From IMG/VR virus record IMGVR_UViG_3300025687_000060, positions 1 to 52,685 of that record: 52,685 nt of DNA. One strand, 5' to 3'. Positions 1 to 52,685 of the stretch are shown here, piece after piece. The notes under the pieces were generated by a model. That model was not told where the DNA came from. It ran no database searches and was given only the letters and a program-made list of their open reading frames with translations. This DNA comes from a virus. Made by a program: the position numbers and the translations under genes. Positions within the stretch are counted from its first letter, which is position 1, and each line of letters opens with the position of its first letter.

Positions 1-186
1 CTTTCGATGGCATCCGACCTTACCACCCGCCGCATTGTGTGGGCAGGTCGCAAGACTGATGACGCACCACAGACGATGGGTGACGACCTTCCGATCACTG
101 TAGAGACAGAATGGATCGCAGGGGTTTATGCAACAAAGTATGAACATGAAGCGACCCACGCCAAAGACCTCTGCTGCTTTGACTGA
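1..186 (+). CDS. Small protein of unknown function, 5' end outside the window
   Basis: Frame 1 is open from the window edge to a TGA at 184-186 and encodes about 61 residues ending KDLCCFD. An ATG at position 7 (MASDLTTRR...) could be the real start, but the frame continues upstream without a stop, so the gene may be longer. Sequence features are a Trp/Tyr-containing centre (ETEWIAGVYATKYEHE) and two adjacent Cys near the end. I do not recognise a family. Codon use is GC-rich like the next few small genes, and the stop lies just before the extended -10 promoter of the next gene, which supports a real gene end here. Confidence 0.45.
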   Translation, partial: LSMASDLTTRRIVWAGRKTDDAPQTMGDDLPITVETEWIAGVYATKYEHEATHAKDLCCFD

Positions 187-191
187 TTCTC

Positions 192-230
192 TGCTACAAT
201 TCTCTCAGTTCAACCAACCCACCCGAACCA
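192..230 (+). promoter_or_regulatory. Extended -10 promoter with CAGTTCA leader
   Basis: TGC-TACAAT at 192-200 is an extended -10 box; no -35 element stands at the normal distance. The 30-nt leader (201-230) reads TCTCTCAGTTCA then CA/CC-rich sequence up to the ATG, with no Shine-Dalgarno. The same TGC-(-10)-TCTCTCAGTTCA block recurs at 1434-1454. Confidence 0.6.
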
Positions 231-419
231 ATGAAGACCTTCACCGTCACCCTGACCGAATCCGAAGTGGATACGATCCTCGCAGCGATGTCTGAATACA
301 TCCTGCACGACGATCCTGAAATTGATCCTGAAGACCTGATCGGTGGCACTCCTGTTGTGGAGCGAGTGCAAGCGATCGAAGACAAGTTGATTGAAGCAAA
401 ACCCGACTGTGACGATTGA
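231..419 (+). CDS. Small acidic protein, unknown function
   Basis: Encodes 62 residues (MKTFTVTLTESEVDTILAAM...), acidic, with a predicted helix around residues 9-24 (TESEVDTILAAMSEYI) and a second one near residues 43-56. The lead-in phrase 'TVTLTESEVDTIL' resembles many small phage proteins that begin with a short strand and a helix, but I do not recognise a named family. The start is fixed by the upstream leader, which matches the leaders of neighbouring genes and ends exactly at this ATG. No SD is visible; translation would rely on an unstructured CA-rich leader. The downstream stem-loop at 431-456 probably ends its transcript. Confidence 0.65.
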   Translation: MKTFTVTLTESEVDTILAAMSEYILHDDPEIDPEDLIGGTPVVERVQAIEDKLIEAKPDCDD

Positions 420-430
420 TGAAGATACAC

Positions 431-468
431 AGAGGAGACTCAGACCAGTCTCCTCTGATCTTTATACT
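431..468 (+). promoter_or_regulatory. Stem-loop followed by -10 box (terminator-promoter unit)
   Basis: AGAGGAGACT (431-440) and AGTCTCCTCT (447-456) form a perfect 10-bp stem with a 6-nt loop, and a short T stretch follows. TATACT at 463-468 is a -10 candidate, with no clear -35. The leader to the ATG at 497 carries GAAGTTCA and CCACCACC, matching the neighbouring leaders. Confidence 0.55.
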
Positions 469-496
469 GACTGAAGTTCACCCACCACCTGAACCG

Positions 497-835
497 ATGA
501 CTCTCACACTCCAGCAGCAAGCACAAGAGACCATTGAAACCAATGTGCTCAAGTGGAGTCTGATGCTTTGTGATGCATTGACTCACAATGGTCCTTCTGA
601 TCGTTATTTCTACAGTCTGGAATCTGGTCGGAAGTATCATAAGATCTTCATGCACATTGGTGATCGGCGTGATTCTATTCATGCTTTTGTTGATAAGAAG
701 ACTGGTGAAGTGTACAAACCCGCAAGTGTAAAAGCACCTGCAAAAGGAGTGCGGTTTGATCTACGACTGATTGAGCAGCGTGAGTGGTTGATGGAACATG
801 CAGACTGGGCAGGAGGTTACCTTTACAAGCGTTGA
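497..835 (+). CDS. Conserved-looking small protein, unknown function
   Basis: Encodes 112 residues. The ATG at 497 is preferred over an in-frame TTG at 416, because the region between them contains the stem-loop and promoter and because the leader motif (GAAGTTCACCCACCACC) ends just before 497. The protein has an amphipathic N-terminal helix (TLQQQAQETIETNVLKW) and then a mixed alpha/beta stretch (RYFYSLESGRKYHKIFMHIGD, SIHAFVDKKTGEVYKPASVK). The 'FVDKKTGEVYKPAS.K.P' segment looks like a beta hairpin found in several uncharacterised phage proteins. That is a resemblance only, not a functional call. It is followed after 2 nt by the tiny membrane peptide gene. Confidence 0.7.
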   Translation: MTLTLQQQAQETIETNVLKWSLMLCDALTHNGPSDRYFYSLESGRKYHKIFMHIGDRRDSIHAFVDKKTGEVYKPASVKAPAKGVRFDLRLIEQREWLMEHADWAGGYLYKR

Positions 836-837
836 TT

Positions 838-924
838 ATGCTAACCACTGGAATCCTAGTCCTAGTTGCTTATTCTTTAGGAGCAGCACAAGTTCTTCTC
901 GTTCAACACATTCTTCGCAAATGA
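838..924 (+). CDS. 28-residue putative membrane peptide
   Basis: ATG at 838 opens a frame for MLTTGILVLVAYSLGAAQVL and eight more residues (LVQHILRK), ending at TGA 922-924. Residues 5-23 are almost all hydrophobic or small, so one transmembrane helix with a positively charged C-terminus (H-x-x-R-K) is likely. The gene starts 2 nt after the previous stop, and its own stop overlaps the next start as ATGA, an arrangement typical of translational coupling. Function is unknown; small single-span peptides in phages include holin-like and host-takeover factors, but nothing specific supports either. It is too short to assess by length or composition alone, so the case rests on its tight packing. Confidence 0.55.
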   Translation: MLTTGILVLVAYSLGAAQVLLVQHILRK

Positions 925-1133
925 AACTCTTCATCATCAACGAAGTCCTGTCTGATTATACCTCTGGAATGGTAGTTATCGCTGCTGAGTCTAAAGAACA
1001 GTGCCGTGAGTTCTTTATCAAGGAGTTCACTGAATATCATGCTGATGAGTTTGATAAGTATGCAGAGTTCACTATCATTGAAGGCGTGAACCATCCTGCT
1101 GGTGTTGTAGATTATGTGTACGGGGGTAGTTGA
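921..1133 (+). CDS. Small protein, unknown function
   Basis: Encodes 70 residues (MKLFIINEVLSDYTSGMVVI...). The ATG at 921 overlaps the stop of the 28-aa peptide gene (ATGA). An upstream in-frame start at 798 would run through the preceding gene end and give a Ser-rich low-complexity N-terminus, so I reject it. The pattern is beta-strand (KLFIINEVLSDY), beta (GMVVIAAESKEQCREFF), helix (REFFIKEFTEY), then a C-terminal strand (FTIIEGV). This looks like a compact alpha/beta fold of the kind seen in small cyanophage proteins of unknown role. No motif or catalytic residue can be named. Confidence 0.65.
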   Translation: MKLFIINEVLSDYTSGMVVIAAESKEQCREFFIKEFTEYHADEFDKYAEFTIIEGVNHPAGVVDYVYGGS

Positions 1134-1136
1134 TAC

Positions 1137-1228
1137 AAACCACTTTTCCGCCTGAGGAATTGTCCACTGGGGGGATTGCCAAAGTCCCCCACGCACCCTT
1201 ATAGTGACTTCAGTTCAGACAACCACCG
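1137..1228 (+). promoter_or_regulatory. 3' motif, G-run stem-loop and sigma70-type promoter
   Basis: AAACCACTTTTC (1137-1148) and CACTGGGGGG (1165-1174) also occur together at 51475-51505. GGGGGA (1170-1175) pairs with TCCCCC (1185-1190) around a 9-nt loop. A promoter overlaps the stem-loop: TTGCCA (1176-1181), 18-nt spacer, TATAGT (1200-1205). The leader 1206-1228 contains TTCAGTTCA and ACCACC and ends at the ATG of the next gene. Confidence 0.6.
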
Positions 1229-1420
1229 ATGACCGACTCCTGCTTCCCCGCTCAGATCGCTGAAATCACCAACCCTGAGAACGGGACCATCTTCTGGATT
1301 GAAGCGGCATACGCTGCCAAACTCCACGGTCTCTGGGATGACTTCCGCACCGACTATGGCACGACCGCTTCATTCGGTGGGGTGGATGCTGGGGAGTTCC
1401 TTGTGTGGTTGGGGTACTGA
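1229..1420 (+). CDS. Small protein, unknown function
   Basis: Encodes 63 residues (MTDSCFPAQIAEITNPENGT...). It is rich in aromatic residues (four Trp/Tyr in the second half) with a central segment IFWIEAAYAAKLHGLWDDF that probably forms a helix. The start is set by the promoter and leader immediately upstream. The GC-rich codon use matches its neighbours rather than the structural block. The 3' end of the gene carries the left arm of the next G-run stem-loop (TTGGGG at 1409-1414). I do not recognise a family. Confidence 0.65.
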   Translation: MTDSCFPAQIAEITNPENGTIFWIEAAYAAKLHGLWDDFRTDYGTTASFGGVDAGEFLVWLGY

Positions 1421-1471
1421 TCCCCCCAATCCATGCTATTATTCTCTCAGTTCACAAGCACCCCCAAACCA
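1409..1471 (+). promoter_or_regulatory. Stem-loop plus extended -10 promoter with CAGTTCA leader
   Basis: TTGGGG (1409-1414) pairs with CCCCAA (1424-1429), overlapping the end of the preceding gene. TGC-TATTAT at 1434-1442 is an extended -10. The leader begins TCTCTCAGTTCACA and ends AAACCA before the ATG at 1472, almost a copy of the unit at 192-230. Confidence 0.6.
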
Positions 1472-1777
1472 ATGGAACTGCTACCTCACGCCGAGACCTG
1501 GATCAGCACTCAGTTCAGACTGAAGGAGACGTTCTACTTCACCGATGGCACCGCAGAATCAACGTACAGGACCGTCACTAGACTGATCGCCAAACCCTCT
1601 CACGTTGACGTTCAGGGACACACACTCACCACCTGGCAGGAGCACAACCCTAACATCACCAAGATCACTCACACCTACACTCCTGTCATTACTGAAGAGA
1701 CTAACATTGAACACTTCAAGTTAGCAAACATCATTCATCTCAACGCTGGTCAACTCTTTCTCTCTCAAGTATCATGA
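1472..1777 (+). CDS. Small protein, unknown function
   Basis: Encodes 101 residues (MELLPHAETWISTQFRLKET...). The ATG at 1472 is chosen because the extended -10 and leader end there; the longer frame from 1433 would start inside the -10 region. The protein is Thr-rich with alternating polar/hydrophobic stretches (FYFTDGTAESTYRTVTRLIA, VDVQGHTLTTW, ITKITHTYTPVI), which suggests mostly beta strands. No known family recognised. Its stop overlaps the next start as ATGA (1774-1777), so it and the two following genes form a coupled trio. Confidence 0.65.
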   Translation: MELLPHAETWISTQFRLKETFYFTDGTAESTYRTVTRLIAKPSHVDVQGHTLTTWQEHNPNITKITHTYTPVITEETNIEHFKLANIIHLNAGQLFLSQVS

Positions 1778-1974
1778 ACCCCCAAATGATTGTCATTCCC
1801 AAGTCTAACAAAGCAAAGAATAGACTTGTGAATCTAATGAACAGTGATCCTATTATTACTGTTGAACAGGAAACACCTACCCAATTCTTCTGTGCTTCAT
1901 CTAATCAAAAGAACTTCTTCTGGGTGAATAAGACTAACGATTCACACTGGAACATCATGCCATTAGAACAATGA
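1774..1974 (+). CDS. Small basic/polar protein, unknown function
   Basis: Encodes 66 residues (MNPQMIVIPKSNKAKNRLVN...). A short strand (MIVIPKS), a basic helix (NKAKNRLVNLMN) and an aromatic C-terminal half (FFCASSNQKNFFWVNKTNDSHWNIMPL) are visible. The start overlaps the upstream stop by ATGA and its own stop overlaps the next start the same way. From here codon use drifts to AT-rich. No family recognised. Confidence 0.6.
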   Translation: MNPQMIVIPKSNKAKNRLVNLMNSDPIITVEQETPTQFFCASSNQKNFFWVNKTNDSHWNIMPLEQ

Positions 1975-2138
1975 ATCTCTCTACTATCACTCTCACAGTC
2001 AACAAAGACGAGGTTAATCCACTCTTACTACAGGATGCACTGATCATGTTACTACACACAATGAAGGTTGAAGTAGAAGAGAGCAGCGTATCTAACATTA
2101 CGGAGGAAGAGAATAGAGAGTACACTTCGTCCTTGTAA
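1971..2138 (+). CDS. 55-residue protein, unknown function
   Basis: ATG at 1971 overlaps the previous stop (ATGA), and the frame runs to TAA at 2136-2138. The product starts MNLSTITLTVNKDEVNPLLL and ends with an acidic tail (EEESSVSNITEEENREY...). The N-terminal pattern (short strand, then a helix DEVNPLLLQDALIMLLHTM) resembles the layout of the 62-aa protein at 231-419, so the two may be distant relatives, though I cannot confirm this by eye. It is the last gene before a long non-coding stretch. Confidence 0.55.
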   Translation: MNLSTITLTVNKDEVNPLLLQDALIMLLHTMKVEVEESSVSNITEEENREYTSSL

Positions 2139-2691
2139 TGGTAGAAAAGTAGTTAAAATGGGGTAAAAAGGTATTAAAAACGTTATTAAATGTATTAAAA
2201 AATATATTAGAGTGTTTTATTCGTCTTGATAATTATTAGTATTATTGTGTGATAATGATATGGATTCGTATCAAATAGTGTACTTATTCGTCCTTGGAAA
2301 CGTTAGAAATAGTGTAGAATACCTTATGGAATAGTGTCTATTATCTTATGAAATAGTCTGTATTATCTTATGAAATGCTTCGGGGTCTTGTGGTCTTAGC
2401 GTGCGCTCTACCGAAAGTCAACATAAAACTCCCAAACCCTCATAATACTTCACAGACCCAGGCAGTTTTTCACTTTTTCCCTTTTTCAGTTTTTATAATT
2501 TTTCAATTTATTACAAATACATAAAACCACATAAAGTCTCTGAGATTTTATGATAGAATGGCACAGTACAGTAAGGTATAGATACACTCCTAATTTACAC
2601 TGTATAATAACTCAGAGGACTTGTAAATATAATTTAATGAATTGAAATAATTATATTTTGTTTTGTTCAATTCTTTATATCTTATTATTTT
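2139..2691. other. AT-rich intergenic region, no gene seen
   Basis: About 550 bases with no credible reading frame. It holds imperfect repeats of GTATTAAAAA near 2170-2210, several copies of a TTCGTCCTTG-like string (about 2126, 2219, 2287), a 3 x 22 bp tandem repeat (2311-2376) and T-rich runs around 2465-2510. No promoter stands out clearly. An origin or regulatory region is possible but unproven. Confidence 0.5.
2311..2376. repeat. Three tandem copies of a 22-bp unit
   Basis: Three adjacent 22-bp units start at 2311, 2333 and 2355. All begin AGT and share the core TTATCTTATGAAAT (CCTTATGGAAT in unit 1). Units 2 and 3 are nearly identical. Confidence 0.7.
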
Positions 2692-2890
2692 ATGGCAGGG
2701 GCGGTGGCGACCTTTGGCGTCATCAGTGCTACCCCGCACCTCGTCGGATTGTCAGTCAGGCAAGCAAGGTTCCCTCCCTCGATTGTCCCCATATCCTACA
2801 GCATCAGGCGGCAGAGCACAAGGCAAAAGAGTAGCGGATGATACCAAAAACAGAATCCGATTGATCAGAAGGAGTTATGGGTCGGATCTG
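2692..2890. other. GC-rich island, structured RNA or decayed gene
   Basis: A sharp rise in GC after an AT-rich stretch. Two overlapping plus-strand frames exist: one of 49 codons from ATG 2692, and one running 2663-2932. Neither has an RBS or a recognisable product, and each looks incomplete without the other. Short complementary strings (CGGATT near 2739, AATCCG near 2855) would allow long-range pairing. The island ends at the stem-loop at 2893-2916. I cannot tell a non-coding RNA from a gene remnant. Confidence 0.3.
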
Positions 2891-2892
2891 GA

Positions 2893-2975
2893 AAACGGTA
2901 TCGCTCGCTACCGTTTGCTCTTGACGGGGTGAGATGGGTGCCGTATTGTTGTCTCAAGTCAATCAACCGCCTTCA
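2893..2975 (+). promoter_or_regulatory. Stem-loop, sigma70-type promoter and leader
   Basis: AAACGGTA (2893-2900) and TACCGTTT (2909-2916) form a perfect 8-bp stem. TTGACG (2921-2926), a 17-nt spacer and TATTGT (2944-2949) make a good host-type promoter. The leader (GTCTCAAGTCAATCAACCGC...) matches the other CAGTTCA leaders and ends at ATG 2976. Confidence 0.65.
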
Positions 2976-3575
2976 ATGACCGCTGAGAACGTCGCCGCCG
3001 TCTTCGCCCTTGCTACTGCTGGGGAGCGCCAGACTCATGCAAGTTGGTACGAAACCGCCAGGGGCGCTGCCATCGCCATCGCTGACGCCACTGGATTGGA
3101 ACTAGAGACCGTTGTTGGCGTGATCGCTGCCCTGTCGCCAACCAACAAGTGGGAGCGTAACTTAGTCGATGCTGAGAATGTCTGCCGTACCTATGTGGCG
3201 GATCCCGAGTCTGCTGCAAGCGTTAAAGTCTGCACATATGGAAATAACCTCAAGAAAGCGATTAAGGTGCTTGAGTGTGAAGAACTGGATGAGATTCCGA
3301 CTATACTCAACGGTCGTAAGATCACTGCGTTCTTCCACTGTATTATGGGTAATCAGGACGCCGTTGTTGTTGACGGTCACGCCTATTCTATCTGGATCGG
3401 TGATCGTCTTACTATGAAACAAGTGCCTAGTATTGGTGTGAAACTGTACAGAATTATCGTTGCTGATTATGTTCAAGCGACCGATATCATCAACGCTCGC
3501 TATAACCTAACTCTGAAACCTTACCAGGTCCAGAGCATTACTTGGAACGCCTGGAAACGCATCCACGGAGTATAA
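2976..3575 (+). CDS. HhH-GPD-like protein (possible DNA glycosylase fold)
   Basis: Encodes 199 residues. I take ATG 2976 (MTAENVAAVF...) rather than ATG 2934, because a promoter (2921-2949) and leader lie between the two. Most of the protein looks helical. Residues 111-136 (LNGRK followed by FF and then AVVVDGHA) match the spacing of the HhH-GPD superfamily, where an L-x-G-x-K hairpin precedes a catalytic Asp in a V-D-x-H context; here the Asp is D133. Residues 47-62 (VGVIAALSPTNKWERN) are another likely conserved block. What is seen is the motif; a role in base excision or DNA modification is inference. The gene stands alone between two non-coding stretches and has high GC. A perfect stem-loop follows the stop. 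Confidence 0.6.
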   Translation: MTAENVAAVFALATAGERQTHASWYETARGAAIAIADATGLELETVVGVIAALSPTNKWERNLVDAENVCRTYVADPESAASVKVCTYGNNLKKAIKVLECEELDEIPTILNGRKITAFFHCIMGNQDAVVVDGHAYSIWIGDRLTMKQVPSIGVKLYRIIVADYVQATDIINARYNLTLKPYQVQSITWNAWKRIHGV

Positions 3576-3584
3576 AGAACCGAA

Positions 3585-3611
3585 GGGAGAGTTACTAACA
3601 CTAACTCTCCC
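3585..3611 (+). terminator. Perfect 10-bp stem-loop after the HhH-GPD-like gene
   Basis: GGGAGAGTTA (3585-3594) pairs perfectly with TAACTCTCCC (3602-3611) around a 7-nt loop, 10 nt after the stop. There is no immediate T-run; a T-rich tract follows about 25 nt later. It is either a terminator or a 3' stabilising element. Confidence 0.55.
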
Positions 3612-4166
3612 AACACAAAATATAGAAAACCGTTTTTTCCTTTTTTTACATTTTTGTATCTTTATTCTTTATCCTTAAACCTTGAACTTTCGTCGTTGTT
3701 CTTTATACTTCTACTCGATGTGTTCGTCTTAATTACACCTGAGCGATAGTTAATTGTACCACTATTTTATGCGTCTCAGATGAGATTTAATGGACTCTTT
3801 ATCATTACGTTTTGTCAAAATATACTTGACCTCATGAGACTCACAGTGATAAATGTAAAATAGCAGTGCAACTTCGTGGTCTTAAGTATACCTTTCGTTT
3901 TGTTACAACTGTATCAGGGCGAACAGCAGTTGTCCGTGATCCGTGTTATGGTGCGGGTTTTGCCCTTGCGGTTTAAAAACGCCTAACTACCCTAACCTAC
4001 AACGAACCAAAATCGCTTGAGATATCACAAACCCATAAAAATTTCCCAGGACCCCAGAAGACCCCCCATACCTTAAAGGACCCCCCAATTCCCGCCCAGG
4101 AAAAAAAATTCCCAGGGGTAAAAATGGTCTCAAAAGTTCGCAGATAATATATAAAGAAAAGTGCCT
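3612..4166. other. Intergenic region, no gene seen
   Basis: About 555 bases without a convincing frame. The first half is AT-rich. Around 4040-4125 there are clustered C-runs (CCCAGGACCCC, GACCCCCC, GGACCCCCC, TTCCCAGGGG) that look like diverged copies of one another. No tRNA fold found by eye. Confidence 0.45.
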
Positions 4167-4326
4167 ATGAATATTATGAAACTCGAATTAGAAGACCACG
4201 AAAGAGAATTACTTATCGACACTCTAAGAGTATCGGATTGAGAACGACGTTGAGTTGATCAGAGATACAACAACCAAAGAAGATCTCACTTACTTATTGG
4301 AGAAAATAGAAGATGAATACTTATAA
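4167..4326 (+). pseudogene. Frameshifted small acidic protein gene
   Basis: From ATG 4167 the frame reads MNIMKLELEDHERELLIDTL and then hits a TGA at 4239-4241. Moving one base forward near CTAAGAG (about 4225) restores a long in-frame continuation, EYRIENDVELIRDTTTKEDL and on through LTYLLEKIEDEYL, to TAA at 4324-4326. The joined product (about 52 residues) is a regular acidic helical protein, which argues that the two halves were one gene and that a single A was gained (CTAAGAG from CTAGAG). This could be a real mutation, a sequencing error, or much less likely a programmed shift. The joined frame overlaps the next start by 14 nt. Confidence 0.6.
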
Positions 4327-4498
4327 TATTTCAGTAAATGGAATCACAGTATTTCAGAGAATACCTGAAAGAAAAGTAAAAGATTACAAAGAACGGTTGA
4401 GAAATTTTATTTTTATGGGTAGTTCAAAGACTCTCAAGGACATTGAGGAAAGAATTGAAGTGTCTCTAAATACTAAAGATGACCATTGCAATAATTGA
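4313..4498 (+). CDS. Small protein, unknown function
   Basis: Encodes 61 residues (MNTYNISVNGITVFQRIPER...). It has an N-terminal beta hairpin pattern (YNISVNGITVFQRI) followed by two basic/acidic helices (ERKVKDYKERLRNFIF and KTLKDIEERIEVSL). It overlaps the end of the frameshifted gene, as expected for a coupled pair. The promoter of the next gene starts inside its last codons (TTGCAA at 4486). No family recognised. Confidence 0.6.
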   Translation: MNTYNISVNGITVFQRIPERKVKDYKERLRNFIFMGSSKTLKDIEERIEVSLNTKDDHCNN

Positions 4499-4514
4499 CT
4501 TGTGGTGGTATAAT
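4486..4514 (+). promoter_or_regulatory. Sigma70-type promoter
   Basis: TTGCAA (4486-4491), 17-nt spacer, TATAAT (4509-4514), 23 nt before the ATG of the glycosyltransferase-like gene. It is a good host-type promoter, so this gene is probably early or middle. Confidence 0.7.
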
Positions 4515-4537
4515 AGATTCGTTACTAATTCATTTTC

Positions 4538-5287
4538 ATGGCTAAAGGATTTACAGTAAAAACCGTAGCGCCTTCAAAATCAAATACAGATGATTTTGAT
4601 TTGGCAGCAGCAAAAGAAATGATTCGAGGTAAGTCAGTTGTATTCTGTCTTCCAGGAAGAGGTTGTTCCTATATTTTCCTGAAGGCATTTGTGCAACTTT
4701 GCTTCGATCTCGTTCAGAATGGAGCAAGCATTCAAATTTCACAAGACTATAGTTCCATGGTGAACTTTGCACGTTGTAAGTGTCTTGGTGCAAATGTTCT
4801 CCGTGGTCCCAAGCAGATTCCTTGGGATGGTAAACTTCAGTATGATTATCAACTGTGGATTGATAATGATATTGTCTTCGATACCGAGAAGTTTTATCGT
4901 CTGGTTGCAATGGACAAAGAGATTGCCGCTGGTTGGTATTGTACCGAAGACGGTCGTACCACGTCCGTTGCACATTGGTTGGAAGAAGGTGATTTCCGTC
5001 AGAATGGTGGCGTGATGAATCATGAAACCATAGAAACCATGAGCAAGCGTCGCAAGCCTTTCACTGTGGACTACACTGGATTCGGATGGGTTCTGATTAA
5101 GCATGGAGTTTTTGAGAGTCTTGAGTATCCTTGGTTCGCTCCGAAGATGCAACAGTTTGAGTCTGGAGAGGTTCAGGATATGTGTGGCGAGGATGTCTCG
5201 TTCTGTCTAGATGCGATTGAGAAAGGATATGAGATCTGGTGCGACCCCCAGATTCGTGTGGGGCATGAGAAGACTCGTATTATTTGA
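4538..5287 (+). CDS. GT-A-type glycosyltransferase-like protein
   Basis: Encodes 249 residues. Visible landmarks are an N-terminal strand-loop SVVFCLPGRGCSY (residues 33-45), a D-x-D motif in LWIDNDIVF (D109-D111) as used by GT-A enzymes to bind metal and nucleotide sugar, a GFGWVLIKHGVF segment (181-192), and a C-terminal GEDVSF...GYEIWCDP...VGH block (217-243), which matches the acidic base region and the late His of GT2-like enzymes. Transfer of a sugar to host surface, DNA or virion is possible; the substrate cannot be read from sequence. A 249-aa single-domain enzyme with no membrane segment suggests a cytoplasmic protein. It has its own sigma70-type promoter, apart from the late block. 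Confidence 0.7.
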   Translation: MAKGFTVKTVAPSKSNTDDFDLAAAKEMIRGKSVVFCLPGRGCSYIFLKAFVQLCFDLVQNGASIQISQDYSSMVNFARCKCLGANVLRGPKQIPWDGKLQYDYQLWIDNDIVFDTEKFYRLVAMDKEIAAGWYCTEDGRTTSVAHWLEEGDFRQNGGVMNHETIETMSKRRKPFTVDYTGFGWVLIKHGVFESLEYPWFAPKMQQFESGEVQDMCGEDVSFCLDAIEKGYEIWCDPQIRVGHEKTRII

Positions 5288-5398
5288 TGTCTGGTTATGT
5301 TCTGATGTTCTTCCTGGGTTCTTCTGGGGAGCATTGGAAAAAACCGTATTTTAAGCCCCGTCAAAAACCCGTAAACAAAACATTATTGGAGTATTATC

Positions 5399-5548
5399 AT
5401 GGCTAAATCAAAAGTTGGACTGGTGAAGACTAGTTATAGTCCTGGTCCGCCGAAGAAAACCCGCCAAGGAGATGGCGGTGGCACAAAGTACGCTGCATCG
5501 TCCCGCAATGGTGCCCGTAAGAAGTACAGGGGTCAAGGTAAGGGTTAA
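5399..5548 (+). CDS. 49-residue basic Gly/Lys-rich protein
   Basis: ATG 5399 to TAA 5546-5548 gives MAKSKVGLVKTSYSPGPPKK followed by TRQGDGGGTKYAASSRNGAR and KKYRGQGKG. A GGAG about 8 nt upstream is a proper SD. The product is very basic, Gly-rich and probably disordered, suited to binding RNA or DNA, or to a small virion role. It abuts the next gene with no gap (TAA immediately followed by ATG). I recall similar small basic proteins in other cyanophages but cannot name a function. Confidence 0.65.
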   Translation: MAKSKVGLVKTSYSPGPPKKTRQGDGGGTKYAASSRNGARKKYRGQGKG

Positions 5549-5971
5549 ATGCAAAATGAGATTCGGGAATGGATACGAAGAATCACAATTCAAAGACCAG
5601 AATTAAGTGGTTTTGCGATTTGTCCCTTTGCCGAATCTGCTTCATATCAAATTATAGAGCATTCTATTTGCGGCATCTCTCCAATATTAGGAGTTGATGT
5701 CGCAATTGTTATTGTGGAACCATACTTAACTTCAGAAGTTCTTCGTGAATGGAGAATTAAGTACAATCATCTCTACCCAGACTATGAATTTCTAGAGGAT
5801 GGTATGGATGAACCTAGTTTCGTACAAGGAATTCAATCAAATTTTGGTAAAGCAAACCTAATGCTGGTCCAAAATAAAAAACATTTAGAGAAAAACAGAA
5901 AAATCCTACAAAATACCACTTATTATTCACACTGGGACACTGAAACTTTAAATTTGATCCAGAACCCATAA
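5549..5971 (+). CDS. Conserved-type protein with ICPFA motif (DUF1415-like?)
   Basis: Encodes 140 residues. The N-terminus has W-I-R-R...ELSGFAICPFAESASY (residues 8-32). The combination of a Trp helix followed by 'CPFA' resembles the start of DUF1415 proteins; this is a weak resemblance seen by eye. A strand-rich centre (GVDVAIVIVEPYL) and a helix (SEVLREWRIKYNHLYPDYEFL) follow, then a basic C-terminal helix. The single conserved-looking Cys at residue 25 could be functional. It is immediately downstream of the 49-aa basic gene, so the two are probably co-translated. Function unknown. Confidence 0.55.
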   Translation: MQNEIREWIRRITIQRPELSGFAICPFAESASYQIIEHSICGISPILGVDVAIVIVEPYLTSEVLREWRIKYNHLYPDYEFLEDGMDEPSFVQGIQSNFGKANLMLVQNKKHLEKNRKILQNTTYYSHWDTETLNLIQNP

Positions 5972-5978
5972 AATAAAT
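5971..5978 (+). promoter_or_regulatory. Late promoter, AATAAATA variant
   Basis: AATAAATA at 5971-5978 differs by one base from the T4-type late box TATAAATA and overlaps the preceding stop. It would drive the 81-aa gene and the gp25 block. Confidence 0.5.
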
Positions 5979-6010
5979 ACTCATAAGGGATAGCAACCCC
6001 TCTAAAAGTT

Positions 6011-6032
6011 CTGTTTTTTCATAAAACAGGAG
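6011..6032 (+). promoter_or_regulatory. Stem-loop overlapping the ribosome binding site
   Basis: CTGTTTT (6011-6017) pairs with AAAACAG (6023-6029). The SD AGGAG (6028-6032) begins inside the right arm, so folding would partly hide it, 6 nt before the ATG at 6038. Confidence 0.4.
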
Positions 6033-6037
6033 CTAAA

Positions 6038-6283
6038 ATGGGACAATCACCTGTAGATAGAAATCAAAACTACATGAGAGAGATGTGGGGAACCGCAAAA
6101 CTCATCACTGATTATGGTTCAATGCAAAATAATCAGAAAAGGGTGCTGACAGAAGTTATGCACGACAATGCACCACTTCATGATCTGAAAAAACAGTCTG
6201 AATTGCACGAAAAAATCAGAAATGATGAAGATTATGATGACTGGAGTTATGGAACTGAACCCTCATATGGAAAGAAATGGTAG
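6038..6283 (+). CDS. Small protein upstream of the baseplate genes, unknown function
   Basis: Encodes 81 residues (MGQSPVDRNQNYMREMWGTA...) with a good SD (AGGAG) and a late promoter variant upstream. Residues 10-45 look helical (NYMREMWGTAKLITDYGS, NNQKRVLTEVMHD), followed by a charged helix (LHDLKKQSELHEKIRNDEDY) and an aromatic tail ending YGKKW. It is a soluble, charged, mostly helical protein. Its place directly before gp25 suggests late expression and a possible virion or assembly role. No family recognised. Confidence 0.6.
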   Translation: MGQSPVDRNQNYMREMWGTAKLITDYGSMQNNQKRVLTEVMHDNAPLHDLKKQSELHEKIRNDEDYDDWSYGTEPSYGKKW

Positions 6284-6322
6284 AAAACCATTATAGATAG
6301 TATATTCAGTGTAACAACTTGG

Positions 6323-6724
6323 ATGGCTGTATCAATTTCTCGTGCTTTTAGGGACATTAGTTTGTCTTTTACGAGACATCCTGTCACAAATGATATCACT
6401 ATTCTCAGAAATGAGGATGCAATTAAGAAATCTGTCATTAATTTGGCGAGAACTCGTCTGAATGAGAGATTTTTTAATGATTTGCTTGGTACATCCATTG
6501 AAGATTCAATGTTTGAGTTGAATAATTCAGACATTTCTTCATTTTTAGAAGAGGAAATCACGACTTTACTCAATAATTTTGAACCAAGAATCAAATTGAC
6601 CAATGTTTACATTGATTCTCAACCAGATTCTAACGATTTGTACATCAGAATTGAGTATGATATCACTGGATTACCTTTTCCAACGCAGAATATAGAGTTT
6701 ATCTTACAACCGACTAGGGTATAA
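6323..6724 (+). CDS. 25: Baseplate wedge subunit gp25
   Basis: Encodes 133 residues, close to T4 gp25 (132). This is the small lysozyme-like-fold wedge protein found in all contractile systems, which joins gp6 and gp53 around the baseplate hub. Recognisable blocks are VTNDITILRNEDAIKKSVIN (residues 20-39), the Arg/Asn-rich RTRLNERFFNDLLGT typical of gp25/GPW proteins (about residues 43-57), and a C-terminal strand pair with LPFPTQNIEFIL. The stop overlaps the start of gp6 by one base (TAATG), matching the fixed gp25-gp6 order of T4-like phages. The start ATG 6323 has no strong SD. No late box lies directly upstream, so it probably reads from the promoter at 5971. Confidence 0.9.
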   Translation: MAVSISRAFRDISLSFTRHPVTNDITILRNEDAIKKSVINLARTRLNERFFNDLLGTSIEDSMFELNNSDISSFLEEEITTLLNNFEPRIKLTNVYIDSQPDSNDLYIRIEYDITGLPFPTQNIEFILQPTRV

Positions 6725-8682
6725 TGTCATTCAATCAGTTCACAAATCTAGATTTTAATGATCTAAGGACTCAGATTAAGTCTTATCTGAGGGCCAATAG
6801 CAATTTTACTGATTTTGACTTTGAGGGATCAAACTTTTCGGTCCTGATTGATACTTTAGCGTATAATTCATACATCACCGCCTACAATACTAACATGGCG
6901 GTGAATGAATCTTTCATTGATAGTGCTACTTTACGTGAAAATGTCGTTTCTTTGGCGAGAAACATTGGTTATGTTCCAAGATCGAAGAAGGCATCCGTTG
7001 CAAGAATCAGTTTTTCCGTTGATGTAAGTAATACTTCTGCCAGATCAGTTAAATTAAAGGCAGGACTTGTTGCTTTGGGGTCAGTTGTCAATGGAAATTA
7101 CATCTTTTCGATTCCAGATGATATCACAGTCACTCCAGACACCGATGGAATTGCTTCTTTTAGTGATATTGAGATATACGAAGGTAATTTATTGAGAAAG
7201 TCATTTACAATTGACGATTCTCAACCAGATTCAAAATATATTCTTCCAAATTCAGATATCGACACGTCCACAATTCGTGTTTCTGTGACATCTACAGCAG
7301 TTGAGACTTATTATACATATAAAAATATTTTTGATGTAGATTCATCATCAAGACTTTTCTTGATTCAAGAAATTGATGATGAAAGGTACCAAATTTTGTT
7401 TGGTGACAATATTATGGGCAAGAAACCCAGTAATGGAAGCACTGTAGATGTATCATATATCGTCACCAACGGTGAATCTGCAAATGGAGCATCGAATTTC
7501 AACTTCTCTGGCAATCTTGTTTACTATAGAGGTGGAACTGAGGTACCAATTACGTCTGGGATATCTGTTTTAACGACCCTACAAGCGTCTGAAAATGGCG
7601 ATGACATAGAAACTATAGACAGCATCAAATACCTCGCTCCAAGGGTCTATGCATCGCAGTACAGAGCAGTTACATCGAATGATTATACAAGTCTAATTCC
7701 ATTTTTATATCCAAATATCGATTCTGTGAGTGCATATGGTGGGGAAGAACTTGATCCCCCACAATATGGAAAGGTTTTCATTACAGTTAAACCAAAAAAT
7801 GGAGAACTTCTGTCTGATATAACGAAACAAGCAATCAAAAATGATCTGAAAAAATATACAGTTGCTGGTATTAGACAAGAATTTTTAGATCTGAAGTATC
7901 TTTACGTTGAGTATGATTCAACTGTATCATACGATCCAGGTCGAGTCAATAATTCTCAGGATTTGCATTCTAGAATTTCTGCAGCAATTGAGTCATACTC
8001 TGATTCAGTGGATATTAATTCATTTGGTGGAAGATTTAAATATAGTAAACTTTTATCGCAGATTGATAAAGTTGATTCTGCCATCACATCAAATATCACA
8101 AAAGTTGTAATGAGAAGGAATATGGTTCCTGCATACAACTCTCTTGCAAACTATGAAATTTGCTATGGAAACCAGTTCCATGCAGATCCAGAAGGTTTTA
8201 ATATTAGATCTTCTGCTTTTAGGATTGATGGGGTTGAGGGAGATGTATATCTCACTGATGTACCAAATCTCACAACCACATCACAATCAGTATCCACCGT
8301 TAGTGATGCTGGAAATGTTTTTTCGTCTAGACCGACAAGCATTTCCGCAAAAACTGGATTAATTTCCATAATCAGTGTCGATTCTACTAATACTATTAGA
8401 ACAATTATAAAAAATGCGGGAGCAGTTGATTATGAAAGAGGAGAAATAACATTAACTCCTATTAACATTATTTCTACTTCACTCAATAATCGCATTGAAA
8501 TAGAAGTTACTCCAGAATCAAATGATATTGTCGCAAAAGAGAACCTTTATATTGTCCTAGATACTACAGGAAATAGTATACTAACCCTTAAGCAAGATTT
8601 GATTTCCTCTGGATCTAATAGATCTGGTACTTCATACATACCACCATCAAGTTTCATCAATAACAAAAAATACACAAGATAA
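6724..8682 (+). CDS. 6: Baseplate wedge subunit gp6
   Basis: Encodes 652 residues (T4 gp6 is 660). The N-terminus (FTNLDFNDLRTQIKSYLRAN, then FEGSNFSVLIDTLAYNSYITAYNTNMAVNE...) is the gp6/baseplate-J-like signature, with the Y-x-x-x-x-N-N/N-M-A-V-N-E-S stretch around residues 57-66. In T4, gp6 forms the dodecameric ring of intersecting wedges. The middle (residues 200-330) carries strand-rich wedge core sequence, and the C-terminal third is Ser/Thr-rich. It overlaps gp25 by one base and is followed after 3 nt by the giant gene, so the three are one operon. Confidence 0.92.
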   Translation: MSFNQFTNLDFNDLRTQIKSYLRANSNFTDFDFEGSNFSVLIDTLAYNSYITAYNTNMAVNESFIDSATLRENVVSLARNIGYVPRSKKASVARISFSVDVSNTSARSVKLKAGLVALGSVVNGNYIFSIPDDITVTPDTDGIASFSDIEIYEGNLLRKSFTIDDSQPDSKYILPNSDIDTSTIRVSVTSTAVETYYTYKNIFDVDSSSRLFLIQEIDDERYQILFGDNIMGKKPSNGSTVDVSYIVTNGESANGASNFNFSGNLVYYRGGTEVPITSGISVLTTLQASENGDDIETIDSIKYLAPRVYASQYRAVTSNDYTSLIPFLYPNIDSVSAYGGEELDPPQYGKVFITVKPKNGELLSDITKQAIKNDLKKYTVAGIRQEFLDLKYLYVEYDSTVSYDPGRVNNSQDLHSRISAAIESYSDSVDINSFGGRFKYSKLLSQIDKVDSAITSNITKVVMRRNMVPAYNSLANYEICYGNQFHADPEGFNIRSSAFRIDGVEGDVYLTDVPNLTTTSQSVSTVSDAGNVFSSRPTSISAKTGLISIISVDSTNTIRTIIKNAGAVDYERGEITLTPINIISTSLNNRIEIEVTPESNDIVAKENLYIVLDTTGNSILTLKQDLISSGSNRSGTSYIPPSSFINNKKYTR

Positions 8683-8685
8683 GAA

Positions 8686-11600
8686 ATGGCAGATAAAAAA
8701 GTAAGTATCTCTAATATTCTGGGCAGTCAGATCCCAGATTTTATTCAGAGCGAAAGTCCTCTGTTCAAAGAATTTTTAGAGCAATACTATGCTTCCGAAG
8801 AGCATGAGTATGGTACAACTTATCTTGCCGATAATCTTGATGATCTGAAAGATATCTCAAAACTATCTGGTGTAATATATGCTGCTGTTCCAGTAGTATT
8901 AACTGAAGATGCCTACCACCTTGATGAAGTTATCAATGTTAATACTACTGAGGGTTTTCCAGATACCTATGGTTTAATTAAAATTGATAATGAAATTATT
9001 ACATACACTGGAAAGACATTAACTTCATTTACTGGTTGTGTTCGTGGTTTTAGTGGTATATCTAAGATTGAAAGTAGCAATAATCCAGAGTTTTTAACCT
9101 TTAGTGATACCGAAATTGATTATCATTATTCTGGAACTTCAGTTGAAAATCTCAGTCTTTTATTTGTAGAGAAATTTTACAATAAATTTAAATATCAGTT
9201 TTTGCCAGGACTTGAAAATAGAAATTTTGAGAACTTATCTTTTGAAAATATTCTCTCTAGAGCAAAAGATTTTTACAGTTCAAAAGGAACTGATACAGCA
9301 GTAAAAATTCTCTTCAACGTTCTATTTGCAAAAAATGCAACTGTAATTAGACCATTTGATAATACCATTGTATCTTCGGATGCATATTGGTCAAAGTTCC
9401 CATCATTAACAGTAGAAACAATTGAAGGAAATCCAAAAAATTTAGAGTCTACAACTATTTTTCAAGGTTCGACAGAATCACCAACTGCAACTGCGGTAGT
9501 ATCTAGGGTTGAGGAAAAATTTGTAGGAACAAAGAGATATTATAGATTATTCGTTTCACAGGGAACTTTATCGAATAAATTTAATGTATCAAAGAAAACC
9601 AAGGTACTAGGTACAACTAATTCTACATCTGTAGTTACTGTCGATTCTACTGTAGGATTCCCAGATTCAGGTATTTTTTATTATCAAACTTCTGAGGGAA
9701 ATTATGCCTCTGTAGAATATCAGTCGAAATCATATAATCAATTTTTTGGTTGCTCTGGTTTATCTGATCCATTAGAGGAAAGCACAGAAATCATTGATGA
9801 TAATTTCATATATGGAAATGAAAATTTTGATTTGACCCAAATTTGTCAAATGAGAATTATTGGATCAATTCAAGGTCTTTCCGAAAATAGCAAAAATTCT
9901 CAGTATTTCAAAAAAGGAGATTTAATAAGTTTAAAATATTTTGGAGAAAAACCTTCACTAGAGAATAAAAAATACAATAGTTGGTTTTATAACAATGTTT
10001 ATGAACTTGACATAGAAAATTTAGATATATCCACAAGTACTGTCACAACAAGCGCAAAACATTTCTTACATGTTGGTGATGTCGTAGATATTTTAATTAA
10101 AGATACAAAACAAGTTGCTGCTAGTGACCTAGAAGTTACTAGCATACTTAGCAAAAATGCATTTAAAATTCAATCTGGATCTTTCCAATCTGGAGTAAAG
10201 TATATTGCTAAGAAGAAATTATTATATTCTAATTCAAACTTAATAGATACACCGCTCTTAGCAAATATTCAAAATTCTTTTTCGGATTTAGAAGAAAATA
10301 TATACGTATCTTTTTCTGGTCTACCTTCATATAGTAGCATAGAAACGTCTGATAGATCCAAGACTTTTAGGTTCAGTGATGTTGATACTAGCACTGGAAT
10401 AGTTACAATTAATCAACATCAATTTTTAAATGGAGATAGAGTTTATTTCGAAGTAACTTCTGGGTCCAATTATGTTACTGATGGATTCTATTACATAAAA
10501 AAAATTACAGTAAACACTTTTAAATTATCTTCAAGTTTACCTTCAATTTATAGTAACTTTAGTGTAGATTTTAGTGGAATTTCAAGTGTAGATGAATTTA
10601 AAATAACTCCATTTTCATTATATCAAAAAGTTTTACAAAATCAAAATCATTTAAAGAGAATACTAAAGAATCCAAGAGCAAAAAAAGAAGATAGAATTAT
10701 TTCCGATGAAATTGGAACTTTGCTAAATGGCATAGAGTTAAAATCTCCAGTTTCATCAGATTCCTATTTCTATGGTCAAATTGAAAGTATAAACATTATA
10801 GACGATGGAAATGATTTTGATGTTTTAAATCCTCCAGATATTCAAATCATAGATGATTCTGGATCTGGGGCAAATGCCCATTTAAATCTAGATGGAGAAC
10901 TTGTAGATGTTGTTTTGACATCTGGTGGATTCAATTATGCAGAAAATCCAGTTGTAAAAGTTATTGGAGGTAACGGATCTGGAGCAGTTTGCGAATCTAA
11001 ACTGAGAGGTTATTATCATCAAGAATCATTTACAGATTTTCAAGTTAATCTCGTTACAAATATAATTGAGTTACCAGAACCTCATAAGTTTTTAGACGGG
11101 GAAGAGGTCGTATATTTAAATACTGGAAATTCTATTGGAATTGGAAGTACTAATGTTGGATTTAGTACAGATAGACTTTCCAAAAATAGTTTGTATTACA
11201 TTGCAAAACAAAGTGACACTTCATTCTCTTTGGCAGCAACAAAAGACAGAGCATTATCGAAAACAAAATTAATAGACTTGAATGCATATGGAAATGGAGA
11301 CCATACATTAAAATCAAGAGAACTCAGAAAAATAATTGATAGAATTTCTGTAATAAATCCTGGAGAAGGATACAAAAATACTAAAATAGAAGTAGATTCC
11401 CAGTCATATCCACAATCTAATAGAAAAAATCTTTTCACACAGTTTGTTGGTATAAACACTCATGATAATTACATTTATGCGAGAAATCATAATTTTAGAA
11501 GTGGCGATCAGGTAGTTTATTCTATTTCTTCTGGTGGTTCAGCAATCTCTGGATTATCTACTTCAAATTACTACATTGTGACTGTAATAGATGACCATAA

Positions 11601-14600
11601 GTTCAAATTAAGTGAAGCAGGAACTGCCTCCAGTATAACTAGTGTCAACTATGATAGAAAAATATATTCTGAAATAAATGATATTGGTTCTGGAAGTCAT
11701 ACTTTTAAGTATCCAGAAATTCAAGTTTCAATTGATGGATTAGTGTCCCTTGGATCTACTACAGTAATTCCATCTTATTATCAAGCAAGCGCATATCCAG
11801 TTGTAAGAGGAAGCATAGATAGCGTTTTCATTAAATCTGGAGGAATTGGTTACGGAGTTACTGATATTATCAATTATTCAAGAACACCCGCAATAAAAAT
11901 TCTCACAGGTAAAGAAGCAGATTTAAGAGCAGTTGTTGATTCTACTGGAAAATTAAGCAGCATTTATATATCAAATGGTGGATCAGAGTACACTACTCCA
12001 CCAACCCTTGTTGTAGAAGGATCTGGTATTTCTGCTTCTCTTAGAGCAAATATATCAAATGGAGTTATTACATCTGTTGATATTTTAGATGCAGGTAAAA
12101 AATATAAACAAAATGACACAAAGATCAGAGTAATTCCAACTGGATCTAATGGAAGATTGGGAGCAGAATTACATGAGTGGAAAATTAATGATGTAAAAAG
12201 ATATCAAAATATATTATCCGATCTGAATGTTCATACTATCCAGAAAAAAGCACCTATTCCTTCTTTGGGATCAAAATTAGTTTCATTTTATCCTGCAAGA
12301 TTTTATCGTTCATTACTAAATGACAATGTTGTAGATACCCAAAGTGGATATATTGAAGCAACTAGCAATTTGAATCATTCTCCTATAATTGGGTGGGCGT
12401 ATGACGGAAATCCAATTTATGGACCATATGGAAATGGTAAAGCAATTCCAGATGCTTCGGGAACTGGTGGAATTAAGAAAATTTATTCAAGTTATTCGAT
12501 AGATCAAGTAATTACACCTGGATTAAGACCTCCAGTTCCTGCTGGAGATTTGGTACAGGATTATTTGTATGACTCTAGTGGAGACCTTGATGAATACAAT
12601 GGAAGATATATCGTTAACTCTGATTTTCCAAATGGAACATATGCATATTTCTGCACGTTAGATGTGTCGGATAATTTTGCATATCCATATACTACATTCA
12701 TGCATAGAAATGAGTCTGATGGATTTAATTATGACTTAACAAAAAATCAATTAGATGCAACTATTAATGATGGAAACTACAAGAGAAATGTATCTCATTT
12801 GGGAATAAATGATGTCTTCAGAAATTATCCATTTGTATCGCCTGCCGTAGAATCTAATCCAGAAGTAGAAGTAACTTACTCAAAACCTTCTGGAATTACC
12901 TCTCTTGATATTGTTGATCCTGGTTCTTCCTATAAAGTTGGTGATTTGATTAATTTCAATACACCAGAAATTAGTGCTTCTGTTAAGGAAATCAAAGGAA
13001 AGGGGATATATTCGATTCAGAGCACAGATTATACCTATGAAAATGTAGTATTTTCAATAAATGGAAATAAAGTTACTGGAATAACTACATCTTCTAATAA
13101 TTTTATTGATGGTGATCGTCTGGAAATATCTGGAATTTCTTCTTCATTGTATATAGATTTAGAAGGGATTAAAAAAGTAGGTGTAAGTACAGTTGAAAGC
13201 TTACTATCCGTCTCGCTTGGAACTACATCAATAACTGGTATAAACACACATTTAACTCTTACAGAATCACCAAGAAGTAGAAAGTTCAGGAAAAATGATC
13301 TGATCCAAATTGGATCAGAATTGATTTTGATTACCGATTTAGACCTTGTTAATAATAGGTATAAGGTCCTTAGAGAACAAAATGGTTCAACAAGTTCAAG
13401 TCATACCGAAAATACACAGGTAACAAAAATACAAAAAGAATTTTCATTTGAAATTGATAAAAAACTACAAAATAAAAACGTAGAGACAGGATACATACAG
13501 TATTTTAATTCATTGCAGTCTGTTGGTATTGGAACTTCATACTCTTCTGTAACTGTTGGTTTTGCTGGAAGTACACAAATTGTAAAATCAATTCCACCAA
13601 GAGCAATATATCTAAATGATCACAAATTCGAAACTGGGGATGAACTGAGATATGTATCATATGGTGGATCTATTACTGCTTCAGCAACAAATTCTTTAAG
13701 TGATACATTTAGGTTAGATGAGTTTGATAAGTTATATTGTGTCAAAATTAATGATGAGTATATTGGAGTATCAACACAAAAAGTAGGATTCACAACAAAC
13801 TATGTTTATTTTGATGCTGCAACTGATACTTCTCATAGTTTTGAAGTAATTAAAACTAATTTGACTGGAATAGTCAAAAAGAAATTAATAACAGTAACAT
13901 TAAACGAACAGCATTCACTTAAAAATAATGATGAAATAAGTCTTAGAGTTACCCCTAAGAGAACCCAAAATTATAATTTTATTTTCAATGATTCTGCTAG
14001 GAAGTTAGTAGTAAATTCAGTTTCATTTGCATCAACGTATATTTCTGTTGGTTCTACAGATTCATCAATTTTCATAGAAAATCATGGACTCGAAACTGGA
14101 GATTTAGTGGTATATACTAATAATATTGGTATTGCGACTCCATTGCAGAACAATGAAACATATTATGTTATAAAAATTTCTGATAGTAGAATAAAGTTAG
14201 CAAAAAATTCATATGATTATAAAAAATACCCATACTCTTATATCGGCATCACGACCTTTGGATCTGGTTTACATGAAATTTCAAAAGTCAATCCAAAATT
14301 AGAATTCTATAAGGGAAATACAGTATCAATTGGAGTTTCCGATGTCAGTTTAATAGACTATGATGTAAACTTCTATTTGGATGATAAATTCAAAGCAAGA
14401 TATAATTCTAGTTTGATTACAAAAACTGGAGTGTTTGGTGACTTAAATCCAAATACTAAAATTAATATTAATGTTACTGATGATCTACCAAAAACTTTAT
14501 TTTACAGATTGGAAGGAAAAAATAATAATTACACCAATACTTTCCCATCTTCAATTAACGCAGAAGTAAATGAAAATTCAACTATAAAAGTTTTAGATTC

Positions 14601-17600
14601 AAAATATAATAATTCTCATATTATTTCTGGAATTGGTAGTACAACATTTGATTTTAATTTTGTTGGATTTGCAGAAACTACATCTTATACATCTTCCAAT
14701 GTTAATGATGTATTTTACTATACAAAATCAACAAATGATAGTGGTCCAATTTATTCGACAAAAATTATCGAATACGGAAGAAATGTTGCTGAATTCCCAT
14801 TTGTAACTTCGATTGGTTCTACTAGTGGTTCTGATGCGAGTATTTCTGCAAATAGTTTTGATATTGGAAGAATAGTTGACACTAAAGTCAATAATCAAGG
14901 ATATGAATTTGTAGAGGATAAAACATTAACACCAAAAGCAAACTCAAATACAGTTCTTTTCCTGAAAAATGCTTTAACCTTATCTGGAGTAAATGTAACA
15001 GATGGTGGAAGTAATTATACATCTCCACCAAATATAACTGCAGTTGGAAATGATTCGATACTTGCCATTTCAAAACTTCAAGGCAACTCTGTATTATCTG
15101 CTGAGGTTATTTTTGGTGATAGTAATTTGTCTCCAGATTTGAGACTATTCCCAACAAATAACTCCAATGGGGTAACCGTTATTGGTTCTTCATCTGCTTT
15201 TGGAGAAAATACTTTAACTCTTAGAGCACCAATTTTGGGATTCACTGTATTCCCATTTGAAGAAGGTGATGAAATTTTTGTAGAAAACGTCAAAATTATT
15301 GACGGTTCTGGAAGTGGATATAATTCTGCTGATTATGACTATCAAAAATTAGTTGTAACGGGAATTAACACGATTAGTGGATCAGAGAGTGTAACTTATG
15401 CAATACCTGGAGTTGGTGCTACGACTGGAGGTTCCTATGATTCATCTAATACTTTTGGAAGAGTGGTAAAATATGACAATTTATGCGAACTTAGTCCCAT
15501 CTTAGATAAAGTTTTATACTTAGAGGGGGAGAAAGTACAATCTACCAATGGCGATGCATATGGATTTGTAGCGAAAAATGGTTGGAATCCAGACAATCAA
15601 ACTTTAAAACTTATTAACGTTTCTGGGCAATTTGATCAAAATGATATAATATCTGGAAATATTAATGGTTACAAATCTACTGTTTCTAGTACAGTAGAGT
15701 ATGATTTTGATTTAAAAGTTGGAAGTGTAGTAGAGACAGAAGGACAATGGCAAACTGATACTGGAAAACTAAATTTAGATACTCAAAGATTGCATGACAG
15801 TGACTATTATCAGAGATTTTCATATTCAATAAAAGGTGAAGTTCCATATGAAACCTGGTCAGAACCAGTTGATAGTTTGTGTCACACTTCTGGTTTCAAA
15901 AAGTTTTCAAATTTAGAAATTAATAATGGAATAGGAAATTCAGTAAGAACATCAATCAATGATACTACAATCAATTTAGATATTCTGGTTGATAGTTCTG
16001 CATCCGTACATTCTATTACTCATTATGATTTGGTTTCGGAAGATACAGATGATCCAGGTCTATCTAAACTTGTAAAGTTAGATTCTAAAATTATTACAGA
16101 TTATATTGAATCCAGAACGAATAAAGTTTTAATGATCGATGATCTTAGTTCAGATTTTACTGGATACACAACTTCTATCGGCGGACAAATTGTAGGACTA
16201 ACAACATTTGCAATTTATAGTGATGAAATTAGTTTATTGTATCATACTTTCGATCCAGATGATACATTAAATTCAATTATCACTATTAATTCTCACAATT
16301 TTATCACTGGAGAGGAACTGAAATATTCACCAACAAATAACGATTTGAATAGTGGAACAGCAATAGGAATTGCTACTACAAGTTCCCTTGGTATTGGGGT
16401 AGGATCGACAGATTTGCTTCCAGAAACAGTATATGCTATCAAACTATCAGAAAGTCAAATCAAACTTGCTATAGGGTCATCAGAAGCGTTAGCAGGAACT
16501 GCTATATCATTTACTAGCGTCACTGGTATTGGATCTACTCATAGTTTAGAAGTTAGTAGCGATTTAGCAAACACTAGAAGTTTGATAACAATTGATAATG
16601 TTATCCAAAGTCCAGTTTCCAGAAAAGATATTCAGGTTTCCCTTTCCGATGCCGTGGGAATTGGTTCTACAATTGTATATTTGAATGATATATCTAAGAT
16701 AACAGGAAACTCTTTGTTAAAAATTGAAGATGAAATCATAAAGGTCACCTTTGTTGGTATTGGATCAACAAACTCTTTGAATATTATTAGAGGTCAAATG
16801 GGAACTGTTGCTGCTGCACACACCATAGGTGCTGGAGTAACGGTCCTTTCTGGAGATTATAATATTGCACATGGAAATTTATATTTCAAAGATGCTCCTT
16901 ATGGAAATAGTGATAACAGATCAACTTTCTCGGGAAGAATATTCTATAAACTAAATTATGATACCAATTTAATTATTGATGACATTTCAGAGTCATTTGA
17001 TGGTGCAACTGATAAATTCGATTTGACTTCAAACTCACAACAAATCAGTGGAATTCAAACTAGTTTTGGAGTTATTCTGATCAATAACATATTCCAAAAA
17101 CCATTCTATGGTGATGTTGGTTCTATTTTAAATTCTGATTATCAAATTGTTGGAACAGGACAAACCATAGATTTCACTGGAACGACAGTTGAGGATCTCC
17201 CAAGAGGTGGAATTATTAATGAATTTGATGTTGGTATCGGAAGTGGGTATCAAGTACCAAGAAGAGCACTAGCAACAGCAGTTATTTCTGCTAGTGGTAC
17301 AATTCAATCAATTGGTCTTTCTACTGGTGGTTCTGGTTATATTGATGCTCCTAGAGTTTCAATAGCAGATACACTTGGTGTTGGGATTGGTGCTTCAATT
17401 ATTGCATCTGTAACTGCTGGACTAGTCACTTCATTTACAATTGCAGCTGCTGGAAGCGGTTATACAAGTACAAACCCACCTCTAGTTGTAATTGATGAAC
17501 CAAATCCATACAAAGACATTCCACTTTCTGGTGGACAAGGATCTGGAGCAAAAATGGATGTTGTTGTTGGAACTGGAGGGAGTATAATAACATTTGATAT

Positions 17601-18966
17601 TTCTAATCGTGGAATTGGTTATGAAATTGGTGATATTTTAACTTTAGCAGAACTTCCATTCCAAGTTGGAATCGGTACAAGCAACTTCGAAATAACTGTT
17701 AGAAATAGATATCAAAACAAGTTTGCTGGATGGACTTTTGGTCAATTATTAGAATTAGATAGTTTTGATAATCTATTCAATGGTGTGAGGAGATCATTCC
17801 TTTTAACCAGAACAATCACATCAAAGGAATATTATAGTATTGTTGCTCAAGAAGGTTCTGGCATCGAATTGCAAAATAATCTGTTGATATTCTTAAACGA
17901 TACGTTGCAAATACCAGGAAAAGACTATACATTCAATGGTGGTACTCGTTTGCAGTTTACTGAAGCACCAAGAGCGGGAAGCAAAATTAAATTATACTTC
18001 TATAATGCGTCATCTTCTGATGCAGTTGAGGTAGATATCGATGAAACAATTAAACGTGGAGATATACTAACCTTACAGACACAAGGAACGGTTCCACAAC
18101 AAGATGACAGAGTAATCTATGAGGTAATTGCTGCAGATACTGTAGAAACACAAACATATAGTGGAGTTGGAATCATAACAGATACATCTTTCACTAGACC
18201 AACAATATGGACAAAACAAACGTCAGATACAATTATTGATGGTGAATATATTTCCAAAGAAAGAGATTATTTGGAACCAAAGATTTTCCCATCCACAAAT
18301 ATTATTGCATCAGTTGCATCTACAGATGGAAAAATTTATGTCAAAGACACATATCTTTTCAGTAAAGTAGATAACTTAGGTAACACTCTCAATGATGTTT
18401 TCATAGTTGGACTTGGAACTGAAGTAGTCACCGAAAAACTCTCATCGGTACAATATGCTGGTGATTATGGACTGATTGTTGGTGTTGGTGCAAGTTCAAC
18501 AGGAATTAATACAACATCACCAATGCTTGAAATTGATTTGATACCACATCCAGACATTTATAGCAATACCCCAGGACCAGGAGAAGTCTCTAGACCAGGA
18601 ATATCAACTGGAGATTATTTTGTAATCGAAAACACTATACTTGGAGATGGAGTTACTTCAATAGACAATAATTTCTCTATTGTCTCTGTAGGAAATAGTT
18701 TTATAGACAATGTTTACTATGCAAATAATGTTACTTCTATAGGGTCATCAGGAGTTCGTGTTTCCGTAAATGTCCAATCCATATCTGGAATTGATACTAC
18801 ATCATTACCAACTTTGCAAAATTATGGAACTTTCAGTTGGGGATACATGACAGCGCCAAGATCAGCAAATTCACAATCATTTGATTTCTATAATCAAAAT
18901 GGATTATTGGGAATAGAAACATCTGCTCATGTGGGTAGACTTTTGCAATTAAGATTGACCTACTAA
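8686..18966 (+). CDS. Giant baseplate/tail protein with YHYH domain (gp7 position)
   Basis: Encodes 3426 residues, by far the largest gene here. The N-terminal 250 residues (ISNILGSQIPDFIQSESPLF..., SSKGTDTAVKILFNVLFAKN) look like a phage tail attachment domain, and the gene sits where T4 has gp7, the wedge scaffold. About residues 1215-1325 form a YHYH-type domain (GWAYDGNPIYGPYG near 1235, then LDEYNGRYIVNSDFPNGTYA near 1303). The rest is repeats: at least eight units starting H-x-F-x-x-G-D/E-x-V-x-Y (near residues 458, 578, 799, 934, 1645, 1742, 1799, 2537), GG-S-x-Y-x-x-x-P-P units (near 706, 745, 1097, 2106, 2880, 2922), and many GIGST turns. These imply a long beta-rich fibre or spike-like structure at the tail tip, possibly touching the host. 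The function of the repeats is inferred from the repeat pattern and position. Assignment as gp7 is by position, not residue match. Confidence 0.8.
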   Translation: MADKKVSISNILGSQIPDFIQSESPLFKEFLEQYYASEEHEYGTTYLADNLDDLKDISKLSGVIYAAVPVVLTEDAYHLDEVINVNTTEGFPDTYGLIKIDNEIITYTGKTLTSFTGCVRGFSGISKIESSNNPEFLTFSDTEIDYHYSGTSVENLSLLFVEKFYNKFKYQFLPGLENRNFENLSFENILSRAKDFYSSKGTDTAVKILFNVLFAKNATVIRPFDNTIVSSDAYWSKFPSLTVETIEGNPKNLESTTIFQGSTESPTATAVVSRVEEKFVGTKRYYRLFVSQGTLSNKFNVSKKTKVLGTTNSTSVVTVDSTVGFPDSGIFYYQTSEGNYASVEYQSKSYNQFFGCSGLSDPLEESTEIIDDNFIYGNENFDLTQICQMRIIGSIQGLSENSKNSQYFKKGDLISLKYFGEKPSLENKKYNSWFYNNVYELDIENLDISTSTVTTSAKHFLHVGDVVDILIKDTKQVAASDLEVTSILSKNAFKIQSGSFQSGVKYIAKKKLLYSNSNLIDTPLLANIQNSFSDLEENIYVSFSGLPSYSSIETSDRSKTFRFSDVDTSTGIVTINQHQFLNGDRVYFEVTSGSNYVTDGFYYIKKITVNTFKLSSSLPSIYSNFSVDFSGISSVDEFKITPFSLYQKVLQNQNHLKRILKNPRAKKEDRIISDEIGTLLNGIELKSPVSSDSYFYGQIESINIIDDGNDFDVLNPPDIQIIDDSGSGANAHLNLDGELVDVVLTSGGFNYAENPVVKVIGGNGSGAVCESKLRGYYHQESFTDFQVNLVTNIIELPEPHKFLDGEEVVYLNTGNSIGIGSTNVGFSTDRLSKNSLYYIAKQSDTSFSLAATKDRALSKTKLIDLNAYGNGDHTLKSRELRKIIDRISVINPGEGYKNTKIEVDSQSYPQSNRKNLFTQFVGINTHDNYIYARNHNFRSGDQVVYSISSGGSAISGLSTSNYYIVTVIDDHKFKLSEAGTASSITSVNYDRKIYSEINDIGSGSHTFKYPEIQVSIDGLVSLGSTTVIPSYYQASAYPVVRGSIDSVFIKSGGIGYGVTDIINYSRTPAIKILTGKEADLRAVVDSTGKLSSIYISNGGSEYTTPPTLVVEGSGISASLRANISNGVITSVDILDAGKKYKQNDTKIRVIPTGSNGRLGAELHEWKINDVKRYQNILSDLNVHTIQKKAPIPSLGSKLVSFYPARFYRSLLNDNVVDTQSGYIEATSNLNHSPIIGWAYDGNPIYGPYGNGKAIPDASGTGGIKKIYSSYSIDQVITPGLRPPVPAGDLVQDYLYDSSGDLDEYNGRYIVNSDFPNGTYAYFCTLDVSDNFAYPYTTFMHRNESDGFNYDLTKNQLDATINDGNYKRNVSHLGINDVFRNYPFVSPAVESNPEVEVTYSKPSGITSLDIVDPGSSYKVGDLINFNTPEISASVKEIKGKGIYSIQSTDYTYENVVFSINGNKVTGITTSSNNFIDGDRLEISGISSSLYIDLEGIKKVGVSTVESLLSVSLGTTSITGINTHLTLTESPRSRKFRKNDLIQIGSELILITDLDLVNNRYKVLREQNGSTSSSHTENTQVTKIQKEFSFEIDKKLQNKNVETGYIQYFNSLQSVGIGTSYSSVTVGFAGSTQIVKSIPPRAIYLNDHKFETGDELRYVSYGGSITASATNSLSDTFRLDEFDKLYCVKINDEYIGVSTQKVGFTTNYVYFDAATDTSHSFEVIKTNLTGIVKKKLITVTLNEQHSLKNNDEISLRVTPKRTQNYNFIFNDSARKLVVNSVSFASTYISVGSTDSSIFIENHGLETGDLVVYTNNIGIATPLQNNETYYVIKISDSRIKLAKNSYDYKKYPYSYIGITTFGSGLHEISKVNPKLEFYKGNTVSIGVSDVSLIDYDVNFYLDDKFKARYNSSLITKTGVFGDLNPNTKININVTDDLPKTLFYRLEGKNNNYTNTFPSSINAEVNENSTIKVLDSKYNNSHIISGIGSTTFDFNFVGFAETTSYTSSNVNDVFYYTKSTNDSGPIYSTKIIEYGRNVAEFPFVTSIGSTSGSDASISANSFDIGRIVDTKVNNQGYEFVEDKTLTPKANSNTVLFLKNALTLSGVNVTDGGSNYTSPPNITAVGNDSILAISKLQGNSVLSAEVIFGDSNLSPDLRLFPTNNSNGVTVIGSSSAFGENTLTLRAPILGFTVFPFEEGDEIFVENVKIIDGSGSGYNSADYDYQKLVVTGINTISGSESVTYAIPGVGATTGGSYDSSNTFGRVVKYDNLCELSPILDKVLYLEGEKVQSTNGDAYGFVAKNGWNPDNQTLKLINVSGQFDQNDIISGNINGYKSTVSSTVEYDFDLKVGSVVETEGQWQTDTGKLNLDTQRLHDSDYYQRFSYSIKGEVPYETWSEPVDSLCHTSGFKKFSNLEINNGIGNSVRTSINDTTINLDILVDSSASVHSITHYDLVSEDTDDPGLSKLVKLDSKIITDYIESRTNKVLMIDDLSSDFTGYTTSIGGQIVGLTTFAIYSDEISLLYHTFDPDDTLNSIITINSHNFITGEELKYSPTNNDLNSGTAIGIATTSSLGIGVGSTDLLPETVYAIKLSESQIKLAIGSSEALAGTAISFTSVTGIGSTHSLEVSSDLANTRSLITIDNVIQSPVSRKDIQVSLSDAVGIGSTIVYLNDISKITGNSLLKIEDEIIKVTFVGIGSTNSLNIIRGQMGTVAAAHTIGAGVTVLSGDYNIAHGNLYFKDAPYGNSDNRSTFSGRIFYKLNYDTNLIIDDISESFDGATDKFDLTSNSQQISGIQTSFGVILINNIFQKPFYGDVGSILNSDYQIVGTGQTIDFTGTTVEDLPRGGIINEFDVGIGSGYQVPRRALATAVISASGTIQSIGLSTGGSGYIDAPRVSIADTLGVGIGASIIASVTAGLVTSFTIAAAGSGYTSTNPPLVVIDEPNPYKDIPLSGGQGSGAKMDVVVGTGGSIITFDISNRGIGYEIGDILTLAELPFQVGIGTSNFEITVRNRYQNKFAGWTFGQLLELDSFDNLFNGVRRSFLLTRTITSKEYYSIVAQEGSGIELQNNLLIFLNDTLQIPGKDYTFNGGTRLQFTEAPRAGSKIKLYFYNASSSDAVEVDIDETIKRGDILTLQTQGTVPQQDDRVIYEVIAADTVETQTYSGVGIITDTSFTRPTIWTKQTSDTIIDGEYISKERDYLEPKIFPSTNIIASVASTDGKIYVKDTYLFSKVDNLGNTLNDVFIVGLGTEVVTEKLSSVQYAGDYGLIVGVGASSTGINTTSPMLEIDLIPHPDIYSNTPGPGEVSRPGISTGDYFVIENTILGDGVTSIDNNFSIVSVGNSFIDNVYYANNVTSIGSSGVRVSVNVQSISGIDTTSLPTLQNYGTFSWGYMTAPRSANSQSFDFYNQNGLLGIETSAHVGRLLQLRLTY

Positions 18967-18972
18967 TTTAAG

Positions 18973-18980
18973 TATAAATA
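18973..18980 (+). promoter_or_regulatory. Late promoter TATAAATA
   Basis: Exact T4-type late box, 20 nt before the gp8 start and just after the giant gene's stop. Confidence 0.75.
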
Positions 18981-19000
18981 ATCAAAAAACTAGTCTGAAA

Positions 19001-20566
19001 ATGCCAGCAATAATCACAGACCAATTTAGAATATTGAATGCTGAGACATTTGTAAAAAGTCTTAGTGGTATTGGTACTACAACAAATTCTTATTATACTT
19101 TCTTGGGTCACCCCAATCCTACCAATAATAGTATTGAAAACTATGGTTCATCCGATTGGTCAACTAATCCTCCAGATCCTAGGGATTCATTTGAACAAGA
19201 GAGTTCCTATCATGATAGTATGCTTTTCCTGAAAAAAGTCAATACTTCTGATGTTGCAAGAGTAATACCACGATATACTTGGCAGTCTGGTATCACATAT
19301 GACATGTATAAAAATGATTATGATATTACCAATTCTGCTCCACAAACTGATGCTAAATCTTTGTATAATTCTAGATATTACGTTGTAAATTCAGAGTTTA
19401 AAGTCTATGTCTGCATTAATAATGGTTCAAATCCAGACTATCCAAATGGACAGAGATCACTAGAAGAACCAAATTTTGTAGATACTGCACCTCAAGTTGC
19501 TGGTGTAGGTGCTGATGGATATCTCTGGAAATATCTTTATTCATTAACACCAACAGAAATTATTAGATTTTCAACAGAAGCGTATGTTCCAGTCCCAAAT
19601 AATTGGGGAACAGGTTCCTCAGAGTCTGTAAAAAATGCTGCTGTTGATGGAAAAATTGAAACAATTGTTATTAAAAATAGAGGATCTGGATATACACTCA
19701 CTGGAGGTCTTTCAAGTGGAACAGTATCAAATGTTCCTATCCTCGGAGACGGTGAAGGTGGTTTTGCGTCAGTAACTATCACTGGTGGTGAGGTAACAAA
19801 TGTTCAGGTCACTAATGGCGGTTCAGGTTATACCAGAGCAATTTTACTTTTTAATACGACATCATCTGGATCCCTCTCTGTAGTGAGCGGACTTGGATGT
19901 GAATTTGAAGTTATTATACCACCAAGGGGTGGACATGGGTATGATGTTTATAGAGAATTAGGATCACATAGAGTAATGGTTTACTCTCAATTTGATTCTG
20001 CTTCTGATTATATTATCGGGAATAATTTTTCTCGTATCGGTATTGTCAAAAATCCTACTACTTATGGAAGTGAAACAGAGATACTAAATAGTTCAACTGC
20101 AACTAGTCTTTCGTCTCTGAAACTAAAACCAATTGGCGTTGGTAATACTTCGGATACACTATATCCAGTGAATTCTCTTATTAGTCAAACAGTTGGTGTT
20201 GGATCTACAGCAGTTGGTTATGTAGCATCCTGGGACACATCCACAGGAGTCTTGAGATACTACCAACCAGTTGGTTTAAGCACATTGTCAAATTATAATT
20301 ACAAACTCCATGATTTTGTATCAAACGGAGAAGTGGTAAATTGCTCAGGTATTGTTGGGCAAGCATTAGTACCAGATTCACTATTCAATACAAATACTGT
20401 CACAGTTGGAGGAAGAATAATTAATCTGGGACAAACTTTTACCGATGGAAAATCAAATCCAGAAGTTAAAAGATATTCAGGTGAGATAATTTATATTGAT
20501 AACAGAGCACCAATCACGAGATCAACATCTCAAAAAGAAGAAGTAAAAATTGTAGTAGAGTTCTAA
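19001..20566 (+). CDS. 8: Baseplate wedge subunit gp8
   Basis: Encodes 521 residues against 334 in T4. The N-terminal ~200 residues match the gp8 pattern of cyanophages (DQFRILNAETFVKSL, SSYHDSMLFLKKV, NSRYYVVNSEFKVYVCINNG, ADGYLWKYLYSLTPTEIIRF). gp8 is a dimeric wedge protein that joins gp7 and gp10. The extra length comes from a central and C-terminal beta insertion with GSGYTLTGG and GGSGYTRAI units (about residues 227-285), the same module type as in the giant protein. It is served by an exact late promoter, and the next gene starts 4 nt after its stop. Confidence 0.88.
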   Translation: MPAIITDQFRILNAETFVKSLSGIGTTTNSYYTFLGHPNPTNNSIENYGSSDWSTNPPDPRDSFEQESSYHDSMLFLKKVNTSDVARVIPRYTWQSGITYDMYKNDYDITNSAPQTDAKSLYNSRYYVVNSEFKVYVCINNGSNPDYPNGQRSLEEPNFVDTAPQVAGVGADGYLWKYLYSLTPTEIIRFSTEAYVPVPNNWGTGSSESVKNAAVDGKIETIVIKNRGSGYTLTGGLSSGTVSNVPILGDGEGGFASVTITGGEVTNVQVTNGGSGYTRAILLFNTTSSGSLSVVSGLGCEFEVIIPPRGGHGYDVYRELGSHRVMVYSQFDSASDYIIGNNFSRIGIVKNPTTYGSETEILNSSTATSLSSLKLKPIGVGNTSDTLYPVNSLISQTVGVGSTAVGYVASWDTSTGVLRYYQPVGLSTLSNYNYKLHDFVSNGEVVNCSGIVGQALVPDSLFNTNTVTVGGRIINLGQTFTDGKSNPEVKRYSGEIIYIDNRAPITRSTSQKEEVKIVVEF

Positions 20567-20570
20567 GAAC

Positions 20571-23500
20571 ATGACCCAGAACACTAATTTAAATGTTTCT
20601 CCATATTTTGATGACTTCAATGATGAAAAGAACTACAACAAAGTTCTTTTTAAACCTGGATTCCCAGTTCAATCCAGAGAACTAACAACGCTACAATCAA
20701 TTTTACAAAATCAAATTGAAAAGTTTGGACAACATTTTTTCAAAGAAGGTTCTGTTGTTATTCCTGGTGGTACTTTTTATGACGATAGTTACTTCGCTGT
20801 AAGAGTAGATCCCAATTTCTTAGGTGTTCCTGTTTCTACATATTTAGATGTTTTAGTCAACAATAGAATAGAAATACAGGGAGAAATATCTGGAGTAAAA
20901 GCTACGGTTGTAAATAAAGTATCTTATCTAGAGTCTGAAGATGGTTATGATACGCTTTATGTAAAATATAATAGTTCTGGTTCAGATGGGTCAACCAGAG
21001 TATTCCAAAATGGAGAAAATTTAATAACTTTATCTGATATCACATATGCATCGACTTCTATTGATGCTAATAATACTTTTGCTAGATGTATTGTTTCAGA
21101 TTCAACAAAAACTGGATCTTCGGCATCGATAAGTGAAGGGGTATTTTTCATTAGAGGTTATTTTGTAAAAGTAAACTCTTCTACAGTAATTCTAGATCAA
21201 TACTCAAATACACCTAGTTATAGAATTGGTCTTCTCATTAGTGAAGAAATAGTTACTGCATCTTCATTAAATCAAGATCTTTATGATAATTCTCAAGGAT
21301 TTTCAAATGAGTCTGCCCCTGGTGCAGATAGATTTAGAGTCACTGCAACTCTTCACAAAAAACTGTTAACTGATACCAGTGACGAAAACTTTGTAGAGTT
21401 GATGCGTGTAGATAATGGATCTATAGAAAGATTTGTCAACAAAACAGACTACAATATTTTTAAAGATGAATTAGCAAGAAGAACTTATGATGAGTCTGGA
21501 GACTACTATGTAAGGCAATTTGCGTTAGATGTTAGAGAATCACTGAACGATAGAATAGGAAATAATGGAATTTATTTAAATACACAGACAACACAAAATG
21601 GAAATACTCCATCTGATGATATTTTCACAATTCAAGTTTCTCCAGGAAAAGCATATGTAAGAGGATATGAGATTGATAAAATCTCTACAACTTCTATTGA
21701 TGTATTAAAACCAAGAACAATAAAGAGTAAAGAGAATGTTAGTTTACCAGTTAATGTAAAAAATATTATGGAGGTAGAGAACGTTTATGGTTCTCCCAAA
21801 ATTGGATTCTCTACAACATACACTATAGAGTTACATGATAGAAGACTTGCTTCAAATGGACTTCTTGACGGAAGTTCTGTCCAAATCGGAAAAGCAAAGG
21901 TATATGACTACAATCAAAGTGTCTCTGGAATTACTACAACAAAATACGAACTGAGACTTCTTGATATTCAAACTTTTACAAACATTACTGTAGGATTTGC
22001 ACTAACAGCATCTGCAGGTTCTTACGTTAAAGGAAAATATAGTGGTTCCAGTGGAATTTCTGTAAGTGCTGTTACTGGTGGAACAACTATTTCTTTACAA
22101 GATGTAAGAGGAGATTTCCAAATAAATGAACCATTAGAAATTAATGGAGTAGATGTAGGGAGAAATATCACAACGATAAGAGATTACGATACAACCGACA
22201 CAAAAGCAGTTGGAGCAACTGTTGGTCTCTCGACATTTGCTGCTAACGTTACATTATCTAGGCAGAAAAAATCATTTACTGAAGCAAGTCAGTTTACAAT
22301 AAATTCGAATGGAACAGTTACTTCTTCTTCCATTTGGGATTTTAGAGACTATGTGAAAGTTGGAGACATCATAAGATATTCCGAACCAGCTTCAACTTTA
22401 CCAACATTTAATAGAGTAAATGCTGTTAACCAATCCAACTTTGTAGTCGAGGATATACCCTCAGTCACTAATGTCTGTGATGGTGGAGTTACAGGATCAA
22501 CATTTACCACAACAGATGTTGATATTTTAATTCCATCATTAAATTTAAATGCTGATCCAGGATACAGAATAAAGTTAAAAGACGAGTATATTTCTTCAAT
22601 TAATCTTTTAGATAGTTCGTATATTGTTAGAAAACAATTCAATGAGAATGTAACTGGAAGCACTTTCACATTCCAATTGAGTAGTTTAGGTGATAATGAT
22701 TTATATTTCGAACCATTCACCCAAGATAATTATATTTTAACTTGGGAGACTGGTCAGAAAGAGGTTATTCTTTCAACCCAAGTCACATTTGACTCAAACT
22801 TTAGAGAGTTAACAATTAATTCATTATCTAGAACTGGTAATGCAACTTTAACTGCAACTTGCAGAAGAACTAAATTATCATCAAAGAACAAATCAATCAA
22901 AAGATGCTCTAATCTTATTGTAAGTAGATCAAAGCATCAAGGATCTGGAATTGGATCTACAACTTTTGGTGATGGACTTTCATATAGTGAAGTATATGGA
23001 ACAAGAGTACAAGATGATCAAATATCATTGAACGTTGCTGACGTTTCTAGAATTCTTGCAATATTTGAATCAAATGATTCTAGTAATCCATCTTTACCTT
23101 CAATTGTAGTTTCATCACAAAGTGATACCTTTACGAATAATGTTATTGTAGGTGAACAATTTATAGGAGCAACTTCTGGAGCAGTTGCTCGTGTCGTTGA
23201 TATTTTAAGTGGAACACAATTGAATTTTGTGTATGAGAATGATAGACTTTTTGAGGTTGGAGAATCATTTACACTAAAAACCTCTGGCATTGTTGCTCAG
23301 ATTAGTAGTTTATCTGTCGGAAGTAGAAATATCTCCAAAAACTATGTTTTAGATGATGGACAAAGATCGGAGTTTTGTGACTTTGGAAGAATAGTTAGAA
23401 AGAGAAATATACCAGAACCAACTAAAAAAATAAGAATTGTTTTTGATTATTTTTCCAATAATGAAAGCAGTGGAACAGTTGAATCCATAAACAGTTATTC

Positions 23501-26500
23501 GTCTGTTAATTATTCAAATGATATTCCCTTTGCACTTGATAGAAGAGCAACAGATTTTATTGACCTTAGACCAAGAGTCAATTCATATTCTACATCATCT
23601 AGTGATTCACCATTCTCATTTAACAGTAGAAGTTTCTCTTCTTCATCATCAGAAACAGTAGTATCAAATAAAACCATTGTAGTGGATTATTCCTACTACC
23701 TTGGTAGAATTGATAGGTTGTATTTGACTAAAGATGGAAAATTTGAAGTCAAAAAAGGAGAACCATCAGAATATCCAAAGGCACCAGTTTCAAATACTGA
23801 GGCATTTGAGGTTGCTGTCATATCCATGACTCCATATGTCTTCAATGCAACAATTGACTCAAATGTGAAACTTATTCCACATAAGAGATTCACAATGAGT
23901 GATATTGGTGGACTTGAAAATAGAATTAAAACCCTTGAAGAGTACACGACTTTATCTCTTCTAGAAACTGACACAAAAAATCTTTCAATTAAAGACCCAA
24001 ATACAGGTTTAGATAAATTCAAATCTGGATTCTTCGTTGATAACTTTAGAAATCACAGATCACATAATTTATCTGGAGATTCATTCTTTGACATTGATGT
24101 CGAAAGAGGAGAGTGCAGACCAAGATCCACAGAAAGAAATATACCCCTTACATTTGAGACTAAATCTTCACTGTCCGACCCAGTAAATGCAGACTATAGG
24201 TGGATTGAAGATTTTGAAGACTCGAATGTCACCAGAAAGGGTAATGCATTAACTTTGTCATTCACTGAAGTAGATTTTATAGATCAACCTTTAGCGACCA
24301 GAACAGAGAATTTAAACCCATTCCATATTGCACTATATGCAGGATCCATCTCACTCAATCCTGCATCAGACTTCTGGATGGAAGAAGTCATTTTACCAAC
24401 ACCAGATGTAGTCAAGATCGATTCTCCATTTGATGGAATGGCATCTCTTCTTGGTGTTGAAGATCGTGAAAATGGTGGAATGGCCGCAAGTTATTGGAAT
24501 TCTCACGAGCAAACTTGGACAGGAAGAGAACAAATCAAAGAAGAAGTTCTTAGTGACGTAGAGGTTGGCAGACAAAGAACTTCCAATAGATTGCTAAGAG
24601 GTAATGGAATCAGAAGAATTACAACCGATGCTGTAACTAGACAAAGAGAATTACTTAATACATTTAATGAAACAGGTATCGATAGAGAATTTGGTTTCGA
24701 ACTTACCGCTGGCGAAGAAGTTGTAAGTCTTGGAAGTAGAGTCATTGGAGTAGATGTTCTCTTCAATTGCAGATCAAGGAATGTTGAAGTTGTTGGCAAG
24801 AGATTAAAACCAAATACCAGATACTACGTTTTTATGGAAAACGTAGACATGACAGATTATTGCGTTCCAAAACTTCTTCCAATTACTATGGTTAGAGGTT
24901 CTTTTGCAACTGGTGATATTGTTGATACTGTTACTCCTCCTGGATCGTCAACAGCAAGTATTAGAATGAGATTGGCACAACCAAACCATTTGTTTGGACC
25001 ATTCAATGCTCCAACAGATACTGTTGATTCAAGTATTAATGGAACTACTTTATACTCTGGAAGCAGTGAATATTTAAATATCGACACTGCTGGACTTGCA
25101 TTTCAAACAAGACCAGACCATCTTGGATGGGTAAAGTCTGGAAGCAAATTAGTTAATATTTCTGGAACAGCAGAAGCAACTGTTGATAATATTGAATTGG
25201 TATCGGATAGTACTGGAACTATCATATTCTCCTTACATATCCCAGATCCAAAAGTTTCAAGTAATCCTAAGTTTACGACTGGAAGCAATACAATCAGATT
25301 GACAACGAGTTCAGTAAACTCAAATCAATTGGATAAGAGTGAAAGTTCTGCGGAAGCAGTGTTTGTTGCCACTGGATATGCTCAAAATGTCCAAGAGCAA
25401 ACTTTATCGATCAAAACTGCAGAAGTAGAAAGAAAACAGATCGGCAGTGATCAACCAATTAGTAGGATTACACAAGAACTTGAAGAAGAAACAATCGTAG
25501 TCCAGGAAACTAGAGACACTGGTTGGTATGATCCACTTGCTCAGTCTTTCTTGGTTGATAGAAACCAAAGTCAAGATGGAGTCTTTATTACTGGTGGTGA
25601 AGTTTACTTTAAAGAAAAAGATCCAAATGTTGCGGTGACGGTTCAAATTAGAACCATGAGAGATGGAACTCCAACTACTACTATTGTTCCATATGGTGAA
25701 GTTACACTAAATCCATCAAGTGTAAACACTTCAACTGATGGTAGCGTTGCAACAAGATTTACCTTCAATACACCAGTTTACTTGCAAAGTGGTTATGAGT
25801 ATGCTCTGGTACTGGTAGCACCAACAGAAAAGTATCTTGCATTTGTAACAAGAATGGGAGAGGAAGATTTAATCCTCCAAACAGTTTATAATAGACAACC
25901 ATATCTTGGTTCTCTGTTCAAATCACAAAATAGTTCAACTTGGACTCCAAGTCAACTTGAAGACTTGAAATTTAAGTTGTTCAAAGCAAAATTTGTAACA
26001 AATACTCCATCATTTATTACTTTCTATAATAAAGAACTTCCATTAGTGAAGGTCAGAAAAAATAATCCAGTAGTAGCATACTCTAAGAGACAATATGTAT
26101 CTATAGCAAGTACAAATACTGCATTTGCCCAAGGAAATACCATTACACAGGGTTCCAATTCTGGAGATATTTTTGCCACTGGAGGTCCAGTTGATCTTGG
26201 TGGATCGGCATTAACTGTTTCATATTCTGGTATTGGATTGACTGATGGAACTTTTACTGGAATAGGATTTACATCTCTAACTGGATTTGGAAATTCTTGT
26301 CTTGCTACTGTTACAGTTTCAAGTGGAGCTATCAGTAATATTAGTGTAACTGATTCTGGTTCTGGATATGCAGTTGGAGATCTTTTACTTGCAAATCAAA
26401 TTGGAGAGACTGGATCTGGAGTAAGAGTAACAGTTGGATCTGTCAGTCAAACAAACTTAATTGTCCTTGATAATATTGATACAAATATTACCACTGGAAT

Positions 26501-27821
26501 AGCGTTGACGTATTACAATTCTGTTGGTTCTTCTTCGACTATTTCTGCTCCTACTTCTGTAAATGATGATCCAATTAGAGATGGTTATACCTTACTGTTT
26601 GATCACCACAATCATGGTATGCATTCCAGCACTAATAAGGTGAAGGTTGTAGATTTTGCAACTGATATTGCACCAACCAATTTGATTAGTGCAATAGATG
26701 ACGATACGACTGTAATCACCGTTGGTGATGGAAGCAACTTTGTTAATTTTGAAGGATCTCCAGTTGGTGCAGCAAATACAGGGTACATTAAAATAAACAA
26801 AGAAATCATTTCTTACAATACTATTTCTGGAAATGATATTACAATTACTTCTAGAGTGATTGATTCTAGTTTAAAATCAAATCACTCACAAAATGATGCA
26901 GTTTATAAGTATGAATTCAACTCTGTATCTCTCTTAAAGATAAACAAAGAACATAACATAGATCCAAGAGATAAAACATTTAATTCGTATTATCTGAAGT
27001 TAAGCGATACTTCTAAAACCTTTGGATCAACTAAATCTGGTGGAGGAAGTGCATTACAAATTTCACAAAATATTCCATTCGAATATATTGATCCACAATT
27101 TAATATGATTACTCCAACTGGAACAAATGTCACTGCTTCAATTAAAACTACATCTGGAACAAGTTTAAGTGGTTCTGAATCTTCTTTCTTAGATTTAGGA
27201 TATGAAGGAGTGTCGTTGAACAAACTAAATCGTTTAGATAGTTCCAGAATAATAGCATCTGATGTAAATGAATACAATTTACTTGGAGGTTCTAAGTCAT
27301 TTGCTATTACCTTAGCATTATCAACATCTAAAGAAGATGTTTCACCAATTATTGACTTAGACAGAGCAAACGTAATTGCAATAAGCAATCTTGTAGACTC
27401 GAATGTTTCTGATTTCGAAACAGATAGTAGAGTTAGGATTTCTGGTTCTGATCCAAATTCTGCTATTTATGAAACAAGAAAAATATCTCTTGAATTCCCA
27501 TCAAATTCACTCTATGTTCAGTTTGATGGACATAGAGAGGCAGAAGGACAATTTAAGGTATTCTACAAATTATTCAGAAGTGATTCTGCAGATTCACAAC
27601 AAGTTTACATACCATTTAATTCAGATGGTTCATCAGATAAGGTTGTAAATCCAAATTCACTAGAAAATAGTTTTAGCGAGTACAAGTTTACTGCTGATAA
27701 TATGGCACAGTTTAGTGGATTTATGATTAAGGTTGTAATGACATCAACAAACCAAGCAAAACCACCAAGATTGAAGAACTTTAGAGCAATTGCATTGAGA
27801 TCATTTAGCGTAGATGGATAA
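20571..27821 (+). CDS. Giant DUF4815 tail/baseplate protein
   Basis: Encodes 2416 residues. The N-terminus (LNVSPYFDDFNDEKNYNKVL, then FKPGFPVQSRELTTLQSILQ and FFKEGSVVIPGG) is the DUF4815 signature found in T4-like cyanophage structural proteins. Positioned after gp8, it probably takes the place of T4 gp9/gp10, the fibre-attachment part of the wedge. The middle (about 1000-1250) is Ser-rich with SSDSPFSF/RSFSSSSSETVV; a region near 1170-1500 carries a well-structured stretch with FWMEEVILPTPDVVKI. Late modules include GSGYAVGDLL (about residue 1931), a His cluster FDHHNHGMH (about 2009-2017) and an IKINKEIISY unit (about 2074). The C-terminus ends FRAIALRSFSVDG. Attachment of tail fibres is inferred from position. 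Confidence 0.8.
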   Translation: MTQNTNLNVSPYFDDFNDEKNYNKVLFKPGFPVQSRELTTLQSILQNQIEKFGQHFFKEGSVVIPGGTFYDDSYFAVRVDPNFLGVPVSTYLDVLVNNRIEIQGEISGVKATVVNKVSYLESEDGYDTLYVKYNSSGSDGSTRVFQNGENLITLSDITYASTSIDANNTFARCIVSDSTKTGSSASISEGVFFIRGYFVKVNSSTVILDQYSNTPSYRIGLLISEEIVTASSLNQDLYDNSQGFSNESAPGADRFRVTATLHKKLLTDTSDENFVELMRVDNGSIERFVNKTDYNIFKDELARRTYDESGDYYVRQFALDVRESLNDRIGNNGIYLNTQTTQNGNTPSDDIFTIQVSPGKAYVRGYEIDKISTTSIDVLKPRTIKSKENVSLPVNVKNIMEVENVYGSPKIGFSTTYTIELHDRRLASNGLLDGSSVQIGKAKVYDYNQSVSGITTTKYELRLLDIQTFTNITVGFALTASAGSYVKGKYSGSSGISVSAVTGGTTISLQDVRGDFQINEPLEINGVDVGRNITTIRDYDTTDTKAVGATVGLSTFAANVTLSRQKKSFTEASQFTINSNGTVTSSSIWDFRDYVKVGDIIRYSEPASTLPTFNRVNAVNQSNFVVEDIPSVTNVCDGGVTGSTFTTTDVDILIPSLNLNADPGYRIKLKDEYISSINLLDSSYIVRKQFNENVTGSTFTFQLSSLGDNDLYFEPFTQDNYILTWETGQKEVILSTQVTFDSNFRELTINSLSRTGNATLTATCRRTKLSSKNKSIKRCSNLIVSRSKHQGSGIGSTTFGDGLSYSEVYGTRVQDDQISLNVADVSRILAIFESNDSSNPSLPSIVVSSQSDTFTNNVIVGEQFIGATSGAVARVVDILSGTQLNFVYENDRLFEVGESFTLKTSGIVAQISSLSVGSRNISKNYVLDDGQRSEFCDFGRIVRKRNIPEPTKKIRIVFDYFSNNESSGTVESINSYSSVNYSNDIPFALDRRATDFIDLRPRVNSYSTSSSDSPFSFNSRSFSSSSSETVVSNKTIVVDYSYYLGRIDRLYLTKDGKFEVKKGEPSEYPKAPVSNTEAFEVAVISMTPYVFNATIDSNVKLIPHKRFTMSDIGGLENRIKTLEEYTTLSLLETDTKNLSIKDPNTGLDKFKSGFFVDNFRNHRSHNLSGDSFFDIDVERGECRPRSTERNIPLTFETKSSLSDPVNADYRWIEDFEDSNVTRKGNALTLSFTEVDFIDQPLATRTENLNPFHIALYAGSISLNPASDFWMEEVILPTPDVVKIDSPFDGMASLLGVEDRENGGMAASYWNSHEQTWTGREQIKEEVLSDVEVGRQRTSNRLLRGNGIRRITTDAVTRQRELLNTFNETGIDREFGFELTAGEEVVSLGSRVIGVDVLFNCRSRNVEVVGKRLKPNTRYYVFMENVDMTDYCVPKLLPITMVRGSFATGDIVDTVTPPGSSTASIRMRLAQPNHLFGPFNAPTDTVDSSINGTTLYSGSSEYLNIDTAGLAFQTRPDHLGWVKSGSKLVNISGTAEATVDNIELVSDSTGTIIFSLHIPDPKVSSNPKFTTGSNTIRLTTSSVNSNQLDKSESSAEAVFVATGYAQNVQEQTLSIKTAEVERKQIGSDQPISRITQELEEETIVVQETRDTGWYDPLAQSFLVDRNQSQDGVFITGGEVYFKEKDPNVAVTVQIRTMRDGTPTTTIVPYGEVTLNPSSVNTSTDGSVATRFTFNTPVYLQSGYEYALVLVAPTEKYLAFVTRMGEEDLILQTVYNRQPYLGSLFKSQNSSTWTPSQLEDLKFKLFKAKFVTNTPSFITFYNKELPLVKVRKNNPVVAYSKRQYVSIASTNTAFAQGNTITQGSNSGDIFATGGPVDLGGSALTVSYSGIGLTDGTFTGIGFTSLTGFGNSCLATVTVSSGAISNISVTDSGSGYAVGDLLLANQIGETGSGVRVTVGSVSQTNLIVLDNIDTNITTGIALTYYNSVGSSSTISAPTSVNDDPIRDGYTLLFDHHNHGMHSSTNKVKVVDFATDIAPTNLISAIDDDTTVITVGDGSNFVNFEGSPVGAANTGYIKINKEIISYNTISGNDITITSRVIDSSLKSNHSQNDAVYKYEFNSVSLLKINKEHNIDPRDKTFNSYYLKLSDTSKTFGSTKSGGGSALQISQNIPFEYIDPQFNMITPTGTNVTASIKTTSGTSLSGSESSFLDLGYEGVSLNKLNRLDSSRIIASDVNEYNLLGGSKSFAITLALSTSKEDVSPIIDLDRANVIAISNLVDSNVSDFETDSRVRISGSDPNSAIYETRKISLEFPSNSLYVQFDGHREAEGQFKVFYKLFRSDSADSQQVYIPFNSDGSSDKVVNPNSLENSFSEYKFTADNMAQFSGFMIKVVMTSTNQAKPPRLKNFRAIALRSFSVDG

Positions 27822-28038
27822 TTATATTAAAGTAAAATCAGATTCTTCTCTTGTGCGAAACAAGGAGTCGAATGCAATAATAAACAATAATGAAAATGAA
27901 TTTGAAAAATTCATTCGACTCTCAGAAACAAAATATAAGGAAAAGATGGAATTGAGAATTTTAAAGGATGAAGTCCAGCAAATTAAAACGGATATTAATG
28001 AAATAAAATTCTTATTAAAATCAATTGTGAATGGTTAA
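27814..28038 (+). CDS. Small coiled-coil protein
   Basis: Encodes 74 residues and overlaps the DUF4815 gene by 8 nt. After a polar Asn-rich N-terminus, residues 28-72 form one long charged helix with regular hydrophobic spacing (EFEKFIRLSETKYKEKMELR, ILKDEVQQIKTDINEIKFLL), a likely coiled coil. It ends with a late promoter 2 nt after its stop. A short trimeric or dimeric coiled coil beside tail-fibre-type genes could be a connector or chaperone; that is inference from position only. Confidence 0.65.
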   Translation: MDNYIKVKSDSSLVRNKESNAIINNNENEFEKFIRLSETKYKEKMELRILKDEVQQIKTDINEIKFLLKSIVNG

Positions 28039-28040
28039 CT

Positions 28041-28048
28041 TATAAATA
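28041..28048 (+). promoter_or_regulatory. Late promoter TATAAATA
   Basis: Exact late box at 28041-28048, 27 nt before the next ATG. Confidence 0.75.
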
Positions 28049-28075
28049 CCTAAAGGATATCCTGACTTTATACTA

Positions 28076-28414
28076 ATGGCAGCATATGTTAGTAATATTG
28101 TAATAGATGTTGGGGCTGATTTTTATCAGTTATTCAACTTAGAGGATAATAGTGGAAACTATTTAAATTTGAGTGGTTATAGTGGATCTTCCGTGATGAA
28201 AAAACATCCATCATCTTTAAATGCAAGTGCTACATTTTCAGTTACATTTCCAAACGTGTCTTTGGGTAAGTTGCAAATAGGATTAGCATCATCTATAACA
28301 TCAACACTCAAACCAGGAAGATACGTATACGATATTCTCATAGATGATGGATCTACAAAAACTAGAGTTGTAGAAGGAAGTGCTATAGTTACTGCTGGAG
28401 TTACGGTAGGGTAA
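28076..28414 (+). CDS. Small beta-type virion protein (baseplate-upper-protein-like domain)
   Basis: Encodes 112 residues. The pattern (YVSNIVIDVGADFYQLFNLE, YLNLSGYSGSSVMKKHPSS, LGKLQIGLASSITSTLKPGR, YVYDILIDDGSTKTRVVEG) is an Ig-like beta sandwich with the strand order of the N-terminal domain of BppU-type baseplate proteins: 'D...F...dLSGys..a.mr...' followed by 'L.pGrYvYDi.i'. In other phages such domains form the outer baseplate where receptor-binding proteins attach. The resemblance is by eye. It has its own exact late promoter and is followed after 2 nt by another small structural gene. Confidence 0.65.
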   Translation: MAAYVSNIVIDVGADFYQLFNLEDNSGNYLNLSGYSGSSVMKKHPSSLNASATFSVTFPNVSLGKLQIGLASSITSTLKPGRYVYDILIDDGSTKTRVVEGSAIVTAGVTVG

Positions 28415-28416
28415 AA

Positions 28417-28614
28417 ATGGCAGACATTAGAGTAAGAGTAGGAACACAAGAGTCTATAAAAATAAGATCAGCCATTACTGGAAATGTTAGTTTTGGATTG
28501 GGTGAACTTGTTGATGTAAATACGGAATCACTTTCTGATGGAATGGTGCTAATTTACAATGGCACAGAAGGAAAGTGGAAATCTAGTGCGGAATTAGATG
28601 GCGGAAGTTATTGA
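28417..28614 (+). CDS. Small structural protein with fibre-type motif
   Basis: Encodes 65 residues. The second half contains LGELVDVNTESLSDGMVLIY then NGTEGKWKSS, which is the common 'l-x-D-V-x-T-x-x-L-x-D-G-x-x-L-x-Y-x-x-x-x-x-x-W' repeat seen in phage tail-fibre and neck proteins as a beta hairpin unit. A single copy suggests a small decoration or a fibre joint. It follows the BppU-like gene after 2 nt and precedes gp13. Confidence 0.6.
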   Translation: MADIRVRVGTQESIKIRSAITGNVSFGLGELVDVNTESLSDGMVLIYNGTEGKWKSSAELDGGSY

Positions 28615-28618
28615 TCCA

Positions 28619-28626
28619 AATAAATA
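28619..28626 (+). promoter_or_regulatory. Late promoter, AATAAATA variant
   Basis: One mismatch to TATAAATA, 21 nt before the gp13 ATG. Confidence 0.55.
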
Positions 28627-28647
28627 TCAAAAAACAGGTATCGAAGA

Positions 28648-29463
28648 ATGAGTCAACCAACAAGTAGACAAGGTTTAATTGATTATTGTCTAAGAAGACT
28701 TGGATATCCTGTTTTGGAAATTAATGTCGATGATGATCAAATTGACGATTTAGTTGACGATGCAATTCAACATTTTCAAGAATATCATTTTGATGGTATC
28801 GAAAGAGTTTTTCTGAAGCATCAGATTTCGGAGTCTGAGAAGGAAACACTAAAAACTGGTATAACAACAACCACTGCAACATCAACGGTTGGTGTATCTT
28901 CTGTTGACTGGAAAGAAAGTACAAACTTTTTACAATTACCAGATCATGTGCTTGGGGTCAATAAAGTCTTCAAGATGGATAATAGTACAATCTCCAGTGG
29001 ACTGTTTAATATAAAATATCAGTTATTCTTAAACGATCTATATTACTATGGGGCACTTGATCTATTAAATTATGCGATGACAAAAACATATCTGGAAGAT
29101 CTTAGCAGATTGATCACTCCAGATATTCAATTACGTTTTAATAAAAAGAGACATAGACTATATCTTGATATTGATTATGCAAGTTTTAGTTCTGATACAT
29201 ATATTGTTCTCGATTGCTATAGACTTGTCGATCCAGCAGATGCAGAATCAATCTATAATGACTGGTGGTTAAAAAAGTATCTTACGTCACTGATCAAGAG
29301 GCAATGGGGACAAAATTTAATTAAATTCCAAGGAGTCATGCTTCCTGGTGGAGTTCAATTAAATGGAAGACAATTATATGATGATGCAGTTCGTGAAATA
29401 GAAGAAATAGAAAGAGAACTAAGAGACACATACGAAATGCCACCATTAGATATGATAGGTTAA
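28648..29463 (+). CDS. 13: Neck protein gp13
   Basis: Encodes 271 residues (T4 gp13 is 309). Recognisable by the N-terminus SRQGLIDYCLRRLGYPVLEI followed by NVDDDQIDDLVDDAIQHFQE, the hallmark of the gp13 head-completion/neck family in cyanophages, and by the DCYRLVDP...NDWWLKKYLTSLIKRQWGQNL stretch around residues 192-230. gp13 forms the ring under the portal after DNA packaging and, with gp14, joins head to tail. It has its own late promoter variant, and gp14 begins 4 nt after its stop. Confidence 0.92.
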   Translation: MSQPTSRQGLIDYCLRRLGYPVLEINVDDDQIDDLVDDAIQHFQEYHFDGIERVFLKHQISESEKETLKTGITTTTATSTVGVSSVDWKESTNFLQLPDHVLGVNKVFKMDNSTISSGLFNIKYQLFLNDLYYYGALDLLNYAMTKTYLEDLSRLITPDIQLRFNKKRHRLYLDIDYASFSSDTYIVLDCYRLVDPADAESIYNDWWLKKYLTSLIKRQWGQNLIKFQGVMLPGGVQLNGRQLYDDAVREIEEIERELRDTYEMPPLDMIG

Positions 29464-29467
29464 TATT

Positions 29468-30937
29468 ATGCCATTAAACTCATACTTTCTACAAGGATCA
29501 GCAAGTGAGCAAAGATTAGTTCAGGATCTAATTAATGAACAATTAAAAATTTATGGGCAAGATGTTTCATATTTGCCCAGAAAAATTATAAACAGAGATG
29601 CAATTTTTAGAGATGTAGTTGCTTCTAATTTTGATGCTTCATTCAAAATAGAAGCATATATCATGAACTACCAAGGCTTTGAGGGTAGTGGTGACATACT
29701 TTCAAAATTTGGTGTGCAAACAACTGATTCCATCACATTTATAGTATCAAAGGAAAGATATGAGGACTTTATAAGTCCCTTTTTATCAGAATCTACTGGA
29801 GATGATTTGCTCTTGTTATCAAGACCAAGAGAAGGAGATTTAATATATCTTCCACTAGATAATACTATGTTTGAAATAAAATATGTTGAGGGGAAAAAAC
29901 CTTTCTATCAATTAAACAATCTGTATGTATATCAATTGAGTTGTGAAGTTATAGACTACGCTCTCGATGATAATATATTTACATCCGATGATGAGGCAGA
30001 TCAATCTGTAGTTGGTTTTGATGTTGAAGAAACCATACTGGAAATGATCAACGATTTAGCAGAAACTGCAACTGGATCTATAGAAACATATCAACAGTAT
30101 TATGTCAATAGAGAATTAGCAGTTCCTGTGGAATTAAATAATTCATATTCTGTATTTAATATTGACTTAATTAATGATGGGACTGGTTATACCGAAGCAC
30201 CAGTCGTTTCAATTTCAACTTCTCCCACAGGAAATATTTTGCATAATGCTACTGCCGTGGCAATAATGACTAGTAAGACTGGACAAGTTGGAAAATCTAT
30301 TGATGAAATTTTAATTTCAAACCCTGGTTATGGATATACTTTACCACCTTCAGTATCAATAATTAGTCAGAGTGGTTCTGGTGCTATAGCAACTGCTATA
30401 GTTAATAGAGGAGCATTGATGCCACCGATAATAACTTCTGCAGGAAGTCAATATTCAGTTGCACCAACAGTTGGTATAACAAGTATTGGCGGAGCAATTC
30501 CACCAGTTGCTATTGCAAACATAAATTCAAGTGGAATAGTAACATCAGTATACTATAGATACTCTGGAAAAGATTACCATATAAATCAAGAAGACCAAAC
30601 TATAACATTCTCCGATCCAGATGCATCAAGTTCTTCTTCTGGCAATTATGTGTTTAAAGAAATAGTTAAAGGCGTATCAACTGGAACAACTGCATATGTT
30701 CAAGAGTGGGATGGTCAAGATAAGATACTAAAAGTTTCTACAATTTCTGGATCATTCTCACTGGGAGAACAAGTTGTTGGAATCGGAACTACTTTAAATG
30801 GATCAGACTCAAGTTATACAATTAAAAATATTGTAAAACTCGGATTAACAGATTTGAACTCTCAAAATAAAGTGATAGAAACTGAGGCTGATGAAATATT
30901 AGATTTCAGCGAATCCAACCCATTTGGTGAGTTCTAA
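29468..30937 (+). CDS. 14: Neck protein gp14
   Basis: Encodes 489 residues, nearly twice T4 gp14 (256). Residues 1-200 carry the gp14 core (NSYFLQGSASEQRLVQDLIN, EQLKIYGQDVSYLPRKIINR, EGDLIYLPLDNTMFEIKYVE). The additional 250 residues are beta-type repeats: LINDGTGYTEAPVVSI (about residue 235), ISNPGYGYTLPPSVSI (about 278), and a C-terminal DFSESNPFGEF. gp14 works with gp13 in head-tail joining; the insertion would decorate the neck. Such neck extensions suggest whisker- or collar-like structures, an inference from position and repeat type. Confidence 0.88.
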   Translation: MPLNSYFLQGSASEQRLVQDLINEQLKIYGQDVSYLPRKIINRDAIFRDVVASNFDASFKIEAYIMNYQGFEGSGDILSKFGVQTTDSITFIVSKERYEDFISPFLSESTGDDLLLLSRPREGDLIYLPLDNTMFEIKYVEGKKPFYQLNNLYVYQLSCEVIDYALDDNIFTSDDEADQSVVGFDVEETILEMINDLAETATGSIETYQQYYVNRELAVPVELNNSYSVFNIDLINDGTGYTEAPVVSISTSPTGNILHNATAVAIMTSKTGQVGKSIDEILISNPGYGYTLPPSVSIISQSGSGAIATAIVNRGALMPPIITSAGSQYSVAPTVGITSIGGAIPPVAIANINSSGIVTSVYYRYSGKDYHINQEDQTITFSDPDASSSSSGNYVFKEIVKGVSTGTTAYVQEWDGQDKILKVSTISGSFSLGEQVVGIGTTLNGSDSSYTIKNIVKLGLTDLNSQNKVIETEADEILDFSESNPFGEF

Positions 30938-30965
30938 ATAGTTAGTATACGTACATTATAAGATA

Positions 30966-32018
30966 ATGCTTGGTACATACGATTATCACGAAATTATTAG
31001 AAAAACCATTATTGCATTTGGTACACTTTTTAATAATATAGAGATTAGACACAAAAAACAAGATGGCAGCAGTTATAGTGTCATCAAAGTTCCTATTGCG
31101 TATGGACCAGCAGAAAAGTTTTTAGCAAGAATTGAACAAAAGCAAGACTTGAGGAAAAGAGTCTCTATTGTCTTGCCACGACTCGCATTTGAAATAACAA
31201 ATATACAATATGATGCGAAAAGAAAAGTTTCAACAATGCAAACTTTCAAAACCGTATCCACAGATGGATCAAAAATAGCGAAGAAAGTTTATATGCCAGT
31301 TCCATATAATGTTGGATTTAGATTATCTTTGCTTGCACAATATAATGAAGATGCTTTGCAAGTAGTTGAGCAAATTCTTCCATTTTTCCAACCATCATTT
31401 AATTTGACAGTTGATTTAGTGAGTTCAATTGGAGAAAAAAGAGATATTCCCATAATTTTAGATTCTATAAATTTTGAAGACAATTATGATCAGGGTTATG
31501 AAGAGAAAAGAGTTATAGTTTATAATTTAGATTTTACTGCTAAGACATTTCTCTTTGGTCCCATTGCTAATTCCACTGAAGGACTCATTAAAAAGGTACA
31601 AGTTGATTATCATACTACCATTGACAAAAATACAGCAAGAAGGGAATTAAGATATACAGCAGAAGCAAGAGCAACTAAAGATTATAATAATGATGGAACA
31701 TCTGTTATTCTTGAAGACATAGATGAAAAAATAACCTCCTTTAGGGTCGCAAATGTAGGTTCTTTGTCTGTTGAGTCTTACATTTATATAAATCAAGAAG
31801 AAATGCTAATCAAAAAAATTGATGGTGATAATATAACCGTTGTTAGAGGTATGGATACTTCAATAGCATCATCACATAAAAGTGGAGATGCTATTGACAT
31901 TATTAATTCAATTGATGATGATTTAATTGATATTGGAGATGACTTTGGTTTCAGTGAGTCTAGATTTGATTTTGGTGATGGAAGAGTTTATAGTCCAACT
32001 AAAGGAGTAGATGTATGA
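30966..32018 (+). CDS. 15: Tail sheath stabiliser / tail completion gp15
   Basis: Encodes 350 residues (T4 gp15 is 272). The N-terminal ~235 residues match the gp15 family: YDYHEIIRKTIIAFGTLFNN, AEKFLARIEQKQDLRKRVSI, LPRLAFEITNIQYDAKRKVS, and DNYDQGYEEKRVIVYNLDFT. gp15 hexamers cap the sheath and tube and bind the neck. The extra C-terminal ~110 residues contain YIYINQEEMLIKKIDGDNIT followed by VVRGMDTSIASSH, a module also present in the two giant proteins. The stop overlaps the gp16 start (ATGA), so neck completion and packaging genes are coupled. Confidence 0.9.
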   Translation: MLGTYDYHEIIRKTIIAFGTLFNNIEIRHKKQDGSSYSVIKVPIAYGPAEKFLARIEQKQDLRKRVSIVLPRLAFEITNIQYDAKRKVSTMQTFKTVSTDGSKIAKKVYMPVPYNVGFRLSLLAQYNEDALQVVEQILPFFQPSFNLTVDLVSSIGEKRDIPIILDSINFEDNYDQGYEEKRVIVYNLDFTAKTFLFGPIANSTEGLIKKVQVDYHTTIDKNTARRELRYTAEARATKDYNNDGTSVILEDIDEKITSFRVANVGSLSVESYIYINQEEMLIKKIDGDNITVVRGMDTSIASSHKSGDAIDIINSIDDDLIDIGDDFGFSESRFDFGDGRVYSPTKGVDV

Positions 32019-32428
32019 GTGAAACATTTGATAAAATAAATCAATCCTTAGATGTAGAAGTCACTGCTAATGAAGTAGTGAAAGAAACTAAAAAGCAGTT
32101 AGCAGAGATCCAAAAGAAGAGTGATTCGGTTACTGACTATGAGTATACACGAGGAAATCTTTATTCTTTGATCGAAAAGGGTCAAGAAGCAATTAATGGT
32201 ATTCTTGAACTGGCAGAAGAAGGGCAACAACCAAGATCATATGAAGTTGTTGGACAATTGATCAAAAGTGTCGGTGATGTAACAGATAAGTTAATAGATC
32301 TTCAGCAGAAGATGAAAGATCTAAATAAAGAAGAGAAGAACACTCCAACTACTGTTAATAATGCATTGTTTGTTGGATCAACCGCAGAACTACAAAAACT
32401 CCTAAAGCAAGGATTTAGCAAAGAATGA
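32015..32428 (+). CDS. 16: Terminase small subunit gp16
   Basis: Encodes 137 residues (T4 gp16 is 164). It is mostly helical and highly charged, with the gp16 core YEYTRGNLYSLIEKGQEAIN, GILELAEEGQQPRSYEVVGQ and LIKSVGDVTDKLIDLQQKMK (residues 43-105), the coiled-coil central domain that makes the DNA-recognition ring. The C-terminal PTTVNNALFVGSTAELQKLL stretch is typical of the family. Stop and next start overlap by ATGA. With gp17 it forms the packaging motor; here two other genes lie between the two subunits. Confidence 0.9.
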   Translation: MSETFDKINQSLDVEVTANEVVKETKKQLAEIQKKSDSVTDYEYTRGNLYSLIEKGQEAINGILELAEEGQQPRSYEVVGQLIKSVGDVTDKLIDLQQKMKDLNKEEKNTPTTVNNALFVGSTAELQKLLKQGFSKE

Positions 32429-33384
32429 AAACTTTCAAAAACTTTATGGAGGCGTCAACTTGCCTTCACACAAAAGAAGGGGAGAAGTGTCCAGTTCATG
32501 GCACGAAAGAATGCCCAGAAGTTATTGAAACACCAAGAAAGAAAAGTAAAAATTATCTTTTGAATAATAAAACAATTGGTGAAGCAAAAGAGAAAGACCA
32601 TGAATATTCAATGGCACGGTCTGAACTAAAGACTGTAACTAATGCAGCAAAACGTCTTCAGAAGAAGATGGGCAAAAAAGGTGAAGGAAATCTTCAGGCA
32701 TGGGTACAATCAAAAATTACTAAGGCAGCAGATTACATTGATACGGCAGCAGATTATGTCACTAATGAAGAAACCATTGTAGAAAAACTGGATGGAAAAA
32801 CACCAAGAGATCCTGGTTATTCGTTGAAGGACTGGTTTAAGGGTTGGGTTCAAACTGGTGGAAAATATGATGGAAAACCTTGTGCTAAGCAACCAGGTCA
32901 GACCACTAAACCTTATTGTAGAGATGCGGATGTTCGTGCATCAATGGATCCTGAAGAGAGAGAAAGAAGAGTAAAGAAAAAACGTAGAGAAGACCCAAAT
33001 CCAAACCGTAAAGGTAAAGCAAAAAATGTTTCAATGGAAGCAGTTGATGCAACAAAGTATGGTGGTCCAGATAAACTCCTTCAGAGATTGGTTCCAAAAG
33101 GAGAAAAGGTTATTCCATCAACTCCCAAAAAAACTGCTAATGTAAAAGAGTCGTATTTAAGAATACAGGAAAGAGGAAAAACATATAGTATTATTTTAAA
33201 TTGGAGGGGTAAATCAATTACAACTCAAATGTTTTTCCCTAAGTTTGGAAGACCGTCCAAATCTGAAGTTTTAGGAGAAATCGTAAAGGTTTATCCTGGT
33301 GCAAAGGTTCTGTACTATAATCCAGTCATGAGGGATCCAACCCAACCTTTACTTTTTGCAGGTACACAAAATGAACCCAGATGA
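32425..33384 (+). CDS. Composite protein between the terminase genes, putative head-targeted
   Basis: Encodes 319 residues with visible segments: (a) an N-terminus MKTFKNFMEAS like the T4 internal-protein targeting peptide; (b) a Cys/His-rich stretch CLHTKEGEKCPVHGTKECP (13-31) that could bind zinc; (c) IGEA (51-54), a match to the I-x-E/A cleavage pattern of gp21; (d) a helical segment DHEYSMARSELKTVTNAAKR and QSKITKAADYIDTAADYVTN (58-113); (e) KYDGKPCAKQPGQTTKPYC and a very basic KKKRREDPNPNRKGKAK tract (148-200); (f) a C-terminal beta domain YSIILNWRGKSITTQMFFPK...VYPGAKVLYYNPV (250-305). I recognise segments d, e and f as types that recur in cyanophage genomes but cannot name their functions. 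Packaging into the head is inference. It overlaps the next gene. Confidence 0.7.
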   Translation: MKTFKNFMEASTCLHTKEGEKCPVHGTKECPEVIETPRKKSKNYLLNNKTIGEAKEKDHEYSMARSELKTVTNAAKRLQKKMGKKGEGNLQAWVQSKITKAADYIDTAADYVTNEETIVEKLDGKTPRDPGYSLKDWFKGWVQTGGKYDGKPCAKQPGQTTKPYCRDADVRASMDPEERERRVKKKRREDPNPNRKGKAKNVSMEAVDATKYGGPDKLLQRLVPKGEKVIPSTPKKTANVKESYLRIQERGKTYSIILNWRGKSITTQMFFPKFGRPSKSEVLGEIVKVYPGAKVLYYNPVMRDPTQPLLFAGTQNEPR

Positions 33385-33544
33385 AATCAAACTAGATAAT
33401 GTAAGCAAAAACTTTGAGTATGCTAAAATTTCAAGAGAAATTGATGCATGTGATGACTTAGAGTATTTAAAAAATCTTTCAAAGTCTTACGTAAAACTTT
33501 ATTTCAAAACACAGGAAACGTTTGCAGATCTTATCAAAATGTAA
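33371..33544 (+). CDS. Small protein between the terminase subunits
   Basis: Encodes 57 residues from ATG 33371 (MNPDEIKLDNVSKNFEYAKI...); a TTG start at 33356 adds only five residues and is less likely. It is helical throughout, with the block SKNFEYAKISREIDACDDLE then YLKNLSKSYVKLYFKTQETF. It overlaps the upstream gene by 14 nt and lies 3 nt before gp17. A small helical protein at this spot is common in T4-like cyanophages; a packaging role is possible from location only. Confidence 0.7.
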   Translation: MNPDEIKLDNVSKNFEYAKISREIDACDDLEYLKNLSKSYVKLYFKTQETFADLIKM

Positions 33545-33547
33545 GTT

Positions 33548-35194
33548 ATGAGTGATAATGTATATCTTGGCAATCCTAATCTAAAAAAGGCAAATACGCC
33601 TATTGAATTTACACAGGATCAAGTTTTAGAATTCATCAGGTGTAAAGATGATCCTGTGTATTTTGCAAACAATTATGTAAAGATTGTTTCTCTGGACGAA
33701 GGTCTTGTACCATTTAGTCCATATCACTTCCAAGAGAAGTTAATTAACAATTTTCATAAAAATAGATTCAACATCTGTAAGATGCCACGTCAGACTGGTA
33801 AGTCTACTACTGTGGTCTCGTATCTTCTTCATTATCTTATCTTCAACGATAGCGTAAACATTGGCATTCTTGCTAACAAAGCAGCAACCGCAAGAGAATT
33901 GTTAGGAAGGTTAGCAACTGCTTATGAAAACTTGCCAAAATGGATGCAACAAGGTATCATAGCATGGAACAAAGGAAACATAGAACTGGAAAATGGCAGT
34001 AAGATATTGGCAGCTTCTACATCTGCGAGTGCTGTCCGAGGCATGTCGTTCAATATCCTCTTTCTCGACGAATTCGCCTTCGTCCCTAATCACATCGCTG
34101 ACTCCTTCTTTGCATCTGTTTATCCTACTATTACTTCTGGTAAAAGCACAAAAGTCATCATCGTCTCAACGCCGCATGGCATGAATCACTTCTACCGCAT
34201 GTGGCACGATGCGGAGAGAGGAAAGAACGAATATATTCCAACTGATGTTCACTGGTCTGAAGTTCCAGGACGTGATGATGAGTGGAAAAAACAGACGATT
34301 GCAAACACATCAGAACAGCAATTCAAAATTGAGTTTGAGTGTGAATTTTTAGGATCGGTTGATACTCTCATTGCACCAAGTAAACTTAGAAATTTAGTAT
34401 ACGATAATCCAAAAACTAAGAGTGCTGGTTTAGATGTATATTTGGATGTACAAGATGAGCATGATTATGTTGTAACTGTAGACGTTGCAAGGGGAGTCAG
34501 TGAAGACTATTCTGCATTCGTTGTGGTAGACATTACAGAGTTTCCGCATAAAGTAGTAGCAAAATATAGAAATAACGAAATCAAACCAATGCTATTCCCC
34601 AATATAATTTGGGAAGTAGCAAAGAATTATAATAACGCATTTATCCTTTGCGAAGTAAATGATATTGGAGACCAGGTAGCAAGTATTCTCCAATATGATT
34701 TGGAATACCAGAATCTGCTGATGTGTTCTATGAGAGGTAGAGCAGGTCAGATTGTTGGTCAGGGTTTCTCTGGAAAGAAAACTCAACTTGGTGTAAAGAT
34801 GAGTAAAACTGTCAAGAAGGTTGGATCACTTAACCTTAAGGCAATGATTGAAGAAGATAAACTCATATTTAATGACTATGAGATCATCTCAGAATTGACT
34901 ACTTTCGTTTCAAAGCACAATTCATTTGAAGCAGAAGAAGGTTGCAATGATGACCTTGCAATGTGTTTGGTCATTTATGCTTGGTTAGTTGCACAAGACT
35001 ACTTCAAAGAACTAACAGATCAGGACGTTAGAAAAAGATTATACGAAGAACAAAAGAATCAGATTGAGCAAGATATGTCTCCATTTGGATTCATTAGTGA
35101 TGGATTAGATGATAGTTCTTTTGTAGATGATAGTGGAGATAGGTGGTATACGGATGAATATGGTGATCGTTCATACATGTGGGAGTACATGTAA
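33548..35194 (+). CDS. 17: Terminase large subunit gp17 (packaging ATPase/nuclease)
   Basis: Encodes 548 residues (T4 gp17 is 610). Walker A is PRQTGKST (about residues 80-87), Walker B is ILFLDEFAF with D174-E175, and IVSTPHG (about 203-209) fits the coupling motif. The C-terminal nuclease begins VTVDVARGVSEDYSAF with D312 as the first metal ligand, and CEVNDIGDQ (about 361) and CNDDLAMCLV (about 468) supply the rest. It hydrolyses ATP to pump DNA into the prohead through the gp20 portal and cuts the concatemer. A stretch around 34015-34215, spanning Walker B, is noticeably richer in GC than the rest of the gene. The stop overlaps the next start by one base. Confidence 0.95.
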   Translation: MSDNVYLGNPNLKKANTPIEFTQDQVLEFIRCKDDPVYFANNYVKIVSLDEGLVPFSPYHFQEKLINNFHKNRFNICKMPRQTGKSTTVVSYLLHYLIFNDSVNIGILANKAATARELLGRLATAYENLPKWMQQGIIAWNKGNIELENGSKILAASTSASAVRGMSFNILFLDEFAFVPNHIADSFFASVYPTITSGKSTKVIIVSTPHGMNHFYRMWHDAERGKNEYIPTDVHWSEVPGRDDEWKKQTIANTSEQQFKIEFECEFLGSVDTLIAPSKLRNLVYDNPKTKSAGLDVYLDVQDEHDYVVTVDVARGVSEDYSAFVVVDITEFPHKVVAKYRNNEIKPMLFPNIIWEVAKNYNNAFILCEVNDIGDQVASILQYDLEYQNLLMCSMRGRAGQIVGQGFSGKKTQLGVKMSKTVKKVGSLNLKAMIEEDKLIFNDYEIISELTTFVSKHNSFEAEEGCNDDLAMCLVIYAWLVAQDYFKELTDQDVRKRLYEEQKNQIEQDMSPFGFISDGLDDSSFVDDSGDRWYTDEYGDRSYMWEYM

Positions 35195-35421
35195 TGGATT
35201 TTGAAGAACAGTTTGGACTAGAGCACTTACTGTTCAAAGAAAGAAAATGCAGGACTTGTGGTGAAATAAAAGATTTAATTGATGGTTTTTATCTGACAAG
35301 AAAAAATAGAGGAATGTATCCATCATCATATTCATATGAGTGTAAGGAATGCACCAAAAAACGAGTACTCAATGCGAGAAAAGCGGAATTGGTTCTAAGG
35401 TGGGAATATCCTGACTGGTAG
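35194..35421 (+). CDS. Small zinc-ribbon-like protein
   Basis: Encodes 75 residues from ATG 35194 (MDFEEQFGLEHLLFKERKCR...); a GTG at 35179 lies inside gp17 and is less likely. Two pairs of Cys (KCRTCGE and YECKECTKKR, about residues 19-22 and 50-53) about 30 residues apart form a treble-clef-type zinc site; between them is the aromatic/basic FYLTRKNRGMYPSSYSY. Such modules often precede HNH nuclease domains, but no HNH motif follows here. It could be a free-standing DNA-binding remnant or a virion accessory. It sits between gp17 and gp18, a spot often used by extra genes. Confidence 0.65.
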   Translation: MDFEEQFGLEHLLFKERKCRTCGEIKDLIDGFYLTRKNRGMYPSSYSYECKECTKKRVLNARKAELVLRWEYPDW

Positions 35422-35461
35422 TATGTTCATGCACTGTTTCCCCAATGTAAAAGTAGCAAAT

Positions 35462-35469
35462 AATAAATA
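35462..35469 (+). promoter_or_regulatory. Late promoter, AATAAATA variant
   Basis: One mismatch to TATAAATA, 37 nt before the gp18 ATG, which also has an SD (GAGGA). Confidence 0.55.
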
Positions 35470-35506
35470 GTTTTAGAAAAAATGAATCTTCTTACGAGGA
35501 ATAAAA

Positions 35507-37903
35507 ATGTCGCTTAACTTAGTATCACCTGGCGTCAAGGTAAGAGAAGTTGATTTGACTATTGGTAGAGTAGATGCTGCTAACGATCAAGTTGGCGCTA
35601 TTGCAGGACCATTTGCAAAGGGTCCAGTAGATGTACCTATTCTAATTGAAACGGAACAGGATCTTCTCAGAACTTTTGGTAAGCCAATTTCTACAGACGC
35701 ACAGTATGATTACTGGTTAAGTGCGTCGTCATATCTCTCATACGGCGGAATCCTAAGAGTTCTCAGATCTGATGGTTCCACTCTCAATAACGCAAACGCT
35801 GGCGTAAGTGCAGACTCAGTGACTTTAAAGGTCAAGTCATACGAAGACTACGTAAATGACTATAGTACTGCAACTACCTGGTCATATGCCGCTAAGAACC
35901 CAGGAAGATGGGCAAATAACTTAAAAGTCTGCACTATTGATGGATTTGCAGATCAGACTATATCTGGAATTGATACATCTGCAATTTCTGTTGGATTTGC
36001 GGTAACTCAATCTATTGAAGGGAGAATTTCCGCTGGTGCTGGATCAACTAGCACTTATAGTGGTTACATTAGATCTATTGTTACTGGAATTGGTCAAAGT
36101 GAAATCTACGTAAAAGTAACGGATAGAGTTTCAGGTAATGATTCTGTTGCTGCAGAGTATTCTCAAGGAGGATCATTATCAATTCTGGCTCCAACAACAA
36201 CAACAGTTACCACTACAGTTGGTGTAGCAACAACCGCTGGTGTAATTGATGCTGCATTTGACGTTTCAATTAGTGGAATTACTACAACTGGAATTCAAGT
36301 AGGTGACGCAGTTGCCAGCACTGGTGGCAACTCAACTGTTCCAGCAGGAACTACTGTTGCTGCAGTTGGAGTTGGTACAATTTTTGTAGATAGAACTATT
36401 ACTGGAATTAGTACCGCTGGCGATGGTGCTGTATTTACATTTACAAGATCATCTACTACTTCCACTCAAGCAAATACAATCTCTGTAAGTGATAACACTG
36501 GAACAGGTGCCACATCGTTTACATCTGCAACAGTAAATGATTGGTATGATCAACAAACTCTCGGATTAACCAATTCAACCGTATACTGGAAGAGCATTGC
36601 CGAGAAACCAGGAACCTCACAGTACGCTTCCGAAAGAAGTGCAGCAAACGACGAAATTCACGTTGTCGTCGTTGATGATACTGGCGCAGTCACTGGTTCA
36701 GCAGGAAACATTGTAGAGAAGTTTACCTATCTCACTAAGTCCTCAGACGGATTAACTTCACCAACTGAGTCAGTATACTACAAAGATTATCTGGCAAGAA
36801 TCTCTGAATATGTTTATGCTGGTGCTGCTCCTGCTGGAATTGCTGGTGGATTAACTGCTGGTAATTCTAACTCTTTCAATGTATCGGGAATTGGTAACTG
36901 GGGTACTGCTGCACAAGGAACTAAGTTCGCAGTTGCAGGAGCAAAAACTTACAACCTCGTTGGTGGTGAAAACTACACTGCAAGCGGTGGTTTCGCTGCA
37001 ACTCTTGATAATATCGTTTCTTCTTATGAGGTTCTTAAGAATCCAGCAGAGTATAATGTAAACTTCCTGATCAACGGACCTTCTGGTGGCGACACAATTT
37101 ATGAGTCACAAGCAAAAGCAAATAAACTGATTGAAATTGCAAACCTGAGAAAGGATTGTATCGCTTGCATCTCACCACATAGAGCAGGAGTTGTTAACGT
37201 AGCAAACTCCGATACACAAACCAATAATATTATTGCCTTCTTTGATGGACTGACCTCCTCATCTTATGCAGTATTTGACTCTGGTTATAAGTATATGTTT
37301 GACAGATTTAACAATCAGTTCAGATACATTCCTTGCAATGCTGACGTTGCAGGTCTTATGGCAAGAACCTCAATCAACCAGTATTCTTGGTTCTCACCTG
37401 CAGGTTCGTCAAGAGGAGCAATCAACGGTGCGGTCAAACTCGCATACAACCCATCACAAGCACAGAGAGATCTGATCTATCCTAAGAGAATCAATCCAGT
37501 TATTGCTTCTCCTGGTTCTGGAATTATTCTCTTTGGTGACAAGACTGGTCTTTCATATGCTTCTGCATTTGACAGAATTAACGTTCGTCGTTTGTTCCTT
37601 ACTATTGAAAGTTCGATCGAAAGAGCGGCAAGAGACCAACTCTTTGAGTTTAATGATGTTATCACAAGATCTAATTTTGTAAACATTGTCGAACCATATC
37701 TTCGTGATGTTAAGGCGAAGAGGGGAATTAATGATTTCATCGTAATCTGCGATGAGACAAATAACACTCCTGACGTTATTGACTCTAACCAGTTTAGAGC
37801 AGACATCTTTGTCAAACCCGCAAGATCCATTAACTTCATCGGTCTTACCTTCGTTGCTACCCGCACGGGCGTAAGTTTTGAAGAAGTCGTTGGTAACGTT
37901 TAA
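35507..37903 (+). CDS. 18: Tail sheath protein gp18
   Basis: Encodes 798 residues (T4 gp18 is 659). The N-terminus SLNLVSPGVKVREVDLTIGR and the segment GAIAGPFAKGPVDVPILIET are the sheath-protein start; the C-terminus carries GDKTGLSYASAFDRINVRRL, FEFNDVITRSNFVNIVEPYL and GVSFEEVVGNV, the conserved core that makes the interlocking sheath. About 95 extra residues around 232-325 (with TTVGVATTAGVIDAAFDVSI and PAGTTVAAVGVGTIFVDRTI) form a beta insertion probably displayed on the outside. It contracts around gp19 to drive the tube through the cell wall. Codon use toward the 3' end is more GC-rich, consistent with high expression. Confidence 0.95.
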   Translation: MSLNLVSPGVKVREVDLTIGRVDAANDQVGAIAGPFAKGPVDVPILIETEQDLLRTFGKPISTDAQYDYWLSASSYLSYGGILRVLRSDGSTLNNANAGVSADSVTLKVKSYEDYVNDYSTATTWSYAAKNPGRWANNLKVCTIDGFADQTISGIDTSAISVGFAVTQSIEGRISAGAGSTSTYSGYIRSIVTGIGQSEIYVKVTDRVSGNDSVAAEYSQGGSLSILAPTTTTVTTTVGVATTAGVIDAAFDVSISGITTTGIQVGDAVASTGGNSTVPAGTTVAAVGVGTIFVDRTITGISTAGDGAVFTFTRSSTTSTQANTISVSDNTGTGATSFTSATVNDWYDQQTLGLTNSTVYWKSIAEKPGTSQYASERSAANDEIHVVVVDDTGAVTGSAGNIVEKFTYLTKSSDGLTSPTESVYYKDYLARISEYVYAGAAPAGIAGGLTAGNSNSFNVSGIGNWGTAAQGTKFAVAGAKTYNLVGGENYTASGGFAATLDNIVSSYEVLKNPAEYNVNFLINGPSGGDTIYESQAKANKLIEIANLRKDCIACISPHRAGVVNVANSDTQTNNIIAFFDGLTSSSYAVFDSGYKYMFDRFNNQFRYIPCNADVAGLMARTSINQYSWFSPAGSSRGAINGAVKLAYNPSQAQRDLIYPKRINPVIASPGSGIILFGDKTGLSYASAFDRINVRRLFLTIESSIERAARDQLFEFNDVITRSNFVNIVEPYLRDVKAKRGINDFIVICDETNNTPDVIDSNQFRADIFVKPARSINFIGLTFVATRTGVSFEEVVGNV

Positions 37904-37923
37904 TTCACTAGAGGAAACGATTA

Positions 37924-38559
37924 ATGGCTAACTTAAACATTCCAAACACGAAGGATAGAACCCTTGATGCATTCAAGGGTAGAATGATTGGGGGTGGTGC
38001 GAGACCTAATTTATTTGAGTGTGAATTATACTTCCCCGATGATGCTATTCCCGATTCAACCACAAGAGATGCACTGACTGATAGAAGTAGATTCTTAGTC
38101 AAGGCAGCAAACCTGCCAGCGTCAAACATCGCACCTATCAATATTCCTTTCAGAGGAAGAAACCTGAAGGTTGCTGGTGACAGAACATTTGATCCATGGA
38201 CCGTCACTATCATCAACGATGTAGATTTCACAATTAGAACTGCATTCGAGAGATGGATGAACCTCATCAACAAGCATGAGGACAATGCTGGAATTACTGA
38301 TCCTACTGCATATCAGAAGGATGTATTCGTAAGACAACTCGGTAGATCACCAGTTAATGGTACTCTTCCTTCTTCTTCCGCTCAAGTTCCTGTACTGAAG
38401 CAGTACAGATTCTATGGTGTATTCCCAACCAATGTTTCTGACATCGCACTTTCATACGATAGTTCAGATACCATTGAAGAGTTCACAGTAGAACTGCAAG
38501 TTCAGTGGTTTGATGCTCTTGATCCATCTGGTTCAACCCAGTTGGGAACAGGTTCATAA
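37924..38559 (+). CDS. 19: Tail tube protein gp19
   Basis: Encodes 211 residues (T4 gp19 is 163). Recognisable by GGARPNLFECELYFPDDAIP (about residues 22-41), FLVKAANLPASNIAPINIPF RGRNLKVAGD (58-87) and WTVTIINDVDFTIRTAFERW (91-110), the tube-fold signature of gp19. It stacks as hexamers to form the inner tube. It has an SD (GAGGAA) but no late box of its own; it probably reads through from gp18. The stop TAA lies inside the late promoter of gp20. Confidence 0.93.
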   Translation: MANLNIPNTKDRTLDAFKGRMIGGGARPNLFECELYFPDDAIPDSTTRDALTDRSRFLVKAANLPASNIAPINIPFRGRNLKVAGDRTFDPWTVTIINDVDFTIRTAFERWMNLINKHEDNAGITDPTAYQKDVFVRQLGRSPVNGTLPSSSAQVPVLKQYRFYGVFPTNVSDIALSYDSSDTIEEFTVELQVQWFDALDPSGSTQLGTGS

Positions 38560-38562
38560 ATA
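38555..38562 (+). promoter_or_regulatory. Late promoter, CATAAATA variant overlapping the gp19 stop
   Basis: One mismatch to TATAAATA; the gp19 stop codon (38557-38559) is part of the box. 26 nt to the gp20 ATG. Confidence 0.55.
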
Positions 38563-38588
38563 GTAGATAATAGTTCAAACTTTGATTA

Positions 38589-40280
38589 ATGGCTAAATTA
38601 TTTGGTTTCAAACTACCAGATCCTGGGGAAGGCAAGGTTTCTAAAAGCATTGTCTCCCCAGTTCCTCCTAGTGAGGAAGATAAATCAGACTTTTATCTCT
38701 CTAGCGGTTTCTACGGACAATACGTAGATATTGAGGGAGTATATAAAAGTGAACAGGATCTGGTACGTAGATACCGTGAAATGTGTCTGCACCCAGAGTG
38801 CGATAGTGCAATTGAAGATATTGTAAATGAGGCGATCGTATCTGACTCAAACGATTCGCCTCTAGAAATTGAATTGTCGAATTTACCCGCTTCTGATAAA
38901 CTGAAAGAAATCATCAGAAATGAGTTTAAGACTATTAAAAGTCTGATGAACTTTGATAAAAAGTGTCATGAGATTTTCAGGAATTGGTACATTGATGGAA
39001 GAATCTTTTATCACAAGGTAATTGATCTTAAGGATCCTTCCGCTGGAATTCAAGAAATTAGATATATTGATCCATTAAAAATTAGATTAATCCGTAAGGC
39101 AGAGAAAGACGGACAAAATAATCAATCACCTTTTTATGTTGCAAGAAACGGAAAGGATCCAATGAATCCTGAAAGTTATGCAGCACCAGAAATTGAAGAA
39201 TACTATCTCTATGATCCAAATTCTGCATCAAAGAGTAGTGGTATTATACCGAGCAGACATAATAAAGGTTCAGTAAAAATTGCAAAAGATGCAATTACAT
39301 ACGTAACATCTGGTCTAGTAGATAGAAATAAGCAAACTGTTTTATCATATTTACATAAAGCGATCAAGGCACTCAATCAACTTCGAATGATTGAGGATTC
39401 TCTTGTTATCTACAGATTATCCCGAGCTCCAGAGCGTAGAATTTTCTATATTGATGTTGGCAATCTTCCCAAGATCAAAGCGGAACAATATCTCCGTGAT
39501 GTGATGAATCGTTATCGTAATAAGTTGGTTTACAACGCCGATACTGGAGAAATTCGTGATGATCGCAAATACATGGCGATGCTTGAGGATTTCTGGTTAC
39601 CAAGAAGAGAAGGTGGAAGAGGAACTGAAATCTCTACACTTCCTGGTGGACAAAATCTTGGTGAACTTGCTGATATTGAGTACTTCCAAGCCAAACTTTA
39701 CAAATCACTGAATGTTCCTTCCAGCAGACTTGATAGTGCTGGTGGATTTAATCTTGGTCGTTCTTCCGAAATTCTGAGAGATGAACTTAAGTTTACTAAG
39801 TTTGTAGGAAGACTCCGTAAGAGATTCTCTGGTATTTTCAACGATATGTTGAAAACTCAATTGATTCTCAAAAATATTATCACTCCAGAAGATTGGGATT
39901 TACTTGAAGAGCATATTCAATATGACTTCTTGTATGACAACCACTTCTCAGATCTCAAGAAAAATGAACTTCTGACTGAGCAACTTGGAGTAGTTGCTGC
40001 TATGGAACCATACATGGGCAAATACTTCTCTGCATATTACGTCAGAACCAAAGTTCTCAAGCAAACAGAAACTGAGATCATTGAGATTGATAAGCAGATT
40101 GATAAAGAAATCAAAGATGGAATTCTTCCCGATCCAAATGCACCAATTGATCCAAATACTGGATTGCCAATTGAACCTGGTGCAGCAGGAATGGATTTAG
40201 GTGCTCCAATCAATGAACCAAACATAGATAAGCAAGGTGCTGCAACAGAAGTAAAACCTCCAAAAGGAGGAGAGATATAA
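38589..40280 (+). CDS. 20: Portal vertex protein gp20
   Basis: Encodes 563 residues (T4 gp20 is 524). Diagnostic stretches are QDLVRRYREMCLHPECDSAI EDIVNEAIV (about 58-86), the family-specific RAPERRIFYIDVGNLPKIKA (about 279-298), QYLRDVMNRYRNKLVYNADT, EGGRGTEISTLPGGQNLGEL and SSRLDSAGGFNLGRSSEILR. It forms the 12-mer ring that starts prohead assembly, carries the DNA channel and binds gp17. The acidic/Pro-rich C-terminus (DPNAPIDPNTGLPIEPGAAG) is probably flexible. The stop codon lies within an exact late promoter for the next gene. Confidence 0.95.
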   Translation: MAKLFGFKLPDPGEGKVSKSIVSPVPPSEEDKSDFYLSSGFYGQYVDIEGVYKSEQDLVRRYREMCLHPECDSAIEDIVNEAIVSDSNDSPLEIELSNLPASDKLKEIIRNEFKTIKSLMNFDKKCHEIFRNWYIDGRIFYHKVIDLKDPSAGIQEIRYIDPLKIRLIRKAEKDGQNNQSPFYVARNGKDPMNPESYAAPEIEEYYLYDPNSASKSSGIIPSRHNKGSVKIAKDAITYVTSGLVDRNKQTVLSYLHKAIKALNQLRMIEDSLVIYRLSRAPERRIFYIDVGNLPKIKAEQYLRDVMNRYRNKLVYNADTGEIRDDRKYMAMLEDFWLPRREGGRGTEISTLPGGQNLGELADIEYFQAKLYKSLNVPSSRLDSAGGFNLGRSSEILRDELKFTKFVGRLRKRFSGIFNDMLKTQLILKNIITPEDWDLLEEHIQYDFLYDNHFSDLKKNELLTEQLGVVAAMEPYMGKYFSAYYVRTKVLKQTETEIIEIDKQIDKEIKDGILPDPNAPIDPNTGLPIEPGAAGMDLGAPINEPNIDKQGAATEVKPPKGGEI

Positions 40281-40283
40281 ATA
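40276..40283 (+). promoter_or_regulatory. Late promoter TATAAATA overlapping the gp20 stop
   Basis: Exact late box; TAA of gp20 (40278-40280) is inside it. 30 nt to the next ATG. Confidence 0.75.
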
Positions 40284-40313
40284 CATTATAGTTTATAATA
40301 TTTTGATTAAAAA

Positions 40314-40520
40314 ATGGACGATTTAATGGACATGATCATTTCTGGTGAATCTTCTCCATCTGAAGTTAGCGATAAAATCAAAGAGATTTTATATACTAAG
40401 TCAGCAGAAAAGATTGATGCAGCAAGACCATATGTTGCCTCTACTCTTTTTGGAGAAGATGAAGTTTCCGACGAAATTGATTCTGAAGAAGATGAGGATC
40501 AACCTGGAGAAGAAGAATGA
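40314..40520 (+). CDS. 67: Prohead core protein, gp67-like
   Basis: Encodes 68 residues (T4 gp67 is about 80). It lies between portal and protease, where T4 has gp67 and gp68, and shares the make-up: a short helical half (DDLMDMIISGESSPSEVSDK, IKEILYTKSAEKIDAARPYV) and a very acidic tail (EDEVSDEIDSEEDEDQPGEE). gp67 is a scaffold-core component cleaved to small peptides by gp21. The assignment rests on position, size and charge. Its stop overlaps the next start (ATGA). Confidence 0.72.
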   Translation: MDDLMDMIISGESSPSEVSDKIKEILYTKSAEKIDAARPYVASTLFGEDEVSDEIDSEEDEDQPGEEE

Positions 40521-40786
40521 TTATTAGACCAGTATCTGCTTCTGAGGATATTCAAGCAGCAGCAAGTGTAGATGCAACTATTCTTTCGAATACGTTAATT
40601 TATATTGTAAATACAAATAACGCAGCTGCTGGAATCCTAGTTGCAGGATCTACGCCCAGAACCATTTACGTTTCAGCAAACAGTAGCATTGTTATTGAAA
40701 AAGAACATGGTGCTGCATTAGATTCTACTGGACAAGCTGGAATAAGTACACATGTTTGGGCTCAAGCAGTAGCATACACAAATTAA
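40517..40786 (+). CDS. Small beta-type head/structural protein
   Basis: Encodes 89 residues (MIIRPVSASEDIQAAASVDA...). The pattern of short strands with Asn/Ala turns (TLIYIVNTNNAAAGILVAGS, TPRTIYVSANSSIVIEKEHG) and a closing AQAVAYTN looks like a small beta-sandwich decoration protein. It occupies the gp68 position but does not look like a helical core protein. Overlap with the gp67-like gene (ATGA) indicates coupled expression with head proteins. A virion decoration role is inference. Confidence 0.65.
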   Translation: MIIRPVSASEDIQAAASVDATILSNTLIYIVNTNNAAAGILVAGSTPRTIYVSANSSIVIEKEHGAALDSTGQAGISTHVWAQAVAYTN

Positions 40787-40791
40787 GAAAA

Positions 40792-41442
40792 ATGAAACTT
40801 ATCCGAGAAGAAGTCGAAACCGTAGATTTTATCGTTGAAGAAAAAAACGGTAAAAAGAGCATGTATATTGAGGGAACTTTCCTTCAAGGCGATATCAAGA
40901 ACCGCAACGGTAGAATGTATCCTATTCAAACTCTCTGCAGAGAGGTTAATAGATACAATGAAATGTATACCAACAAAGGTAGAGCACTTGGTGAACTCGG
41001 TCACCCCGATGGACCAACAATCAACCTTGATCGTGTATCACACAAAATCGTAAAACTTGAGCAAAGAGGTTCAAACATTTACGGTAAGGCGAAACTTCTT
41101 GAAACTCCAATGGGCAAAATTGCCAAATCCCTGATTAATGAGGGAGTAAAACTTGGTGTTTCTTCTCGTGGCGTTGGTTCAATCAAAATGAACAACGAGG
41201 GCGTAAATATTGTTGGTGAAGACTTTATGTTGGCAACCGCTGCAGATATCGTCGCTGATCCTTCTGCACCAGATGCATTTGTTGATGGAATCATGGAAGG
41301 AAAAGAATGGGTTTGGGAAGGTGGAATCCTTCGTGAAAGATTTGCATCCCATACCAGAAACAGGATAAATACATTAGTTGATCAACGTGCTCTTGAAGAG
41401 CACAAACTTCAACTGTTTAATGATTTTCTATCAAATTTGTAA
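40792..41442 (+). CDS. 21: Prohead protease gp21
   Basis: Encodes 216 residues from ATG 40792 (T4 gp21 is 212); an upstream in-frame start at 40756 lies inside the previous gene. The serine-protease core is clear: GELGHPDG with His71, and GVSSRGVGSIK with Ser124/125, plus the acidic EGVNIVGEDFMLATAADIVA segment and the late SAPDAFVDGI. It cleaves gp23, gp22, the core proteins and targeted internal proteins at I/L-x-E sites during head maturation. No own late box; it probably reads from 40276. Confidence 0.94.
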   Translation: MKLIREEVETVDFIVEEKNGKKSMYIEGTFLQGDIKNRNGRMYPIQTLCREVNRYNEMYTNKGRALGELGHPDGPTINLDRVSHKIVKLEQRGSNIYGKAKLLETPMGKIAKSLINEGVKLGVSSRGVGSIKMNNEGVNIVGEDFMLATAADIVADPSAPDAFVDGIMEGKEWVWEGGILRERFASHTRNRINTLVDQRALEEHKLQLFNDFLSNL

Positions 41443-41444
41443 TT

Positions 41445-41452
41445 TATAAATA
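41445..41452 (+). promoter_or_regulatory. Late promoter TATAAATA
   Basis: Exact late box immediately after the gp21 stop, 46 nt before gp22. A second, weaker AATAAATA follows at 41449-41456. Confidence 0.75.
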
Positions 41453-41498
41453 AATATAGTTTTAAAAACTACACAAAGGTTAAAATCGGAGAGTTCAA

Positions 41499-42632
41499 AT
41501 GTCCAGTGGAAAAGATTTACAAGAAATGGAAGTAGGCACTGCTCAATCCAAGACAGCCGTTAACGCTAACGCAAAACCTGGCGATCCAATGCCTTCGGGT
41601 AATGCATCTGGTGTAATGGCACCAGGTCAAACTGGATCTTGGGAAGATCTTGGCGGTCCTACCCCAGAGAATTACAAAGCAGACGACGATTCAGCAAAAC
41701 TGAAGACTCCTGGTGCTTCACTGAAGCAAGTAAGAGATGTCGTCAATTCTAAGGCGGTTAAGGCTGAGGAAGTTGAGGTAGAAGACCAAGAATTAGTTGC
41801 CGAAGAAGAAGTGACCGAAGAGGACGCTCTCCGTAGCAAAGTTGAAGAAGCAATTTCCGAATCAGAAGAAGAGGTTGTTGCTGAAGAGACCGAAGAAGAA
41901 GTCGTTGAACTGAACATTGAAGAAGATGTTGAAGCACTTCTTCAAGGTGAAGAACTCTCCGAAGAGTTCCAGGAAAAGGCAAAAGTTATCTTTGAATCTG
42001 CAATCAATGCTAAAGTTGCAGCAATCAGAGAAGAACTGCAGCAGTCCTACGAAAATGCAATCGTAGAACAAGTAGAAGAATTCAAGAGTGAGATCACCGA
42101 AAGAGTTGACTCATATCTTGAGTATGTTGCTGACGAGTGGATCCAAGAAAATGCACTCGCAGTTGAAGAAGGTCTTAAGACCGAGATGACCGAATCATTC
42201 CTCCAAGGAATGAAGGGTCTTTTTGAAGAACATTATGTAACAATCCCTGAAGATAGATATGATGTACTTGAGAGCATGGTAAATAAACTTGATGAAATGG
42301 AAGAAAAACTCAACGAGCAAATCGAAAGAAATGTTGCTCTAAACAAGAGACTGGCAGAGTCTGTTACCGATGGAATCTTAGGTGAAGTTTCTGAGGGACT
42401 TGCAGTTACTCAGAAAGAAAAACTCGCTTCTCTTTCCGAAAGTGTTGAGTTTGAAAGTGAAGAAGACTACCGTGAGAAACTGGTTACCTTGAAGGAAGCA
42501 TACTTCCCATCAAGAGTAGTTAGTGCTCAAAGAGATTCCGCTGAGTTTATTTCAGAAAACAATTCACAGATCTATTCATCTGGATCCATGAGTGGTTATC
42601 TGTCTGCACTCCAGAGAGTTTCTAAAAAGTAA
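41499..42632 (+). CDS. 22: Prohead scaffold protein gp22
   Basis: Encodes 377 residues (T4 gp22 is 269). It is extremely acidic: residues 85-150 are mostly Glu and Val (VEVEDQELVAEEEVTEEDAL, SEEEVVAEETEEEVVELNIE). A long helical coiled-coil part (EEFQEKAKVIFESAINAKVA, AIREELQQSYENAIVEQVEE) is followed by the conserved C-terminal segment SEDYREKLVTLKEAYFPSR and SGYLSALQR typical of T4-like scaffolds. It forms the core that shapes the prohead and is destroyed by gp21. It has an exact late promoter. Confidence 0.92.
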   Translation: MSSGKDLQEMEVGTAQSKTAVNANAKPGDPMPSGNASGVMAPGQTGSWEDLGGPTPENYKADDDSAKLKTPGASLKQVRDVVNSKAVKAEEVEVEDQELVAEEEVTEEDALRSKVEEAISESEEEVVAEETEEEVVELNIEEDVEALLQGEELSEEFQEKAKVIFESAINAKVAAIREELQQSYENAIVEQVEEFKSEITERVDSYLEYVADEWIQENALAVEEGLKTEMTESFLQGMKGLFEEHYVTIPEDRYDVLESMVNKLDEMEEKLNEQIERNVALNKRLAESVTDGILGEVSEGLAVTQKEKLASLSESVEFESEEDYREKLVTLKEAYFPSRVVSAQRDSAEFISENNSQIYSSGSMSGYLSALQRVSKK

Positions 42633-42641
42633 GTTTTACAT

Positions 42642-42649
42642 TATAAACT
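42642..42649 (+). promoter_or_regulatory. Possible late promoter, TATAAACT
   Basis: Matches the first six bases of TATAAATA; 33 nt before the gp23 ATG. Less certain than the exact boxes. Confidence 0.35.
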
Positions 42650-42682
42650 AAACCACAAACACTTTTAAAGAGGTAAAATCAA

Positions 42683-44107
42683 ATGCAAATGTTCAATTCT
42701 GAGCATCTGCAGGAGAAGTGGGCACCATTACTTGATTATGATGGAGTTGATCCTATTAGGGATTCCCATCGCAGAATGGTAACCGCTGTCCTGCTCGAAA
42801 ACCAAGAAAAATTCATGACCGAGGAGCGTGCGTTCCTCTCCGAATCACCCACCAACGCTGCTAACGCTGCTGGTGCATCTGGTGCATTCGGTGGTAGCTC
42901 TGCCGCTGGTGGTGCTACCGCAGGTTTCGACCCCGTTCTGATCTCGCTGATCAGACGTTCAATGCCCAACCTGGTCGCTTATGACCTCGCAGGCGTTCAA
43001 CCAATGAACGGTCCTACTGGACTGATCTTTGCAATGCGTTCACGCTACACCAACCAGTCTGGTACTGAGGCACTCTTTGACGAGGCACAGTCACAGTTCT
43101 CTGGTCAGGACAGCGGCTACAATCTGGAGCAAGGTCTTTACACCGCTCAAGCATCTGACGGTGTGTCAGTTGGTTTCGGTACTACTAGTTCCACCAACCT
43201 CGGTTCAAATCCTGGTCTTCTCAACTCGTCAATCTCACAAGCTGAGTACGCAGTTGGTCAGGGTATGCACACTGGCGACGCTGAGACTCTTGGCGACGGT
43301 GTTGGTAATGCATTCAACGAGATGGCATTCTCTATTGAGAAAGTCACCGTTACTGCAAAGTCAAGAGCACTGAAGGCCGAGTATTCACTCGAACTCGCTC
43401 AGGACCTCAAGGCAATTCACGGTCTGAACGCAGAAGCTGAGTTGGCAAACATTCTGTCAACTGAGATCCTTGCAGAAATCAACCGTGAAGTCATCAGAAC
43501 CATCTATAAGGTTGCTGAGCCTGGTGCTGCTGCAAACACCGCAACTTCAGGTATCTTTGACCTGGACGTTGACTCCAACGGTCGCTGGAGCGTTGAGAAG
43601 TTCAAGGGTCTGCTGTTCCAAATTGAAAGAGATGCGAACGCTATCGCCCAAAGAACTCGTAGAGGGAAGGGCAACATGATCCTCTGCTCTGCAGACGTTG
43701 CCTCCGCACTCACCATGGCAGGTGTTCTTGATTACACCCCTGCTCTGAACGCCAACCTCAACGTTGACGACACTGGCAACACCTTCGCTGGTGTTCTCCA
43801 AGGTAAGTATCGTGTATACATCGATCCTTATTCTGCAAACGTTTCTGCTAATCAGTACTACGTTGTTGGTTATAAGGGTTCTTCACCTTATGACGCTGGT
43901 CTGTTCTATTGCCCATACGTTCCTCTCCAAATGGTTCGTGCCGTTGGTCAGGACACCTTCCAACCCAAGATCGGATTCAAGACCCGTTACGGAATGGTTT
44001 CTAACCCATTCGCTGAGGGTTCATTTGCTGATGGTCAAGGTCTTGGTCGTATCAAGGCAAACAGCAACCGCTACTACAGAAGAGTACGTGTTGACAACCT
44101 CATGTGA
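42683..44107 (+). CDS. 23: Major capsid protein gp23
   Basis: Encodes 474 residues (T4 gp23 is 521). The N-terminal propeptide ends at a gp21-type site, FLSE/S, with cleavage expected after E54, leaving about 420 residues. Conserved blocks include SLIRRSMPNLVAYDLAGVQP MNGPTGLIFAMRSRY, EMAFSIEKVTVTAKSRALKA, EYSLELAQDLKAIHGLNAEA and GLFYCPYVPLQMVRAVGQDT. It builds the capsid lattice. Codons are much more C-ending than in the surrounding genes, which fits selection for very high expression. A strong intrinsic terminator follows. Confidence 0.97.
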   Translation: MQMFNSEHLQEKWAPLLDYDGVDPIRDSHRRMVTAVLLENQEKFMTEERAFLSESPTNAANAAGASGAFGGSSAAGGATAGFDPVLISLIRRSMPNLVAYDLAGVQPMNGPTGLIFAMRSRYTNQSGTEALFDEAQSQFSGQDSGYNLEQGLYTAQASDGVSVGFGTTSSTNLGSNPGLLNSSISQAEYAVGQGMHTGDAETLGDGVGNAFNEMAFSIEKVTVTAKSRALKAEYSLELAQDLKAIHGLNAEAELANILSTEILAEINREVIRTIYKVAEPGAAANTATSGIFDLDVDSNGRWSVEKFKGLLFQIERDANAIAQRTRRGKGNMILCSADVASALTMAGVLDYTPALNANLNVDDTGNTFAGVLQGKYRVYIDPYSANVSANQYYVVGYKGSSPYDAGLFYCPYVPLQMVRAVGQDTFQPKIGFKTRYGMVSNPFAEGSFADGQGLGRIKANSNRYYRRVRVDNLM

Positions 44108-44133
44108 TCCATTAGATCCACAAGGTTATACAG

Positions 44134-44158
44134 GAGGGGCGAATGCCCCTCTTTTTTT
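44134..44158 (+). terminator. Intrinsic terminator after gp23
   Basis: GAGGGGC (44134-44140), loop GAAT, GCCCCTC (44145-44151), then seven T (44152-44158): a textbook rho-independent terminator 27 nt after gp23. Confidence 0.9.
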
Positions 44159-44163
44159 ATCTA

Positions 44164-44171
44164 AATAAATA
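44164..44171 (+). promoter_or_regulatory. Late promoter, AATAAATA variant
   Basis: Directly after the gp23 terminator T-run and 8 nt before the ATG at 44180. That is very close for a leader with an SD, so the start of the transcript may lie at or just before the ATG. Confidence 0.4.
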
Positions 44172-44179
44172 TAAAACTC

Positions 44180-44386
44180 ATGAAATCATATCAAAATTTC
44201 ATCAGTGAAGCATCTAAAAAAAGATGTCCTTCGGGGAAGTATTGGTGTTTTACTGATAAAAAATGTAAGAATATTCCAGCAGGTTTCATGATAGATCGTG
44301 CAGGAATGTTAGCAAAAGAGAATGGTCACACTCAAGATTCCGAATCTGAGGAGAATGGTAATGGTGGAAATGGAGGAGGAGAATGA
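44180..44386 (+). CDS. Small Cys-rich protein with head-targeting-like N-terminus
   Basis: Encodes 68 residues. The first eleven, MKSYQNFISEA, match the T4 internal-protein targeting peptide pattern M-K-T-Y-Q-E-F-I-A-E/A, with the expected gp21 cut after E10. The mature part has four Cys/aromatic landmarks, RCPSGKYWCFTDKKCKNIP (15-33), that could form a small disulphide or metal-bound knot, and a Gly/Glu/Asn-rich tail. The gene overlaps the next by ATGA. Packaging in the head and injection with DNA is inference from the N-terminus. Confidence 0.65.
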   Translation: MKSYQNFISEASKKRCPSGKYWCFTDKKCKNIPAGFMIDRAGMLAKENGHTQDSESEENGNGGNGGGE

Positions 44387-44925
44387 AACCCTGGACTAAT
44401 CAAATTGATAACAGGAACTATCTTTCTCCTGTAGGATTTAAATTTTCAATTACAAGAGTACCCAAAGCAGACTTCTTTTCAAACTCTGCTTCAATTCCAG
44501 GTATCAATCTTGGATTTGCTCTACAACCAACTTATCTGAAGGACATTCCAGTTCCTGGGGATAAGTTAACATATCAAGATTTCACATTAAGATTTTTTGT
44601 TGACGAAAACTTAACCAACTACATGGAAGTTCATAATTGGTTAAGGGGTCTTGGATATCCAGAAAGTGTCCAAGAATTTATTGATATGAAAGCAGAAAAT
44701 ATATATGATCCGAGTATATCATCTAAGGATCCAATGAATGAGTATTCGGATGCAAGTCTCTTTATCTACAACAGTAATTTTAATGAGATTGCAAGAATAG
44801 ATTTCAAAGATGTATTCCCCGTAAGTCTTTCTACAGTTCAGTTTGACGCAACTGCAGAAGACATTGATTATGTCACTGCAGAAGTCACTTTTAAATACTC
44901 GATATATAATATAGTGGTTTTATGA
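44383..44925 (+). CDS. 3: Tail completion protein, gp3-type tube fold
   Basis: Encodes 180 residues (T4 gp3 is 176). It has the tube-protein pattern (GFKFSITRVPKADFFSNSAS, IPVPGDKLTYQDFTLRFFVD, ENLTNYMEVHNWLRGLGYPE, FPVSLSTVQFDATAEDIDYV) shared by gp3, gp19 and gp54-type proteins; size and place between gp23 and UvsY favour gp3. gp3 caps the tail tube and helps stabilise the sheath. gp54 (tube initiator) is the main alternative, but that protein is usually longer. Confidence 0.72.
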   Translation: MKPWTNQIDNRNYLSPVGFKFSITRVPKADFFSNSASIPGINLGFALQPTYLKDIPVPGDKLTYQDFTLRFFVDENLTNYMEVHNWLRGLGYPESVQEFIDMKAENIYDPSISSKDPMNEYSDASLFIYNSNFNEIARIDFKDVFPVSLSTVQFDATAEDIDYVTAEVTFKYSIYNIVVL

Positions 44926-44933
44926 TTTGATTT

Positions 44934-45362
44934 ATGAATCTTGATGAAATTCAAACATTATGGGAAGAAGATTCAAAAATAGACGAAGACAATCTACACG
45001 CAGAGTCTACAAAGATTCCTTCTCTTCATGCAAAATATTATAAAATTTTAAATAATATTCTTCTGCTGAAGAAGATTGAAGAAAACAAATTAAAGCAACT
45101 CAAAAAAGATAAATGGCAATATTACACGGGCAAAGCAGACCCAGAAGTGTATATTGATAAACCATTTGATTATAAAGTCTTAAGGCAAGATGTAGACAAG
45201 TACATAGATGCCGATGAAGATCTTATCAAGATTAGTAGTAAGATTGATTATTACCAAATAATGTTAAATTATTTGGATAGTATCCTAAAAACCATCAATA
45301 ATAGAACTTATCAAATTAAGAATTCTATTGAGTGGCAACAGTTTATAAGGGGTTATAGTTGA
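44934..45362 (+). CDS. uvsY: Recombination mediator UvsY
   Basis: Encodes 142 residues (T4 UvsY is 137). It is helical and charged; the middle KWQYYTGKADPEVYIDKPFD matches the Y-Y-T/S-G-K/R-x-D/A-P region of UvsY, and the C-terminal half (LIKISSKIDYYQIMLNYLDS, ILKTINNRTYQIKNSIEWQQ) matches the family's final helices. UvsY loads the UvsX recombinase on gp32-coated single-stranded DNA. It starts 8 nt after the gp3-type gene and its stop overlaps the UvsW start (TGATG). Confidence 0.9.
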   Translation: MNLDEIQTLWEEDSKIDEDNLHAESTKIPSLHAKYYKILNNILLLKKIEENKLKQLKKDKWQYYTGKADPEVYIDKPFDYKVLRQDVDKYIDADEDLIKISSKIDYYQIMLNYLDSILKTINNRTYQIKNSIEWQQFIRGYS

Positions 45363-46831
45363 TGGCAGATCTCGTTATCCGTAAAAAGAATGAGGTATAT
45401 GTAACAATCAAAGCAGAACCACATATCAACCAAGAACTATCTGACCATTTTACGTTTGATGTTCCTGGTGCAAAGTTCATGCCTCAATACCGTAGTAAGT
45501 ATTGGGATGGAAAGATCAGACTGTATAGTTCTCATACTGGTGAGATCTATGTTGGTCTTCTTGATAAAGTAATGGCATGGGCAAAAAACTCTGGATATAC
45601 AGTAGAGTTTGAGTATAATAAGTTCTATGGTGCTCCATTTGAAGTCAATGAAATGATTTCAAGAGAGGGTGTCAAGGATTATATGACACGGATTGCCAAA
45701 TTTAAACCAAGAGATTATCAAGTTGATGCAGTATATGATGCACTTAGATATAATCGTAAACTGTTAATTTCACCAACTGCTTCTGGTAAATCCTTGATGA
45801 TTTATTCTGTGGTGAGATACTTTTCAGAAAAAAATAAAAAAATTCTTCTTGTTGTTCCAACTACATCTCTCGTAGAGCAGATGTTCAAGGACTTCCAGGA
45901 CTATGGATGGAATGCAGAAGATTATTGCCATAAGATCTATTCGGGTAAAGAAAAGACAAATCAAGCACCTGTCACAATTACAACTTGGCAGTCTATTTAC
46001 AAATTACAAAGATCATTCTTCAAGGACTTTGAAGTTATCATCGGAGACGAAGCACACCTATTTAAGTCTAAGTCTCTAGTGAGCATCATGACCAAGATGG
46101 ACAGTGCCAAATATAGATTTGGTTTCACTGGAACATTAGATGGCACACAGACGCATAAATGGGTGTTAGAAGGATTATTTGGACCATCATACAAAGTCAC
46201 ACAAACAAAAGATCTTATTGATAAGGGACATCTTTCACAGTTACAAATTCACGTTTTGCTGATGAAGCATGATTCACAACAGTTTGAAACTTATGAAGAT
46301 GAGATTCAATATATTATTGGGCACGAAAAAAGAAATAACTTTATCAAAAACTTGGTCTTGGATTTAAAAGGCAATAGTCTTGTATTGTTTAGTAGAGTAG
46401 AATCTCATGGACAACCACTCTACGAATTAATAAATAATTCTGTGAAAGATAATCGTAAAATATTTTATGTACACGGTGGAGTTGACGCAGAACAAAGAGA
46501 ACTAGTTAGAGAGATCACAGAAAAAGAAAACAATGCTGTAATTGTTGCATCTTATGGAACATTTTCAACTGGTATCAACATTAAGAATCTACACAATGTA
46601 ATCTTTGCATCACCATCCAAATCAAGAGTTAGAAACTTACAATCAATCGGAAGAGTTCTAAGAAAAGGAGACAACAAGACTCAAGCAGTTCTTTATGATA
46701 TTGCTGACGATATAACTTTTAAATCAAGAAAAAATTATACATTAAATCATTTGGTTGAAAGAATCAAGATTTATAATCAAGAGAAATTCAATTATGAAAT
46801 CGTACAAGTAAGTTTAAAGAAAAATGTATAA
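45362..46831 (+). CDS. uvsW: UvsW RNA-DNA and DNA helicase
   Basis: Encodes 489 residues from ATG 45362; a TTG one codon upstream is less likely. T4 UvsW is about 503. SF2 motifs: Q-like KPRDYQVDAV (115-124), Walker A SPTASGKS (137-144), DEAH (229-232), SAT-equivalent FTGTLDG (about 256-262), and QSIGRVLRKG (about 427-436). The first ~90 residues (VTIKAEPHINQELSDHFTFD, KFMPQYRSKYWDGKIRLYS) fit the N-terminal domain of UvsW. It unwinds R-loops and branched DNA and helps switch from origin to recombination-dependent replication. The stop overlaps the next start by 8 nt. Confidence 0.93.
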   Translation: MADLVIRKKNEVYVTIKAEPHINQELSDHFTFDVPGAKFMPQYRSKYWDGKIRLYSSHTGEIYVGLLDKVMAWAKNSGYTVEFEYNKFYGAPFEVNEMISREGVKDYMTRIAKFKPRDYQVDAVYDALRYNRKLLISPTASGKSLMIYSVVRYFSEKNKKILLVVPTTSLVEQMFKDFQDYGWNAEDYCHKIYSGKEKTNQAPVTITTWQSIYKLQRSFFKDFEVIIGDEAHLFKSKSLVSIMTKMDSAKYRFGFTGTLDGTQTHKWVLEGLFGPSYKVTQTKDLIDKGHLSQLQIHVLLMKHDSQQFETYEDEIQYIIGHEKRNNFIKNLVLDLKGNSLVLFSRVESHGQPLYELINNSVKDNRKIFYVHGGVDAEQRELVREITEKENNAVIVASYGTFSTGINIKNLHNVIFASPSKSRVRNLQSIGRVLRKGDNKTQAVLYDIADDITFKSRKNYTLNHLVERIKIYNQEKFNYEIVQVSLKKNV

Positions 46832-47216
46832 AGACGAATTCTATGCAACTATTAAATTAATATCTGGAGAAGAAATATTTGCTAAAGTAACTCCATGTGA
46901 AGAAGAAGAAAAAACCCTATTGCTTTTAGAAGATCCTGTTACATTTGAAATAATCACTATTCGTCAAATGGGAGTGAATGCTATTCAAATAAATCCATGG
47001 ATGTCAATGTCAAGTGATGCAATCTTAGTTATTAATATGGAAAAAATAATAACTATTAGTGAAGTTAATGACGATGAAATTATTTCAGTTTATAATAGAT
47101 ACTTAAGAGATAAAAATAGAGATACAAATCAAACAAGAGTAAATGAAAAAATGGGATTCTTATCATCCATCTCTAATGCTAGAGAGTCTTTAGAAAGACT
47201 TTATAAAAGTAGCTAA
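46824..47216 (+). CDS. Sm-like fold protein, unknown function
   Basis: Encodes 130 residues. The N-terminal ~75 residues (FYATIKLISGEEIFAKVTPC, KTLLLLEDPVTFEIITI, AIQINPWMSMSSDAILVI) follow the five-strand pattern of Sm/LSm domains: 'v-x-L-x-s-G-e-e-i-x-a-k-v-x...l-l-L-x-d-p-v'. A basic/acidic C-terminal helix (ESLERLYKSS end) follows. Sm folds bind RNA, but in phages may also act as structural rings; RNA binding is inferred from the fold only. It overlaps uvsW by 8 nt and precedes the gp55 promoter by about 50 nt. Confidence 0.55.
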   Translation: MYKDEFYATIKLISGEEIFAKVTPCEEEEKTLLLLEDPVTFEIITIRQMGVNAIQINPWMSMSSDAILVINMEKIITISEVNDDEIISVYNRYLRDKNRDTNQTRVNEKMGFLSSISNARESLERLYKSS

Positions 47217-47264
47217 AGTAACCCTTTAACCCTGACAGAGTGATTCTACTTAAAATACTTGAAC

Positions 47265-47294
47265 TTGTCAAGCCTTTTAGTTTTATGCTATAAT
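47265..47294 (+). promoter_or_regulatory. Host-type promoter for gp55
   Basis: TTGTCA (47265-47270), 18-nt spacer ending TGC, TATAAT (47289-47294): both a -35 and an extended -10. A small inverted repeat CTTGA/TCAAG overlaps the -35. Confidence 0.75.
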
Positions 47295-47322
47295 ATGAAC
47301 ATACTTAAAAAGAAATCATGAA

Positions 47323-47799
47323 ATGTCCAGAACTAGAAAAAAATCAGAACATTATGTAAACAATAAAGAGTTTTTAGAAGCACTGATTGTTTACAGAAAC
47401 AAAGTTAGAATAGCACACGAGAAAGGAGAACCAACTCCTCGTATCACTAATTATCTTGGAGAATGTTTTCTCAAGATTGCCACTCACCTCTCATACAAAC
47501 CTAATTTTGTGAACTATATGTTTAGGGAGGACATGATCTGCGATGGCATTGAAAACTGTGTCCAATACATTAAGAATTTTGATCCAGAGAAGTCTTCTAA
47601 TCCTTTTGCATACTTCACTCAGATCATTCACTATGCGTTCCTGAGAAGGATTCAAAAGGAAAAACGTCAAATGGATATTCGGACTAAGATCATTGAACGA
47701 TCAGGATTTGATGAAGTGTTTAGTGGAGATGGTGACATTTACAATACTTCCGATTATAATACCATTAAGGAGAACATTCAATCTAAACTTTATTCATGA
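47323..47799 (+). CDS. 55: Late transcription sigma factor gp55
   Basis: Encodes 158 residues (T4 gp55 is 185). The sigma region 2-like core is clear: EDMICDGIENCVQYIKNFDP, EKSSNPFAYFTQIIHYAFLR, RIQKEKRQMDIRTK (about residues 67-125), with the NPFAYFTQI signature of gp55. It directs RNA polymerase to TATAAATA boxes, many of which are seen in this window. It is transcribed from a host-type promoter, not a late box, as the switch requires. The stop overlaps the gp47 start (ATGA). Confidence 0.94.
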   Translation: MSRTRKKSEHYVNNKEFLEALIVYRNKVRIAHEKGEPTPRITNYLGECFLKIATHLSYKPNFVNYMFREDMICDGIENCVQYIKNFDPEKSSNPFAYFTQIIHYAFLRRIQKEKRQMDIRTKIIERSGFDEVFSGDGDIYNTSDYNTIKENIQSKLYS

Positions 47800-48839
47800 A
47801 AATTGCTCTGATAACCGATACTCATTATGGTGCTCGTAAGAGCAGTAAAACATTTCATGATTTCTTTCAAAAGTTCTATGACAATGTTTTTTTCCCAACC
47901 CTAGAGGAAAGAAACATTAAAACGGTTATCCACCTTGGAGATGCCTTTGATAGTCGTAAGACTATTGACTTTTGGGCATTAGATTGGGCAAAGAAGCACG
48001 TCTACAATAAGTTTAGAGATTTAGGAGTTAAGTTATACAACATTGTTGGTAACCATGATGCTTACTACAAAAATACCAATGATGTTAACTCTATCAATTC
48101 CTTGCTTACTGAGTATAAGAATGTAGTTAAAGTTACAGAACCAAAAGAGTATAAGGTTGGGAATACTAATATTCTTTTAGTTCCTTGGATTTGTCAGGAC
48201 AATGAGCAGCAGACTTTTGAAGTTGTAAAGAGTTCTAAGGCAAAAGTTGTCATGGGGCATCTTGAGTTGAATGGATTCCAGTCTCACCGTGGTCATGTTA
48301 TGGATCATGGCATGGATCCATCTTCTTTTGATAAGTTTGATCTTGTATTTTCTGGTCATTATCATACACGATCTAATGATGGAAAGATTTTCTATATTGG
48401 AAATCCCTATCAGATGTTCTGGAACGATGTAGATGATAAACGAGGATTTCATATCTTTGATACAGAAACATATGAAATGGAGTTCATTGAGAACCCATAT
48501 ACAATGTTTGAAAGAATCTACTATGAGGATTCTAATTACAAAACATTCAACTCCTCTTTTCTGAAAGACAAGATCGTTAAGGTTGTTGTCCGTAAAAAAT
48601 CAGATCAACTCCAATTTGAAAAGTTCATTGATAAAATTATAAAAACAGGATGTGTTGATATTAAGATTGTTGAGAACTTTGCGATCAATGATGATGAGGT
48701 CAATTTATCCCAAGATGAGTGCGAAGACACATTAACCATTTTGAATAAATACATTGACGATTCGGACTTTGATCTGGATAAAGATATTGTCAAACAGTTG
48801 ATGAAAGAAGTTTATCAAGAGGCTTGCGAGTTGGAATAA
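47796..48839 (+). CDS. 47: Recombination endonuclease subunit gp47 (Mre11-like)
   Basis: Encodes 347 residues (T4 gp47 is 339). All phosphodiesterase motifs are visible: TDTHYG (D8-H10), HLGDAFDS (D49), VGNHDAYY (N86-H87-D88), VMGHLELNG (about 151) and SGHYHTRS (about 185-192). With gp46 it resects double-strand breaks for recombination-driven replication. It is coupled to gp55 by ATGA overlap and to the DUF3110 gene by one base. Confidence 0.95.
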   Translation: MKIALITDTHYGARKSSKTFHDFFQKFYDNVFFPTLEERNIKTVIHLGDAFDSRKTIDFWALDWAKKHVYNKFRDLGVKLYNIVGNHDAYYKNTNDVNSINSLLTEYKNVVKVTEPKEYKVGNTNILLVPWICQDNEQQTFEVVKSSKAKVVMGHLELNGFQSHRGHVMDHGMDPSSFDKFDLVFSGHYHTRSNDGKIFYIGNPYQMFWNDVDDKRGFHIFDTETYEMEFIENPYTMFERIYYEDSNYKTFNSSFLKDKIVKVVVRKKSDQLQFEKFIDKIIKTGCVDIKIVENFAINDDEVNLSQDECEDTLTILNKYIDDSDFDLDKDIVKQLMKEVYQEACELE

Positions 48840-49126
48840 TGTTTATACTTACAGTTGCTGGGCAAGAAGAGGAGGGTGCCTATGCAGTTCACGACGAAGA
48901 CGGAGAAAAGGCACTGTACCTTTTTGAAGATGAAGATGATGCAACTAGATATGCAGGACTTTTAGAGGCAGAAGACTATCCAGAAATGTCCGTTGTGGAA
49001 GTTGATCATGAGGTTGCAATAAACACCTGTAACGTGTATAATTACCGATATGTGATTATCACATCTGACGACCTAGTGATCCCACCAAGAGATAATGATT
49101 TTATTCAAACAGATAAGATGGCGTAA
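48839..49126 (+). CDS. DUF3110 protein between gp47 and gp46
   Basis: Encodes 95 residues from ATG 48839; the in-frame TTG at 48824 lies inside gp47. Residues 15-55 (AYAVHDEDGEKALYLFEDED, DATRYAGLLEAEDYPEMSVV) match the DUF3110 pattern common in cyanobacteria and their phages: a strand, 'L-F-e-x-e-d-D-A-x-R-y-A-g-L-L-E-A-q-d-f-P', then 'v-x-e-v-d'. The function is unknown in hosts as well. It is fully embedded in the gp47-gp46 operon, overlapping gp47 by 1 nt and gp46 by 32 nt, which ties its dose to the recombination nuclease. Host origin is inferred from family distribution. Confidence 0.75.
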   Translation: MFILTVAGQEEEGAYAVHDEDGEKALYLFEDEDDATRYAGLLEAEDYPEMSVVEVDHEVAINTCNVYNYRYVIITSDDLVIPPRDNDFIQTDKMA

Positions 49127-50810
49127 TTTCCTTTCCACTGGGAATCACTTTACTGAGATTGATTTTACTGAAGCACAAACGAATCTGATTGTTGGAACCA
49201 ACGGAGCAGGCAAGAGTACGATTCTGGATGCTCTTACCTTTGTTCTTTTTAACAAACCATTTCGTAAAATCAATAAACCTCAACTAATTAATAGTGTGAA
49301 CGAAAAAGATTGTCTAGTGGAGATTGAGTTTTCCACTGGTGCAATTGATTGGAAAGTTGTTCGTGGGATTAAACCGAACATCTTTGAAATTTATAAGAAC
49401 GGATCACTTCTTGATCGTGAAGCAGCAGCAACCGATCAGCAGAAGTGGTTGGAGGAAAATGTTCTTAAACTGAATTACAAGTCTTTCACTCAGATCGTGA
49501 TCCTTGGCAGTGCATCCTTTGTTCCTTTCATGCAACTGCCCGCTGCCAGTCGTCGTGAAATCATTGAGGATCTCTTGGATATTAGGATCTTCTCTTTTAT
49601 GAGTAATATTCTTCGTGACCGAATTCGTAGCACGAATGAAACTGTTCGTGAACTCACCATCCGTAAGGACTTGGTAGAAGAAAAGATTGATATGCAGAAG
49701 AATTTTATTTCTGATCTGGAAGAAACTGGAAAGAAAAATATTCAAGATAAGAGAGATAAGATCAAGCAAATTGGTACGGATATTGATTCTCATCTCAAGG
49801 AAGTTGATGAGTACAATGGTGAACTGAAGGCAGTTGAAGAGAAGATGCAGGACTTTTCTGGTTCTGATACTAAACTTAAGAAACTTGGAACCCTCCGTGG
49901 CAAACTACAACAAAAAGTTGCAACCATTACCAAAGAACATAAGTTTTTTAGTGAAAATACGGTATGCCCTACCTGTACTCAAAGTATTGAGGAATCATTT
50001 CGCTTAAATAGAATTAATGATGCCGAAACTAAGGCAAAGGAACTCCAACAGGGTTTTGAAGAGTTAGAGGAGGCCATCAGACTTGAAGAGGAAAATGAAA
50101 ACCAATTCAAGGTACTTTCTAGGGAGGCAACTAACTTAACGCATGAGATTTCTAAAGCAAATACTCGGATTTCAGGACTGCACACCAGAACAAGAGATCT
50201 GGAGCAGGAAATTCAAACTATTACCGAACAACTTGAAAACCGAAATTCTGAACGCCATGCATTAGAAAAGTTAATTGAAGAACTGGAGGATCTTCAAAAG
50301 ACACAATCCAAACAAAAAGAAAAAAACGTTTACCACGATTTTGCACATTCTTTAATGAAGGATGGTGGAGTAAAATCCAAAATCATTAAGAGATATCTGC
50401 CTCTTATGAATCAGCAGATCAACAAATATCTTCAATTGATGGACTTCTATATTAACTTCTCTCTGGATGAAGAATTCAAAGAGACGGTGAAGTCCCCAAT
50501 TCATGAAGATTTTAGTTATGAGTCATTCAGCGAAGGGGAGAAGATGAGGATTGACCTTTCTCTCCTCTTCACCTGGAGGGAGATTGCAAAGATGAAAAAT
50601 TCTGCAAGTACTAATCTCTTAATTCTTGATGAGATCTTTGATAGTTCACTTGATGGATTCGGAACAGATTATTTTACAAAGATCATTAAGTATGTTGTAA
50701 CTGATGCGAATGTTTTTGTGATTTCACATAAGACTGATGATCTTATGGATAAGTTTGATAACATCGTTAGATTTGATAAGGTCAAAGGTTTCAGTAAAAA
50801 GGTTTCTTGA
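49095..50810 (+). CDS. 46: Recombination endonuclease subunit gp46 (Rad50-like ATPase)
   Basis: Encodes 571 residues (T4 gp46 is 560). Walker A is GTNGAGKST (34-42), the zinc hook is CPTC (291-294) at the apex of two long coiled coils (about 170-285 and 300-420), the signature is SEGEKMRIDLSLL (about 477-489), and Walker B is LLILDEIFDSS (about 509-519) with a D-loop and late His (VISHKTDDL). It drives gp47 in resection. The start ATG 49095 overlaps the DUF3110 gene by 32 nt. Confidence 0.95.
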   Translation: MILFKQIRWRNFLSTGNHFTEIDFTEAQTNLIVGTNGAGKSTILDALTFVLFNKPFRKINKPQLINSVNEKDCLVEIEFSTGAIDWKVVRGIKPNIFEIYKNGSLLDREAAATDQQKWLEENVLKLNYKSFTQIVILGSASFVPFMQLPAASRREIIEDLLDIRIFSFMSNILRDRIRSTNETVRELTIRKDLVEEKIDMQKNFISDLEETGKKNIQDKRDKIKQIGTDIDSHLKEVDEYNGELKAVEEKMQDFSGSDTKLKKLGTLRGKLQQKVATITKEHKFFSENTVCPTCTQSIEESFRLNRINDAETKAKELQQGFEELEEAIRLEEENENQFKVLSREATNLTHEISKANTRISGLHTRTRDLEQEIQTITEQLENRNSERHALEKLIEELEDLQKTQSKQKEKNVYHDFAHSLMKDGGVKSKIIKRYLPLMNQQINKYLQLMDFYINFSLDEEFKETVKSPIHEDFSYESFSEGEKMRIDLSLLFTWREIAKMKNSASTNLLILDEIFDSSLDGFGTDYFTKIIKYVVTDANVFVISHKTDDLMDKFDNIVRFDKVKGFSKKVS

Positions 50811-50818
50811 AATAAATA
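50811..50818 (+). promoter_or_regulatory. Late promoter, AATAAATA variant
   Basis: Immediately after the gp46 stop; 15 nt to the next ATG. One mismatch to TATAAATA. Confidence 0.5.
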
Positions 50819-50833
50819 AAAGTAAAAAGTTCA

Positions 50834-50995
50834 ATGAAGACTTTTAGTAAATTTATTGAAGAGAGTGGTTCTCCATATCAAGAGTATAAAGGAAAACCAC
50901 AACCAAAACCATCTGCTCCCCCTGAAGGTTGGGAAGAGTTCAAAAAGAAGTACCTTCATGGTAAAATGAGTGAGAAGAAAAAACCAGAGCAATGA
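50834..50995 (+). CDS. 53-residue protein with head-targeting-like N-terminus
   Basis: ATG 50834 to TGA 50993-50995. The N-terminus MKTFSKFIEES has I-E-E/S, so gp21-type cleavage after E10 is expected, at the same position as in T4 internal proteins. The remaining ~43 residues are Pro/Lys-rich and basic (YQEYKGKPQPKPSAPPEGWE, EFKKKYLHGKMSEKKKPEQ), similar in charge to DNA-associated internal proteins. It has a late promoter variant and overlaps the next gene (ATGA). Too short for a family match; head packaging is inference. Confidence 0.6.
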   Translation: MKTFSKFIEESGSPYQEYKGKPQPKPSAPPEGWEEFKKKYLHGKMSEKKKPEQ

Positions 50996-51129
50996 ACACT
51001 CCAAACTGGCAACACCACTCCAAGAAGGAGCAGAAGCGGAAACTGAAACCGCAAGCACTCCGACAAGCAAAGGCACGTCGCCAAGCACTCAAGAAGCGTC
51101 TCAATCAACGAGACGCTTCTTTTTTATAA
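50992..51129 (+). CDS. 45-residue very basic peptide
   Basis: ATG 50992 overlaps the previous stop (ATGA); TAA at 51127-51129. The product (MNTPNWQHHSKKEQKRKLKP, then QALRQAKARRQALKKRLNQR, then DASFL) has about 17 Lys/Arg in 45 residues and no acidic residue except E13 and D41; one continuous basic helix is likely. Nucleic-acid binding is a reasonable inference, no family known. The last codons are built from the right arm of the terminator and its T-run, and the stop lies inside the next late promoter. Confidence 0.6.
   Translation: MNTPNWQHHSKKEQKRKLKPQALRQAKARRQALKKRLNQRDASFL
51091..51125 (+). terminator. Strong intrinsic terminator inside the end of the basic-peptide gene
   Basis: AAGAAGCGTCTC (51091-51102), 7-nt loop, GAGACGCTTCTT (51110-51121): a perfect 12-bp stem followed by T to 51125. 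It overlaps the coding 3' end. Confidence 0.85.
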
Positions 51130-51132
51130 ATA
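51125..51132 (+). promoter_or_regulatory. Late promoter TATAAATA
   Basis: Exact late box that starts at the last T of the terminator and contains the TAA stop (51127-51129). 17 nt to the next ATG. Confidence 0.75.
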
Positions 51133-51149
51133 CCTAGAAAGTCAAGAAA

Positions 51150-51476
51150 ATGGATTTAAAGAAATTTAGGGGATTTATTGAAGCATATGCTTCAATCTAT
51201 GTACCAATTAGCGAATCCCACTTTAAGGTTGGTGATGAAGTCACCTGCAAAGAAAGTGGAATGGAAGGTGAAGTTGTAAAGGTTGATCCAGAAGGAAAGG
51301 GGAAGTATTATACTGTCAAGCGTGAAGATGGTAAGACAGTAAAGTATGCTCCTGATGAATTGGAAAAGGAAAGCGAAGAAGAGGAAGGAGCAAGTAAAGA
51401 GAAGGAGACTGAGTTTCATTCAAAGTTAGATACGATGGTGCATAAGACCTTCGGCAAGAGAGAAGGGGAGAAGTAA
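51150..51476 (+). CDS. Small KOW/Tudor-like protein with head-targeting-like N-terminus
   Basis: Encodes 108 residues. The N-terminus MDLKKFRGFIEAYASIYVPI then SES resembles the F-I-x-E targeting type, with I20-S21-E22/S23 as the best gp21-type cut. Residues 24-72 (HFKVGDEVTCKESGMEGEVV, KVDPEGKGKYYTVKREDGKT, VKYAPDELE) form a KOW/SH3-like beta barrel: 'f-x-v-G-D-x-V-x-c...g-x-x-G-x-V-v-k-v...y-x-V...d-G'. A charged tail follows. It has an exact late promoter upstream, and a conserved bipartite motif and UUCG terminator after the stop. Head packaging is inferred. Confidence 0.65.
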   Translation: MDLKKFRGFIEAYASIYVPISESHFKVGDEVTCKESGMEGEVVKVDPEGKGKYYTVKREDGKTVKYAPDELEKESEEEEGASKEKETEFHSKLDTMVHKTFGKREGEK

Positions 51477-51526
51477 ACCACTTTTCAAACTGGCACACTG
51501 GGGGGGTCTTCGGACCTCCTTTTTTT
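51475..51526 (+). terminator. Bipartite 3' motif and UUCG terminator
   Basis: AAACCACTTTTC (51475-51486, overlapping the stop) and CACTGGGGGG (51496-51505) repeat the pair at 1137-1174. The stem GGGGGTC (51502-51508), loop TTCG, GACCTCC (51513-51519) has one G-T pair and is followed by seven T (51520-51526). Confidence 0.85.
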
Positions 51527-51527
51527 G

Positions 51528-51533
51528 TATAAT
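51528..51533 (+). promoter_or_regulatory. -10 box TATAAT after the terminator
   Basis: Perfect TATAAT right after the terminator T-run, 21 nt before ATG 51555. No clear -35. The layout (stem-loop, -10, short A/C-rich leader without SD) repeats that of the first 3 kb. Confidence 0.6.
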
Positions 51534-51554
51534 AGGTCCATACGCAACAGAGCA

Positions 51555-52685
51555 ATGACCGTTCGCCACGAAATCAAGTCCCAACTTGCCAAACTCCTTG
51601 CTACTGAGGACCTGGTGGTTGAGCACAAGAAAGTGGAAACTGCTTGTTTCAATGTCCACACTCGTGTGCTGACCCTGCCAATGTGGGAGAAGGCAAGTAA
51701 CACCATGTATGATCTTCTGGTTGGACATGAAGTGGGACATGCTCTCTACACTCCAGATGAGGATTGGTTGGAGACTCATAAGATTCCACCTCAGTTTGTG
51801 AATGTGGTTGAAGATGCTCGTATTGAGAAACTGATGAAGCGTCGTTATGCTGGACTTGCTAAGACGTTCTATAGTGGTTACAAGGAGTTGTCTGAGGAAG
51901 ACTTCTTTCAACTTGAAAATGAAGATATTGATGCCTTCAATCTTGCTGACCGTGCTAACTTGTGGTTTAAGATTGGTAATTTTGTAGATATTCCTATTGA
52001 ACCTGGTGAAGAAACGGAAATTATTAACCTGATTGCTGAGTCTGAAACCTTTGCTGATGTTCTGATTGCTGCAGAGCAACTCTATAAGTTCTGTAAAGCA
52101 AAGCAGCAAGAAGAAACTAAGACCCCGATGGATGATTTGGAGTCTCAGACTTCTGGTTCTAATCAAGGTGCTTCTGATTTCTCTGATCAACCTGAGGGTG
52201 ATACTGAGAATGCCAACGACAATGCCAACGAAGAAGATAATGCCAACGAAGGTGCTCCTGTTGGCAATCAATCCAAACCTCAAGGTGGTGGCGACACTGC
52301 TGGAGATCTTGGTGGCGAAACCAATGAGGAACCTGAAGTCAAAACTATGGAGTCACTTGAGGAAGCACTCAAGAATTTGGTTGATCATAATGGACAGGAG
52401 AATGTCTACCTGGAACTTCCCAAACTTGATTTGAATAAAATTATTGTTCCTAATGCTGAAATTTACGACAAGTGTAAGGAATATTGGGGTTCTTGGATGG
52501 AAGAACATGAATATACCACCGAAGAAATCTTTGGTGAAGTTGATAAGAAGTTCTTAGAATTCAAGCGTTCGGCGCAGAAAGAAGTAAACTATCTGGTCAA
52601 AGAGTTTGAGTGCCGTAAGGCAGCAGACTCATATGCCCGTGCTACTACTGCTCGGACTGGTGTGTTGGACTGCACCAAACTCCAC
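51555..52685 (+). CDS. HEXXH zinc-metalloprotease-like protein (3' end outside window)
   Basis: Open from ATG 51555 to the window edge, 377 codons without a stop. HEVGH at residues 58-62 (in DLLVGHEVGHALYTPDEDW) is a zinc-peptidase motif, and NVVEDARIEKLMKRRY (83-98) supplies a likely third ligand and matches the 'V-E-D-x-R-I-E' block found in CobT/VWA-associated peptidases. A low-complexity acidic linker with three AN(D/E)-type repeats (about 217-233) separates it from a second charged helical part (about 260-377). Cyanophage homologues often carry a VWA-like C-terminus, which would lie outside the window. Substrate unknown. Promoter is host-type, so it is probably not a late virion gene. 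Confidence 0.75.
   Translation, partial: MTVRHEIKSQLAKLLATEDLVVEHKKVETACFNVHTRVLTLPMWEKASNTMYDLLVGHEVGHALYTPDEDWLETHKIPPQFVNVVEDARIEKLMKRRYAGLAKTFYSGYKELSEEDFFQLENEDIDAFNLADRANLWFKIGNFVDIPIEPGEETEIINLIAESETFADVLIAAEQLYKFCKAKQQEETKTPMDDLESQTSGSNQGASDFSDQPEGDTENANDNANEEDNANEGAPVGNQSKPQGGGDTAGDLGGETNEEPEVKTMESLEEALKNLVDHNGQENVYLELPKLDLNKIIVPNAEIYDKCKEYWGSWMEEHEYTTEEIFGEVDKKFLEFKRSAQKEVNYLVKEFECRKAADSYARATTARTGVLDCTKLH

Follow-up and report, generated by a model that had tools for sequence, protein, structure and literature searches.

A candidate gene-start cassette with a constant hexamer at the predicted transcript start, repeated before small genes of T4-type cyanophages

The early genes of phage T4 are assumed to be transcribed from promoters that the host sigma-70 polymerase recognizes. 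In hyperplastic regions of T4-type phages, a stem-loop and an early-type promoter form a composite element between small genes, the PeSL (promoter-early stem-loop), and genes are shuffled at this cassette. PeSLs of T4-type phages were reportedly described by Arbiol et al. in 2010 and Comeau et al. in 2014. When the 'ORFanage' of cyanophage S-PM2 was searched for such elements, a single early promoter came to light along with two possible stem-loops, and PeSLs were judged unlikely there (Puxty et al., 2015; PMC4503421). Cyanobacterial sigma-70-like promoters are described in cyanophage Ma-LMM01, and the available part of that report mentions no repeated leader or cassette (PMC5780444). The unit analysed here is very probably a self-contained gene-start cassette of T4-type cyanophages, which follows the PeSL principle in a cyanophage-specific form.

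The window is a viral contig of 52.7 kb (IMG/VR IMGVR_UViG_3300025687_000060, positions 1 to 52,685) from a T4-type cyanophage, as its baseplate, terminase, portal and head proteins show. The original prediction was that several small genes of this window start with units built in the same order, a stem-loop, a -10 box and a leader. Four exact units, each with TAnnnT, a 6-nt spacer, AGTTCA, a C/A-rich run of 11-18 nt and then ATG, indeed precede the ORFs at 231, 497, 1229 and 1472 (the first bases of their -10 boxes, AGTTCA and ATG are those of the corresponding rows in Table 1), with a -10 to AGTTCA spacer of exactly 6 nt in all four, and the unit before 2976 is a variant, TATTGT-6-AAGTCA, in which AAGTCA replaces AGTTCA. 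Scanning both strands of the whole window revealed no other exact site. Within positions 1-4500, these four composite sites compare with 0.0245 expected and with a maximum of one in 2,000 dinucleotide shuffles. Unit 1 starts 8 nt past the stop codon of the preceding ORF, whose S-PM2 homologue is 62% identical and lies behind a unit at 24583; it was expected to lack a stem-loop, and it does. The stem-loops proposed for the other units are of unequal quality: that of unit 2 is strong and that upstream of the 51555 gene is followed by a T7 tract, those of units 3 and 4 are present and ordinary compared with shuffles, and that of unit 5 is visible in a region whose longer stretch folds otherwise. 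In unit 4, the hairpin takes its 5' arm from the WLGY end of the F1 coding sequence, whose stop codon falls in the loop. No Rfam family and no tRNA was found in the window, and the protein of the 1229 gene had no match by tblastn against phage records.

Table 1. Features of the window (52,685 nt) at and around the gene-start units; promoter, leader and terminator assignments are predictions.
Feature	Position	Strand	Basis
F0-family small ORF (MASDLxTRxIVWAG...), frequently the last gene of an array; own unit cut by window edge	7..186	+	sequence
Unit 1 -10 box TACAAT, TGn-extended; no hairpin	195..200	+	scan
Unit 1 predicted mRNA 5' leader, AGTTCA + C/A-rich	207..230	+	scan
Small ORF, 62 aa, family F27	231..419	+	ORF list, family clustering
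Unit 2 hairpin, 11 bp	430..457	+	fold, -19 kcal/mol, z -4.4 (strong)
Unit 2 -10 box TATACT	463..468	+	scan
Unit 2 leader, AGTTCA...	475..496	+	scan
Small ORF, 112 aa, DUF7717 / phrog_818	497..835	+	family match
CCACTTTT...TTGTCCAC element 5' of unit 3 hairpin; common to 51478-51496	1140..1167	+	sequence
Unit 3 hairpin; -35 TTGCCA (1176-1181) in/beside loop	1170..1190	+	fold z -1.4, ordinary vs shuffles
Unit 3 -10 box TATAGT	1200..1205	+	scan
Unit 3 leader	1212..1228	+	scan
Small ORF of 63 aa; its family F1 includes 32 of the unit-linked genes	1229..1420	+	
Unit 4 hairpin	1403..1436	+	fold z -0.7, ordinary vs shuffles
Unit 4 -10 box TATTAT, TGn-extended	1437..1442	+	scan
Unit 4 leader	1449..1471	+	scan
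Small ORF, 101 aa, phrog_24976	1472..1777	+	family match
Unit 5 hairpin	2894..2915	+	seen in sequence; longer 70-nt stretch folds otherwise
Unit 5 promoter: -35 TTGACG, 17 nt, -10 TATTGT	2921..2949	+	
Unit 5 variant leader AAGTCAATCAACCGCCTTCA	2956..2975	+	
ORF, 199 aa, DUF7178 / phrog_3842	2976..3575	+	family match
Conserved CCACTTTTCAAACTGGCAC element	51478..51496	+	comparison with relatives
Terminator hairpin (stem-loop 51500-51521) + T7 tract, covarying in relatives	51500..51526	+	
-10 box TATAAT abutting the T tract	51528..51533	+	
Diverged leader ATACGCAACAGAGCA, predicted +1 = 51540	51540..51554	+	
Peptidase-like gene, phrog_459, continues past window end	51555..52685	+	

Besides phage S-PM2, more than 100 viral contigs carry the AGTTCA unit, and a T4-type gp23 was found in all tested contigs larger than 100 kb. 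The strict pattern TAnnnT TCTCTC AGTTCA occurs in at least 120 viral stretches; nearly all of those listed run into a C/A-rich leader and an ATG, about a dozen being evident chance matches, and the share of this strict variant is over-represented because the loci were fetched with it alone (TCTCTC discriminator). In the 1.2 Mb of fetched DNA, 408 pairs of -10 box and AGTTCA are separated by 6 nt, versus 10-77 pairs at other spacers. A non-circular test, anchored only on AGTTCA, a C/A leader and an ORF of at least 35 codons, with the fetch discriminator excluded, placed TAnnnT exactly 6 nt upstream at 183 of 214 sites, and spacers 4, 5, 7 and 8 gave a single match in total; most exceptions have CATACT, AATACT or CAGGAT there, the main departure being the initial base of the -10 box. 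The leader motif is far more frequent in relatives than expected by chance, as had been predicted at the level of sequence. BLAST with one 46-nt unit gave convincing matches only in S-PM2 and S-CAM7. AGTTCA units are absent from Syn9 and S-CRM01, so this type of unit is not general to cyanophages, and matches in Ma-LMM01 are scattered only. T4 has no such signal (three scattered pattern matches versus two for the reversed control). A sister type, AGTCAA(AGGAAC), is repeated in S-SCSM1 and found singly in Syn9, S-WAM1, S-RIM32 and S-PM2; a simple spacer-5 AGTCAA pattern is near control level across isolates, and individual S-SCSM1 units are clear. The 386 cyanobacterial genomes scanned contain at most five scattered unit matches each, somewhat above the reversed control, and no unit arrays were seen in them; in a separate genome scan the matches listed belong to scattered taxa. 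An origin of the promoter and leader from the host is not supported by these scans.

Larger contigs hold arrays of units on one strand: 14 units within 4.4 kb in one case, and 12 within 3.7 kb, 13 within 7.4 kb and 10 within 4.5 kb in others, with about zero matches for the reversed pattern in the same contigs. S-PM2 carries an array of ten units from 21,542 to 24,600. Each unit is followed by one small ORF (median 63 aa), and the unit-linked genes belong to 86 families over 437 units (redundant loci counted), almost all of unknown function. In the S-PM2 array stretch, an anti-restriction protein is named in the RefSeq copy, and several units precede ORFs that bear no annotation on that strand. 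The units are located between small genes of a hyperplastic region, and their recurrence in the window, in relatives and in arrays agrees with the proposal that they are repeated control units of a common kind, one per gene. The arrays are G+C-rich islands (47-61% versus 34-46% in flanking DNA), and about 23 kb of arrays contain no late-promoter core (C/A)TAAATA, compared with 13 copies in flanks and S-PM2 structural genes that together span about 32 kb; this bears only indirectly on early use of the promoters. They also appear ordered, as the subtype with a TCTCTC-like spacer between -10 and AGTTCA tends to occupy the last place (35 non-redundant arrays; 0/5,000 permutations). A transposon-like repeat was considered and rejected, since the arrays have a single orientation, lie ahead of ORFs and lack conserved ends.

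Comparison of non-identical loci shows where these genes change neighbours. In 222 locus pairs the downstream gene is common (at least 80% DNA identity) and the upstream DNA unrelated, with identity remaining at background until about -70 and then rising within the unit; in 43 locus pairs the upstream gene is common, identity extends through the hairpin up to the -10 box, and the genes beyond differ. The pairs are not independent. An identity boundary lies at the unit in both directions, and unrelated neighbours meet at cassettes. Recombination is the presumed cause, and it seems that genes can pass from one virus to another in the manner of cartridges that bring their own switch along. The unit might even be primarily a recombination substrate, in which frequent recombination homogenises leader and promoter and AGTTCA has no RNA function of its own, a reading that we regard as doubtful. 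The change of neighbours at units is in keeping with it, as is the presence of one gene family behind different promoter subtypes. However, AGTTCA is exact while the letters of the -10 box, hairpin arms, leader and spacer vary, and its 6-nt phase is strict, whereas homogenisation should preserve the adjacent letters too.

Since transcription is expected to start 7 nt after the -10 box, the A of AGTTCA is the predicted +1, and the hexamer would occupy positions +1 to +6 of the mRNA and might act at its 5' end. From the end of AGTTCA to the ATG the distance is variable (9-23 nt), and this stretch is C/A-rich. It had been claimed that the leaders lack a Shine-Dalgarno (SD) sequence, and that their similarity reaches beyond coding bases and thereby suggests a shared regulator or a ribosome interaction. 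The extent of the similarity is supported and an SD-like motif is present in only 16 of 329 leaders, but this scarcity is not distinctive, because the large ORFs of the window also mostly lack one (present in 9/28). The regulator or ribosome interaction itself gained no support: the unpaired probability of the leader equals that of shuffles (0.65 versus 0.66), which gives no evidence that it is kept specially open, most leaders have no SD, and no binding factor has been identified. It is conceivable, though unlikely, that AGUUCA, like the sister form AGUCAA of other cyanophages, marks viral early messages at the RNA level, and that the host ribosome or a dedicated factor recognizes this mark of identity; if so, a foreign gene landing behind a cassette would at once be treated as a viral early gene, in translation as in regulation. 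Also unlikely, though conceivable, is a reading in which the 5'-end hexamer is a tag for a nuclease or an RNA-binding protein of phage or host, such as a RegA-like translational repressor, and serves as a joint switch for the genes. In favour of this are the strictly conserved hexamer at predicted +1 to +6 before more than 80 gene families and the existence of a sister tag, AGTCAA(AGGAAC), in phages such as S-SCSM1, but the ordinary pairing of the leader and the lack of an identified factor count against it, and the variable distance to the ATG argues against a protein that also covers the start codon.

The promoter is, by consensus, of the host sigma-70 type, as judged from the fixed TAnnnT at 6 nt and from TTGAC in a subset: TTGAC lies 16-18 nt before the -10 box, in the loop region, in 28 units and at any other distance in at most one, and a canonical -35 is absent from most units. 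An element TGGCACA is found at -50 (IQR 1 nt), and GGCACA is present in 70 of 230 units compared with three in the region farther upstream. In 134 of 234 non-redundant units (52 expected from shuffles), the -10 box is preceded by a hairpin that has six or more base pairs, four or more of them G-C, its G arm beginning at about -42 and its C arm ending at about -23, while about 40% of the units have no qualifying hairpin. A T run directly follows only four of these 134 array hairpins, and the claim that each unit can end the previous transcript is consequently supported for some units only. One candidate lies upstream of the 51555 gene, where the proposed stem-loop, -10 box and diverged leader are confirmed in the order hairpin-T7-G-TATAAT-AGGTCC-ATACGCAACAGAGCA-ATG. 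In 50 relatives of this unit, CCACTTTTCAAACTGGCACA is followed by the hairpin, a T tract (in most orthologues) and, directly after, the -10 box; the stem has changed on both sides with pairing kept in 74 cells (0/500 shuffles), and the score drops to half or less when the pairing partner is displaced by 1-3 columns. This hairpin, which by its form would be a canonical terminator, is part of a predicted terminator-promoter composite conserved as RNA structure. The same data make it very improbable that the palindrome works at the DNA level, as an operator bound by a dimeric repressor or activator, instead of as an RNA hairpin: it does straddle the -35 position, but an operator would keep its letters, whereas the arms vary between units and change on both sides in the 51555 orthologues, which largely refutes this reading. 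Finally, the reading that a common 7-mer merely happens to recur, to which the count of CAGTTCA by itself would lend some colour (15 in the window versus 10.9 expected, not significant), is refuted, because the enrichment is confined to the composite unit, which reaches about 160 times expectation in window positions 1-4500 and recurs in relatives.

In the cassette reading that we prefer, a full cassette would begin with CTGGCACA or GTCCAC behind the previous gene, some 50 nt ahead of the transcript start, and continue with a G+C-rich hairpin and with a promoter that the host's sigma-70-type RNA polymerase would use in its unmodified state. The TAnnnT -10 box of this promoter is sometimes TGn-extended, and the hairpin loop sometimes contains its -35, TTGAC. 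The 5' leader would carry AGTTCA exactly at the predicted +1, then a C/A-rich run of about 9-18 nt and the ATG. The hairpin would end the upstream mRNA or protect its 3' end. As a cassette stands before each tiny orphan gene, each gene would be transcribed from its own early promoter, and because the cassettes are all alike, recombination between them would swap genes together with their own switch. Promoter activity, early timing, the transcript start sites and termination at the cassettes are what we infer from this arrangement.

The kinship with T4 PeSLs had not been part of the original prediction, nor had the change of neighbours, the -35 in the loop and the conserved -50 element. The cyanophage unit resembles PeSLs, the nearest known kind of element, whose features we took in part from Puxty et al. 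(2015; PMC4503421), in its T4-type phage carrier, its sigma-70-type promoter with an adjacent stem-loop, the small hyperplastic genes and the exchange boundary at the cassette, and it resembles T4 early promoters in the assumed recognition by host sigma-70. Compared by description, it differs from PeSLs in its cyanobacterial host, in the fixed AGTTCA at the predicted +1 and the C/A-rich leader, in a -35 that is often absent or in the loop, in CTGGCACA at -50, in the usual lack of a U-tract, and in arrays of up to 14 cassettes with ordered promoter subtypes; on this basis four features appear to be new, namely the leader with its constant hexamer at +1, the element at -50, the long cyanophage arrays and the ordered subtypes. 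The motif could be used for base-exact start prediction, for finding unannotated small genes and for marking the small-gene islands of environmental cyanophages, and it turns the role of a conserved 5' end of the mRNA into a well-defined question. A further comparison is with the S-PM2 ORFanage, in the same phage and likewise made of hyperplastic orphan genes; the dense array at 21.5-24.6 kb lies just downstream of the region studied there (PMC4503421). In contrast with the published view that PeSL-type shuffling is unlikely in that ORFanage (PMC4503421), the cassettes suggest a concrete, sequence-defined mechanism by which T4-type cyanophages, a virus family of ocean and freshwater cyanobacteria, would trade small accessory genes.

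Along the arrays, the rows of units that precede small orphan genes on one strand, promoter subtypes follow an order, from G(A/T)-type discriminators (the stretch between the -10 box and AGTTCA) through AC and AA types to TCTCTC at the end, as exemplified by viral contigs L288, L289 and L291 and by S-PM2. The position of TC types at the array end was reproduced in 0 of 5,000 permutations of 35 non-redundant arrays from viral contigs. In the S-PM2 array, ORFs of 55–67 codons lie behind several units and are not annotated on the strand of the units; the annotations S-PM2p071 and S-PM2p074 within the same stretch run on the other strand (coordinates are listed in the table).

A sister unit of the form TATTCT-ATAAG-AGTCAAAGGAAC-...-ATG, with a spacer of 5, was also found; an SD-like AAGGAA is frequent in it, and GTCCAC/GGCACA elements precede it as well. 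Within the window, two units far apart share an upstream element, and the copy belonging to the 51555 gene is kept in 50 relatives of that unit. The 3' end of the F1 family gene (WLGY-stop) forms part of the following hairpin, both in the window (1403–1436) and elsewhere, and in many contigs its TGA stop codon lies within a TTGACC -35-like box. The tandem repeat lies between two G+C-rich parts, where G+C falls to 28% and no genes are evident.

Positions of the features discussed
Feature	Sequence	Position
Sister unit	S-SCSM1 (L302)	3365, 5958, 7729, 8368, 10065
Sister unit	Syn9 (L304)	758
Sister unit	S-WAM1 (L306)	336
CCACTTTT...(CTGGCAC/TTGTCCAC) element	window	1140-1167 and 51478-51496
22-nt AT-rich tandem repeat (GAAATAGTGTAGAATACCTTAT), 3.2 copies	window	2306-2376
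S-PM2p072, family F23	S-PM2 (L127)	17761-18195
S-PM2 array stretch	AJ630128	21,542-24,600

An F23 member from viral contig L290 has no Pfam match. In the stretch of S-PM2p072, NC_006820 names an anti-restriction protein, and the S-SZBM1 gene matching S-PM2p072 is likewise so named; these names suggest that anti-defence genes may be carried in arrays.

Follow-up and report, generated by a model that had tools for sequence, protein, structure and literature searches.

Four genes of a T4-like cyanophage, named here by the positions at which they start (32425, 44180, 50834 and 51150), probably encode cargo of the phage head, which would be targeted by a capsid-targeting sequence (CTS, or tag) of the T4 type, cut by a protease of the gp21 type and delivered with the DNA, all four drawing on one pool of modules. 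A preliminary description of the window (the whole stretch of 52,685 nucleotides analysed, which is all that the record holds, the remaining genome being outside view) had proposed an undescribed set of head-packed proteins. Head targeting by a T4-type CTS, as in this proposal, is well supported by conservation, motif counts, modular exchange and the virion proteomes of other phages; the set is not wholly undescribed, since mosaic relatives already have entries as virion or structural proteins (T4-GC 119, PHROG 727). What that description missed is that the four proteins form one modular family.

In the proposed mechanism, the N-terminal CTS, with hydrophobic residues at positions 4 and 7, would attach the protein to the gp22 core while the prohead assembles, and the gp21-type protease would then cut at (I/L/M)-x-E and release the mature part inside the head, from where it would be delivered to the host together with the DNA. 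The modules of the exchangeable pool can be carried in three forms: as separate genes headed by a CTS (44180, 50834), behind a cleavable leader of greater length (51150), or several together in a mosaic protein encoded near the terminase genes (32425), with cut-like sites at its junctions as well.

The four genes and their neighbours

Re-reading of the sequence recovered the four ORFs and the residues quoted for them, including the sites of the two that had been called looser matches, 32425 (IGE/A at 51-54) and 51150 (ISE/S at 20-23). All four proteins recur in identical form on other IMG/VR contigs, so that the ORFs are not assembly errors. Three N-termini read MKSYQNFISEA (44180), MKTFSKFIEES (50834) and MKTFKNFMEAS (32425), and 51150 carries F9-I-E-A12 together with I20-S-E22/S23. 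The features are as follows.

44180..44386, + strand: protein of 68 aa, with CTS (residues 1-10), Cys module M1 (residues 15-49) and a Gly/Asn-rich tail
44180..44209, + strand: predicted CTS MKSYQNFISE, predicted cut after E10; positions 2, 7, 8 and 10 conserved in homologues, 4, 7, 8 and 10 mapped in T4
50834..50995, + strand: protein of 53 aa, with CTS MKTFSKFIEE and module M4 (residues 12-41), M4 also lying within mosaic L282
50834..50863, + strand: predicted CTS of 50834; near relatives MKTFREFISEA, distant ones FIES/FMES
32425..33384, + strand: mosaic protein of 319 aa, with a CTS-like start followed by modules M13, M5, M6, M15 and M7
32425..32454, + strand: CTS-like start MKTFKNFMEA, which falls short of the canonical I-x-E by one residue; relatives MKTFQEFILEAS and MKSFKEFIKEAN
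32575..32583, + strand: I51-G52-E53 of 32425, predicted junction cut (before A54) ahead of module M5
33166..33345, + strand: module M7 of 32425 (residues 248-307), elsewhere free-standing with a CTS (PHROG 1742)
51150..51476, + strand: protein of 108 aa, with a predicted N-terminal helix, a cut-site linker, SH3/Tudor-like module M2 and module M3
51207..51215, + strand: I20-S21-E22, predicted cut site of 51150; E22 invariant in 18 rows, pLDDT below 50 at 16-22
40792..41442, + strand: gp21-like head maturation protease (PHROG 207, 6e-84), likely start MKLIREE, from comparison with S-CREM2 gp21
41499..42632, + strand: gp22-like core scaffold (PHROG 237, 1e-109)
42836..42844, + strand: predicted gp23 maturation site L52-S-E54/S55, at the place of T4 FLTE/A in the alignment

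With a 20.7-kb query from this T4-like cyanophage, the closest named genomes align over no more than a quarter of the length, at about 79% identity. The ORF positions bear out the neighbours given earlier (gp16/17, gp23 and gp46): the ORF at 32015, gp16-like by position, has its end overlapped by 32425, from which gp17 lies two ORFs downstream, while 44180 comes after gp23 and 50834 after gp46. The gp21-like protein is presumed to be the processing enzyme of the tagged proteins, and the gp22-like protein, by analogy with T4, is presumably the receptor of the CTS. Across cyanophages the gp23 maturation site, which aligns with T4 FLTE/A, reads L-x-E or M-x-E; with a gp21 homologue present in the same phage, this aligned site points to a prohead protease of the (I/L)-x-E type.

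Pfam searches of 44180, 50834 and 32425 gave no match, and a fold search of module M7 against the PDB gave no significant one. The model of 51150 is of low confidence (mean pLDDT 66); in it the cut-site linker, likewise of low confidence, sits between a predicted helix (residues 3-17) and the small beta domain M2, and the best fold-search match is the SH3/Tudor-like 5ycq (E 9e-4). Modules rich in Cys and Lys or resembling SH3 domains hint that the mature parts may have binding roles in the host.

Conservation and occurrence of the tag

The T4 peptide on which the comparison was first based is correct, ipII and ipIII of T4 both starting MKTYQEFIAEA. As claimed, 44180 and 50834 match the T4 CTS at its four mapped positions, of which 4 and 7 serve targeting and 8 and 10 processing (PMC9026906). 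The full set of these residues is lacking in 32425 and 51150, which were rejected as canonical CTS proteins and retained as a shifted form (E at 9 in 32425) and an extended form (site at 20-22 in 51150).

The homologues of 44180, picked by their C-terminal Cys module and not by the tag, have K or R at position 2 in 22 of 22 cases, and F7, I/L8 and E10 in 20 of 22 each; position 4 is mostly F or L, and positions 3, 5, 6 and 9 vary freely. The fixed residues coincide with those mapped in T4, so that, judged by alignment, the 44180 tag behaves like the T4 tag. Near relatives at the 50834 locus keep MKTFREFISEA ahead of a different insert; distant homologues read FIES or FMES, with E at 9 and no I-x-E at 8-10, and the motif is shifted in half of the homologues of 50834. 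The mosaic relatives that share the first module of 32425 read FILE/A and FIKE/A, and (hydrophobic)-x-E stands at 20-22 in all 18 aligned relatives of 51150. The conservation of I-x-E that had been expected at these positions holds in the 44180 family and in only part of that of 50834, and in 32425 the motif is shifted.

In a fetched set of 1.38 Mb, the pattern MK.[FYLW]..[FYW][ILMV].E after an ATG gave 109 matches (62 of them distinct, 60 of these 62 at the first ATG of the frame) vs 0-1 for five permuted motifs. This set was enriched for homologues, and two less dependent checks were therefore added. Over whole genomes, a slightly wider pattern yields exactly ipII, ipIII and gp61.1 in T4 and a few genes each in most cyanomyoviruses (in S-PM2, none of gene size), with none at gene starts in two cyanopodoviruses and one cyanosiphovirus, the latter having one internal match. 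On IMG/VR viral contigs, a DNA pattern for the tag alone gave 81 matches, 77 of which are the first in-frame ATG; they form 29 clusters, and 23 of these carry an independently defined module. A first clustering of the tagged proteins had merged low-complexity tails and was replaced by profile modules.

Exchangeable modules and their junctions

The protein at 32425 matches PHROG 727 (2.8e-29). Its family consists of mosaic proteins made of shuffled modules of 20-95 residues, and many cyanophages have the gene for such a protein near gp15-gp17. Sixteen modules were seeded from mosaic proteins and occur in about 60 different arrangements; in one mosaic relative Pfam finds only DUF192 and DUF6321. 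M1 of 44180 is found inside SynMITS9220M01_097 and SSCSM1_29, M2 and M3 of 51150 inside the L110 mosaic, and M4 of 50834 inside the L282 mosaic, so that 44180, 50834 and 51150 carry, as separate genes, modules that are present in the mosaics of other phages; within the window each module is present once. Conversely, there are small tagged proteins made of M5, M7 or M10, each of M1, M4, M5, M7 and M10 has free-standing versions headed by the tag or by a near variant of it, and four mosaics begin with the full tag. This sharing identifies the four genes, at the level of sequence, as linked pieces of one modular protein family.

The linkers that precede internal modules are rich in the cut-site half of the tag. 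In a decorrelated set from which related linkers had been removed, [ILMVF]xE is present in 118 of 152 (78%), compared with 24% for random windows and 32% for linkers after shuffling, and none of 1000 random draws was as high; the T4-like subset [ILM]xE is present in 44% vs 14% and 19%, respectively. Sites that begin with V or F, not predicted by the T4 (I/L)-x-E rule, contribute to the enrichment, and [ILMVF]..E is also raised at junctions. Complete CTS copies are found internally nine times vs 0.6 after shuffling, six of them exactly four residues before M10. The module junctions look cleavable, and relics of gene fusion would look similar.

Virion content, alternatives and known systems

Published proteomes provide a connection between the tag and the particle. 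In S-CREM2, with a list of 52 virion proteins (PMC10665884), three proteins match the strict motif, namely ORF6 (S-AdoMet lyase), ORF13 and ORF154 (cytidylyltransferase), and all three are on the list (hypergeometric P 0.013). A relaxed pattern (GTG starts, R or Q at position 2), widened after the virion N-termini were seen, adds ORF14 and ORF136, and all five are listed (P 0.0006); these probabilities assume 219 genes, the record having 221 annotated features. In this one phage, then, the tag is associated with, and predicts, virion content. The mosaic ORF160 is on the same list with seven peptides (PMC10665884). The tagged NMNAT and the mosaic SSCSM1_29 are recorded as virion proteins of S-SCSM1, and the tagged SSCSM1_30 is absent from the virion proteins listed for that phage. 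The NMNAT/cytidylyltransferases have been found in virions by mass spectrometry (T4-GC 190, detected in S-SM1, PMC3037559; S-SCSM1 ORF91), and the members examined start with a CTS (MKSFLQFLKE in S-SCSM1, MKNFSSFLTE, MKKFSAFLSE); the available parts of the published accounts present them as unexplained virion enzymes and propose no packaging signal.

Several other readings have to be weighed against head loading with cutting. The most substantial, though it is less probable, holds that free tags work as in T4 and that the junction motifs are relics of fusion, the mosaic being packaged whole. Internal complete CTS copies preceded by K (KTFSSFIDE, KSFDSFISE) do resemble fused N-termini, and P-TIM68 and proteins of the L024 type have an entire tagged start, together with its Met, within a single ORF; however, the junction motifs are common without a full CTS and exceed shuffled linkers, and of the two halves of the tag the one for cutting is retained far more frequently than the one for targeting, a bias that suggests selection for cutting. 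That the tag directs proteins to the neck, tail or baseplate, or serves as a helix for assembly in general, is unlikely. Virion proteomes give no position within the particle and the mosaic gene adjoins neck and terminase genes, as such a role would allow, but the fixed positions are identical to the head-targeting ones of T4, and cargo enzymes (SAM lyase, NMNAT, adenylate kinase and GNAT among the tagged proteins) suit delivery better than structure.

NMNAT and kinases have been found repeatedly in cyanophage virions, and their authors left undecided whether they are packaged or contaminants; those of the S-CREM2 and S-SCSM1 proteomes themselves noted that non-structural proteins could have co-purified. 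That the virion enzymes are abundant late proteins of this kind, their shared N-terminus having an unrelated role, for instance in translation, is nevertheless highly unlikely: the tagged proteins of S-CREM2 were all detected, among about 219 genes, and what is fixed is amino-acid positions with free residues between them. Packaging is likelier than co-purification because the virion enzymes share a packaging tag. Only 10 residues per protein are involved, which would favour a chance resemblance of short lysine-rich N-termini, but this was rejected on the permuted motifs and the conservation in homologues; it is already refuted for 44180 and 50834 and extremely improbable overall. A broader form of the preferred reading, a head-loading code in which shared modules are deployed as single tagged genes or protease-released polyproteins, and mini-effectors and tagged enzymes (NMNAT, SAM lyase, kinases, acetyltransferases) are delivered at DNA entry, has about an even chance of being right.

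The nearest known system is the CTS of T4 IPI-IPIII (Mullaney and Black, 1996, as given in PMC9026906), which shares the ten-residue N-terminus with K2, F/Y4, F7, I/L8, E10 and A or S at 11, small and diverse mature parts, gp21 and gp22 homologues and a conserved gp23 cut site. Unlike the T4 proteins, those of cyanophages have unrelated mature parts, share modules with a large mosaic protein, carry tags also inside proteins, include many tagged enzymes and belong to cyanobacterial hosts. T4-GC 119, PHROG 727 and DUF6321 comprise proteins with modules common to 32425, a gene near gp15-gp17 and relatives recorded as virion or structural proteins, previously without a proposed role. Polyvalent proteins (PMC5512222) are likewise mosaic, of many domains, predicted to be packaged with DNA and in some cases cut before packaging, but they use other domains, often their own peptidase domains, whereas in the cyanophage family the modules are small and Cys/Lys-rich, with prohead-protease-like sites between them; as polyvalent proteins are delimited by known effector or peptidase domains that a single long polypeptide combines (Iyer et al., 2017), 32425, with its lack of a Pfam match, falls outside them. 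The literature searched, the coverage of which was partial, describes neither the module grammar nor the junction cut sites nor the connection with tagged genes that stand alone, and a search pairing capsid targeting with cyanophage found only a T4 review, which with the same coverage is weak evidence of novelty.

The tag may explain why enzymes recur inside cyanophage particles. Being readable at the N-terminus, it offers a mechanism of packaging and lets further cargo be predicted from sequence alone, and it provides a handle on many unannotated small genes of marine phages and on how cyanophages may act on their hosts ahead of gene expression.

Late-type boxes precede three of the four genes, as had been described, with ATAAATA 14-24 nt upstream of the starts:

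44165..44171, + strand: late-type box ATAAATA before 44180
50812..50818, + strand: late-type box ATAAATA before 50834
51125..51132, + strand: late-type box TATAAATA before 51150

The count of ATAAATA in the window is no higher than in shuffles, so the boxes were rejected as strong evidence there and retained as a weak association. A TAAATA box stands before 37 of the 81 tagged IMG/VR genes, more often than in a background set of ORFs (175 of 816), some of which are spurious.

Tagged proteins in T4 and CTS-like N-termini in KVP40

Among the T4 proteins, the targeting pattern is matched only by the internal proteins ipII and ipIII and by gp61.1, which starts with MKTFKEFIKE/D (the slash marks the predicted cut), and CTS-like N-termini (MKQFCNFLAE and MKNLKSFMEE) are carried by two genes of the Vibrio phage KVP40.

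L152 (T4) 18966-19130, minus strand: gene 61.1, 54 aa, annotated as hypothetical
L345:187-831 and KVP40 156073-157191: the two KVP40 genes

Tagged enzymes and enzyme-like proteins, and a doubtful Cas9

L131:3642-4214: adenylate kinase with CTS (Pfam ADK, 1e-46)
L378:3736-4529: neighbouring tagged genes, YHGT protein and GNAT acetyltransferase
L362:4695-5942 and L364:2007-3155: tagged DUF6267 proteins with KWDGAPA
L334 (S-CREM2) 7704-10313, minus strand: ORF12, virion protein annotated as Cas9

The CTS of the kinase is the N-terminal MKSFKKYLSE/A. The YHGT protein had no match in Pfam and, judged by eye, resembles ADP-ribosyltransferases. KWDGAPA resembles motif I of nucleotidyltransferases or ligases. 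The Cas9 annotation of ORF12 is doubtful; this protein has LRFASFMAE/A close to its N-terminus and no Pfam match at a threshold of 0.01.

Fusions and a second recurrent peptide

L024:9749, also L043, L055 and L078: tagged protein fused with another tagged one, an internal M1 protein (RTMKNYSQFMEETKFKTCP)

Here a fusion of two tagged proteins is caught within a single ORF. In the mosaic proteins (e.g., L294 and L277), a peptide of the [FY]SNWREEL type recurs (n = 20, versus 0.1 in shuffles), often directly followed by module M10; it may be a further core-binding signal.

The interval between gp23 and 44180

Window 44133-44155: GC-rich hairpin, then a T run

This element looks like an intrinsic terminator, and therefore 44180 probably needs its own promoter.
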